Of a stretch of DNA of 40,528 nt, positions 1 through 40,528 are shown in pieces. Positions within the stretch are counted from its first letter, which is position 1; each line of letters begins with the position of its first letter. The position numbers were made by a program, and so were the translations under genes. The DNA is from a virus, in the IMG/VR virus record IMGVR_UViG_3300021138_000069, positions 1-40,528 of that record; one strand, 5' to 3'. Under the pieces are notes generated by a model that ran no database searches, was not told where the DNA came from, and saw nothing but the letters and a program-made list of their open reading frames with translations.

Positions 1-686
1 ATTTTTTGTATAGTTGTACCAGTGCTGGCATTCCAATAGCCAATTGAGGTGTTGTTGGTGTTTGATGTGCCGCCCGAGCCGCTGCGGCCGCCGTTTGTGC
101 TGCCACGGATTGCACTAACGCTGCCCAAGTTGGTACTGATCAGCGTAACCCAGTCACCTGAACGACTGGTGCTATCTCCGTTTGTGGCGCTGATTGTTAC
201 AAAATTTAATTGTCCGCCGGCATTAAAGAAATAACGTGCTGCATCACCACTGCTGAATGTACAAGTACGTGTAAAAGTCCAGGTTTGAGCTGCAGTGGTT
301 GCACCCACTGTAAAGTTGGGACTGAAAGTTGATCCAGTAGTTGTACTGCCTTGTGATGCAAAACTGTTGTGGTTGGTATTGATCTGAGTCACACCCGAAG
401 TCACCGAACTCAGGTACTGAACCAAGCCGCCCGATGTTGGTAGTCCAATGCCCAAGCTACTGGTTTGGTGTGCGCTCAAACTGTTTAGTTTACCAACTGC
501 CGAAGACCATTGTGCGGCTGTAACTAGGCCAGCTTGACTGACTGTGGATAATGCAGTTTGACCGTAACCGTATTGACCGTTACCAGTGCTCAATACATAA
601 TTAATTGTACCACTAGTGGTACTGTTAGAACCAATAATGTTGTTGTAATCACTTGCTTGGATTAGTCCGCCTGAACTGTATGTCAT
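1..686 (-). CDS. Virion structural/fibre protein, 3' end outside window (partial)
   Basis: The reading frame opens at an ATG on the minus strand at 686 and stays open for 228 codons to the window edge, so the C-terminus is missing. The start is supported by a Shine-Dalgarno AAGGAATAAAA just upstream, overlapping the end of the preceding 395-residue fibre gene. The N-terminus (MTYSSGGLIQASDYNNIIG, then a GYGQTAL motif near residue 45) is the opening seen in a conserved virion structural protein of T4-like marine phages. The rest is Ser/Thr/Gly/Asn-rich with regular beta-strand-like spacing and ends in a Gly/Arg/Ser stretch. It is the last visible gene of the tail-fibre run and is probably a distal fibre or accessory virion protein. 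Function is inferred from position and family resemblance only. Confidence 0.75.
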   Translation of the reverse strand, partial: MTYSSGGLIQASDYNNIIGSNSTTSGTINYVLSTGNGQYGYGQTALSTVSQAGLVTAAQWSSAVGKLNSLSAHQTSSLGIGLPTSGGLVQYLSSVTSGVTQINTNHNSFASQGSTTTGSTFSPNFTVGATTAAQTWTFTRTCTFSSGDAARYFFNAGGQLNFVTISATNGDSTSRSGDWVTLISTNLGSVSAIRGSTNGGRSGSGGTSNTNNTSIGYWNASTGTTIQK

Positions 687-695
687 TTTTATTCC

Positions 696-1883
696 TTACG
701 AATTTAGTTTTACCACAGCTTCGATAACGCCTTCGCCTGTGGTTGTTTTATTTTCTAGTGCTCGACCAATTACGTTCCAAGCAGTAATTTCACTGCGTTG
801 ACCAGCACGTGCAACACCGTTCCCGGCACTGACAAGACGATCACCTTTGCGTATGATGCCAGTAACTCGAACTGGTACTCGACCTTGTACTGCAATTGGA
901 GGATGTGTGCTATCGGTTCCTGCCGCTGAATTCATTAGATAAGCTGCTTTAGTACTTATGACTCCAAACACATCTTCGCTTAAATCTGCCACCGCTGCTG
1001 TAATTTCGTTGGGTCCGCCCATTTCTACCACTGTTCCCGGTTCGTATTCAGCATCGGCCGCAAAGCGTTCGGCCAAGTCAGCGTATTGAGCATGCACAGC
1101 AGTGCCGTATATGTTGTTCCACCAAGTTGTAGGACTTCCAAGATTATACGTTAAATTTGCACTTGGTACAACATTTCCAGATAAGGATAAATTTCCACCA
1201 AATACACCATTTCCAGATAAGGATAAATTTCCACCAAATACACCATTTCCAGATAAGGATAAATTTCCACCAAATACACCATCCCCAGTAACAGATAATC
1301 CGTTTATCAAATTTAGTCCTGGATACACAACTGGAATTCCTGAAATGGCAATTTTTGGAACGAATGTTGTATTCTCACTACTGATGATGCCAGTCAGCTT
1401 GTTGTTTACCATTAAATTGCCCACCACGTGCGGGCTACTAATAGAATCTAGTGTGGTATTGGGTACAAAAGCAGTGACCGCGGTGCCCGGCGGTGTAGTG
1501 GGGCCAATCTGTATCCAAGTTCCACTATTATATACACTCAGTATTCCTGTAGCCGAATTCCACCAATAATCGCCAGTTTGTGGGTTTGCCGGAGCAGCAC
1601 TGCTAGACGATGAGCTGGCTAGAGCTTTCCATGTTGTGCCGTTGTAATTTTTTAATACTACATTACCAGTAGAACTATCAAACCAAAGTTGTCCAGTTAG
1701 CGCATTTGGCGGTGGAGTACCGTTGGCAAAGTTCTCTAGTGTCTTGATGAAATTTTCGTTAAGTGCTTGTCCGTAGCTGGGTGTAGATGGTCCGATTAGG
1801 TTAATACTGGTTTTGGAAGTATCAATCCCAGAATTCAGTGTTATTAACGGTGTTCCATTCGTTAGAGTTAAATTGTAAGACAT
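696..1883 (-). CDS. Tail fibre protein, chimeric domain layout, 395 aa
   Basis: Residues 1-130 form a head domain also found in the 561-residue fibre (5055-6740): GPSTPSYGQALNENFIKTL, then LTGQLWFDSSTG and WWNSATG motifs, which probably anchor the fibre to the virion. A middle section carries three exact 12-residue repeats (GVFGGNLSLSGN). Residues from about 256 form a C-terminal domain shared with the 330-residue fibre (7442-8434): NNIYGTAVHAQYADLAER, a PGTVVEMGG segment, then a GRVPVRVTG core. That C-terminal domain resembles the terminal chaperone or autocleavage-type domains of phage fibres, though no catalytic residues can be assigned. A late-promoter octamer lies 25 bases upstream and an AGG ribosome site precedes the ATG. 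Fibre identity is firm; receptor and binding role are unknown. Confidence 0.8.
   Translation of the reverse strand: MSYNLTLTNGTPLITLNSGIDTSKTSINLIGPSTPSYGQALNENFIKTLENFANGTPPPNALTGQLWFDSSTGNVVLKNYNGTTWKALASSSSSSAAPANPQTGDYWWNSATGILSVYNSGTWIQIGPTTPPGTAVTAFVPNTTLDSISSPHVVGNLMVNNKLTGIISSENTTFVPKIAISGIPVVYPGLNLINGLSVTGDGVFGGNLSLSGNGVFGGNLSLSGNGVFGGNLSLSGNVVPSANLTYNLGSPTTWWNNIYGTAVHAQYADLAERFAADAEYEPGTVVEMGGPNEITAAVADLSEDVFGVISTKAAYLMNSAAGTDSTHPPIAVQGRVPVRVTGIIRKGDRLVSAGNGVARAGQRSEITAWNVIGRALENKTTTGEGVIEAVVKLNS
1173..1280. repeat. Three perfect 36-bp tandem repeats inside a fibre gene
   Basis: Three consecutive identical 36-base units begin at 1173, 1209 and 1245, and a fourth diverged copy follows. 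The unit is 12 codons, so copy-number change keeps the frame and only lengthens or shortens the fibre shaft by 12 residues per unit. Confidence 0.95.
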
Positions 1884-1908
1884 TAGACACTTTACCTGTT
1901 AGTTTACT

Positions 1909-1916
1909 TATTTATG
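1909..1916 (-). promoter_or_regulatory. Late promoter octamer CATAAATA
   Basis: On the minus strand this reads CATAAATA, one base from the T4 late consensus and differing only at the variable first position. It is 25 bases before the ATG of the 395-residue fibre gene, in a 78-base gap between genes. No -35 element is expected for gp55-directed promoters. It would start a transcript covering the last two fibre genes. Confidence 0.65.
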
Positions 1917-1961
1917 CATTTTATACATGATCAATGTTGCATATACCATAAATGTCTAGGG

Positions 1962-2351
1962 TTAATCTGTGCCTCCACCATCACCACCAGCACCACCACT
2001 ATCGCCATTGTAGGGCGGGGGATTTGGCGGGGGAGGAGGTACCACCGGGGGCGGTAATGGTATGAACTGTGTGTATGCCGACTGACTATTGCCGCCGCCC
2101 CAGTAAAAAATCACTGCACCTGGGGTTCCAGAATCTGGCGTAATCACACCAGGCGAAGTAGTTGTCAACCCGCCGCCGGCACCACCCAAACCAAAAGATC
2201 CGTATATAACACCGCCGTCGACTAGCTGAAGTCTGTTGTCTCCCCCAGCACCACCAGTTTTGGGCTGACGGGTTCCTACAGGCTCATTAAGCCCGGTACT
2301 GCCATTTGCGCCATTTGGGCTTGCGCCTGTTCCACCTGTTCCACCTGCCAT
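1962..2351 (-). CDS. Small glycine/proline-rich adhesin-like protein, 129 aa
   Basis: Residues 1-85 are glycine-rich and contain the pattern GLGGAGGG...SGTPGAVIFYWG, the usual closing strand of phage glycine-rich receptor-binding domains. Residues 98-113 are almost pure proline (PLPPPVVPPPPP then NPPP), followed by a DSGGAGGDGGG tail. The opening half of such a domain is absent here but present in the 557-residue protein encoded at 3377-5050, on the far side of the dioxygenase gene, which suggests the two are separated halves of one adhesin. The start has a good AAAAGGATGCAATC-ATG ribosome site, so the protein is likely made. It could bind the virion tip or be a dioxygenase substrate. Both roles are inferences. 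Confidence 0.65.
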   Translation of the reverse strand: MAGGTGGTGASPNGANGSTGLNEPVGTRQPKTGGAGGDNRLQLVDGGVIYGSFGLGGAGGGLTTTSPGVITPDSGTPGAVIFYWGGGNSQSAYTQFIPLPPPVVPPPPPNPPPYNGDSGGAGGDGGGTD

Positions 2352-2363
2352 GATTGCATCCTT

Positions 2364-3374
2364 TTATACTTTATTTAACTCTTGCCAAAATTTATGTAAA
2401 TCTGGCAGTCGCGATAATGCCTTTTGATCTTGCAAATTTGCAGACTCAATTGCCGATAATGCCCGTAATTCTTCTGTAGTGACTGTGATTGTGCTTCCAT
2501 TTTGAGAAAGCAATTGCAAATTCCCAACTGCAATACTTCTTTCTAGTGTGGCCGGTCGTGACAAACAGGAAAACAGTTCAGCTAGATGTGTGGCTTCTTC
2601 GCCCACAACCGCTACAACACGATGCCGTTCACTAACAGGAACTGTTATGTCTTGATATACATTGGTGCCAAATATGCTGTGCATAGCCCCAGCGTTGCAT
2701 ATCACTTGCGATTGCTTGGCTGCTTTTAATAAATCGTACACTCTGAGTAGGTGCCCGCACAAGCTACAAGTGGCATGTGCCCGTTTGTCGGCGTTGCAAC
2801 TTTGTAAAAATGTTTGTATTCTGTCACGCTCGGGATCTATAGTTGCTAGAGGCGACATCTTGAACATGACAGTTATTCTCAGTTCGGGACAGATTCTTGT
2901 CAACCCACGGCTTACATGATATTGATCGCCAGGAAAAATTAAAACTGTGTTCCTTTTGGGAATTTCAGCGTGTATTATCTTGTTACCATTGTATACCATG
3001 GTTTCCCCGCCCCACTCACGACGCCAATTGTGATTCATGTACACCAAGAGAGTTAGTTCTCCTGGCTTGTTGCTGTCACGATGCGGATATCCCTCAACTC
3101 CAAAAGTATGGCTATTAGCATAGCATCTAATTAATCTATAATTAGGAAACTGTGTTGAGATGTATTGCCAGGCGAGAGAAATAGTGTCTGGTAGTTGTGT
3201 TGATGTATCTAATCCATTTTCAACAATAACATTGGCAAAATCTATATTCCAATGACTGTAGCCCAAATTGGGGTTACTGGGCCATCCGTATTCCCAACGA
3301 CGTTGTTTGATCTCTTGGTCTAGGCCGTTAATTATTTCATCAGAAAAAAAATCATCAATTGATTGAATATTCAT
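2364..3374 (-). CDS. 2-oxoglutarate/Fe(II) dioxygenase fused to an HD-like domain, 336 aa
   Basis: Residues 1-172 match the prolyl-hydroxylase-type 2OG-Fe(II) oxygenase fold. Iron ligands H98 and D100 lie in GYPHRD and H153 in GDQYHVSRG, and an arginine for 2-oxoglutarate (R160 or R166) follows. Such enzymes hydroxylate protein side chains or small molecules using O2 and 2-oxoglutarate. Residues from about 195 form a second helical domain, with GHLLRVYDLL and AGAMHSIFGTNVY motifs that resemble the HD-like DUF6817 family; a CSLC pair lies at 203-206. The gene sits with 2- and 12-base gaps between two Gly/Pro-rich adhesin-like genes, and a GGCGG ribosome site precedes the ATG. A tail-protein prolyl hydroxylase is a reasonable inference but the substrate is not shown. 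Oxygenase identity is strong; the C-terminal assignment is moderate. Confidence 0.85.
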   Translation of the reverse strand: MNIQSIDDFFSDEIINGLDQEIKQRRWEYGWPSNPNLGYSHWNIDFANVIVENGLDTSTQLPDTISLAWQYISTQFPNYRLIRCYANSHTFGVEGYPHRDSNKPGELTLLVYMNHNWRREWGGETMVYNGNKIIHAEIPKRNTVLIFPGDQYHVSRGLTRICPELRITVMFKMSPLATIDPERDRIQTFLQSCNADKRAHATCSLCGHLLRVYDLLKAAKQSQVICNAGAMHSIFGTNVYQDITVPVSERHRVVAVVGEEATHLAELFSCLSRPATLERSIAVGNLQLLSQNGSTITVTTEELRALSAIESANLQDQKALSRLPDLHKFWQELNKV

Positions 3375-3376
3375 TA

Positions 3377-5050
3377 TTATATGCCGCCATCACCACCGCC
3401 ACCAATTCCATCACCACCGCTATCGCTTGGGGTTGGAGGTACATAGTCATCATATGCTCCGTTACCAGGGTTTCCGCCATAAACAACAATAGTCTGCATG
3501 GTACCGTTTAGATTCCCAGTAACTGATGTAGCCCCACCTCCACCGCCGGTATAATTACTCAAATCAGTCCTGGTGCTCCAAAGCAATGTGTTATTAGTAT
3601 TAACAATGGTGACTGCAAAGCCGGCCGGACCGCCAATGTTCTCGGCCACAAATGATAATCGTCTATTGCCCTGCGCCATATACACCACTGTACTTGACGA
3701 TGATGTAAAGTCTGATGTGGTAGCCACTTGTGTACCATCAACCAAAATTGCTAATGTGTTATCAGCAGCATACGAGAATGTGTAATTTCCCGAATAAGGT
3801 GCATTAAACAGTCTATTACTTGTTACTGGTCGACTGATTGGTGTAATGCCGTCAGCGTTTGTCCATACTGCATAGGTATTCATAAAAGTTCCCCAGGAGT
3901 AAGATAACGAAACTGGAAAATACTGTGCGTTTTGATTGACTCCACCTACACCACCATCGCCAACAGTTACACTCAATACATCTCCTGGAGTTACAGTGTA
4001 ACTTTGAGTCAAATAAGCACCACTGCCACCACCACCACCGCTGCCACCTTGATTAGTACCGTTGACACCATTAGGTAATGCAGCTCCGCCGCCGCCGCCC
4101 GCACCTATAGCAAATAAATTGATTGAATGCACGTGTGCCGGCACCGTAAATGAGTATGTTCCTGGATTAGTAAATGCTTCAATTCCGTAAGTTTTTAGTA
4201 CCGTAAGATTCACTGGAATTGTCAACGTTGGGGCATTAGTAGCATTGCTGGTAAACGTCAAATTGTCTTGATATTTGCCCACTCCCAAACTGGTAGTTGC
4301 AGTCAAGGTAAATGTTTGTGTGTTGCCTGTGAACTTTGTGGCAAAATTACCACTGTTACTAAACACACCGCCTATCACCGCAGGTGTACTTATACCACTT
4401 GCGGTTACATAGCTATTTTGGCTTGCAATTGACGACACCAGTAAGTCACCACCGTTTCCACTGTTGTTGATTGAGATAGTGGTAGTAGTAGCTGTGTCGG
4501 ACACATAGTAGGTCAAATTAATGAGATTGGGGGTTACTGTTATACCATTGTAATCGGGACGAACATTTACGGTTACCGGAATACTGGTATTGGCATATCC
4601 CAAATAACCCGTGTAGTTTGTAAAAGCGATGTTGCCTGTAAATGTGCCCACTGTATTACCGTATACATTTATTGGAAAGTCTAAGCGGCCAGCTTGAGGT
4701 ATTGTTGTCGGCAAAGGTATAGGGAAATTAGAAGTGATATAGTTACCCACACTATCGTTTACGGTTGCGCTATTGATAACTAAATCATAATCACCGGTAT
4801 TGGATATAGTAAACGTTTGTGCCGGGACGTCTTGATAATGCTGATAGGGATTAAAGGTCAGTGTGGATACCGTTGGAGTATTGATACCTCTTGGAGTTGG
4901 ATAAATTCTTTCCCATACCCCATCACTTCGTTTATACCATGCAGTTTTAACCGGAATCCAAGTGCCATTTTGTTTGGTCCATAGTCCTTTTAGCGGTTTA
5001 TAACTACCATTATCTTTTACGTAAGTTATTCCGTACTTTAAATATGACAT
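3377..5050 (-). CDS. Tail fibre/adhesin with Ig-like, glycine-rich and PA14-like domains, 557 aa
   Basis: Residues 1-50 hold spaced tryptophans (KGLWTKQ, TAWYKRSDGVWERIYP), an anchoring head common in phage fibres. Residues 55-165 and 168-287 look like two immunoglobulin-like (ASH/BACON-type) beta domains, as in QTFTISNTGDYDLVINSATV. A glycine-rich domain begins at about 290 (GTYSFTVPAHVHSINLFAIG then poly-Gly) and is interrupted at about 372-498 by a beta-jellyroll segment resembling PA14-type sugar-binding modules (SGNYTFSYAADNTLAILVDG). Gly-rich sequence resumes at GGGGGATSV and ends with VPPTPSDSGGDGIGGGG. The usual closing strand of the glycine-rich domain is missing and instead appears in the 129-residue neighbour. 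It is probably the receptor-binding protein; domain calls inside it are from pattern only. Confidence 0.75.
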   Translation of the reverse strand: MSYLKYGITYVKDNGSYKPLKGLWTKQNGTWIPVKTAWYKRSDGVWERIYPTPRGINTPTVSTLTFNPYQHYQDVPAQTFTISNTGDYDLVINSATVNDSVGNYITSNFPIPLPTTIPQAGRLDFPINVYGNTVGTFTGNIAFTNYTGYLGYANTSIPVTVNVRPDYNGITVTPNLINLTYYVSDTATTTTISINNSGNGGDLLVSSIASQNSYVTASGISTPAVIGGVFSNSGNFATKFTGNTQTFTLTATTSLGVGKYQDNLTFTSNATNAPTLTIPVNLTVLKTYGIEAFTNPGTYSFTVPAHVHSINLFAIGAGGGGGAALPNGVNGTNQGGSGGGGGSGAYLTQSYTVTPGDVLSVTVGDGGVGGVNQNAQYFPVSLSYSWGTFMNTYAVWTNADGITPISRPVTSNRLFNAPYSGNYTFSYAADNTLAILVDGTQVATTSDFTSSSSTVVYMAQGNRRLSFVAENIGGPAGFAVTIVNTNNTLLWSTRTDLSNYTGGGGGATSVTGNLNGTMQTIVVYGGNPGNGAYDDYVPPTPSDSGGDGIGGGGDGGI

Positions 5051-5054
5051 TTAA

Positions 5055-6740
5055 TTAAATCTGAAACCAGAAGTCTCCGTTGTTTCCTAGAGAATTGTCC
5101 GGGAGATTGGTGCTTACCGTTTTGCTACTGCCCAGCCACAGTGCATCTGTAGCTGCAGGGATAGCGTTTTTTACAAATTCTGTTGATGCAATTTGTGTAG
5201 TGCTTGTGGCTGTACTTGCAGTGGGAGCCGTAGGCGTCCCGGTCAAGGTTGGACTAAAATTAAGCACAATATTGCCAACACCGGTCACTCCGCCAGGAGT
5301 TGCACCGTATATGGTAATGTTATTGCCAACTTGCAAATTTCCCACAGTTGCAATATCACCGGTTGTGGCATTTATTGAGACTTTACCACTGTTGAGATTT
5401 ATATTTTGAGATGCAGTCAAATTACCGTTAAAAGATATTGCATCTGCAGTCAATGTTCCAGTAACTGTGGGGCTGGCATTGAACACCAACTGGCCCGTGC
5501 CGGTTGCACCGGTGCTTGTTCTACCTTCTAGAGTAACATGACCGGTTACTGCCAAGTTGCCGCCTATACTTGCGTTATTTGCAACAATTAAATTACCAGC
5601 ACCTAGTGTTGACCCATCAAATGTCAACAACGAGCTATCAGTTTCTGTGCCACCAGCAGAACTGTAAACAACACGGCCGCTGGTCAGTGATGAATTTAAG
5701 ATATTGCTAGCCGATAATGTTCCAGACGATAATGTTCCAGTAAAAGTGGGGCTTGCACTAAACACAAGTTGTCCGGTACCAGTTGCACCAGTACTGGTAA
5801 CTCCGTATGCAGTAAGACTTTTGTTGTTTTGTATAGCCAAATTACCGTATACCACAGTGGATGCATCTGTGCCAACAACACGCAAGGCTGCCGTGGGGGT
5901 TCCACCAGTGTTAACCCAAATGCTTACGTTGGCATTTAACACATTGTTATAATATCTAGCAGTACCACTTGGTGCGCTGTCAATGGCAATGTTGCCATTG
6001 GCAATTAAAATGTTACTGGAGAAGGTGGGAACAATATCAGTTCTAGCATAGTTTGCAGCCACCACGTTGCCTAACATTTTGCTATTGGTAGCACTTCCAA
6101 TAAATTCTACTTCGTTGGCAATACCAGTGGCCACTGTGAATCCTGGAGCAATTGTGCTGAATCCTGTTACAGGATTGGCCGGACTAATGGTGAATGCAGC
6201 ATCGTAGCTGCTGATTGCCACCACACTGTTGTTGTGATAGAACTTGATCACAGTGTGAGTTTGCCCCACTGTGTCCAGTATATCTTCCACTATGGCTCCA
6301 CTCAGTCCGTCAGGTTGTTTGTAGGCTGGCCCAATCAAGGTCCAGCTGGCACCATTCCAGGTGTTGAGTTGATAGTTGACCGCATCCCACCATTGTGTGC
6401 CTACCACACTGCCAAAAGTATTGGATGTGGGAGCGGTATTTGCTACTATTACCGGACTTACCAGTTTCCAAGCGGTGCCAGTGTATACTTTTAAAAATCC
6501 TGTTCCTGTATCGTACCAAAGTTCGCCAGTCAAGGGCTTGGTAGGGGCAGTGTTGTTGGCAAAATTTTGTAGCAATCGAACAAAATTTTCATCTAAGAAC
6601 TGTCCGTATAAAGGATAATTTTTACCAAATAAATCAAGATCGCTTGCGTTTTGTCCAGGATTGATATCAGGACCGTCAGCAGTACCGTCCACTAGATTTA
6701 TCAACAATGTGCCATCAGTTTTGTTTAATAGGTATGCCAT
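5055..6740 (-). CDS. Tail fibre protein with repeated shaft motif, 561 aa
   Basis: The head domain (LFGKNYPLYGQFLDENFVRL, LTGELWYDTGTG, then QWWDAVNYQLNTWNG) is homologous to the start of the 395-residue fibre and probably docks on the baseplate or another fibre. The shaft carries three copies of a roughly 25-residue unit containing TSTGATGTGQLVFSASPTFTG and variants (TGATGTGQLVFNASPTVTG; GGVTGVGNIVLNFSPTLTG), spaced by NLxVxNN-type beta-helix turns. The C-terminus, with TQIASTEFVKNAI and NGDFWFQI, resembles the end of phage trimeric fibres. An AGGATAATCACA-ATG ribosome site fixes the start, and the gene follows the 222-residue structural gene by 5 bases. Receptor unknown. Confidence 0.8.
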   Translation of the reverse strand: MAYLLNKTDGTLLINLVDGTADGPDINPGQNASDLDLFGKNYPLYGQFLDENFVRLLQNFANNTAPTKPLTGELWYDTGTGFLKVYTGTAWKLVSPVIVANTAPTSNTFGSVVGTQWWDAVNYQLNTWNGASWTLIGPAYKQPDGLSGAIVEDILDTVGQTHTVIKFYHNNSVVAISSYDAAFTISPANPVTGFSTIAPGFTVATGIANEVEFIGSATNSKMLGNVVAANYARTDIVPTFSSNILIANGNIAIDSAPSGTARYYNNVLNANVSIWVNTGGTPTAALRVVGTDASTVVYGNLAIQNNKSLTAYGVTSTGATGTGQLVFSASPTFTGTLSSGTLSASNILNSSLTSGRVVYSSAGGTETDSSLLTFDGSTLGAGNLIVANNASIGGNLAVTGHVTLEGRTSTGATGTGQLVFNASPTVTGTLTADAISFNGNLTASQNINLNSGKVSINATTGDIATVGNLQVGNNITIYGATPGGVTGVGNIVLNFSPTLTGTPTAPTASTATSTTQIASTEFVKNAIPAATDALWLGSSKTVSTNLPDNSLGNNGDFWFQI

Positions 6741-6745
6741 TGTGA

Positions 6746-7414
6746 TTATCCTATGCTACTGAGATTTGTCAGTGTTTGTATGCGAACTGTGTAGTCAACT
6801 TGAATAAGTCTGTTTAAACTTTTTTGCACTGGATGAAACACTACGTGTGTCAGTAACGGTCCAGTGTCGGATTGAAAAACTCCATTTACAATGGTGTCTA
6901 CTGAGCCATCGGTGCTTCTGCCCACCAAACCTAATTCATCAAAAGTATAAGTGTCAGTCAGTGTTTGACTATTATCAAATGCACTCTGTCCTGCTGGCTC
7001 GCCGTAGTCTAATAAACAACTTACCAAAATATCTGTGTACACCGTGCCAGGCACATGTCGAACTTGAATATAGTTTTGTGCAGGATTGGGATTAGCAGCA
7101 CTGGTGTTGTCTACTATCTTGCTATATGTTGCGTTGTAAAGATTGCTGTTTTGTCCTGTAGTGTTTGGTGGTAGGTATGTAATAACACCAGTGGGATCAA
7201 CGCTGGTACCACCGTTGCCAAAACGCATTTCGTAGATGAAATTTTGTTGTTTGTTTGCCAAGTTGTAGGCCAATGCAATACTGATATTTTCATAGTGGAT
7301 TGCGTTGCGTTTGTTGATGTAGGTGATTTTTTCAACAGGGTCATATATGTGTATGTGTCCCTCTACATAAATTCCGCCTACATCGTCTGGTTTATTTTTT
7401 GTCATTTTGTTCAT
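6746..7414 (-). CDS. Conserved phage virion protein of unknown role, 222 aa
   Basis: I do not recognise a named T4 counterpart. Motifs NAIHYENISIALAYNLA near residue 38 and FGNGGTSVDPTGVITYLPP near residue 65 recur in structural proteins of T4-like aquatic phages. The C-terminal segment (HVVFHPVQKSLNRLIQVDYT) is beta-rich. There is no signal peptide, membrane segment or coiled coil. It lies between two fibre genes and has its own late-promoter octamer 16 bases before the ATG, so late virion expression is likely. A second in-frame methionine at residue 4 is an alternative start. It may be a fibre connector or baseplate accessory protein; that is a guess from position. Confidence 0.6.
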   Translation of the reverse strand: MNKMTKNKPDDVGGIYVEGHIHIYDPVEKITYINKRNAIHYENISIALAYNLANKQQNFIYEMRFGNGGTSVDPTGVITYLPPNTTGQNSNLYNATYSKIVDNTSAANPNPAQNYIQVRHVPGTVYTDILVSCLLDYGEPAGQSAFDNSQTLTDTYTFDELGLVGRSTDGSVDTIVNGVFQSDTGPLLTHVVFHPVQKSLNRLIQVDYTVRIQTLTNLSSIG

Positions 7415-7430
7415 ATTGTTTTGCTCTGTA

Positions 7431-7438
7431 TATTTATT
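7431..7438 (-). promoter_or_regulatory. Late promoter octamer AATAAATA
   Basis: Reads AATAAATA on the minus strand, seven of eight bases of the T4 late consensus with the variable first base changed. It lies 16 bases before the ATG of the 222-residue gene, just beyond the end of the 330-residue fibre gene. The predicted leader is only about 10 bases. Confidence 0.6.
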
Positions 7439-7441
7439 GGG

Positions 7442-8434
7442 TTATACTTTACCCACCACAACTTCAATCACACCCACACCCGATCCAGTGTAATTTGCTA
7501 GGGCTTTTCCAATTACAGTGCCTACTGCCGGCGTATTGTTAGTCATTGCCACTCCTGGAATTGCACTTGACACCATTAGGTCTCCACGAGTCACTTTGCC
7601 AGTTACTTGACAGGGGACACGTCCTTGCAGGGCTACGTTGACAACATTTTGTCCCGATATTCCAGCATTCATGGTATATGCAGGATTTGTGGAAATTACT
7701 CCAGCAACCCGTGTGTCGTTGGGTTGGTAACTGGCTGTGACCTCAGAGTTGGTGCCAAAAATTACCACTGTGCCCGGAGCATAATCGCTATCGCTAGTGT
7801 ATCGCTCGGCCAAGTCTGCATACAATGCGTGTACCGCAGTTCCGTATATGTTGTTGAACCAATTGGTTGTGCTACCAATATTGATTGCAGCTGCATTGCT
7901 TACTGGCACAATTGGACTAGAAACTGTGGTGATCCCACTCACTATCAAATTGGACCCAATCGATACGTTACTGTTTGCTTTCAAATTGTTTAAAGTTATA
8001 TTGCCAAGATTTGTAATATATGGTTGATTACCAATTGTGATTATTGCATTAATATTTCCAATTATGCCAGGTACTGAGCTTAGATTACCAGTCACATTAC
8101 CAAATAAATTACCAGTCACATTACCAGTCACATTGCCAAATAAACTGGCCATCAATTGCCCGTCAACTAGTTCCATGTTTAGGACTGTTAAATTTCCACC
8201 TATTATTACATCGCCACTGGTGCTTAAAGTAGCAGCGGTGATTCCTGCACCAACTGCCAAGCTATTAAAACTACCGCTAGTGGCAGAAATGGCGCTGAAT
8301 GAAGTACTGCTGAGATAATTTACCAAATCAGTAATTGTTGCACGGTATGTTCCCGAATTTTGATCAATGATCAAGTTCCCGGTAGGTTGTATACTAGGGG
8401 CTTCATTGAGTCCTGATATTGTGGTAGTTGTCAT
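7442..8434 (-). CDS. Tail fibre protein, 330 aa
   Basis: The N-terminal 60 residues (MTTTTISGLNEAPSIQPTGN, then YRATITDLVNYL) form a short attachment domain of a type common in phage fibres. The middle is a beta-helix-like shaft with repeated FGNVTGN and GNLxV units. From about residue 192 the C-terminal domain (NNIYGTAVHALYADLAER, APGTVVIFG, GRVPCQVTGKVTRGDLMVSS) is clearly paralogous to the end of the 395-residue fibre. A late-promoter octamer lies 22 bases upstream and AAGGACAAG forms the ribosome site. It directly follows the giant baseplate gene, so it may attach to that protein. Fibre identity is well supported; target unknown. Confidence 0.8.
   Translation of the reverse strand: MTTTTISGLNEAPSIQPTGNLIIDQNSGTYRATITDLVNYLSSTSFSAISATSGSFNSLAVGAGITAATLSTSGDVIIGGNLTVLNMELVDGQLMASLFGNVTGNVTGNLFGNVTGNLSSVPGIIGNINAIITIGNQPYITNLGNITLNNLKANSNVSIGSNLIVSGITTVSSPIVPVSNAAAINIGSTTNWFNNIYGTAVHALYADLAERYTSDSDYAPGTVVIFGTNSEVTASYQPNDTRVAGVISTNPAYTMNAGISGQNVVNVALQGRVPCQVTGKVTRGDLMVSSAIPGVAMTNNTPAVGTVIGKALANYTGSGVGVIEVVVGKV
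8084..8144. repeat. Short direct repeats encoding FGNVTGN units
   Basis: Three near-identical copies of a roughly 18-25 base unit (attaccagtcacattacc and variants) begin at 8084, 8108 and 8120 and encode overlapping NVTGN and FGNVTGN motifs in the shaft of the 330-residue fibre. They look like recent slippage or duplication of a beta-turn unit. Confidence 0.8.
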
Positions 8435-8455
8435 TTAAATTTCTTGTCCTTTTTG

Positions 8456-8463
8456 TATTTATT
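8456..8463 (-). promoter_or_regulatory. Late promoter octamer AATAAATA
   Basis: Reads AATAAATA on the minus strand, in the 41-base gap between the giant gene and the 330-residue fibre gene, 22 bases before the latter's ATG and upstream of its AAGGA ribosome site. Its placement at a real gene boundary supports a late promoter for the fibre cluster. Confidence 0.65.
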
Positions 8464-8475
8464 TGTTTTTTAGGG

Positions 8476-11400
8476 TTAGATCAAAGGTTTAATTAGGGTT
8501 CTAAGGAACGCTGCTTCTACTGTAGGATTACTACTAAAGATTGCACCCTCTAAGCCTGACCCATCTGTAACTGCGCCACTGATGTTTCCAATTGTGGCCA
8601 GTGATTCTAGTACTCCACCCACGTTGGCTACAATTTGTGTGTTGTATTCATCAACAATAAACTTAGATATACCAGGCGGAGCGTTTAACCAAGTGTTTGT
8701 GTGTACCAAATTACCGCCTGGAATCAACTCGGGGGTGTTTACTTCTAACACTTGATTCCCTGCCACACTCACTGCAGGTGCCCCGGTACCATCCACTGCA
8801 CGACGTATTTGCCCCAACACATTGTTGTTATAGTCCACAGTCCAGAATGTGATCTTTTCACCATTGATATAAACCACACCTGGGGTCAAATTATTTAAGT
8901 TTGGGGGTGTTAATGCCTGGGCGTTTGCCACATATATATTGCTATCTGTGATGTTCAAATTGGCAGTCAGTGTGGTGATATGGTTGTAGTTGACGCCGTA
9001 ATATTTGGGCCAAACTTTGGTGTTTTGACTGCTGGCATTGGCCTGCATGTTGTATTCTATCAGATAACTCACTATGGATGTGCCACTTTGTAGCTTGGTG
9101 GTCACCATCATGTTCAAGTTGTCAAATGTTGCTCCAGGTACCAATTCTTCAGGCGCATGACTACTATAAGTGTCATAATAAGCTCCGCCATCTAAGGTTG
9201 TATCGCCTATATTGCTACCAAAAGTGGTATTTTTATAACTGTTTGTTATACTGCTGTCTAAGTATGTGGGATTGGTAAAATCATAATAACTTAAAGTAAT
9301 ATTAGATCCCAAGGTAATATCATGACTGATGCCAGTGGCTACCAATTGATCGCTAGAAATAATCACGATCTTTGTAACATATTCCCTGTTATAAGAGTTA
9401 TCCTTGATAGTTAATGGTTGCCCGACAGTGTAGCCCAAAGTGGTAAAGTCCACAACACTGACATTGCTACTGTACACCGACAATGTATTTGCAAAAGCAT
9501 ATAACACATTGCTATTGGTCAAGATTGAGGTATTGGCATTAAATTTAACTCCTGTAACCTCAACTCCGGGATAACCGATTCCTGTCATCAATTGACTCAA
9601 ATCTCGCCCGGGCATGCTGGCAGTAGGCTGATAGTATGCAGTAATTCTATCAGCAGCATTGGTAAATGTATTTGCTGATAACAATTGATATTTAGAATAA
9701 TCAAATACGTTGTTGATTGCAACAGGCACCACATTGGCATCTATGCTTTGAATTGCAATATTGCCCCAACGTCTTGTATAATTACTAGACAAATTGGCAA
9801 CAGTAATAGCACTTAGATTGCTGGATACAGCAATCACTGTGGCGTTGGCTGTTGTGTTAGCTTGGGTAACGTAATTGCCTATGTTGGCTGACACATTTCC
9901 ACTTAGACTTAAAATTGCACTACTGTAAACAGTTTGTAGCGCCTTATACGCCTGTCCGTTGTAGCTCACATATGAGTTTGCTGCAACAGTGATATTTGGT
10001 TGCCAAACAATAACATTACTGGTATACACGGTACGATCAAACTTCAATGTTGTGTCAATATTTCTCACAAAGTTATAGCTCTGATCTACAAATTGTGTGT
10101 ACGAGGTTACAGAACTCACATTGCTATTCAAGTTTGCATAATCTCGATAGATTGCATGATTGGTAGTGAATGTTCCTGCAACATCAATCAGTGTAATAGT
10201 ATTGCCATGGCTATTATTGTACACTGTACCATATGCGCCAGTATTGGCTTGCGTTATGATATTGCCAGTATAGACGTCATTATTGGTTGTAGTTGTGAGT
10301 ATTGTTGTCGGCAAGCTCTCAATCAAATAACAATTTCTCAATACCGGGTACCCTGCTGCTCCTGTGCCAGTACCGTTTATCAATATTGTAGGTGTGCTGG
10401 TGTATCCGGTGCCAGGTGCTATAACTTCAAATCGACTTATGTAGCCAGTGGTGTAATCCACTACTGCTGCCACATTTGCTCCTGTACCACCGCCACCCAC
10501 CACAGTCACTGTTGGTATTAGTGTGTATCCACCAATTTGATTTGCGCCTGTAGTCGCAGTTGGATATACTCCCAAATTAGCACCATTGGCGTAAAGATAT
10601 GCACCAGTAATGGTAATTGCAGTTACATTGGCTGATAAATTTGCCCCGTTGTTGTAAACAAATGCATTGCCTGTAGCAACATTGGCAAACTGTATTGCAC
10701 TCAAATTGATCAATGTGACAACATTGCCAGTGCTGGTGATGTATGCAGTTCCCGTAGCGCCTGTGCTCAATTGTGTGATTGTGTTTCCAGCTGCCACTGT
10801 TACTGCGGTATCCAAATACAAGTTGGCGTGTGTTGTAATAAATGTGCCGGATACATTTACCAAATCAATTATGTTGTCTATGGTGTTGATTTGCACATTG
10901 CCACTGGCACTCGAGTAAGGTTGTGTTATGGAGTCGCCGTAATTTACCACAACATTTGCAGTTGTAGTAAGTGATTCCACAAACACATTTGATCCGTTTC
11001 CAGGATGTGCTACCAATACTTCAGAGATACCGTATGTGTAATTGTTGTACCATTGACTGTACTGTGGTAGTGTGCTCAGGTACGGACTTAGGTCAGTTGC
11101 AGTACCCGTGGGACTTGTATAGGCTCCAGCAATGAATGTGGGAGGAATATCAAAATCTGTGGTATCTCCGTAATACTCGTCATTGCCTTGATAATCAATC
11201 AAGTATTGTCTAATACTGGTTCTATAGGGCTTGACCTCGTTGATGTATTGTTCGTAATAGGTTTGATTGTCCGGGATGTAATTTGCCGGCTGATTTAGTT
11301 TTCTCAACTGGTGTAGTACACTGATGAAACTGGTTTTGAATACCCAGTCAACTGCGGGTTGTTCGGTCAATATGTAATTGATCATGTAGAAGAATAAATC

Positions 11401-14400
11401 ATTGAAGTTTACTTCTAGTTCGTCAATAAAGATATTGTTTTGTATTGCTTTGAAAATAATACGTATTTCATTGGCAGCAACTGTGGTGGTGTACAACGAG
11501 CTATCAAATTGTATAGTGCCGTTTTGTATGCCCACCAAGCTACTGGTGCCATCTGCATTGTAGCGATAAATTACAAATTGGTTGTTGCCGTTGTTCAACA
11601 CCTTGATGGTGTTTCCTGCAACAGGACTGATTGTGGCCAAGTCAGCAACAGTGTTTACAACAAATGTTGGCAACACAGTGGGATTGTAACTGTTATCGTA
11701 CCAATTGACAAAACTCCAATAGAACGGAGTGTAGTAGCTTTGATATGCTATTGCTGACCATAATGCTCCAGTCCAAGCATAGGTGTACCACAATCCGCGT
11801 TCAGTTTCGTCTTTGAGCACTAGCACTGTGTATCCCACAGGTATTGAGGTGGTGTCAATATAGCTGAGTTCAGCGTGTGTGTCCACTGCTAGGTCATATA
11901 TTTTAGCATCAGGTAGCGGAGCAACATCATACAGTGCACTGATGTTGAATTCTTCAACTATGGGATGTTGTATCAGGATACCATTTACATACTCGACAAA
12001 ATTCTCTAGTGCTGTCAATCTGTTTACAAACAAGGTTTGATTGGGGTTGACTCCCAATCCAATACTGCTTTGCGGGGTCAAGTTTGCACTAGGTACTGCA
12101 AATCCATTCATGTCAACACCGCTTAGACTATCGATCATTTTGTTAATGATACGTGTAGGTATTGGGCTGCCGCTGTTGCCTTCCTGCACCAATTGGTATT
12201 CGCTGTGAATAATATTTGTGTTCTTTAAAGTGTCATAATCCATGTGCAACACTGTGGTATTGCCCGATGTGGTGTTTCCACCCAACATATTGCTTATGCC
12301 ATGTAAACTTACAGTGTCACTTCTTAGCACCGCAGCATAGGGGATGCCCTGCGCTTGTGGATTGGCAATGATGTCTTGTATGGTGCTTACTGTGTTTTTG
12401 TGAGTACTAGCTAGTTCTAAACTGTTTTTGTTATATACCCAGAAATAGTAAGTACTGGTTACCATTTTGGTAACTGAATTAATTGTGCTTTCTACTACAT
12501 ATGCGCTATTGTCAGGATACAAAGGAGTACCTAGGCCATTATAAGCACTAGGTGGCATATCACTAGCGACCCACTCGCAAACTTGTATTTGGCTGCCTGG
12601 GAATGTCGCGCCCCAATTATTGGCTCTATAAGTTAAATTGCCTTGTTCGTAATTCAAGTAACGAACTTGATCAATATTCCACCAAGTTTTTGTAACTTGC
12701 GCCGGGCCCCAATGAAAGTCTGTACTGTTGGCCAAATTGGGCACACTGTCAACACCGCCTACTACATTATACACCGCAGGATCATAAGCAGTGATGTAAT
12801 CTAAATCTTCTGCTGCTGCGCCAAGTACTTTGCCTTTGGCAGGATCAATGTAGTCCAAATTAGTAATAAGTGTACTGTTGGTGTTGTTGTACAAATAGAA
12901 TCTGCTGATGCTTTCTATATCCACTTGTGGTTGTTGTTGCTCGATAAGGTCCCATCCAACATTGCCTGTAAAGTTGTTGTACACATAATAAGTGCCACCG
13001 TTGGCAATAGTGACTGGCACCCCACTGTTGGGATCGGTAGTTATACTATTACTGTCGCCTGGTGCACCAACCAATAAAGTATTTGCATTCATTGCAATGC
13101 TGTAACCAAATTCATCATTGGTGTGTAGACTGTTGTTTTGTAATCGTTGTATCAATGTGTACTGGTCCGGTGTTCCATTAGCCAGTGCACCATTTACCAA
13201 ACCATAAACATAAACCATGCCTGATCCGTTGATGGCATCGTTAAACAAGGTGGAATTGTAATCAAATACTGTTTTGTTTTTATCAAATGTTGTTGTGTTG
13301 TATGTTGTTCCCTCGCTGGCTGCAATCATTAACGAAGCGCCATCTGGACTGCTGACAATTTGGCTACCAAACAAGTTTACATCGTCAGTTCCAGGGTGTT
13401 GGAATGACTGTACATTAGCAAATACTGATAATCCAAGATTTGACAATAGCGAGCTTGGGCCCAATGTTAGCTTTTGATACGGAGTTGCTACATTGCTGTT
13501 TATGGTCAATTGACCATATGGGTATGCAGTTGCAGTGACTCCAGGAATGTGTGCACTGTTGATATTTGCTGCCACATTGGCCACTGTGTTTCCGCTAATG
13601 GTTACAATAATGCCATTGATGCGTAGTGTGTCACCTGTGTTAATTACTGGACTGAAGTTTGTACTACTAATGGTGCCGTAACTGGCTCCTTGGTTTACAA
13701 ATCGGTACACTATACCACTATAGTATCCGGGTACACTGTATCCAGGACTTGCAACATATACATCAGCATCGTTGCCGGCTATCCAAGATGCCAATCCAAA
13801 TGCAGCTCCGCTGATTGTCGCGGGTGCTGTCAATTGTTCTAACAACTGTATGTTGTTGGTATCTACGTTGATCACACTGCCAATCACAGGTGCAGTGGTA
13901 AAGGTAACTGCACTACTGTTTGTTGTGAATCCTGTGGTTATTACATTACCATTTAGTGTAACCTTGACAGTGCTGGCCACAACAGGATATGTTGTAAAGT
14001 ATGCGGGTCCGCCATTGGCAATAAATGTTTCTACACTGCGATCGTACACGTATACTGCGCCAGCAGCTGTAATGTTGTTGACACTTTGATAAGGAGCAGA
14101 GATAGCAACTTGGCGTCCATTGCTGGTGGCTTTGACTTGATGTCCAAATTGTGCGTATGCGCTACTACCAATTGTGATGGTATTGGTATAACTGTAATAG
14201 TTTGAAGTATTGGCATGATACACATATACATTGCCTGCATTAGGAGCACTGACATATAGCCAACCACCGTCATTGCTGGCACTTACACTGGTTCCGTAAG
14301 CATCACCTGCATTACTGCTCCAAGGACTGGTTAGTGTTTGCGTCCACGGGAAACTGGCATTGCCATTAAATTGATGAATGTGTACACGTCCGTAATCGCT

Positions 14401-17400
14401 GATGCCGTTGCCGGGATCACCAATATAAATTAAGTTGCCGGCAGTGTCTAGGCTTGCACCAAAGTTGCTGACACTGTTGCCGGCATGTGCTCCAAGATTT
14501 GCCACTTGTGTAAATGTATTGCCATTTGTGACGTTGGAAACAAATGCTATAACATTGCCCAAGCCCAGTGTGGGTGTTCCGGCAAGAGCATATCTTCCCT
14601 GGGCGTCAATTGCAGTTACTGTGCCAAATCCTGCTCCACTGGTGTAATTTCCCGCTAACTTCATGTTGGCGTTGAATAAGTTTACATTGCCATGCCAGGG
14701 AGTAGACTTGTTGTAAACTACCCATCCATTGGTCAAATAATCACTGTCAATCCAGAGCTTGTCGTTATCAAGCCATCCTTGCAGTGGCTCAATTGAGTTT
14801 ATGTTTGTGTTTTGTTTGATTCGTGTACTTTGTAAACGAAACACTGGGCCGTGCCCGGTGATTGTCATTGCAGCTTTGATTTGATCGGCATTTTGTCCGT
14901 AAAACACCACGCTGATGTTGTAAGCGTCAACAATATTGTACACTTGATAAAATGCATCAACTCTGACATCAAATCCTTTTACAACAATGATATCGCCGTA
15001 CACAAACGTGTGTGGTCGATTAAATGTCACTGTGCCCACATTGTCTACGCCATAAGTCATTTTGACAACATTTATAGCAGTCTCTGTTACTCGATACACA
15101 TTCCAGTTTTGATTGGTGTCTTTGGCACACCATATGGTGTAACCCACGCCCACTGTGCCGATGTTGGCTGAAAGTTGTGCGTAGTTTCCAATATTGAATA
15201 TTGTTGTGTCTACATCATTTATGTTTACATAGCCAGCAGTGGCAATATCATTTTCGTAGATGCTGCTGGCATTGCGATTTAGATAAATGTTGGGCTGAAA
15301 TCCCACTGACGTCAAATATAAATTATTTGGTGTTACGCCAATGATGTTGTTGCTAATTGAACTGGCTCCGTTTGGCAACAGGGTAAATGTTACAGGATCA
15401 CCATTGAACACTCCCTCGGTCAGTACCAATTCAGCATAACGGTTGTTGTTTAATGCTCCATATTCGCCAACACGCATGCCCCATTCTTCATAAATGGCAA
15501 TGTTACTGGTGATACCGTTAAAGCCGGCAGCGGTAAATGCAGTAATGGCATTTAGCGAGCCTTTTTGTTTGATGAATCCTTGATAAAACTTGGCTTGAGT
15601 AGTTTCGTCAATACCAAAGTTGGTCATGTAATCACGTGGCTGGAATCCAATGGCACTGTCACTGTACAAGTGGAAGTCGCCCAAAGTTTCAGGATCGTCA
15701 ATGTCATTGAATCTCTTGAACTTTTCAGCGTTGTAACTAAAGTTGGGCAACAGGCCAGTTTGTATTTGTGTACTACTGATCTGTGTCCAACTGTTGGCAA
15801 AGAATGTGTTGGTTGCTACTAGATCTTGTGTGCTAGTGTAATAATTATTTTTATAAGTCACCAAACTACCAAGTGGATAATCTGTGCCCGGTTTCCAGCT
15901 AGACACTGTGGGACTGTTGTAGATGAATCCCGGGGGATTCATCGCTCCGGTCCAAGATCCTGTTTTCTTGCCCACCAGCTTGAGTCGGTACTGTCTATTG
16001 CCCAGTTCAGGAACATAGATGATGTCGTTAAACACATCAATGTTGTCAAATATCATCACATGCTCGTAGTCCACTAGATCCAGGTTAACCAAGCTGATGG
16101 TTTGTCCGCCATTGGCAGTAACCGAGAAAGTATTGCCATTCACTGTGTTGTTTCTAGTCACGGTCAGCTGGTTGTACTTGATGAAGTTATATCCAGTATC
16201 CAGTATACGACTTTGATTTGGAGTATTTTGTATTTGATCTACTACTCCTGTTGACGTAATCACTGTGAGTTTGTTTAGAATAGGACTTAGTACCAGTACC
16301 GCGCCTTCGCTCCAGCCCTGTTGACTCCAGGTCAAAAACTCTTGTACGCTCAACAAGAAGTCACGTTGAGTTCCAAGATCAGGATCAGTATCGGTGAACT
16401 GTATGCCAATGCCTTGTAGATAACGTTGATAGCTCACTAAGAAGTCAACCACTTGTTGTAGATTTGAGAACTCAAAGCCGTAAGGCACTGTTACTTTATA
16501 CTGCTGATAATTTTGATATATCACCGCGGTTTTGTTTAATACAGTAACAGGATACGCATTGTTATTGGCCAAACTGGGTATAATGGTAAAGTAGGGCTGA
16601 TCGAAATCAAACCCGCTTACTGAGTATCCGTTTGCAGTTACTTCAATGGTGACTGCACTGTATGTGATGTTGCTGACTGGCGTTGACTTGTACAAGTCAA
16701 TTGAATAACTCTCGTTGGGAATTATCACTCCGGGATTTGTGGTCTTTGGCGAACTTTGCTCGGCAATGACTTCAATAAATGTTTTGTCAGTGTAAGCAGC
16801 CATTTTATAGGCCAACTGCACATTGACATTATCCAGATAATTATACAAATATGTTCCAGGATCAATGCCCTGATTACGCAAATACTCCGCCACCCAATTG
16901 GTGTAACCAGCTGCTCGATATACCGCAGTGCCATTGGCAGTGCCATTGATGTATATGCTTTTAGGAGTCACACGCTGTAGTGAATCACTTAATACATATT
17001 GATTCAAATTGGGGTTTTTGTAATATCTGCCAATATCAAATAGTGTGCCAAAGTAAAATGCCGGTGCACTAAGAGCAATTGCCTGCTGCATGGCAAACGC
17101 AAAATCACTGCTTCGTCTCCAAGCAGTTTCCACTGGGCCTTGATCACCAATAGCAAAGTTGCCGTTGGCTCGATTACTGTTGAAACTCTTTACTGCAAAT
17201 TCACTTGGCGGACGTAAGGCTCCAGTATCATCTACTGGTATCAGACCCGGCCAACCATTTGCTGGGTCGGGCAACAGGCCATTTACCACACCTGTAGTGG
17301 GGTTGACAAAATATCTTATAAATCTCGAGTCGGTGTAGGCTGCGCTATCGCCGCCGTTCCATATGTAGCCGGTTTGTAAATCTTGCCATAGCACATAGTT

Positions 17401-20400
17401 ACCCCCAGTGTAAGGCGCAGCACCATAACGTGTTTCCCACCAAGCAGGCATTTCGCTAAAGCCCAGCATTTCCCAAGGACATGTGTCCGGACGATCTGTA
17501 TCGTAGAAATATTTGTAAATAGCACGCCAATACCCAAATAACGATTCTCCATTGATGCTGTCCACAAACTGATTGTAATTCCAAGTAAACGGCTCGCTGG
17601 CAACAAAATATTTGTTGGTGATATAATCAACTCGATTGCCGCCCACCCATTGCAAGAAACTGTCTGTTAGCAGTTGTGTAAACTCTGTTTTGTTGTAGTC
17701 AGTGGTTCTGAATTTTCCAGGCAAGAAATTATAAATATCAAAAACATTTTTTTGATAATCAACTTTGATGTTGTTGTAAATGCGTTTTTCAAATTCCAAC
17801 AACAGTTGATCGCGATAATCGCCCCAGGCTGGAGTAATACTGCCATCGTGTCCCTGTATCACATTAATAGGAGTTTGATAAGTATCATCTAGATAAATTC
17901 TTGGAGTAAATTTTGGATAAAGTCCTAACTTTGTAGGTGTTTCAGGAATATAATTACCATCAGTATTGTTGTATTCGTTAATGGTAATAGCATCTCCAAT
18001 ATTCAACGGATATGTAATAGTCACACCAGAACGTGTGGTATCAAACGTGTAATCCACACCCTTGACCAATTGTACACCATTGACATAGATCAACACTGCG
18101 TTATTGCTCAGTGTGGTATCGCCGAAAATATTACTGATTTCATAGTCGGTATTTTGTGTGTTTAACACAGTGTAACTTAGGGTATTTAAATAATTGTTAC
18201 CGTAAGGCACCATGTCACTATAATACCAAGCAAAGTTTTTATTTTTAACTGCATTGATATTTTGCAACAGTGTGTCTAATAATTTTGGTATGTTGGTAAA
18301 GTCCAAGCCCGCAGTTCTTGTACTTAATTCAATGATTTTGTTTTTTAATTTGGTGTATTCGTATCGTGCTAGATTCAATCCTTTCAAGAAGTTGGCGTTT
18401 ACATCTTCTAAGAATATCTCACTATACAACACTGGACTTGCATGTTGTAATATGCTTCCGCCTTGTGTCTTGACCGGAACGTCGCGCAGGTTACTAGCTC
18501 CAGGAACTGTACCTACAACTTGATTACTATTTGTTGCCATTGCAGACAAATGATTTCTTAATTGGCCTAAAGTAAGATTGTTGAAATTTGCATTTGCGCT
18601 GTTGTAATCCAAATTCTCGGGAACCCCATAATAGCCCAATTGGCTCACTTGAGATTTGTTATAAATCAATATGTCAATTTGATCGCCAGTGGTTAAACTG
18701 GTGTCGGTGACATAAACATAAGTATTGATTCCAATTTTTTGTACACTGTATCCTGTTGTCAATTGACTGTTACGGTATACTCTAAAATAGGGCACTGTGG
18801 TTCCCGGACTGGCAGTGATATCGATTTGAAAATAAGGATTATTTCCATCATATATCCCACTGATGATTTGGAACTGTTTAGATTTCTCGTTGTTAGTGGT
18901 CCAGCTATTTCTTAAATTATAACTGGTCAAGTTGACATTTTGTTGTAGTGTACCGGCGGTGTTGATGTTTTTGTCTGTAACTGCAACTTCTCCAGTAGTG
19001 GTATACCCAAACTTGTCATTGTCAAAATTATTTGTGAACTGTATGTCGCCAATTTGATTGAAGTTTCTGTAACTTAAAGGAAATCCCAACACACTGTCAA
19101 CTGCACCTGTACCAACTGTGTAAGAAAATATCTTTGTTCCCGCAAATGTTGATCCAAAGTAAACATTGGTATCGCCTAGACTGTAACCATTACTATCAAT
19201 AACATCAAATAGTGGTACTTGATTTACTGAGTTTTTGGCCTGCGCAGGATACCATTTACTGCCATCAAACCAGAATTGATAGTATGTGGCGGTATTAGCC
19301 GGATAAGGATACTTGGCTCCCGACAATACCACAACTGTGTTATTTGGACTCACCAAGTAATCTTCTGCTGGTACTAGATTAATAACCGAAGTTGGTCCCG
19401 GATAAAATGCCGCAACATACACAATGTTTACTACAAAAATTTGATTGGATATAGTGGGATCAAAATCATTTGCAAAAATAACTCGCATGCCCTGTGTCAG
19501 TGTAATTCCATCAATGGCGTAGCCTTCGGGTTGCAGTTCCACAGTATTACGAGCATCTGTAATTGAAAAATTCAATATGTCCACTGGAGCTTTTGCCACT
19601 CGACCAAAATTGTATAACTGTACATTGGGTTCAAATTCAATAATAGGCCTTGTGGCTCTTAGATTTTGATCCAATACCGGGGTAGTATTATTGTATGCGG
19701 AAGTTGCGTTGATAATATCAATGTGGAACCATCTGTTGCTACGTGTCCAAGGATTCAAATCTGCGCCGGCGCGATTTATTGTGAGATAATCTAAATTTAC
19801 CAGGCCACTGGTGGCGTAAGCCTCGGGAGTTTCAAAAGAAGTTACATCTAGCAGTTTTATTGCAGTACCTACACCTTCTACATAGTAGGTGTTACCAGCA
19901 TAACTACTGGGGTTGGCACTACTGTCAAAAGTGACGGTTAATCCATTAGAAAACACCACACCATTGGGGCTCTTGTATGTTTTTGCTCCAACTATGTCTT
20001 TGTCTATGTTTATTATTGTATCGCTCAACACCAATAAATCTATTTGTCCCACATATCCAGCGCCCACACCATCTTGATAGTATAGATTTGTCAATGGTGC
20101 TGTAATCGCGGGTACTGGGTTATAAACATTGTATTGTAAATAATCAGGATTTAAATAATAAGCAAATTCTGCACGAGTGGCACCGCCTTTGACAAACACT
20201 TTTTGCAAGGCCGAAACTGTGAATGCCTGTGCCAGTGGGTTCAGTGTAACAACAGGATCTGCATCATTACTTAATACGATTTCCCAAGCATTTAGTCTAT
20301 TGTCTACCGGCACTGTAACACCGTTCACGGTCCAGAAACTGGCGTCAAGATCGCCATTGACAAAAATTAAACTTTTTAAATTCAGTTGATAACTGCTGCT

Positions 20401-21261
20401 GACACCATCTATTCCAGACTCCTGTAGTGCTACAATACTACTCAGTGTTTTACCTTGAATTTGATTGTAGTGTAGTGTTGTGCTTAGATCTGCAGTGCCG
20501 GCCAACTTCAACTGTGTGTAAAAGTCTTGTGCATTGGACTGAGGCACCGTAAAAGTAACAGTGCCCACATCGGTACCGTTGTTGGTTACACCCAGTACGT
20601 TTCTACTGCTGATGTTGGTTTGATTGGGTTGTACGCCACTGACTCCAGGATCGGTTTGAATCCAGAACGGAAACCCAGGTTGATTGACTACAAATTGATA
20701 TGTACCACCGTAGCCCAATCTCAGTACAGGGTTTTCTACTCCGTCAGTGGTGCTGAAGTTGTAAGTGCCTGTCGCAGGATTACGTGTAACTATAAATGTT
20801 TGTTGGGCTGGAATTTCTGATCCATATACCAGCACTGCTCCTGGACCGTTTTCTAACCAATAATATTGTGTGAAGTTTACAAACTTGTCAAAGTCAAACA
20901 AACCATCATAACTGTAGTACTCGCTTTTGAATAGTCGGTCATGGTTGTTGTTGAATCCGCCACTGTAACCCACTTGATTCACCAAGTCAATATAACTGCT
21001 GAAGAAATCTACATTGTTAGTTTTGGGATTTTTAACTACTATGCTGGGCTCAAGTTGATAATTTTGTCTTTGGGCAGTGGGCTCGGGCACATAATTGTCA
21101 GTACTTTTGAATGTGGGCGCAAATTTACGACCTACATATCCATTGATGTTTCTCAAATCCGGTTGCGTTACCAATTGGTCCAAAGTTGCGTTTAAAAACT
21201 TTTGATTGGCCGGAGTTCTGAATGCTTCGGGTAAAAAATTACTGGTTACTATTTGTGCCAT
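8476..21261 (-). CDS. Giant baseplate/tail structural protein, 4261 aa, with seven-bladed FG-GAP-like propeller
   Basis: A single open frame of 12.8 kb. The first residues (FLNATLDQLV, then a VGRKFAPTF and SSYIDLVNQVGYSGG pattern) match the start of very large virion proteins in T4-like aquatic phages. Its place directly after gp25 and gp6 is that of T4 gp7 (1032 aa), so a baseplate-wedge role is inferred. Near residue 1787 and again near 3757 are short W...Y..G..V.Y...Y elements like chitin-binding CBM5/12 modules. Residues about 2190-2790 hold seven FG-GAP/integrin-like blades (FG-S-VS...G..L.VSAP....G.VYVY). Residues about 3437-3827 contain four copies of a GNxITQxxTGAxGTxY unit. The C-terminus is beta-rich. 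The ATG follows the gp6 stop by one base. The peripheral domains could bind host surface glycans; that is inference. Confidence 0.85.
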   Translation of the reverse strand: MAQIVTSNFLPEAFRTPANQKFLNATLDQLVTQPDLRNINGYVGRKFAPTFKSTDNYVPEPTAQRQNYQLEPSIVVKNPKTNNVDFFSSYIDLVNQVGYSGGFNNNHDRLFKSEYYSYDGLFDFDKFVNFTQYYWLENGPGAVLVYGSEIPAQQTFIVTRNPATGTYNFSTTDGVENPVLRLGYGGTYQFVVNQPGFPFWIQTDPGVSGVQPNQTNISSRNVLGVTNNGTDVGTVTFTVPQSNAQDFYTQLKLAGTADLSTTLHYNQIQGKTLSSIVALQESGIDGVSSSYQLNLKSLIFVNGDLDASFWTVNGVTVPVDNRLNAWEIVLSNDADPVVTLNPLAQAFTVSALQKVFVKGGATRAEFAYYLNPDYLQYNVYNPVPAITAPLTNLYYQDGVGAGYVGQIDLLVLSDTIINIDKDIVGAKTYKSPNGVVFSNGLTVTFDSSANPSSYAGNTYYVEGVGTAIKLLDVTSFETPEAYATSGLVNLDYLTINRAGADLNPWTRSNRWFHIDIINATSAYNNTTPVLDQNLRATRPIIEFEPNVQLYNFGRVAKAPVDILNFSITDARNTVELQPEGYAIDGITLTQGMRVIFANDFDPTISNQIFVVNIVYVAAFYPGPTSVINLVPAEDYLVSPNNTVVVLSGAKYPYPANTATYYQFWFDGSKWYPAQAKNSVNQVPLFDVIDSNGYSLGDTNVYFGSTFAGTKIFSYTVGTGAVDSVLGFPLSYRNFNQIGDIQFTNNFDNDKFGYTTTGEVAVTDKNINTAGTLQQNVNLTSYNLRNSWTTNNEKSKQFQIISGIYDGNNPYFQIDITASPGTTVPYFRVYRNSQLTTGYSVQKIGINTYVYVTDTSLTTGDQIDILIYNKSQVSQLGYYGVPENLDYNSANANFNNLTLGQLRNHLSAMATNSNQVVGTVPGASNLRDVPVKTQGGSILQHASPVLYSEIFLEDVNANFLKGLNLARYEYTKLKNKIIELSTRTAGLDFTNIPKLLDTLLQNINAVKNKNFAWYYSDMVPYGNNYLNTLSYTVLNTQNTDYEISNIFGDTTLSNNAVLIYVNGVQLVKGVDYTFDTTRSGVTITYPLNIGDAITINEYNNTDGNYIPETPTKLGLYPKFTPRIYLDDTYQTPINVIQGHDGSITPAWGDYRDQLLLEFEKRIYNNIKVDYQKNVFDIYNFLPGKFRTTDYNKTEFTQLLTDSFLQWVGGNRVDYITNKYFVASEPFTWNYNQFVDSINGESLFGYWRAIYKYFYDTDRPDTCPWEMLGFSEMPAWWETRYGAAPYTGGNYVLWQDLQTGYIWNGGDSAAYTDSRFIRYFVNPTTGVVNGLLPDPANGWPGLIPVDDTGALRPPSEFAVKSFNSNRANGNFAIGDQGPVETAWRRSSDFAFAMQQAIALSAPAFYFGTLFDIGRYYKNPNLNQYVLSDSLQRVTPKSIYINGTANGTAVYRAAGYTNWVAEYLRNQGIDPGTYLYNYLDNVNVQLAYKMAAYTDKTFIEVIAEQSSPKTTNPGVIIPNESYSIDLYKSTPVSNITYSAVTIEVTANGYSVSGFDFDQPYFTIIPSLANNNAYPVTVLNKTAVIYQNYQQYKVTVPYGFEFSNLQQVVDFLVSYQRYLQGIGIQFTDTDPDLGTQRDFLLSVQEFLTWSQQGWSEGAVLVLSPILNKLTVITSTGVVDQIQNTPNQSRILDTGYNFIKYNQLTVTRNNTVNGNTFSVTANGGQTISLVNLDLVDYEHVMIFDNIDVFNDIIYVPELGNRQYRLKLVGKKTGSWTGAMNPPGFIYNSPTVSSWKPGTDYPLGSLVTYKNNYYTSTQDLVATNTFFANSWTQISSTQIQTGLLPNFSYNAEKFKRFNDIDDPETLGDFHLYSDSAIGFQPRDYMTNFGIDETTQAKFYQGFIKQKGSLNAITAFTAAGFNGITSNIAIYEEWGMRVGEYGALNNNRYAELVLTEGVFNGDPVTFTLLPNGASSISNNIIGVTPNNLYLTSVGFQPNIYLNRNASSIYENDIATAGYVNINDVDTTIFNIGNYAQLSANIGTVGVGYTIWCAKDTNQNWNVYRVTETAINVVKMTYGVDNVGTVTFNRPHTFVYGDIIVVKGFDVRVDAFYQVYNIVDAYNISVVFYGQNADQIKAAMTITGHGPVFRLQSTRIKQNTNINSIEPLQGWLDNDKLWIDSDYLTNGWVVYNKSTPWHGNVNLFNANMKLAGNYTSGAGFGTVTAIDAQGRYALAGTPTLGLGNVIAFVSNVTNGNTFTQVANLGAHAGNSVSNFGASLDTAGNLIYIGDPGNGISDYGRVHIHQFNGNASFPWTQTLTSPWSSNAGDAYGTSVSASNDGGWLYVSAPNAGNVYVYHANTSNYYSYTNTITIGSSAYAQFGHQVKATSNGRQVAISAPYQSVNNITAAGAVYVYDRSVETFIANGGPAYFTTYPVVASTVKVTLNGNVITTGFTTNSSAVTFTTAPVIGSVINVDTNNIQLLEQLTAPATISGAAFGLASWIAGNDADVYVASPGYSVPGYYSGIVYRFVNQGASYGTISSTNFSPVINTGDTLRINGIIVTISGNTVANVAANINSAHIPGVTATAYPYGQLTINSNVATPYQKLTLGPSSLLSNLGLSVFANVQSFQHPGTDDVNLFGSQIVSSPDGASLMIAASEGTTYNTTTFDKNKTVFDYNSTLFNDAINGSGMVYVYGLVNGALANGTPDQYTLIQRLQNNSLHTNDEFGYSIAMNANTLLVGAPGDSNSITTDPNSGVPVTIANGGTYYVYNNFTGNVGWDLIEQQQPQVDIESISRFYLYNNTNSTLITNLDYIDPAKGKVLGAAAEDLDYITAYDPAVYNVVGGVDSVPNLANSTDFHWGPAQVTKTWWNIDQVRYLNYEQGNLTYRANNWGATFPGSQIQVCEWVASDMPPSAYNGLGTPLYPDNSAYVVESTINSVTKMVTSTYYFWVYNKNSLELASTHKNTVSTIQDIIANPQAQGIPYAAVLRSDTVSLHGISNMLGGNTTSGNTTVLHMDYDTLKNTNIIHSEYQLVQEGNSGSPIPTRIINKMIDSLSGVDMNGFAVPSANLTPQSSIGLGVNPNQTLFVNRLTALENFVEYVNGILIQHPIVEEFNISALYDVAPLPDAKIYDLAVDTHAELSYIDTTSIPVGYTVLVLKDETERGLWYTYAWTGALWSAIAYQSYYTPFYWSFVNWYDNSYNPTVLPTFVVNTVADLATISPVAGNTIKVLNNGNNQFVIYRYNADGTSSLVGIQNGTIQFDSSLYTTTVAANEIRIIFKAIQNNIFIDELEVNFNDLFFYMINYILTEQPAVDWVFKTSFISVLHQLRKLNQPANYIPDNQTYYEQYINEVKPYRTSIRQYLIDYQGNDEYYGDTTDFDIPPTFIAGAYTSPTGTATDLSPYLSTLPQYSQWYNNYTYGISEVLVAHPGNGSNVFVESLTTTANVVVNYGDSITQPYSSASGNVQINTIDNIIDLVNVSGTFITTHANLYLDTAVTVAAGNTITQLSTGATGTAYITSTGNVVTLINLSAIQFANVATGNAFVYNNGANLSANVTAITITGAYLYANGANLGVYPTATTGANQIGGYTLIPTVTVVGGGGTGANVAAVVDYTTGYISRFEVIAPGTGYTSTPTILINGTGTGAAGYPVLRNCYLIESLPTTILTTTTNNDVYTGNIITQANTGAYGTVYNNSHGNTITLIDVAGTFTTNHAIYRDYANLNSNVSSVTSYTQFVDQSYNFVRNIDTTLKFDRTVYTSNVIVWQPNITVAANSYVSYNGQAYKALQTVYSSAILSLSGNVSANIGNYVTQANTTANATVIAVSSNLSAITVANLSSNYTRRWGNIAIQSIDANVVPVAINNVFDYSKYQLLSANTFTNAADRITAYYQPTASMPGRDLSQLMTGIGYPGVEVTGVKFNANTSILTNSNVLYAFANTLSVYSSNVSVVDFTTLGYTVGQPLTIKDNSYNREYVTKIVIISSDQLVATGISHDITLGSNITLSYYDFTNPTYLDSSITNSYKNTTFGSNIGDTTLDGGAYYDTYSSHAPEELVPGATFDNLNMMVTTKLQSGTSIVSYLIEYNMQANASSQNTKVWPKYYGVNYNHITTLTANLNITDSNIYVANAQALTPPNLNNLTPGVVYINGEKITFWTVDYNNNVLGQIRRAVDGTGAPAVSVAGNQVLEVNTPELIPGGNLVHTNTWLNAPPGISKFIVDEYNTQIVANVGGVLESLATIGNISGAVTDGSGLEGAIFSSNPTVEAAFLRTLIKPLI

Positions 21262-21262
21262 A

Positions 21263-24200
21263 TTAAATTACAATTCCTAGTCCTGCAAGGGTTTGATTAA
21301 TTTGCGCTGCTGTTATAGCGGAAATAATTTGTACATTATCCGCAGTTGCAGCACTGGTCATAATTTCATTAAAATTAGAGTTTATTTGTAATAAACTGCC
21401 AAATGCAAGATCGGTACTTGAAGGCACTATAATAATACTTGCAACATTTGGCGCCAATTGATTGTGTAGATACGTGCTCAACTCACTGAAATAAAAGGTA
21501 TCGCCAAAATCCCAATTATTTGTATTAAAGAATGCATTGATTGCAGACACTGTTTGGCTGACAACATCATTATCACTGACCGAGACGTTGGGATTTTTCA
21601 CAATCTTGAATGTTGCTTGTAAATTTGCATCGGCCTTTTTGCCAAATAAAGGTTTGTATTTTCCTGCATTATAAACAATAGTATCACTCAGTGCTTTGAA
21701 ATTCTGTAAGCCATTGGCGCCCGAGCCATATTCAGTTTGCAACTCGTCATTAGTAGGCGGGGTTGGTTCCTGAACTGTGCCAGTTGTGTCTTGTATCCAA
21801 GCCAAATAATCTGTAGCATATTGTTGTGTTAGAATATACAGATCCATTATGTTATTGGGACTGGGATCAATGCGTCGATCATTGGGGCTGGCATGTCGAT
21901 ATTGGAAGTACAAGTTTTGTCTACCAACTTCAGCAACATAGTTTGTCACTTGCGTTAATGTTCTAGTAGTGTTTCCGTCAACTGTGGTGATTGCCAATTG
22001 ATAAAAATTATTTTCTGCAGTGGCATAAAATACTTGTCCGTTAGTATACAATGTCAATACTGCATTGATTGCTGCCTCGGTTGCCAGTGTGCTTACTATT
22101 GTTGTGTTATCCACTGGCGCAGTAGTTAAAAAATCACCAAGATCAGTATTTTTATCTATCACTTGTTGGAAGAACACATATTTCATTGTGGGATTGACTG
22201 TGGGCGCCACGATGTTAGTAAATAAATCAGGATTGTCGGGCACACCATCACTATTGGAATCCGGGAATGTCACTAACACTTGGGTGTTATCAATATAGCC
22301 ATCAGCATTGACTACATTGTCATAAATGTACCAAGTTTGATCAAACGCCAATGGAGCAGCCGAGTCAGGCTGGCTATTGGTTTTCAGCACCACAACTTGG
22401 TCAGTAATGGTTATACCAGTTTTACTGTCATATACTTTGACTTCGGGATCAAAGTAAAAACGTGTTTCTCCAGCACTTTGGAAAACATATTGCAAGCCAC
22501 GATGTGCGAGATTATAGCTTATTCCGTTGTAGGTAAATGCCAAGAGCCAGCTTGCATCCAGACCCATGCCGCTGGTGTCGCCCTGATTGGCCAAACTAAA
22601 CGGGCCAAGATTTAAGTCTTTTGGTTGTATAATTTGCCAACTTTGTGTGTTAACATTATAACTCAAGCCAATGTTTTGATAGCTTTGCAGTAGATTTATT
22701 ACAGCAGCATTAAAAGCAGCCCCTGGTAAATCGTTTTTAAATACTGGAATAATAGTGTCAAGTACCGCACCACTGGGAATGTTCTTGCTCAATTGCACTG
22801 GCATACCCGTATTGGCCATTACTACTTTAGCCCAAAGATAGTTGTTTTGTCCCGGATACTGCGGTGTGCCAATTTGAATGTTGTTTTGTGCATCAAAATA
22901 TTTTCCTGCACCTGCATCAAATCTCAACAGTGCGCCGGTTGTGATATATTGTAAATTGCTACTAACACCAAGTCCAATTTGGTAAATCGTGTTGGAACTG
23001 TTTACAAAGTAACCTTGACTGCTGTTACTGCTATTTGATTGCAAGTACCAATAGGTGTTTGTAGGTGTGAATCGCGGAAAGTTTGCATAGTAAAAATGCA
23101 ACACATCTTTGCTGCTCAATAATGGTATTGCAGTGTTGTACAACACCTCGTACAAGTCATTTGCAGTGGTAAAACTGAACTGTGTAGTATTTACTGGCGC
23201 TTGCTGATACAACCATCCGTCATTGCAGAATATGTTTGTGCTTGAATAGCTGCCAGTGACATCTAGTACATCTAAATATCTACTTACACCGCTACTGGTG
23301 CGGTTTACTGCTTTGACTTTTAGTATGCTGCTGAAGTTGGTGTACGGGAAAAGATTGTAGTCTTCGCCCGTGATCATGCGATTTTGTGTGTAGTACTGTG
23401 CTGGTGCACGAGCACGAATGTCATTTATCAGTTCACGTGTTTGTGCATTACTAACTGTGTAATACAGACTGGCTGTAATTTTTAAAGTTTCTACTGTGTT
23501 GTTTCTACTGATGTAATTGATGGGTATCACAACACTTTGCATCTCGCTAGGAGTTATTTTGTATTGTAATCCGTTACTGGTTCTGTAATACAGTCTAAAC
23601 ACACCCTGTGGCAAATTAGCAAAGCTGCCATCACCAAATACTAAAGCAATTTGGTCATTGGTTTGACTGTTGACTTGATATAGATTTCTATTGGTGCTTT
23701 GATTGTAAATCACGTTGATGCCAGCCACTGCAGGAACTGCGCTCCAGGCAGTAGTGGGACTGCCTTTAACATCCAATTGATACAACCAAACATCGTTGTT
23801 GTTGATGTTGTTGTAGTTTACATTTATCACACGATTGGGCAGGCTTTGTTGTAGATTAAAATCTTGTGTGGACAGTTGCCCCTGCTTGAAATAGATGAAA
23901 AATCCTGTGTTGTTGCTGCCGTTGCCCAAGTTGTCGTTACGATATAGGATATTGAATTTTCCGTTGGGAATTGGCGCTGGCTCATAGATGCCGGCTTGCC
24001 CCACTGTGGTTGCACTAATAGCTTCAAAAGGTGTTTGACTGTTTTCCACAATAGCATTAAAACTGACACGGGGAATGACTCCTGCGGGCAAATTGATGCT
24101 GTACTCACTAGTTTCAACTCCGTTGATGGTGTTGGTATTGCCCGGAGTTCCAATTTGTTGATTGTTTATTAAAGCAGCATTCAACACCGTGGTCAATTGT

Positions 24201-24661
24201 TCTTGCCAGTCTGGGTTAGCAGTGTCGTTCCAGTTGATCAACAAATTGCTGAGATTTAAGCCGTTGCTGTCAAACACACTCTCTGTAGTACTCACACTGT
24301 CAATTTTTAACTGTCCGCTGGCATTGATGTGTCTGCTGGGATTGTAGCTGATTAGTCGTGCCAGTTTTAAGATACTGTCTCTGCGTTCGGCGGTGTCAAA
24401 AAAGTTTTCACGTGCATTTAAATCGGTTCTAAACGCCAAACTCTGTCCCAAAAACGCAATTAAATCTATTAGAGCAATGTATTCACTGCTCTCAGTAAAG
24501 TCATTGAAGTCTTCAGGATAGTAGGTTTGAAGATAGTCAATCATTGCTTTACGCAATGTTTCAAAGTCATAGCTCTGAAAATCAGCTTGTTTAAAAGTCT
24601 GATAAAGTGTGGTCCAATCTTGATTGACCAAAAGATTTGTTTGACGTGTAGTTATAGACAT
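21263..24661 (-). CDS. 6: Baseplate wedge subunit gp6, enlarged, 1132 aa
   Basis: The N-terminal 110 residues carry the gp6/J family signature: DFQSYDFETLRKAMIDYL, a PEDFNDFTESSEYIALIDL segment and FRTDLNARENFFDTAERRDS. gp6 forms the dimeric ring that holds the baseplate wedges together and drives the sheath-contraction switch. A conserved middle part (INDIRARAPAQYYTQNRMIT, then GEDYNLFPY near residue 435) is also typical. At 1132 residues it is much longer than T4 gp6 (660); the excess lies mainly beyond residue 500 and includes an EF-hand-like DSNSDGVPDN loop that could bind calcium. A late-promoter octamer is 22 bases upstream, and the gene follows gp25 as in T4. Confidence 0.93.
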   Translation of the reverse strand: MSITTRQTNLLVNQDWTTLYQTFKQADFQSYDFETLRKAMIDYLQTYYPEDFNDFTESSEYIALIDLIAFLGQSLAFRTDLNARENFFDTAERRDSILKLARLISYNPSRHINASGQLKIDSVSTTESVFDSNGLNLSNLLINWNDTANPDWQEQLTTVLNAALINNQQIGTPGNTNTINGVETSEYSINLPAGVIPRVSFNAIVENSQTPFEAISATTVGQAGIYEPAPIPNGKFNILYRNDNLGNGSNNTGFFIYFKQGQLSTQDFNLQQSLPNRVINVNYNNINNNDVWLYQLDVKGSPTTAWSAVPAVAGINVIYNQSTNRNLYQVNSQTNDQIALVFGDGSFANLPQGVFRLYYRTSNGLQYKITPSEMQSVVIPINYISRNNTVETLKITASLYYTVSNAQTRELINDIRARAPAQYYTQNRMITGEDYNLFPYTNFSSILKVKAVNRTSSGVSRYLDVLDVTGSYSSTNIFCNDGWLYQQAPVNTTQFSFTTANDLYEVLYNTAIPLLSSKDVLHFYYANFPRFTPTNTYWYLQSNSSNSSQGYFVNSSNTIYQIGLGVSSNLQYITTGALLRFDAGAGKYFDAQNNIQIGTPQYPGQNNYLWAKVVMANTGMPVQLSKNIPSGAVLDTIIPVFKNDLPGAAFNAAVINLLQSYQNIGLSYNVNTQSWQIIQPKDLNLGPFSLANQGDTSGMGLDASWLLAFTYNGISYNLAHRGLQYVFQSAGETRFYFDPEVKVYDSKTGITITDQVVVLKTNSQPDSAAPLAFDQTWYIYDNVVNADGYIDNTQVLVTFPDSNSDGVPDNPDLFTNIVAPTVNPTMKYVFFQQVIDKNTDLGDFLTTAPVDNTTIVSTLATEAAINAVLTLYTNGQVFYATAENNFYQLAITTVDGNTTRTLTQVTNYVAEVGRQNLYFQYRHASPNDRRIDPSPNNIMDLYILTQQYATDYLAWIQDTTGTVQEPTPPTNDELQTEYGSGANGLQNFKALSDTIVYNAGKYKPLFGKKADANLQATFKIVKNPNVSVSDNDVVSQTVSAINAFFNTNNWDFGDTFYFSELSTYLHNQLAPNVASIIIVPSSTDLAFGSLLQINSNFNEIMTSAATADNVQIISAITAAQINQTLAGLGIVI

Positions 24662-24682
24662 CCGAATTTACCCATTATTTTA

Positions 24683-24690
24683 TATTTATT
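24683..24690 (-). promoter_or_regulatory. Late promoter octamer AATAAATA
   Basis: Reads AATAAATA on the minus strand in the 52-base gap between gp25 and gp6, 22 bases before the gp6 ATG. It would start a transcript covering gp6 and the giant baseplate gene. Confidence 0.65.
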
Positions 24691-24713
24691 GCAAAAATAA
24701 ACTATGTAGTTTA

Positions 24714-25100
24714 TTAATACAGGCCGGATGTGGTGAGTGATTTACTGTCTTGATTGAACTGTAGCGTCAGTGAGGTGGCTTGATTTTCTGGAATATACGT
24801 CATGTCTAACGCTATTTGTATCCCGTTATCTTGTGTGACCACTTCAATATTGTCCAAGGACATTCTGGGATCGTAGCCCACAATGCGCTCAACGTCATCA
24901 ATTATCAGTTGCGTTGTAGTATCATCCAAGGGCTCAAACAACACGCTCCAAATTATGCTGCCAAAATTTGGTTGCATGAGTTTTTCACCTTTACGGATGC
25001 TGAAATGATTGATCAAGTCTTGTTTGACCAAATCAACATCCGTAGCGCGGAATTTTTTAGCCCTATTTATTGTGCTGAAGCCTCGGTAGAATGTAGTCAT
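24714..25100 (-). CDS. 25: Baseplate wedge subunit gp25 (GPW/gp25 family), 128 aa
   Basis: The length is close to T4 gp25 (132). The family pattern is clear: VKQDLINHFSIRKGEKLMQP, NFGSIIWSVLFEPLDD (the conserved E-P pair), then IIDDVERIVGYDPRMSLDNI. gp25 is the small wedge protein that nucleates the first sheath ring and resembles an inward-facing sheath domain; homologues act in type VI secretion. No Shine-Dalgarno sequence is visible before the ATG, and a late-promoter octamer ends 7 bases upstream, so the late message may be nearly leaderless. The gene lies between gp5 and gp6. Confidence 0.95.
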   Translation of the reverse strand: MTTFYRGFSTINRAKKFRATDVDLVKQDLINHFSIRKGEKLMQPNFGSIIWSVLFEPLDDTTTQLIIDDVERIVGYDPRMSLDNIEVVTQDNGIQIALDMTYIPENQATSLTLQFNQDSKSLTTSGLY

Positions 25101-25107
25101 AGTCTAG

Positions 25108-25115
25108 TATTTATT
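25108..25115 (-). promoter_or_regulatory. Late promoter octamer AATAAATA overlapping the gp5 stop
   Basis: Reads AATAAATA on the minus strand and contains the TAA stop of gp5. It ends only 7 bases before the gp25 ATG, so a typical late start site would fall at or one to two bases before the initiation codon. Confidence 0.55.
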
Positions 25116-28100
25116 GCGTTGCATTTGACATCTGAATGTGTACCGCATCGGGTTTACCAAATGTGCCGCCCCAGCGCAGTCCATATTGTGCTAAATTCAC
25201 TGTGCTGGCTATCAATGGACATTGTCCGCTGTCAATGGCCACACCCTCGTTGTGCGGACTACCTTTGCCGCCTAGGCTTACGGGCTTGGCAGGAGTTGTG
25301 ATTCCGCCCGCAGTGGGCATATTGGGTCCGCCTCCGGCTGCTAACCAACGTTGATATATTGCATCTTGATCTGCTGGACTACGATATGCACTATTGATTG
25401 TGATCTTGCTGCCCTTGACCAGTTTAAAGTCTCGAGCCATTTGCAATATAGCGTTTTTAAATGTACCGTTTAGTTGATCAAAATTGCTGCGAGTTCCTGA
25501 CCCTGAGTTGGCAAATACAAACACATCATCGGGATTAATACCGCTAGTATTAGCTCCGCCAGGGCCGCTGGCACTGCTTGCGATCTCGGGATTGACCGCT
25601 CCGCCTCCGGCCGATAGTACATCAATTGCATAACGTCCTTGATTGAAATACTCAACTCCGTTTCTGCCCAGGGCATCAATCAATGTGCCTTGCTGGCGCC
25701 ATTTTAGTGCTTGATCTGCGCTACGGAATTGATGTGCCACAAACAACATACCGGCTGCTGTACAGATGTCATCTGTGGTCATAATTCCGCCATTGGCCAC
25801 TAGTGCCGCATAATTGTTTGTGAATTCATTGAATTGAATTTGATCTTGAATTGTTGCACTGGCAAAAAAATCTTCTTGGCTTTGTATGCCATCTTTGCCA
25901 GTCCAGCTTTCGCCTTTTGACAATGCACTTTCTCCGTATTGCTTGATGGCGTCGGGTTTGATATAACCAACGTTGGCAAGATATGGCGCATCAACTTGGT
26001 ACTTTCCAATTCTATCAACGTTGATTAGACTGTAATTGAATTGACTTTCGTAGTAACCCAATTCTGCCATCATGGCCTTCACTTGCAGTTGTGTGAACTT
26101 GGGCGAGTTGGTACCAACTCCGCCAGTGGGACTGTAAGTTGTGGTTTTTGCCAAAAACTCTGCAGGGCATGTGGGCAACGCTACTTTTTCCCCTGCGGCA
26201 GCAGTTATGCCAAGATCAGTCATGTTGCCACTGGTGCTGGTTGTGCCAGTTCTTACTGGATTGCCCGATCCGTCAGTAATGGTACTGCCATTGCCACTAC
26301 TCAATGTTCCGCTTTGTGCTGGTGCAGCGCCTGCGTTGGCCAGCGCCTGTTGTACCAAGGGTAGATTTTTGGCTGCTGCTGCACCCACGCTGGCACAGGT
26401 GATGCTGCCATCTGCAGCTTGCAATCCTCTATTGGCTTGTGCCACATCGCTATTGGGCTGAGCAATTATATAGTCATCGGGCTTGCCCACTGCATTGGGC
26501 CAAAACACACACAAATATAAATCTTGCAGTTTTGGAGTTGGTGCTTTGGTGGTGAACTTGAAGTAGTTGTAATAATTCAAAACCCAGTCCATTTGATCCA
26601 CTCGACTCAATTCTGCCAGTGCCTCAACAGTGGTTTTTAATCCTATTGCAGTTGCTGGCAAAAATTGTATTAGTCCCACAGGTCTACCTTGTTTCAGTTG
26701 CGGTCCTTGAATAGCTGGATCAAATGTGCCTATAGATTCATTGTACATGAATGCCAGCATGTCTATGTAATTGGCATTTAATGAAGCGGCAACTGATTTA
26801 ACTTTGTCCAAGAACGTAGTATCTGTGCTCCATGGCACAGGTTGTCCCTTGACTTTGCCATGATCCAGCTTGTTGTTGTTGGGCGGCGGTAATGTGTATA
26901 CTGGAGTTGTACCAGATTTGGGTGCACAAATGTTGTTGCCGACTTCTTTGGTGAGTGGCACTGCTGGTTGTGTTCTAGTCCAGGGCTCGTGACTGGGTAA
27001 TACTTTGACCACACTGTCAGTTGCTCCAGGAACACCACTCCATAATTTGGTCGCTTGTCCATCATAGGTGGTATCAGCATGTTGTGCCTTCTTTATTGTG
27101 GGGTTAGGGATACTGCTACCTCCACCGCCGCCATTGATGTCAATGGTACTACCATTTATCTTCATTGCTGCCGCCGAGCTCATGCTCAGTTTACCATCAC
27201 TACTGACAATGATCTCGCCACCACCCATGCTCATTTTGGCACCATAGATCACGGTGCTTTCAGCTCCACCAATTTTGATCTGCGGACTGGTCATGGTGTG
27301 TGCGACGCCACTGTCTATATTGACACTGCCCACAGCCTGCATGTTGATGTCGCCGTCACTGTGCAGATTCATGTCGCCCTCACTACGTACACTGAAATCG
27401 CCTTTGGTGTACAAGTTGACGCCACTGTCACTGATTTCAACCCAGGTTGTGCCGTTTTTGTGCGAGACATATATAGTGCTTTGATCATCGCTCATCAACA
27501 GTTGATGCCCGCTAGCTGTACGCAAACGTATCAGCTGATCTACGCCATTGACATCACCGTCGTCCATGACAAATGTGTGTCCACCTTTGCGTGTGGGTAC
27601 AGAGTATTGGTCTTGAGGAATTGTGCCACTGTTGACTTTGTCCAAATAGCCAGGATCATCTGCAGGATCTTTTCCTAAAGGTCTGCCTGGTGTGCTGATA
27701 CCAAACACATAACTGGGAGTCTCGCGTTGGCTGTTGCTACTTATAGCTCCGCGAGTTTTGTCTCGATCCAGGCCCTGCATGAATAAAATATTTGCTTGTA
27801 TACCGTGCACTGGTTTGGCGTTGTTGTAAAAACTACCAGTAAAGTCGCCCTGTATGTTTTCATTGAACTCGGCCACTGGCAAGTACTGCGGAGTGGTACT
27901 GTTGGTTAAAACGCTGGCCTTTATACTGGGATCCACCGTGGCATTGTCAACAACATTGCCAGCGCCCAGGGCTGGTACCATGTGTTGGCTTAGTCCTTGA
28001 CTGGTACAAGCAAACCAAAATCCGCGATCAGGTTGTCCGTTTACAAAGCAACACAACACTTGGTTGCCAAGATCTGGTGGCACCATCCACATACCGTATG

Positions 28101-28380
28101 TGTGCGGAACGTCACCAAACGAGTTGTTTTGTGTTTTGTCTTGACGGTATGTGTTGCCAAAATAAGGACTGGCATAGTTTACCTTGCGCCAGTTTTGATC
28201 GTCATTTTCGTCACTGCCAAAGTCAGGAATCCATACACGTAGTCTACCATCACGTGCTGGCGAAAGGTTGTCTTTGACTATGCCAATATAGATACCAGTG
28301 TCGTTTTTGACGCCGGCTACTGCGTCTCGATTAAAGTTTTTTGGTACTTTCTTACCAACTATGTTGTCTGAGTATGCCAT
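25111..28380 (-). CDS. 5: Baseplate spike/hub gp5 with three cell-wall hydrolase domains, 1089 aa
   Basis: Residues 25-135 are the gp5 OB-fold (GIYIGIVKDNLSPARDGRLR, then DLGNQVLCCFVNGQPDRGFW). Residues about 285-420 form a VgrG/gp5-like beta-helical needle with GDMNLHSDGDINM repeats. Residues about 525-640 look like a lytic transglycosylase/lysozyme fold with candidate catalytic E548 (MYNESIGTFDP) and GLIQF at 569. Residues about 760-900 hold a second lysozyme-like domain with candidate E778 (YYESQFNY) and GKYQ at 792. Residues about 975-1085 match VanY/M15 D-Ala-D-Ala peptidases: SAYRSPADQ, zinc ligands H1043 and D1050 in SPHNEGVAID, and H1081 in AVHIQ. T4 gp5 (575 aa) has one lysozyme, placed between OB and needle. 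Here the enzymes follow the needle. AAGGAATAAACA-ATG fixes the start. Confidence 0.9.
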   Translation of the reverse strand: MAYSDNIVGKKVPKNFNRDAVAGVKNDTGIYIGIVKDNLSPARDGRLRVWIPDFGSDENDDQNWRKVNYASPYFGNTYRQDKTQNNSFGDVPHTYGMWMVPPDLGNQVLCCFVNGQPDRGFWFACTSQGLSQHMVPALGAGNVVDNATVDPSIKASVLTNSTTPQYLPVAEFNENIQGDFTGSFYNNAKPVHGIQANILFMQGLDRDKTRGAISSNSQRETPSYVFGISTPGRPLGKDPADDPGYLDKVNSGTIPQDQYSVPTRKGGHTFVMDDGDVNGVDQLIRLRTASGHQLLMSDDQSTIYVSHKNGTTWVEISDSGVNLYTKGDFSVRSEGDMNLHSDGDINMQAVGSVNIDSGVAHTMTSPQIKIGGAESTVIYGAKMSMGGGEIIVSSDGKLSMSSAAAMKINGSTIDINGGGGGSSIPNPTIKKAQHADTTYDGQATKLWSGVPGATDSVVKVLPSHEPWTRTQPAVPLTKEVGNNICAPKSGTTPVYTLPPPNNNKLDHGKVKGQPVPWSTDTTFLDKVKSVAASLNANYIDMLAFMYNESIGTFDPAIQGPQLKQGRPVGLIQFLPATAIGLKTTVEALAELSRVDQMDWVLNYYNYFKFTTKAPTPKLQDLYLCVFWPNAVGKPDDYIIAQPNSDVAQANRGLQAADGSITCASVGAAAAKNLPLVQQALANAGAAPAQSGTLSSGNGSTITDGSGNPVRTGTTSTSGNMTDLGITAAAGEKVALPTCPAEFLAKTTTYSPTGGVGTNSPKFTQLQVKAMMAELGYYESQFNYSLINVDRIGKYQVDAPYLANVGYIKPDAIKQYGESALSKGESWTGKDGIQSQEDFFASATIQDQIQFNEFTNNYAALVANGGIMTTDDICTAAGMLFVAHQFRSADQALKWRQQGTLIDALGRNGVEYFNQGRYAIDVLSAGGGAVNPEIASSASGPGGANTSGINPDDVFVFANSGSGTRSNFDQLNGTFKNAILQMARDFKLVKGSKITINSAYRSPADQDAIYQRWLAAGGGPNMPTAGGITTPAKPVSLGGKGSPHNEGVAIDSGQCPLIASTVNLAQYGLRWGGTFGKPDAVHIQMSNATQ

Positions 28381-28392
28381 TGTTTATTCCTT

Positions 28393-31092
28393 TTAACCCG
28401 GAGCTCCGGCTAATACTATTGGTTCGCCTTGAGCATTTGCTCCAGTTCCAATTGGCACAGTGGGTGCTTCTTTTGCTATACTTGATAATGATGGTGTGCC
28501 GGGCCATTCTGCCGGCACTTGTTCATACGGGTCAATCAAGTCATTGGGATTGTTAATTGGTGCTGAGGGGACATTTGCATCTCCGTCGGCAAATGGCAAG
28601 GATGTGCTTGTTTGTGGTGGGCCAACAAAATTGGCCGACTTTTGAATATTGTTTGTGGATATTGCCGGGTTATTTGTTTTATCAGTTTGTGCTGCATCCG
28701 CAGTTCTTTCCACATCAACCACATTGTCCCAGCCAGTTGCGGGCAGTCCAGTAATTTCGGGTTGGTTAGCATATCTAACTGTGTTTAGTTTTTGCGTGAA
28801 TTTTCCGCCCTTGAACTCGCTTTCGACTGTGAGTATCTTATAGTATCCGCTGAAGTAGCTGACCTTGTAAGGGCCGTCGGTGCGTAATAGACCGGTATCA
28901 TCATCAAAATCCACGGGAGTTTTAAAAGTGACTGTGCAAAAAATTTCACCGTTGTCCATGGCCAAACTGCCTTGTGTGCCACTGGGCACAAATTGCTCGT
29001 TGTAATTTAATCCCAACACCATTGGATTGTACTGTATATCATCTTGCTTGATAAACTGCGGATCTCCCAAGATATCTAGTTTTAAATTTATCATGTCGGC
29101 ACCGGCACTGGTGTAAATGTCTTTGGCCAAGGCTGCTGCATTTTGAGTGTCAGATCTAGTTTGCATTTGCCCGGCAGTGAGACTGTCATCATGTGAGACA
29201 ACTTCAGATATTACGGGTTGTATACCGGTACTGCTTTTTGTTATGCCCGAGCCCGCATCAGGATTCTTGGCATTGTCGTCAACAGTCTTGGATATATTGG
29301 TTGCAGTAGTGCTGGCTTTGTTTACTTGTATAGCAGTAAAAAACAGTGCATTGAAGTTGATGTCAAAATTGATGACTTCAGTATTTTGTCCAGTGTAGAT
29401 GTATTGATAATCTTTTACTGGCTTTGGCGGTAAACTTATATCGGCTGCAGGATGTCTACTGTTGTGATAAGTGTATTTTTGAATGTTGTAAGTTACTATT
29501 TTACCCCATTTGTTTCTTACTCGATCAAAGTTGGTGAGCTCCACTTGTGGCACAACTCGATACCAGTTCACAGGCTGGCCTTTAAGCAAGTCACTGGCTT
29601 TTTGTGCTGATAGCTTTTGCCCGGGTTTGAGTTTGGCCTGTATTGCAGGATCGTTCAATTGATTCAAAATGTAGTCACTGTTCAGCATCACCATGTCAAT
29701 AATGGCCAGTATTTGTGTACCAGCATTGAGGTTGTGCACTGTTTGTGTTAAATCTGGGCCCACTGCTTGTGGTCCTGTGTTACTGGTGCTGTTGGCCTTG
29801 CTTGTGGTATTGACACCTGTTGCCGGAACATCGCGCACCGTGGTCTTTTGCGGATCTACAATTTTTGCACTGGCAATGTCAGGATCAATATTGAATCTTA
29901 TTACGTCAACTACACCAACATTGCCGTTGGCCAATTCACGTGCATTCCAAACATTGTACGCTCCGGGCAAACTTTTTGTAGTTATCGTGCTTGGTGCTGG
30001 TGGCGGTGCTGGCGGTGCTTCCCCGCGTTGCATGGCTGCCATTTGTTCATCATCGCTTTGATACTTGGAATTAAATTGTTGTCGTTGTTTGTTGTTGGCA
30101 TCTGCGTTTGCAGCCTGCTCTCTAAAAGTATCAACTGCAGAAACTTGTTCGGCAGTGATGTCGTTGAAAAAATAGTCAGACACAGTGCCAGCGGTGACAT
30201 TGAAATTGCTTTTGAGCACTTGAGTAGAAGCAAAATTACCTTGGTAGTTGAACGGCACTGCTTGTACTGCATACTCTGAACCTTTGCCGGTGGCACGTAT
30301 TTGTATGTTGATGAGTTTGATACAGATCCACTTTCGTTGTTCTGTCATTGTAATTTGGTTGCCCTCGTCATCATAACCAAAAAAGTTTATTTCCAACAGG
30401 TATGGAGTTTCTAAATAGTTTGCACCATCTAGTTCGTCACGATTGAGGTCTAGCAATCGATTCATCAAGGTCATGCCATAGGGCTCGATAATAGTAAATT
30501 TTATTTCTACACTGTTGGTTGACCGTGTTTCGGCATTGAGGCCAATTACTGTGGTCATGGACAAGCCGTCAAAGTAAAAATCATCTGTAAACACCGTTGA
30601 CCGTTGAGTACCAACACCGTTGGGCGTATAAGGTTTGTTATATCGGTTGGCTCCGCTGATGATGTTTCTGGTGGGCACAAAATTATCGGGATTTTCCACC
30701 ATGTTTTTATAGTCAGCAGCAGTGAGTGCGTGGAGATTTATATTATAAGTGTACGAAGCAAACTCACTCAAGGGGTTGGGGGTTACCACTCGAGTCTGGT
30801 CAACTCCGCCAAGTTCTATGGGATCTATTGCTGCTTGAGACAATGCATCATCTGAAATTTCAGCATTGCTTTTTTTAGTTGGGGTTGGTACCGGACTTGA
30901 ACTATCTTCCCATCCGTCGCCAGTTCCCCCGTCAAATGACCCACTGTCTATTTTAGTGCCGCCGCTATCAGTTCCAGTATTTTGTGTAGCAAGATTTTTT
31001 GATGGTGCTACAGCATCACCAGCGGTGCCAGCCGCTTGAGCTTGTGCTTTATCTGCTTGTACCTGTGCTCGTTGTGCTTGGGTTAATGGCAT
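28393..31092 (-). CDS. Baseplate hub protein, gp27-like, 899 aa
   Basis: The protein lies immediately before the gp5 spike gene, where the gp27-type hub would be expected. Residues 1-95 are a low-complexity Ala/Gln/Gly/Ser/Asp region with no predicted fold. The core contains FTIIEPYGMTLMNRLLDLNR and YLLEINFFGYDDEGN typical of hub beta-barrels, and it closes with SGYYKILTVESEFKGGKF followed by a strand like those ending phage hub proteins (gp27/gpD type). A PPAPPPAPS linker near residue 362 and a Pro/Asn-rich C-terminal tail of about 110 residues add to its length (T4 gp27 is 391). It would form the trimeric ring that carries gp5 and caps the tube. The gp27 label rests on position and local motifs. 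Confidence 0.75.
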   Translation of the reverse strand: MPLTQAQRAQVQADKAQAQAAGTAGDAVAPSKNLATQNTGTDSGGTKIDSGSFDGGTGDGWEDSSSPVPTPTKKSNAEISDDALSQAAIDPIELGGVDQTRVVTPNPLSEFASYTYNINLHALTAADYKNMVENPDNFVPTRNIISGANRYNKPYTPNGVGTQRSTVFTDDFYFDGLSMTTVIGLNAETRSTNSVEIKFTIIEPYGMTLMNRLLDLNRDELDGANYLETPYLLEINFFGYDDEGNQITMTEQRKWICIKLINIQIRATGKGSEYAVQAVPFNYQGNFASTQVLKSNFNVTAGTVSDYFFNDITAEQVSAVDTFREQAANADANNKQRQQFNSKYQSDDEQMAAMQRGEAPPAPPPAPSTITTKSLPGAYNVWNARELANGNVGVVDVIRFNIDPDIASAKIVDPQKTTVRDVPATGVNTTSKANSTSNTGPQAVGPDLTQTVHNLNAGTQILAIIDMVMLNSDYILNQLNDPAIQAKLKPGQKLSAQKASDLLKGQPVNWYRVVPQVELTNFDRVRNKWGKIVTYNIQKYTYHNSRHPAADISLPPKPVKDYQYIYTGQNTEVINFDINFNALFFTAIQVNKASTTATNISKTVDDNAKNPDAGSGITKSSTGIQPVISEVVSHDDSLTAGQMQTRSDTQNAAALAKDIYTSAGADMINLKLDILGDPQFIKQDDIQYNPMVLGLNYNEQFVPSGTQGSLAMDNGEIFCTVTFKTPVDFDDDTGLLRTDGPYKVSYFSGYYKILTVESEFKGGKFTQKLNTVRYANQPEITGLPATGWDNVVDVERTADAAQTDKTNNPAISTNNIQKSANFVGPPQTSTSLPFADGDANVPSAPINNPNDLIDPYEQVPAEWPGTPSLSSIAKEAPTVPIGTGANAQGEPIVLAGAPG

Positions 31093-31094
31093 CG

Positions 31095-31406
31095 TTAAAT
31101 ACCTAGACTAGTTGATATTGTGGTTTTTTTAGGAAGATAAATTGTTACACCAGCTTGAAAATCAAATATGGGATCGTCTAAGGTGTTGGGGTTACGTGCG
31201 CGAAACACCCACCACAATGCACTGTCACTATACAGGTCATTGGCCAATAAATCAGGTCGATATTGATAGATGCTGTTTATGGTGAATAACACATCATCGG
31301 CTTGTTTTTCAATAGTGGGATAAACCAATAAATCTAAAAATTGCCCGTTGCCAAATGTGTTGGTTTTCGCATAAGGGCTGCTTTTGTTGTAAACAACTGC
31401 GGCCAT
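31095..31406 (-). CDS. 53: Baseplate wedge gp53-like protein, 103 aa
   Basis: The segment YQYRPDLLANDLYSDSALWW, followed by VFRARNPN, DPIFDF and AGVTIYLP, is the LysM-like core of gp53 and related tail proteins that clamp neighbouring wedges. It is shorter than T4 gp53 (196). The ATG overlaps the TAA of the upstream gene by one base (TAATG), and a strong GGAGG lies inside the end of that gene, so the two are translationally coupled. It keeps the wedge genes next to the hub genes. Confidence 0.85.
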   Translation of the reverse strand: MAAVVYNKSSPYAKTNTFGNGQFLDLLVYPTIEKQADDVLFTINSIYQYRPDLLANDLYSDSALWWVFRARNPNTLDDPIFDFQAGVTIYLPKKTTISTSLGI

Positions 31407-32284
31407 TATAAGAATCCTCCGTTACCAGACAACAGTTTGCCTTTGCTGAATGCATTGAGATTCATACTGTTGTGTATTTTGCTACGACTGTATATGGGTT
31501 GAACTGTGACTGTGATCTGACTGGTAGTTGGCAGTCGTGCTACGTTTTGTGCAGTTGAACTTGCGGACCCATTGTTTTCGTAAATGGTTTGCGCTCCGCC
31601 CAAGGCCGAAGAATATTTGAATTCCAAATAGTCACAGTCAGCAGGCATGGTGTGCTGAAAACTGGTGACTATACAGGTCACGTGTGGAAAGTAAAAATCT
31701 CCGTAACCGTCTAGATAAACCACCGGGGGCGGATTACCTGCTTGTGGATCTGATCCAAAAAACATCTTGGTACAACTTCTAAAAAAGTAAATGGTTGATA
31801 GCAGATACAAGGCCTCATCGGTGTTTTGCACGGTGAAGTCGCCAGTGATGGTGATTGGTCCCACATCTGATCCGTCATAAAAGTAATTTTTATAGTTGCT
31901 GTGTGTCAATGCTTGTTCTTGATAACGTGCATTGTGTGTGACTGTGATGCTGGGAGTATAGGGGAATATCACACCGCCAGTTCTTTTTAAAATGTTTAAA
32001 AATGTATTTGATTTGTCATTGTAAAAAATCTTGCTGGCCGGTGGCAAACTGATTCTTACACGCCAATCTTGTTTGTTGGGATTTTTTGGATCTTTGGCAT
32101 TTACAATGTTCTTTGTTGGAGTCTTGTTTAACGGGAAGAATCCGCTGATGCCGCCATCAAACAGGCCCGAAATCTGTTTTCTAATTCCAGCAGGATCAAC
32201 AATGTTCAATGCTGTATCTAGCAATCCGCCCTTGGGTGTGAGCCCAGCTGAGTCTTGTATTCCAATTGATCCTTGTAATGGCAT
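31406..32284 (-). CDS. Tail tube-baseplate junction protein (gp48/gp54-like), 292 aa
   Basis: The core, VRISLPPASKIFYNDKSN, then GGVIFPYTPSITVTHNARYQ and GDFTVQNTDEALYLLSTIYF, with a late VTSFQHTMPADCDYLEFKY strand, is the conserved gp48/gp54 family that caps the hub and starts tail-tube assembly; the fold is related to the tube protein gp19. Length is near T4 gp54 (320) and gp48 (364), and I cannot tell which of the two it represents. The N-terminal 60 residues are flexible and Gly-rich. It is the first gene of the minus-strand tail run, with a late-promoter octamer 23 bases upstream and an AAGGATAATTTGCT-ATG start. Confidence 0.85.
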   Translation of the reverse strand: MPLQGSIGIQDSAGLTPKGGLLDTALNIVDPAGIRKQISGLFDGGISGFFPLNKTPTKNIVNAKDPKNPNKQDWRVRISLPPASKIFYNDKSNTFLNILKRTGGVIFPYTPSITVTHNARYQEQALTHSNYKNYFYDGSDVGPITITGDFTVQNTDEALYLLSTIYFFRSCTKMFFGSDPQAGNPPPVVYLDGYGDFYFPHVTCIVTSFQHTMPADCDYLEFKYSSALGGAQTIYENNGSASSTAQNVARLPTTSQITVTVQPIYSRSKIHNSMNLNAFSKGKLLSGNGGFL

Positions 32285-32307
32285 AGCAAATTATCCTTGT
32301 ATATCTA

Positions 32308-32315
32308 TATTTATG
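32308..32315 (-). promoter_or_regulatory. Late promoter octamer CATAAATA
   Basis: Reads CATAAATA on the minus strand, 23 bases before the first gene of the tail module. It probably drives the gp48/54, gp53, hub and spike genes. It lies in the 116-base divergent region shared with gp55. Confidence 0.7.
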
Positions 32316-32345
32316 GATAAAATAAACTGCTACTATTATAAAAAG

Positions 32346-32384
32346 GTTGACTCGTGCACAATAAATATGTTAGTATATGCTAAC
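32346..32384 (+). promoter_or_regulatory. gp55 upstream region: promoter-like elements and a palindrome
   Basis: Three elements overlap here. A TTGACT at 32346 and TAGTAT at 32371 form a weak sigma70-like pair with a 19-base spacer. An AATAAATA at 32360-32367 matches the late octamer on the plus strand. A 16-base near-palindrome, GTTAGTAT/ATGCTAAC with one mismatched pair, spans 32369-32384. They lie just before the gp55 ribosome site. Early transcription followed by late self-activation is plausible; which element works is not decided by sequence. Confidence 0.4.
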
Positions 32385-32400
32385 TAATAAGGAAGCAAAG

Positions 32401-33282
32401 GTGAAACATAATTACCTCAACAACAAAGACATACTAAAAGAGATACACAAAAGCAAGACAACATATTGCAGTTATACTCGACCCGAATACGCTGATTACG
32501 ACATGATACTGCCCGAAATCGGAAAAATAAACAAAAAGAACATCTTGGAAGCTAGAAAATTACGTGCCGAACGACTAGCTAAACTAGCACACGAGGCTGC
32601 TACAACCGATGGTGTTAAACGCAAATTGGACGAGTTTGAGATCAAACTCAAGGACATTGCAACTACAGATGTGGTGTTTAGAGTAATGACCTGGGATCAT
32701 ATTCCGGTCGACGATGCCAAAACCAAAAAAGCACGTATGACTGCCTTGGAAATTGAGGACGATGAAGATCCTTTGTTAACCGAATACGATGAAATGGATT
32801 TGACACACACCAAATATGTCAAAGTAAATTTTCCACCCTTTCAGCATTTCAAAGTGGACGAAGCCGGCAAGCCTGTGCTAGTGGGCAAGAGTCACTGGCA
32901 GGGCGATTTAGAAACTGGCGAGTTTGGCAAAATGCACGGTAATATGACCAAGAAACTGGCCCATATGTTTATGAAACTGTGTGAACGCTATGCAACACGT
33001 AGCAATTGGCGCGGATATACTTACAACGATGAGATGCGTAGCCAAGCACTGCTACAACTGACTTATATAGGATTACGCTTTGATGAATCAAAATCGGCCA
33101 ATCCGTTCGCTTATTACACAGCCGCAGTTACTAACTCATTTACTCGAGTGCTGAACATTGAAAAACGCAATCAAAACATACGCGACGACATATTAGAGAT
33201 GTCGGGTCTTAATCCCTCTTACACTCGTCAGGGCATGAGTAGTGGATATAGTGGTGGAGGGGGGCACGAATCAGACGAATAG
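32401..33282 (+). CDS. 55: Late-transcription sigma factor gp55-like, 293 aa
   Basis: gp55 binds host RNA polymerase core and directs it to TATAAATA-type promoters, which occur before many genes in this window. The C-terminal core (KKLAHMFMKLCERYATRSNW, YTYNDEMRSQALLQLTYIGL, then SANPFAYYTAAVTNSFTRVL) is the conserved gp55 region-2-like part. The N-terminus HNYLNNKDILKEI also fits. Between them is about 100 residues (FRVMTWDHIPVDD to FGKMHGN) with an acidic patch, absent from T4 gp55 (185 aa). The C-terminus ends SSGYSGGGG with no evident hydrophobic clamp-binding motif. I choose the GTG at 32401 because AAGGA lies 7 bases upstream; an in-frame ATG at 32377 has no ribosome site and falls inside a palindrome. 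Confidence 0.9.
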   Translation: MKHNYLNNKDILKEIHKSKTTYCSYTRPEYADYDMILPEIGKINKKNILEARKLRAERLAKLAHEAATTDGVKRKLDEFEIKLKDIATTDVVFRVMTWDHIPVDDAKTKKARMTALEIEDDEDPLLTEYDEMDLTHTKYVKVNFPPFQHFKVDEAGKPVLVGKSHWQGDLETGEFGKMHGNMTKKLAHMFMKLCERYATRSNWRGYTYNDEMRSQALLQLTYIGLRFDESKSANPFAYYTAAVTNSFTRVLNIEKRNQNIRDDILEMSGLNPSYTRQGMSSGYSGGGGHESDE

Positions 33283-33290
33283 TATAAATA
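33283..33290 (+). promoter_or_regulatory. Exact T4-type late promoter TATAAATA
   Basis: A perfect consensus octamer starting just after the gp55 stop and 62 bases before the GIY-YIG ORF start. It is the only exact match at a gene boundary here, and it would express the homing endonuclease late, as in T4 I-TevI. Confidence 0.75.
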
Positions 33291-33295
33291 TAAGT

Positions 33296-33325
33296 GTAGT
33301 TCGCGGGCGTCCACTCCCCAACTAC
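33296..33325 (+). other. Predicted hairpin in the leader of the homing endonuclease mRNA
   Basis: Arms GTAGTT (33296-33301) and AACTAC (33320-33325) pair perfectly, with an inner GGG/CCC pairing possible. No T-run follows, so it is not a typical terminator. A further TACTC (33323-33327) can pair with GAGTA (33341-33345) at the ribosome site, which could damp translation from read-through early transcripts. This is a pairing seen by eye only. Confidence 0.4.
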
Positions 33326-33352
33326 TCTAATACTTTATAGGAGTACCAGCAA

Positions 33353-34024
33353 ATGTATTTACACTACTATGTCTATGCTTATTTGAGAAAAAACGGAACC
33401 CCGTACTATATCGGCAAAGGTAAAGGTAACCGAGCATATGACGATCATGTCACACATCGTCCACCAAAACATAAATCACGAATTGTTTTCTTAGAAACTG
33501 GGTTATCCGAACTTGGATCGCTAGCAATTGAACGAAGATATATTCGTTGGTATGGACGAAAGGATATTGGTACTGGTATATTGCATAATAAAACCGATGG
33601 CGGAGATGGCTTAACTGCTGCGTCTATTGAGACTCGAAAAAAGATATCTATTAGTAGGACTGGAAAATGTGTTGGCGAAGGAAATCCTTTTTATAATAAA
33701 AAGCATTCTAAAGAAACATTAGAAATAATGAGTTTAAAAAAGAAAGGGAAACGCACTGGTCCTTTTTCTGAAGAGAGATGTAAAAATATCTCTAATAGTT
33801 TAAAAGGAAAGCCAAAATCAGCAGAATGGTCAGCGGTTGCAAAAAAGAATAGAACTAACCGGCCTTGGTCCGAGGCTCGTAAAAATGCAGGCAGAAAAGT
33901 AATGACTCCATATGGGGTTTTTAATTCTATGTCCGAAGCCGAACGAGAACTAGGCCTTGGGCATAATGTTATATCTTATAGAGTCAAGACTCAACCAGAC
34001 ACTTATTATATTATTAAGAAATAA
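33353..34024 (+). CDS. Free-standing GIY-YIG homing endonuclease, 223 aa
   Basis: Residues 4-90 are the GIY-YIG nuclease: YYVYAY, then [13 protein letters not shown], catalytic arginine in the following helix, the metal-binding glutamate in [12 protein letters not shown] and the asparagine in LHNKTDGG. Next are NUMOD3-like DNA-binding repeats ([31 protein letters not shown]). The C-terminus ([20 protein letters not shown]) is a NUMOD1/helix-turn-helix-like module. Such genes are mobile and cut intronless or uninserted alleles, often in flanking conserved genes; here it stands between gp55 and gp47. Base composition is AT-rich. TAGGAG precedes the ATG, and an exact late promoter lies in the leader. 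No intron is evident. Confidence 0.92.
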
Positions 34025-34028
34025 TTTG

Positions 34029-34044
34029 GCAAATTGTAATTTGC
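34029..34044. promoter_or_regulatory. Perfect palindrome, possible operator upstream of gp47
   Basis: Arms GCAAATT and AATTTGC are exact inverted repeats separated by two bases. The loop is too short for a stable RNA hairpin, so a protein-binding site is more likely. It overlaps the -35 element of the promoter predicted for gp47. Confidence 0.4.
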
Positions 34045-34070
34045 TATCTCACAACAACTTGTGTTAAAAT
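34041..34070 (+). promoter_or_regulatory. Sigma70-like extended -10 promoter for the gp47-gp46 operon
   Basis: TTGCTA at 34041 and TAAAAT at 34065 have an 18-base spacer, and TGT precedes the -10 (extended -10). A start about 7 bases downstream falls on or beside the gp47 ATG at 34077. No late octamer is present, which fits early or middle expression of recombination genes. Confidence 0.5.
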
Positions 34071-34076
34071 AATAAA

Positions 34077-35096
34077 ATGACTAATTTATTTAAAAAGGCA
34101 GCAGTCTTTACCGATCTCCATATCGGGCTCAAGAGCAACAGTATTTTACACAACGAAGATTGTTGGAATTTTATCAAGTGGATGACCGCTAAAGCTCTCG
34201 AGGAGGGGTGCGAAACTGCCATCATGACCGGCGATTGGCATAACAATCGTGCTAGTATTAATATAATAAGTCTTAACTATTCATTGCAATGCTTAGAACA
34301 CCTTAGTAAGAATTTTAAGCAGGTATTTGTGATTCCAGGCAATCACGATTTGTATTATCGGGATAAAAGAGATGTTAATTCTGTTGCGTGGGCAAAACAT
34401 CTAGAAAATGTTGTGATTATTGATGGATTTATGTCAACCGGGGATGTAGTATTTGCTCCGTGGCTTATTGGTGACGATTACAAAAAAATTCCAAAATTAA
34501 AAGGCCGATACATGTTTGGGCACTTTGAACTGCCGGGATATTTAATGAATGCTATGATTGCATTACCAGAAAGCCATGGAGATATTAAACGCGAACACTT
34601 CAGCAACTTTGATCATGTGTTTACCGGACACTTTCACAAACGTCAAACACAACGAAATATAACCTATATCGGGAATTGCTTTCCGCACAACTACGCCGAT
34701 GCTGGCGACGACGATCGCGGCCTTACCATACTAGAATGGGGCAAGGAACCCGAGTATCATGCATGGCCCAACCAACCACGTTATCGTGTATTTAATTTGA
34801 GTGATGTACTAACACATACAGAATCTATGTTGCGACCCGGAATGCATGTTCGAGTAAATTTAGATGTGGATATCAGTTACGAAGAAGCAACTTTTATCAA
34901 AGAAACATTTATCAATACTTACCATTTAAGAGAAATTACCCTGATTCCCGCTAAGGTAACCGAGTTGACTGAATACCAAATACAAGGTAATATTGAATTT
35001 GAAAGTGTAGATCAAATTGTCTATAGTCAACTTACTACTATAGACAGCAAGCAATACGATCCCAACTTGCTACTCGATTTGTATAGAAATTTATGA
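34077..35096 (+). CDS. 47: Recombination nuclease subunit gp47 (Mre11/SbcD-like), 339 aa
   Basis: This is a calcineurin-like metallophosphoesterase with all the expected metal-binding motifs: FTDLHIG (D13, H15), TGDWHNN (D53), PGNHD (N89-D91), H149 in FGHFELPG and TGHFHKR (H185, H187). It has the same length as T4 gp47 (339). With gp46 it forms the Mre11-Rad50-type complex that resects double-strand ends for recombination-dependent replication and host DNA degradation. No Shine-Dalgarno is seen before the ATG, and the predicted transcription start coincides with it. The stop overlaps the next gene's ATG (ATGA). Confidence 0.95.
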   Translation: MTNLFKKAAVFTDLHIGLKSNSILHNEDCWNFIKWMTAKALEEGCETAIMTGDWHNNRASINIISLNYSLQCLEHLSKNFKQVFVIPGNHDLYYRDKRDVNSVAWAKHLENVVIIDGFMSTGDVVFAPWLIGDDYKKIPKLKGRYMFGHFELPGYLMNAMIALPESHGDIKREHFSNFDHVFTGHFHKRQTQRNITYIGNCFPHNYADAGDDDRGLTILEWGKEPEYHAWPNQPRYRVFNLSDVLTHTESMLRPGMHVRVNLDVDISYEEATFIKETFINTYHLREITLIPAKVTELTEYQIQGNIEFESVDQIVYSQLTTIDSKQYDPNLLLDLYRNL

Positions 35097-35803
35097 GAAT
35101 TTATGTCAATGGATGTTCATACACCTATGGTGACGAGTTGCAATCAACAAATTCTGCATGGCCACAATTATTAGCTAACAAATTGAATACAGAAATTGTA
35201 AACGATGCTATAAGTGGGGGCACAAATTATAGAACAGTTTATCGCACTATTAAACATACCAAAGATAATTTTGATTTGTATATTATTGCGTGGACAACTG
35301 ATACAAGATTTACTTTTTACAAATCAGATAATAATTTTGAAATAAATTTCAACCCACAACTGAAAAATAGCATATATGATAAAGAACCATTCTATCAAGA
35401 ATGGGGTAAGACTTTATACAAGGTATGGTATAACGAATTATACGCTTTTAAATTGTGGCTTCAACAAATTATTCAATTACAATCAATTATTAAAAAACCG
35501 TATCTAATGATTAATACTATGCACAATAACATGTCTAGTTGGTTAAGTACTAAAGATACTTTTATAGAATCTACCAAAGCACTAATAAATTTTAATATCA
35601 TGGATGATGAACAAATACTTGCAGAATATCAAGAAATACAGTATTATAGTAGTCTAATAAACAAAAATAATTTTTATGGTTGGAACAATTTTTATATCAA
35701 ACAATTGTGTGAAAAATTTCCTTGTGGCCCCGGCGGTCATATCTTAGAAGCCGGCCACAATTATGTTGCAGATTTAATTTATAACCATTTATGTTCAAAA
35801 TAA
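35093..35803 (+). CDS. SGNH-hydrolase-like protein, 236 aa
   Basis: The N-terminus MRIYVNGCSYTYGDELQS matches the block I of phage SGNH/GDSL proteins in which GDS is replaced by GCS; S9 would be the nucleophile. A SGGTNYRT block near 41 fits block II, and GPGGHILEAGH near the end gives candidate catalytic H216 or H222. SGNH enzymes cleave or transfer acyl esters on glycans, lipids or other molecules. The substrate here is unknown. The gene starts inside the gp47 stop (ATGA) and overlaps gp46 by 13 bases, so it is embedded between two partners of one complex. It is rich in Asn, Lys and Ile codons with A or T at the third base, unlike gp46, which suggests later acquisition. Confidence 0.7.
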   Translation: MRIYVNGCSYTYGDELQSTNSAWPQLLANKLNTEIVNDAISGGTNYRTVYRTIKHTKDNFDLYIIAWTTDTRFTFYKSDNNFEINFNPQLKNSIYDKEPFYQEWGKTLYKVWYNELYAFKLWLQQIIQLQSIIKKPYLMINTMHNNMSSWLSTKDTFIESTKALINFNIMDDEQILAEYQEIQYYSSLINKNNFYGWNNFYIKQLCEKFPCGPGGHILEAGHNYVADLIYNHLCSK

Positions 35804-37560
35804 AAGATTTAACAGTACGCAATTTTATGAGCGTAGGCAATACCACCCAAGCGGTTAGCTTTGACCGTAATGATTTAACACTGGTACTGGGCGAGAACTT
35901 GGACTTGGGCGGCGACGATTCAGGTGCACGTAACGGCACTGGTAAGACTACTATTATTAATGCATTGAGCTATGCGCTCTACGGCAATGCACTTACCAAT
36001 ATCAAGAAAGACAATTTGATCAATAAAACCAATACCAAAGGTATGATGGTTACCATTGATTTTGAAAAGGATGGGCAAAACTATCGTATCGAACGAGGAC
36101 GTAAGCCCAACGTAATGAAGTTTTGGGTCAACGACACCGAACGAGAAATCACAGATGAAGCGCAGGGCGATAGCCGAGAAACACAAACCGAGATAGAGCG
36201 CATGCTGGGCATGAGTCATGATATGTTCAAACACATTGTGGCGCTGAATACTTACACTGAACCATTCTTATCTCTAAAAGCCAACGATCAAAGAACCATC
36301 ATCGAGCAGTTGTTGGGTATCACACTATTAAGTGAAAAAGCAGAATTGCTCAAGGAACAAATCAAAGCCACAAAAGATGCTATCACTCAAGAGGAGTATA
36401 GGATCAAAGCTGTCACAGATGCCAATGCACGTATACAAGAACAAATAGAAAATTTAAAGCGTAGGCAAACACTTTGGCTTAGAAAACGGGAAGAAGATTT
36501 AGACAAGTTGTTGGCATCATTTGACGAGCTTAATGCTTTAGATATTGAAGCAGAGCTAGTGGCGCATCAAAAGTTAAATGAGTACACAAAAAAGAAAAGT
36601 GAAATAGAACGTATCCGAGGCTACATTACACAAAACGAACGTGATCAAGCTCGAGAAGACAAAGTGTTGGCTCGTCTAAGAGCTGAATTGGAGGCATTAC
36701 AAAATCATCAGTGCCATGCCTGCGGTCAAGACCTACACGACGACAATCATGAACAAATGCTTGAGGACAAGCAGAAGCAAATTGGCGACACAGCACTCAA
36801 TGCACTTGCAGCACATACACAGTGGTTAGAAAATACTGAAGCGTTAAAAGCATTAGGCGAGTTAGGCGATAAACCACAAGTATATTATACCAGTGAAGCA
36901 GATGCTTTCGAACATCGTAGTAGCATGGGCAGTATTCTAGCACAGTTAACTGCCAAACAAGAGGAAACTGATCCTTATGCTGAACAGATTCGAGACATGA
37001 GCGAACAAGCTCTGGAAGAAATTGATTATGGCGTTATGAATGAATTTGACCGTGTCCGACAACATCAAGAGTTTTTACATAAGCTACTAACCAACAAAGA
37101 CAGTTTTATACGTAAACGTATTATTGATCAAAATTTAAGCTACCTAAATGCACGTTTGGGACAATACTTGGATCGTATAGGCTTGCCTCATACTGTTAAA
37201 TTTAACAATGATTTGACTGTGGCCATTAGTGAGCTGGGACGAGAACTGGATTTTGATAATTTGTCAAGGGGCGAGCGTAATCGACTGATTCTATCACTGA
37301 GTTGGAGTTTCCGTGATGTGTGGGAAAGCCTATACCAGCCCATTAACTTGTTGTTCATTGACGAGCTTATTGATTCGGGCATGGACTCTAGCGGAGTTGA
37401 GAACAGTTTGGGCATACTTAAAAAGATGAGTCGTGATGCTAACAAATCAATTTGGCTAGTATCACACAAAGATGAACTAGCCGGACGTGTTCATAATACT
37501 TTACACGTGGTTAAAGAGAATGGCTTTACTAGTTATAATACGGATATAGAAATTGTTTGA
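35791..37560 (+). CDS. 46: Recombination ATPase subunit gp46 (Rad50/SbcC-like), 589 aa
   Basis: The Walker A motif is GARNGTGKTT at 45-54. The ABC signature LSRGERNRL begins at 491, and Walker B with catalytic glutamate lies in LLFIDELIDSG near 520-530. Two coiled-coil arms flank a zinc hook CHAC at 308-311. Length is close to T4 gp46 (560). It partners gp47 to process DNA ends. The ATG overlaps the SGNH gene by 13 bases and has no ribosome site of its own, so it depends on coupled translation. Its 3' end overlaps the radical SAM gene that follows. Confidence 0.96.
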   Translation: MFKIKDLTVRNFMSVGNTTQAVSFDRNDLTLVLGENLDLGGDDSGARNGTGKTTIINALSYALYGNALTNIKKDNLINKTNTKGMMVTIDFEKDGQNYRIERGRKPNVMKFWVNDTEREITDEAQGDSRETQTEIERMLGMSHDMFKHIVALNTYTEPFLSLKANDQRTIIEQLLGITLLSEKAELLKEQIKATKDAITQEEYRIKAVTDANARIQEQIENLKRRQTLWLRKREEDLDKLLASFDELNALDIEAELVAHQKLNEYTKKKSEIERIRGYITQNERDQAREDKVLARLRAELEALQNHQCHACGQDLHDDNHEQMLEDKQKQIGDTALNALAAHTQWLENTEALKALGELGDKPQVYYTSEADAFEHRSSMGSILAQLTAKQEETDPYAEQIRDMSEQALEEIDYGVMNEFDRVRQHQEFLHKLLTNKDSFIRKRIIDQNLSYLNARLGQYLDRIGLPHTVKFNNDLTVAISELGRELDFDNLSRGERNRLILSLSWSFRDVWESLYQPINLLFIDELIDSGMDSSGVENSLGILKKMSRDANKSIWLVSHKDELAGRVHNTLHVVKENGFTSYNTDIEIV

Positions 37561-38458
37561 TTTAAAGAATATAAAAGTTTTACATATAGAACCCACAACA
37601 GTATGTAATGCTGACTGCCCACAATGTGCCAGGGGAGATCCTGAGGTATATATTGATCATCTAAACCGGTCTGAATTAACCTTAGATGTTTGCCAAGAAT
37701 TGTTTAAGCCAGCATTTATAAAAAATTTAGATAAAATGTTTATGTGCGGTAACTTTGGGGATCCGGCTGCCGGGGCTCATACCATTGAGATCTATAAATA
37801 TTTTAGAGAACATAACCCAAATATTGTTTTAGGTATGAACAGCAATGGTAGCATAAGGGCTACTAGTTGGTGGCAAGAGCTTGGTGGTGTTTTTTCAAAT
37901 CCCTACGATTATGTTGTTTTTAGTATTGATGGATTGGAAGATACAAATTCAATATATAGAAGAAATACAGTATGGTCCAAAATAATAGAGAACGCCCAGG
38001 CCTTTATTAGTGCAGGCGGTACCGCTCATTGGGACATGCTGATTTATGAGCATAACCAACATCAGATAGCACAAGCAGAAAGTTTGGCTGCTGATCTAGG
38101 GTTTAGTTGGTTTAGAACTAAAGTAAGTAAGCGATTTAAATCATATAATATAAGTTTTTTAAATCCCCCAAAGGGATACACACTACCAAATGTAGTTAAT
38201 TCCAAACAAATTAGTTGCCATGCATTAAACGAAAAAAGCATTTATGTATCAGCCAATGGTAAAATATTACCGTGTTGCTGGTTTGGTGCAGAAATCTTTA
38301 CTTTAGACAACCAAGCACAAAATTTATTACAAGATTGGAATTTATTGGCATCTAGTTGGAGCAATTCGCCGCATAGAATTTGTCAAGACACTTGCTCTAT
38401 AGACGATGGTGGCACCAGCTTTAGCAATCAGTGGCAGTATACAAGGCAATTAAAATGA
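37553..38458 (+). CDS. Radical SAM protein with SPASM-like C-terminus, 301 aa
   Basis: The CX3CX2C cluster that binds the SAM-cleaving 4Fe-4S is C18, C22 and C25 (VCNADCPQCARG). GNFGDPAAG at 67 and VLGMNSNGS at 92 are the following GGE-like and strand motifs, and FSIDGLEDTNSIYR at 123 is typical of the radical SAM barrel. C222, C241, C242, C277 and C281 (LPCCWFG; ICQDTC) form a SPASM-like set for an auxiliary cluster, as in enzymes that modify peptides or sugars. The start is a TTG inside gp46 with GGA about 8 bases upstream; the next ATG is too far in. It overlaps its neighbours at both ends. The substrate is unknown. Confidence 0.85.
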   Translation: MFDLKNIKVLHIEPTTVCNADCPQCARGDPEVYIDHLNRSELTLDVCQELFKPAFIKNLDKMFMCGNFGDPAAGAHTIEIYKYFREHNPNIVLGMNSNGSIRATSWWQELGGVFSNPYDYVVFSIDGLEDTNSIYRRNTVWSKIIENAQAFISAGGTAHWDMLIYEHNQHQIAQAESLAADLGFSWFRTKVSKRFKSYNISFLNPPKGYTLPNVVNSKQISCHALNEKSIYVSANGKILPCCWFGAEIFTLDNQAQNLLQDWNLLASSWSNSPHRICQDTCSIDDGGTSFSNQWQYTRQLK

Positions 38459-39954
38459 ATAAAGATATAGTTATTTTAAGCGTGCCGAGAATAGCACCTG
38501 TCCGACCCAGTGCCGGTGTAGCTATGATTAAAACTCTCTGCAATTCTGTTAACAAATCTAATATTATAATAGATATTAACAAAATCTTTTTTACAGAATT
38601 CACAAATCAATTTACACAAGAAGCAAAAGCAATTGATGAATACTTTGTACAATATAACAAAGAATTGTCTGTAGATGTTAAAACAATTTATAATAATTGG
38701 ATTAAGCAATGTATTCAAGATGTATTAGCATACTCTCCTAGATTAATTGCTATCAGTGTTTTTAGTTGGCAATCTCAAAAATTTGTCACTGACTTTTTAT
38801 TACAACTTAGAAAAAAATTTACTGGAGAAATAATTATTGGCGGACAAGGTTTGGTCAATAGTCAAAACATGAGCAGCCATTGGACTAAAAACACAGATTA
38901 CGCAGAGGATCTCTTAAACAAAAAAATGATTGACTATTATATGAAGGGGGAAGTTGAAAAAACTTTTCCTAGATTTTTAAAAGGCGAAAGAAAATTACCA
39001 GGGCTAAACAACAATCAACATTCAATACTAGAAAATATCGATGACGCCCCATATATGGATTTTAGTGATTTTAGTGTAGACAATTATCAAAACGGATACG
39101 ACACTGGCGTACTTCCTATAGAAAGCAGTAGAGGATGTGTTAGAAGTTGTAGTTTTTGTGAAATGAGTTCGGAGCACGGTAAGCATCGTAGCAAAGACGG
39201 GGATAAACTAGCAAAAGAAATTATCTATTATTATGAGTCAACAGGTTGTAGAAATTTTTATTTTCATGATGATTTAATAAATGGTAATCTAAAAGATTTT
39301 AAAAAATTTATCAATCAGATATTAGACTATTATAAAGAAAATAATCTGAACGATAGGCACTTTACACTAAGTGGGTATTGGATTGTAAGATCAGAAAAAC
39401 AATTTAATGAGCAAGATTTTGAAAAATTCTATCGTGCTGGCGGTAATACTCTTGTTACTGGAGTAGAAACCGGTAGTGATCGTTTGCGTAAAGTGATGAA
39501 AAAAGGATTTACTAATAAAGATTTAGAGTTCACTCTCAAGTGCATTAATCAATTTAAAATGAAATTTTATTTTATGCTGATTGCAGGCTTGCCTGGAGAG
39601 ACTGAGGAAGATTTTAACGAGACTATAGCGTTGCTATCAAAATTACAAAAGTATGTAGCCACTGGCAATATTATTGGTATTAATTTAGGTACGACTGCTA
39701 CTATAGAACCTGGTACAGATATTTTTAAAAATTATAAAAAATATAATTTAGTAGGGTTGGCAGAAGAGCAACCTAAAGGAATATACTGGATGTGTACCAC
39801 AACTCCAGAATTAGATTATAGAGAACGAGTTAGAAGAAGAGTAAAATTACAAGAATACGTGATGAGTCTGGGTTATCCGTTATGGAAGGGCGATGATCAT
39901 TTGCGTATAATCATTGACAAATACAAAGAAAATGTTGAAGTTTGGAATGCATAA
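38455..39954 (+). CDS. Radical SAM protein with B12-binding-like N-terminal domain, 499 aa
   Basis: The C228X3C232X2C235 motif lies in SSRGCVRSCSFCEMSS. YFHDDLINGN and TGVETGSDRLRKVMKKGF are typical of the B12-type radical SAM class (methylthiotransferase/BchE-like fold). Residues 1-190 resemble a Rossmann-type cobalamin domain (RPSAGVAMIKTL; LIAISVFSWQSQ; EIIIGGQGL) but I see no DxHxxG cobalamin motif, so B12 binding is doubtful. I choose the ATG at 38455, which overlaps the previous stop (ATGA) and has AAGG upstream, over an in-frame GTG at 38431. The ORF is AT-rich and ends in TAATG with the next gene. Reaction and substrate are not known. Confidence 0.85.
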   Translation: MNKDIVILSVPRIAPVRPSAGVAMIKTLCNSVNKSNIIIDINKIFFTEFTNQFTQEAKAIDEYFVQYNKELSVDVKTIYNNWIKQCIQDVLAYSPRLIAISVFSWQSQKFVTDFLLQLRKKFTGEIIIGGQGLVNSQNMSSHWTKNTDYAEDLLNKKMIDYYMKGEVEKTFPRFLKGERKLPGLNNNQHSILENIDDAPYMDFSDFSVDNYQNGYDTGVLPIESSRGCVRSCSFCEMSSEHGKHRSKDGDKLAKEIIYYYESTGCRNFYFHDDLINGNLKDFKKFINQILDYYKENNLNDRHFTLSGYWIVRSEKQFNEQDFEKFYRAGGNTLVTGVETGSDRLRKVMKKGFTNKDLEFTLKCINQFKMKFYFMLIAGLPGETEEDFNETIALLSKLQKYVATGNIIGINLGTTATIEPGTDIFKNYKKYNLVGLAEEQPKGIYWMCTTTPELDYRERVRRRVKLQEYVMSLGYPLWKGDDHLRIIIDKYKENVEVWNA

Positions 39955-40478
39955 TGAAAATTAAGGTACTCTTAGATTTTGATGACACTTTTGGTAAACC
40001 CCAAATTGATATACTAGTAGATGAATATACATATTATTCAGGTGACGTTCAAAGAGAAATAGAACTTAATATAGACTGCAATCAGGGTGATCATCAGTTT
40101 AAAATCATACATCGTAACAAAGCAGTAACTGATTTCAATCAAGAGCATGACAAACATGTAGTAATTGAAAAAATATTCTTTGACGAAATAGATTTAGATC
40201 AATTAGAAAATTGTCGATTAACTCATGCCGGAAAATTTTATCCAGAATACAACAAAGATTATATAGAGACATGGAAAAAGCAGGGCGTTGTTTTACCTGA
40301 ATTTATATCTCCTAATCACTATCTTGGACATAATGGTATATGGGTATTGGATTTCGAATATCCGGCATTAAATTGGATTATTAAGATTCAAAATCCTGCC
40401 GGTATTAATTTAGAAGATACTATGTTTTCTACCGGAGATATTGTATTATTAGAAATAAAAGAAATTTTTAATTTATAA
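39954..40478 (+). CDS. Hypothetical protein in the radical SAM cassette, 174 aa
   Basis: I do not recognise a family. The N-terminal half (IKVLLDFDDTFGKPQIDILV, ELNIDCNQGDHQFKIIH) is strand-rich, like a beta-sandwich carbohydrate-binding or coat-type domain. The C-terminal half has aromatic motifs (GKFYPEY, NHYLGHNGIWVLDFEYP). It has no signal peptide or membrane segment and only one cysteine-free metal-like feature (several His and Asp). The ATG shares a base with the preceding TAA (TAATG), with GGA 7 bases upstream; an in-frame TTG at 39942 is less likely. Gene coupling suggests it serves the radical SAM enzymes, perhaps as a partner or substrate, which is inference. Confidence 0.75.
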   Translation: MKIKVLLDFDDTFGKPQIDILVDEYTYYSGDVQREIELNIDCNQGDHQFKIIHRNKAVTDFNQEHDKHVVIEKIFFDEIDLDQLENCRLTHAGKFYPEYNKDYIETWKKQGVVLPEFISPNHYLGHNGIWVLDFEYPALNWIIKIQNPAGINLEDTMFSTGDIVLLEIKEIFNL

Positions 40479-40528
40479 TGTTTGATTATAATATCATTGA
40501 CGAATACCAACTTGAAATTACAAGCTAT
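40478..40528 (+). CDS. Start of a further gene, possible third radical SAM protein (partial)
   Basis: An ATG at 40478 overlaps the preceding TAA (TAATG) and the frame stays open for 17 codons to the window edge, reading MFDYNIIDEYQLEITSY. LEITSY is the strand that commonly precedes the first cysteine of radical SAM clusters (LEITxxCNxxCPxC), so a radical SAM enzyme is a fair prediction, but the cluster itself lies outside the window. Confidence 0.45.
   Translation, partial: MFDYNIIDEYQLEITSY

Follow-up and report, generated by a model that had tools for sequence, protein, structure and literature searches.

The window analysed here, a 40,528-bp IMG/VR virus record that represents a giant-phage-like genome fragment, carries a gene (2364-3374, minus strand) for a 336-aa protein in which a PHD2-like 2OG-Fe(II) oxygenase is fused to a DUF6817 domain. 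This gene lies inside a split tail-fibre locus, and its relatives in phages and bacteria recur beside Asp/Gly-rich stretches of mutually unrelated proteins. The placement of the enzyme pair by such stretches suggests, from sequence comparison, an undescribed chemical modification rather than the proline hydroxylation that the original prediction assigned to the gene. We estimate a probability of roughly 0.55 that the two enzymes constitute a portable cassette for oxidising exposed proteins at their Asp/Gly-rich segments, a reading in which the adjacency is observed and the chemistry and substrate are deduced from it.

The open reading frame proved to be real, as judged from Pfam matches, nine homologues and an AlphaFold model of the complete protein (mean pLDDT 87). 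Residues 1-175 (2850-3374, minus strand) match both PF13640 (2OG-FeII_Oxy_3; E 3.7e-8, 34.6 bits against a curated cut-off of 27) and phrog_274. The active-site residues previously described as an intact HxD...H...R set are indeed invariant among the nine homologues, which share 34-57% identity: H98 and D100 of the H98-R-D100 motif (3075-3083) and the distal H153 (2916-2918) are the iron ligands, and R166 (2877-2879), judging from the family, is the expected ligand of the 2-oxoglutarate carboxylate. The model contains a double-stranded beta-helix fold, and its best PDB matches in Foldseek are the HIF prolyl hydroxylase PHD2 (EGLN1) and other prolyl hydroxylases (E about 1e-6). By residues and fold, the protein is a member of the 2OG-Fe(II) oxygenase superfamily. 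A sequence search of the PDB returned no useful match, and no close DNA match to cultured phages was found. The PHROG label of phrog_274, DNA endonuclease V, was rejected because no such Pfam family is present and both sequence and fold are those of a 2OG oxygenase. Cyanophage 2OG oxygenases bear the same label in RefSeq records, apparently through propagation of a wrong annotation.

About half of the protein, overlooked in the original prediction, is occupied by the second domain. The match to DUF6817 (PF20680) covers residues 189-273 (2556-2810, minus strand; E 6.8e-18, 65 bits against a curated cut-off of 25.2), and the structural domain runs on to about residue 336. The window protein is a clear member of this family, but one that is fused to a 2OG domain. 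Modelled alone, DUF6817 is predicted to adopt an HD-like fold (pLDDT 93), for which the best Foldseek matches are the alarmone hydrolases RelH and MESH1, although these are weak (prob 0.99, E about 0.05, TM about 0.5); the HD-domain protein TmpB is also a weak match, at rank 44. In 17 diverse DUF6817 proteins, H200, H208, H232, S233, E310 and N313 are invariant, giving three His residues, a Ser that replaces the HD-motif Asp in all 17, and a C-terminal E-x-A-N motif. The HD diiron oxygenase motif H...HD...H...H...D (PhnZ/TmpB/MIOX) is not found in these 17 proteins. Having no HD aspartate, DUF6817 is therefore not filed with the HD-domain oxygenases. The domain is rare: it scored above its cut-off in 8 of the 300 genomes sampled from one family and in 5 of 297 from a second, and a literature search found no mention of it.

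The left part of the window is a minus-strand operon of tail proteins, and the features described in this paragraph all lie on that strand. The oxygenase gene sits directly behind a fibre gene and separates the halves of a single Gly_rich_2 domain. The N-terminal part belongs to a 557-aa tail-fibre-like protein with a PA14-like insertion (3377-5050; PF21722, PHROG tail families and synteny), and the detached C-terminal part forms a 129-aa Gly-rich protein (1962-2351; joined-profile match and synteny in relatives). The 557-aa fibre alone matches positions 1-202 of the 226-position Pfam profile (30.4 bits), whereas the two proteins joined, with the PA14-like insert omitted, match positions 1-225 (39.8 bits), and an unsplit protein at locus L076 likewise spans 1-225. 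Independent contigs, among them L001, L008, L010, L012, L016 and L018, share this arrangement, which thus is not due to chance. L011 has the same split with no oxygenase in the part seen. The locus is flanked upstream by a 561-aa tail-fibre protein (5055-6740; PHROG and synteny) and downstream by a 395-aa tail protein with a Peptidase_G2-like region (696-1883; Pfam, PHROG and synteny). A 222-aa conserved structural-region protein (6746-7414; phrog_11259 and homologues) served as the anchor for finding related loci, and has relatives of 40-48% identity in jumbo phages, for example Agrobacterium phage Atu_ph07 and Sinorhizobium phage Phosso.

Both neighbours of the oxygenase had been described as ending in Pro-rich, Gly-rich tails. 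This description fits the 129-aa protein, which has a 16-residue Pro-rich linker at residues 98-113 (PLPPPVVPPPPPNPPP; 2013-2060, minus strand), but not the 557-aa protein, whose terminal sequence YDDYVPPTPSDSGGDGIGGGGDGGI is Asp/Gly-rich and holds three prolines. The C-terminal tail of the 557-aa fibre (SDSGGDGIGGGGDGGI; 3380-3427, minus strand), the proposed substrate region, is of a type that tracks with the oxygenase in relatives, and a second Asp/Gly-rich tail ends the 129-aa protein (GDSGGAGGDGGGTD; 1965-2006, minus strand). The window's own Asp/Gly tail is short and falls below the strict tract threshold used below.

When this locus was compared across related jumbo phages, the last 40 residues of the fibre were Asp/Gly-rich in 9 of 10 oxygenase-positive loci versus 3 of 36 negative loci (Fisher P=1.9e-6), where the negative locus L014 is a truncated one whose fibre tail is the same as that of L015. 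Asp/Gly tails occur at L011 and L033 with no oxygenase gene in the part seen. In the tenth positive locus, L018, the DG tract lies immediately ahead of a C-terminal Hint domain, such that the tract would become the C-terminus of the mature protein upon self-cleavage. Hint/intein-like domains end Gly-rich tail proteins at both L018 (11936-13165; weak Pfam match) and L011 (13943-14908; recognized by eye), and at L011 the domain follows a Pro-rich linker.

An enrichment for particular residues was sought by screening single residues and residue pairs in 60 sequence clusters, comparing 117 genes near the enzyme with 662 far genes from the same loci. Windows rich in Gly were the top match (31 near versus 6 far genes, P=8e-22); Asp+Gly windows (27 versus 5, P=4e-19) and Gly+Pro windows (23 versus 5, P=8e-16) were also strongly represented, whereas Pro alone was barely enriched (5 versus 4, P=0.005). 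The residues in and around the tracts are 39.4% G, 17.7% D and 4.7% proline, and 7 of 29 tracts contain no proline.

A looser tract threshold (D+G>=15 of 30, D>=3) matched 87 of 336 control blocks and was therefore replaced by a stricter definition. With thresholds partly set after the first examples, and with phage loci that are not fully independent, a strict tract lies within two genes of the enzyme in 13 of 25 close-family clusters compared with 7 of 336 control blocks (P=1.4e-12). This comparison is conservative because one tract-bearing control locus, L127, is itself an oxygenase locus. Among distant clusters, strict tracts are found in 11 of 135 near genes and 2 of 424 far genes. The tract-bearing proteins are mutually unrelated, and the tract can be upstream of, downstream of or between the enzyme genes. 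Mapping the tract label onto the tree requires at least 10 changes, and thus a single inherited synteny was rejected as the cause of the association.

Several divergent phage lineages carry the enzyme with no adjacent Asp/Gly tract. A tract elsewhere in the genome was considered as a rescue for these lineages and rejected, because a GDGGGDG DNA pattern is absent from 17 of 18 tract-less divergent records, including contigs of 354, 324, 240 and 202 kb, and is found in 1 of the 18. In one phage class (L122-L141), proteins with a low-complexity region opening QGCGCGCG or QGCGDGGDGG (for example, L132 9006-10688) are encoded directly downstream of a 2OG and DUF6817 gene pair.

The bacterial relatives are adjacent, separate 2OG and DUF6817 genes. 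In Burkholderia territorii, the pair accompanies C39 exporter and HlyD genes and a GG-leader peptide ending SSDGGDGGDGGDGGGDGGGD, and in Dyella, Stenotrophomonas and Luteibacter it lies beside GG-leader peptides containing IFGGDG; Pfam confirmed a C39 exporter and a radical SAM gene in the Stenotrophomonas cluster. Luteibacter has a second copy, whose two genes are separated by a DG-rich reading frame. In Herbaspirillum and Polaromonas, the pair occurs with an acetyltransferase-like gene and with the gene for a large RTX/Ig/cadherin protein that bears a DG tract. The pair also adjoins a PilV pilus-tip operon in Burkholderiaceae loci L325 and L329 and on Paraburkholderia fungorum plasmid pBIL; L325 encodes a secreted protein whose C-terminus is a DG run, and no strong DG tract is nearby in P. 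fungorum. The 2OG genes next to DUF6817 at L325, L329 and L334 were located by a six-frame search. Xanthomonadales GG-leader precursors (IFGGDG...WVKVGP) were observed at L163 (3704-3967), L164 (3707-3904) and L175 (3850-4044), in clusters with a C39-type exporter, 2OG, DUF6817 and a further 206-220-aa gene, which possibly represent an undescribed RiPP-type cluster. The bacterial pairs lie in clusters of the kind known from RiPP tailoring (C39 exporter, radical SAM and GG-leader precursor); no leader peptide, exporter or radical SAM gene was seen beside the enzyme in the window.

These associations are consistent with a model in which the N-terminal PHD2-like hydroxylase and the HD-like, probably metal-binding DUF6817 domain would form a two-step protein-modifying enzyme. 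Its targets would be the low-complexity, Asp/Gly-rich ends of the neighbouring tail-fibre proteins, modified either ahead of tail assembly or in its course, and we consider it slightly favoured that such a tract is the substrate. The 2OG domain might hydroxylate Asp, or the alpha carbon of Gly, within DG repeats; Asp hydroxylation specifically is rather unlikely. DUF6817 may then process the hydroxylated residue, in the manner that PhnZ and TmpB act after PhnY and TmpA, in which a 2OG hydroxylase is followed by an HD-domain diiron oxygenase (PMC8177086). The likeness is one of logic, a 2OG enzyme with an HD-fold partner (PMC8177086), but PhnZ and TmpB have HD where DUF6817 has HS, and a phosphonate context is absent. 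Transfer of the fused gene or adjacent pair between phages and bacteria would also carry along the Asp/Gly-rich segments of fibres, secreted peptides, pilus-tip adhesins and RTX adhesins, and the modification could benefit receptor binding, the stability of DG-rich tails or metal binding. A broader version, that the pair is a general, horizontally shared protein-modification system that places an oxidative mark on Asp-Gly repeats at the cell-to-cell interface (on phage tails, pilus tips, RTX adhesins and exported peptides) and in which DUF6817 performs a new HD-like chemistry, is plausible at somewhat less than even odds.

The proposal that the enzyme hydroxylates proline in the Pro-rich linker, stiffening the fibre tip as in collagen-like proteins, draws on the prolyl-hydroxylase-like fold, on the presence of the linker in both the window and L018, on the enrichment of Gly+Pro windows near the gene, and on work on 4-hydroxyproline in chlorovirus that is cited in a Baltic virus paper (PMC9301287). 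However, its expectation that the gene would co-occur with Pro-rich neighbours fails in both directions, as L011 has the linker without the gene and L001 and L008 have the gene without the linker. Together with the marginal enrichment of proline and the proline-free tracts noted above, this led us to reject proline as the common denominator as a general rule. Such an activity also leaves DUF6817 unexplained, and we judge it quite unlikely. The remaining part of the original prediction, that the enzyme is tied to tail proteins, is borne out by homologues that recur beside tail-fibre genes, and by relatives in T4-like cyanophages that directly follow a short tail fibre and its chaperone. Its corollary that homologues should neighbour tail rather than metabolic genes applies to most of the family and not to some divergent lineages: the L112 oxygenase is beside SbcCD-like genes, and those of L113, L115 and L116 are beside a RegA-like gene (identified by eye). 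The proximity of divergent relatives to replication genes would fit a substrate within the infected cell, such as a small molecule, nucleotide or nucleic acid, with the tail location being incidental. The HD-like domain could then resemble its nearest folds, the alarmone hydrolases, or the protein could serve in DNA repair or 2OG metabolism and sensing, as proposed for cyanophage 2OG proteins by Sullivan et al. (PMC3037559). We regard a substrate of this type as very unlikely, because most of the family consistently has tail, adhesin or peptide-export neighbours, protein hydroxylases are what the 2OG domain resembles, and every DUF6817 compared has Ser in place of the HD-motif Asp.

Alternatively, the enzyme may be a passenger, in that cargo genes could accumulate beside Asp/Gly repeats without acting on them because such repeats are recombination-prone. 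In a pattern sample, DG tracts were common in viral contigs lacking the enzyme (112 of 120), and most loci with such tracts do not have it. Elsewhere among related phages, the split site holds a 134-aa MGISLEEYL protein, a GNAT-like protein, a subtilase or a 162-aa protein with no Pfam match that is possibly a peptidase. However, other cargo goes with CCVISTA or IICTKLYELG C-terminal domains rather than with DG tails, the tract position varies relative to the enzyme genes in phages, chromosomes and plasmids, and the bacterial clusters show a logic of peptide maturation and export. A passenger effect is thus unlikely, and modification of the Asp/Gly-rich segments is the reading that we prefer.

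Genes for 2OG oxygenases abound in phages, where most are classed as metabolic or wrongly annotated as endonuclease V. Many PHD-like phage proteins are noted in a 2026 annotation paper, in passages that name no substrate (PMC12774648). The nearest cultured relatives of the window enzyme, the T4-like cyanophage oxygenases (phrog_274), have a homologous 2OG domain (22-37% identity) and lie with further 2OG genes, and cyanophage S-RIM50 has a DUF6817 gene that adjoins 2OG genes in the vicinity of a tail fibre. Unlike the window enzyme, the cyanophage proteins carry no DUF6817 fusion, and no strong Asp/Gly tract was found alongside them, although some of these phages have Gly-rich tail proteins. 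PHD2/EGLN1 and the prolyl 4-hydroxylases are the best structural matches, but their identity to the window domain is about 12-19% and the neighbours of the window enzyme point to Asp/Gly, not proline. The present analysis provides a specific candidate substrate class, the Asp/Gly-rich tails of exposed proteins, and a functional hypothesis for DUF6817, and it connects phage tails, bacteriocin-like peptides and pilus-tip adhesins by way of one enzyme pair. If this is correct, some phage receptor-binding proteins differ chemically from what their genes encode.

Other tail-associated genes were observed in related phages. Proteins of 134-140 aa that start with MGISLEEYL or a similar sequence occupy the split site at L019 (13378-13800), L028 (13949-14362), L031 (15476-15880) and L045 (15455-15868), behind fibres whose C-terminal domains are of the CCVISTA or IICTKLYELG type; the one tested has no Pfam match, and these proteins look like a further tail cassette. 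Related jumbo phages also have a different 2OG-FeII_Oxy_3 gene, unfused and placed among other tail genes (L045 18137-18751 and L059 18416-19012), and a Subtilase-family peptidase gene is located within the tail-fibre module of another relative (L068 9428-10966). In the window itself, positions 8476-21261 form a single ORF of 4,261 aa, apparently a giant tail structural protein.

Follow-up and report, generated by a model that had tools for sequence, protein, structure and literature searches.

Organization of the gp47–gp46 region

The window analyzed here, an entire 40,528-base IMG/VR virus record, is probably a fragment of a far larger T4-like genome, judging from related contigs as long as 320 and 354 kb. 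Its plus strand carries, in order, genes for a gp55-like sigma factor, a homing endonuclease, gp47, an SGNH-like protein, gp46, two radical SAM enzymes (rSAM1 and rSAM2), and a 174-aa protein, followed by the start of a third radical SAM gene, rSAM3 (Table 1). The adjacent SbcD- and SbcC-like genes beside the gp55-like sigma factor identify a T4-like gp46/gp47 operon, in which we distinguish two positions occupied by additional genes: site A, between gp47 and gp46, and site B, between gp46 and a GIY-YIG gene found in relatives. The record stops at 40528, only 17 codons inside rSAM3 (MFDYNIIDEYQLEITS...). An SDR gene comes after rSAM3 in complete relatives, and the same is predicted for the phage from which the window derives. 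Elsewhere on the window, minus-strand positions 8476–21261 form one open frame of 4261 aa, probably encoding a giant structural protein, and relatives of the homing endonuclease between gp55 and gp47 recur in loci L019 and L216.

Table 1. Features of the plus-strand block of the window.
Feature	Position	Strand	Evidence
gp55-like late sigma factor, opens the plus-strand block	32377..33282	+	phrog_12791, E 1.2e-78; position kept in relatives
Homing endonuclease (NUMOD3 motif), passenger	33353..34024	+	PF07460 above cut-off; phrog_314
gp47 / SbcD-like nuclease subunit, bounds site A on the left	34077..35096	+	phrog_100, E 1.1e-58; Metallophos
SGNH-like protein (DUF6071), site A cargo	35093..35803	+	PF19547, 30.3 bits vs cut-off 27
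gp46 / SbcC-like ATPase subunit, separates sites A and B	35791..37560	+	phrog_77, E 2e-100
rSAM1, C-terminal SPASM/twitch-like cysteines, TTG start	37553..38458	+	PF04055, 31.0 bits vs 29.5
rSAM2, N-terminal Rossmann (cobalamin-type) domain	38455..39954	+	PF04055, 58.2 bits; Foldseek
CBM60-like beta-sandwich protein, rSAM2 partner	39954..40478	+	AF2 model; Foldseek top match 2xfd
rSAM3, first 17 codons, truncated by contig end	40478..40528	+	MFDYNIIDEYQLEIT matches rSAM3 start in L004–L007

Junctions and base composition

Neighboring genes overlap at each of the six junctions from gp47 onward: by 4 bases between gp47 (stop codon at 35094–35096) and the SGNH-like gene (ATG at 35093), 13 bases between the latter (end 35803) and gp46 (ATG at 35791), 8 bases between gp46 (end 37560) and rSAM1 (TTG at 37553), and 4 bases between rSAM1 (end 38458) and rSAM2 (ATG at 38455), with the sequence TAATG joining both rSAM2 to the CBM60-like gene (end and ATG at 39954) and the CBM60-like gene to rSAM3 (at 40478). 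Direct reading of the sequence thus reproduces exactly the junctions, start codons, and positions of the original prediction. Within the window's structural block on the minus strand, a single junction of 14 overlaps (6/6 vs 1/14, with junctions taken from the window gene list; Fisher by hand, about 2e-4). Overlap does not, however, distinguish an inserted cassette: among 139 distinct relatives, gp47|gp46 junctions without any cargo already overlap or abut in 40/47 cases, and cargo junctions do so in 304/412. The overlapping junctions are therefore a property of the host operon, and cargo enters an operon that is already coupled. At the gp46|GIY-YIG junction of relatives with an empty site B, overlap occurs in 0/17.

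The cargo is AT-richer than gp46, as had been proposed from hand counts of 15 and 31 G/C, both of which are exact. Whole-gene GC agrees, with values of 0.288 (SGNH-like), 0.363 (rSAM1), 0.317 (rSAM2), and 0.293 (CBM60-like) for the cargo, and 0.385 and 0.407 for gp47 and gp46, respectively; GC3 is 0.20–0.29 for the cargo compared to 0.37–0.38 for gp46 and gp47.

Two independently filled docking sites

Relatives of the locus were collected by searching with gp46 and not with the cargo, to avoid bias, giving a set of 66 loci spanning each site. In this set, site A was empty in 28 loci and held an SGNH gene in 8, and site B was empty in 20 loci, with an rSAM1-like gene directly following gp46 in 29 (20 of them strong). 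Distinct loci were also counted after pooling all searches, including loci found with the cargo itself, and removing near-identical loci. By this count, site B holds rSAM1 with a second SPASM radical SAM gene in 25 loci, rSAM1 alone in 22, rSAM2–CBM60–rSAM3–SDR in 8, rSAM1–rSAM2–CBM60–rSAM3–SDR in 6, and no cargo in 16; the SGNH-like gene occupies site A in about 11 of 107. Both sites hold cargo, are often empty, and are filled independently across the 139 distinct relatives. A candidate link between the SGNH gene of site A and the rSAM2 module of site B was rejected for the gp47–gp46 locus (Fisher p = 1.0), and there is likewise no association between SGNH in site A and any radical SAM gene in site B (Fisher p = 0.68).

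The DNA-recombination operon is thus a docking site for swappable radical SAM gene sets in one little-known group of large T4-like environmental phages, which upholds the earlier view of these genes as linked cargo inside the gp47–gp46 operon. The single cassette that had been envisaged does not hold: with the SGNH gene of site A varying independently of the radical SAM genes in site B, the cassette resolves into a neighborhood of three units (SGNH, rSAM1, and rSAM2–CBM60–rSAM3–SDR), of which one is a true module. The second unit, rSAM1, adjoins gp46 either alone or with a second SPASM radical SAM gene; most loci that carry it lack rSAM2, and about half of those with rSAM2–CBM60–rSAM3–SDR lack rSAM1. 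The occurrence of each gene singly in unrelated places, which had been named as evidence against a common pathway, is seen in part, as radical SAM genes, SGNH genes, and the rSAM2–CBM60 pair are also found elsewhere in related genomes, for example beside a uvsX-like gene, but rSAM2–CBM60–rSAM3–SDR keeps its order across divergent phages.

Sites A and B also host AMP-binding, PDDEXK, and unknown genes. In locus L095 (1067–4978), two AMP-binding (adenylating) enzymes are the site-A cargo between gp47 and gp46. In site B of L089, L150, and L154, a CBM60-like gene lies between two PLP-aminotransferase-like paralogues that replace the radical SAM genes, the likeness being a weak Pfam match in one.

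The rSAM2–CBM60-like–rSAM3–SDR module

The module genes run in the order rSAM2, CBM60-like, rSAM3, and SDR, then the GIY-YIG gene; a few loci lack the SDR. Among distinct loci, rSAM2 and rSAM3 flank the CBM60-like gene in 16/23, the SDR follows rSAM3 in 22/26, and rSAM3 precedes the SDR in 22/23. A divergent lineage, with a CBM60-like protein of just 35–37% identity, has the same order. Some loci hold rearranged versions, in which the CBM60-like and SDR-like genes are divergent, and rSAM3–SDR is also found without rSAM2. At L226:1–2990 (minus strand), as in the 354-kb contig, an rSAM2-like and CBM60-like pair adjoins a uvsX-like gene, giving cargo a second place to dock among early genes.

The catalytic cysteines, on which the original prediction depended, are intact, with the motif present in 99/99 rSAM1, 23/23 rSAM2, and 24/24 rSAM3 sequences. 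In rSAM1, which exceeds the Pfam Radical_SAM threshold, the CxxxCxxC core comprises C18, C22, and C25, and C222, C241, C242, C277, and C281 are conserved at or near 100% among 100 aligned sequences. Its score against Pfam SPASM (14.5) is below the cut-off of 21.5; the auxiliary-cluster cysteines are nonetheless present. Against the N-terminal-twitch radical SAM family NF033640, rSAM1 reaches 32.1 bits, short of the cut-off of 170, which a separate cargo family (I12) exceeds with 289.

Relatives of rSAM2 were retrieved by an alignment search (14 loci) after a single-sequence search gave none. The structural model of rSAM2 is moderately reliable (pLDDT 69, with low values at residues 133–245) and places a Rossmann domain N-terminal to the radical SAM core, with Foldseek matches to TsrM, MgmA, and OxsB (probability 1.00) and a remote similarity to AprD4. 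The DxHxxG motif, which is not universal among cobalamin-binding radical SAM enzymes, was not seen in the aligned N-terminal domain. The best named family for rSAM2 is the RiPP C-methyltransferase family rSAM_ocin_1 (E 3e-26), yet neither its score of 92 (cut-off 281.85) nor that for PhpK (80.5 vs 600) reaches the NCBIfam threshold. The remaining enzymes of the module are rSAM3, a 370-aa SPASM radical SAM protein, and the SDR, which retains TGxxxGLG, S93, Y109, and K113.

The CBM60-like partner and the SGNH-like protein

The 174-aa protein was modeled as a beta-sandwich (AF2 pLDDT 75.8), with a weak top PDB match by Foldseek to vCBM60 (2xfd; E 0.013, TMq 0.47, TMt 0.72); the best matches also include a related calcium-dependent carbohydrate-binding module (CBM60/CBM36-type). 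The window protein has no match to Pfam PF16841, and two divergent relatives match it weakly (E 0.014 and 0.0068), the best scoring 17.3 against a cut-off of 28.2. The modeled resemblance to CBM60 is therefore weak, a hint and not family membership. Few residues are conserved in the wider family (P16, K56, and G128), and tblastn with this protein gave no match in the phage collection. Among 14 related contigs, CBM60-like genes adjoin a radical SAM gene in 7/11 cases, a gene weakly similar to glycosyltransferases (Anp1) in 3/11, and a PLP-enzyme-like pair in 1.

The SGNH-like gene exceeds the threshold for DUF6071 and misses that for Lipase_GDSL_2. S9 and two histidines are invariant among five relatives, and because these lack the usual conserved DxxH aspartate, catalytic activity of the protein appears uncertain from its sequence. 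In the 14 related contigs, SGNH relatives lie within 5 kb of a radical SAM gene in 19/25 cases compared to 7.9 expected, a few SGNH genes having entered the count of 25 as two pieces. A link between SGNH and radical SAM chemistry is thus supported at genome scale, though the two are independent at the gp47–gp46 locus.

Radical SAM load and known parallels

The 14 related contigs (2.09 Mb) contain 125 radical SAM matches, or 6.0 per 100 kb, with 17 in each of the two largest contigs. Another radical SAM gene lies within 3 kb of 89 of the 125, compared to 36 expected, and the same genomes carry carbamoyltransferase, hexapeptide acyltransferase, SGNH, and amidinotransferase-like genes with radical SAM genes, some of the PLP and amidinotransferase assignments of cargo being weak matches combined with reading by eye. 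Conserved arrays, each with five or six N-twitch radical SAM genes in tandem, occur at L211:4353–12091, L212:2950–9510, L213:5021–11915 (minus strand), and L215:2534–10330 (minus strand), and also hold carbamoyltransferase, hexapeptide acyltransferase, desaturase, and SGNH genes.

That T4-like phages can carry many radical SAM genes was known (PMC2853527, PMC5332604, PMC7029224). The T4-like environmental genome TARA_ERS488813_N000010, with 12 radical SAM genes interpreted through Fe-S metabolism (PMC5332604), resembles the related contigs in its very high load. Pelagimyophages carry radical SAM cassettes in a host-recognition setting (PMC7029224); in Pelagibacter phage Mosig EXVC030M, rSAM3-like (E 1e-19) and SGNH (E 1.6e-10) genes share one tightly packed run with an ArnB-type aminotransferase, a radical SAM, and a carbamoyltransferase gene. 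Whereas this run resembles the window in combining rSAM3-like and SGNH genes, it lies beside tail-fiber genes, and the Mosig genes tested included no SDR, rSAM2, or CBM60-like match. The Mosig SGNH was found by a profile search, tblastn with the window SGNH-like protein having given no match in the phage collection. The T4-like Campylobacter phages CP220 and CPt10 carry 11–12 radical SAM genes in clusters with an amidinotransferase, which were described as interchangeable and left without explanation (PMC2853527). CP220 encodes nucleotide-sugar transferases in addition to its radical SAM genes, three of which match rSAM3, and its amidinotransferase matches site-A cargo family c22 (E 2.6e-10). 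Unlike the cargo described here, the CP220 cluster lies near baseplate genes and not at gp46–gp47 in the stretch read, and no CBM60-like partner or rSAM2-type enzyme was found in it. Finally, T4 itself places additional small genes, their ends overlapping, between genes 47 and 46 (47–46.2–46.1–46), as here, but neither a radical SAM nor an SGNH gene.

Three features appear to be new, namely the fixed module, its CBM60-like partner, and the site at which cargo docks, and no description of a gp47–gp46 cargo locus was found in the literature that could be searched. Descriptions of radical SAM genes in phages go back to 2010; a fixed-order four-gene module with a docking site and a carbohydrate-binding-like partner replaces the vague observation of many such genes with a small, testable set.

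A possible role in sugar editing

Of the substrates considered in the original prediction (a peptide, glycan, or nucleotide), a glycan fits best. The observations behind this reading are the gene order, the conservation of the module, the intact motifs, the similarity in fold, and the association with sugar-type genes, from which the sugar substrate, the reaction, its destination, and its timing are inferred. We tentatively suggest, with slightly less than even confidence, that the module edits a carbohydrate by radical dehydrogenation or dehydration and SDR reduction, and that docked cargo is made along with the recombination proteins. Co-production is probable because stop and start codons overlap (ATGA, TAATG). 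Site A would contribute an SGNH-type protein, and site B rSAM1 together with rSAM2, the CBM60-like protein, rSAM3, and the SDR, the last two being cut off by or lying beyond the contig end. The CBM60-like protein may hold or present a saccharide, from which rSAM2 and rSAM3 would abstract hydrogen at unactivated C–H bonds, leaving the SDR to reduce the carbonyl so formed. The net change could be deoxygenation, as with AprD4 and AprD3, or epimerization, by BtrN-type dehydrogenation and subsequent reduction; alternatively, rSAM2 may add a methyl group if it binds cobalamin, and SGNH proteins may add or remove acyl groups. In the apramycin pathway, the radical SAM diol dehydratase AprD4 deoxygenates a sugar together with a separate NADPH reductase, AprD3 (PMC5461906). 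The fold of rSAM2 resembles that of AprD4, and an SDR in the same module is comparable to the separate reductase, but the similarity is remote and the SDR follows rSAM3, not rSAM2.

The edited sugar would probably end on the host envelope (for receptor masking or superinfection exclusion) or the virion, a guess guided by the host-recognition context in which the cassettes of Mosig and the pelagimyophages are found (PMC7029224). Early timing is suggested only by the gp46/gp47 neighborhood: the late-promoter sequence TATAAATA occurs 3 times in the window compared to 3.2 expected, and the number of sigma-70-like sites in the window is near chance. If sugar editing is correct, these phages would use radical chemistry to remake glycans, which would affect receptor masking and superinfection in natural waters. 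Several points weigh against a sugar substrate, as the module itself contains no glycosyltransferase, the modeled CBM60 similarity is weak and the beta-sandwich a common fold, and gene association is not function.

A broader version, which we consider improbable, would credit a large, uncultured clade of T4-like phages with a toolkit in which radical enzymes for rare sugars form plug-in modules around a CBM60-like saccharide-binding partner, docked in an early recombination operon. Its parts would be comparable to those of aminoglycoside pathways (radical SAM dehydratase or dehydrogenase, SDR, aminotransferase, amidinotransferase, and carbamoyltransferase). BtrN-type dehydrogenases and streptomycin-type amidinotransferases, together with tobramycin-type carbamoyltransferases and AprD4/AprD3, provide analogies of chemistry and not of descent.

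Alternative explanations

The main rival to sugar tailoring is modification of a protein or peptide, in which the radical SAM enzymes would place cross-links, methyl groups, or epimerizations on a polypeptide, possibly the CBM60-like protein or a tail protein, with the SDR as the finishing enzyme. Most SPASM/twitch radical SAM enzymes characterized so far are peptide maturases, and the match of rSAM2 to rSAM_ocin_1 points the same way, albeit below cut-off. The constancy of the CBM60-like protein amid a varying class of neighboring enzyme (radical SAM, PLP-like pair, or glycosyltransferase-like) is also what a substrate would show. We nevertheless regard this explanation as rather doubtful, given that neither a leader-recognition domain nor a short precursor peptide is visible in the module, the partner forms a folded domain with few conserved residues, and the adjoining gene families in the same genomes are of sugar type. 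It is also unlikely that the genes are unrelated passengers of a permissive site, which would have arrived separately for different purposes such as counter-defense or metabolism and share no pathway. The independent variation of sites A and B, the other gene families that both accommodate, the frequent occurrence of rSAM1 and SGNH alone, and the unrelated small genes 46.1 and 46.2 that T4 keeps between 47 and 46 would all be expected of passengers. Conservation of the four-gene order across divergent phages, recurrence of the rSAM2–CBM60 pair elsewhere, and genome-wide clustering of SGNH and radical SAM genes beyond chance would not.

A pathway for making a hypermodified nucleotide or base of DNA would suit a DNA-metabolism operon, and radical SAM enzymes such as QueE do serve phage DNA modification. 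However, no radical SAM enzyme of the module matches QueE, and the counterparts in cultivated phages are located close to tail or baseplate genes. We judge this explanation very improbable because its partner genes (QueC/D, DpdA, hydroxymethylase, and base kinase) were absent from the cargo families searched.

Relatives on plasmids and in cellular genomes

A search of genome contigs for cellular rSAM2 relatives returned one fragment of 28% identity. On a Solidesulfovibrio plasmid, an rSAM2 relative lies amid epimerase, acyltransferase, glycosyltransferase, and sialate O-acetylesterase genes in a polysaccharide-type cluster. An rSAM3 relative (206 bits) on a Nocardia plasmid is located by a second radical SAM gene and genes for a phosphoketolase and a HAD hydrolase; this region of Nocardia farcinica pNF1 (L230:3675–14048) combines relatives of rSAM3 and cargo family D20 with the latter two genes and with mandelate-racemase-type and methyltransferase genes.
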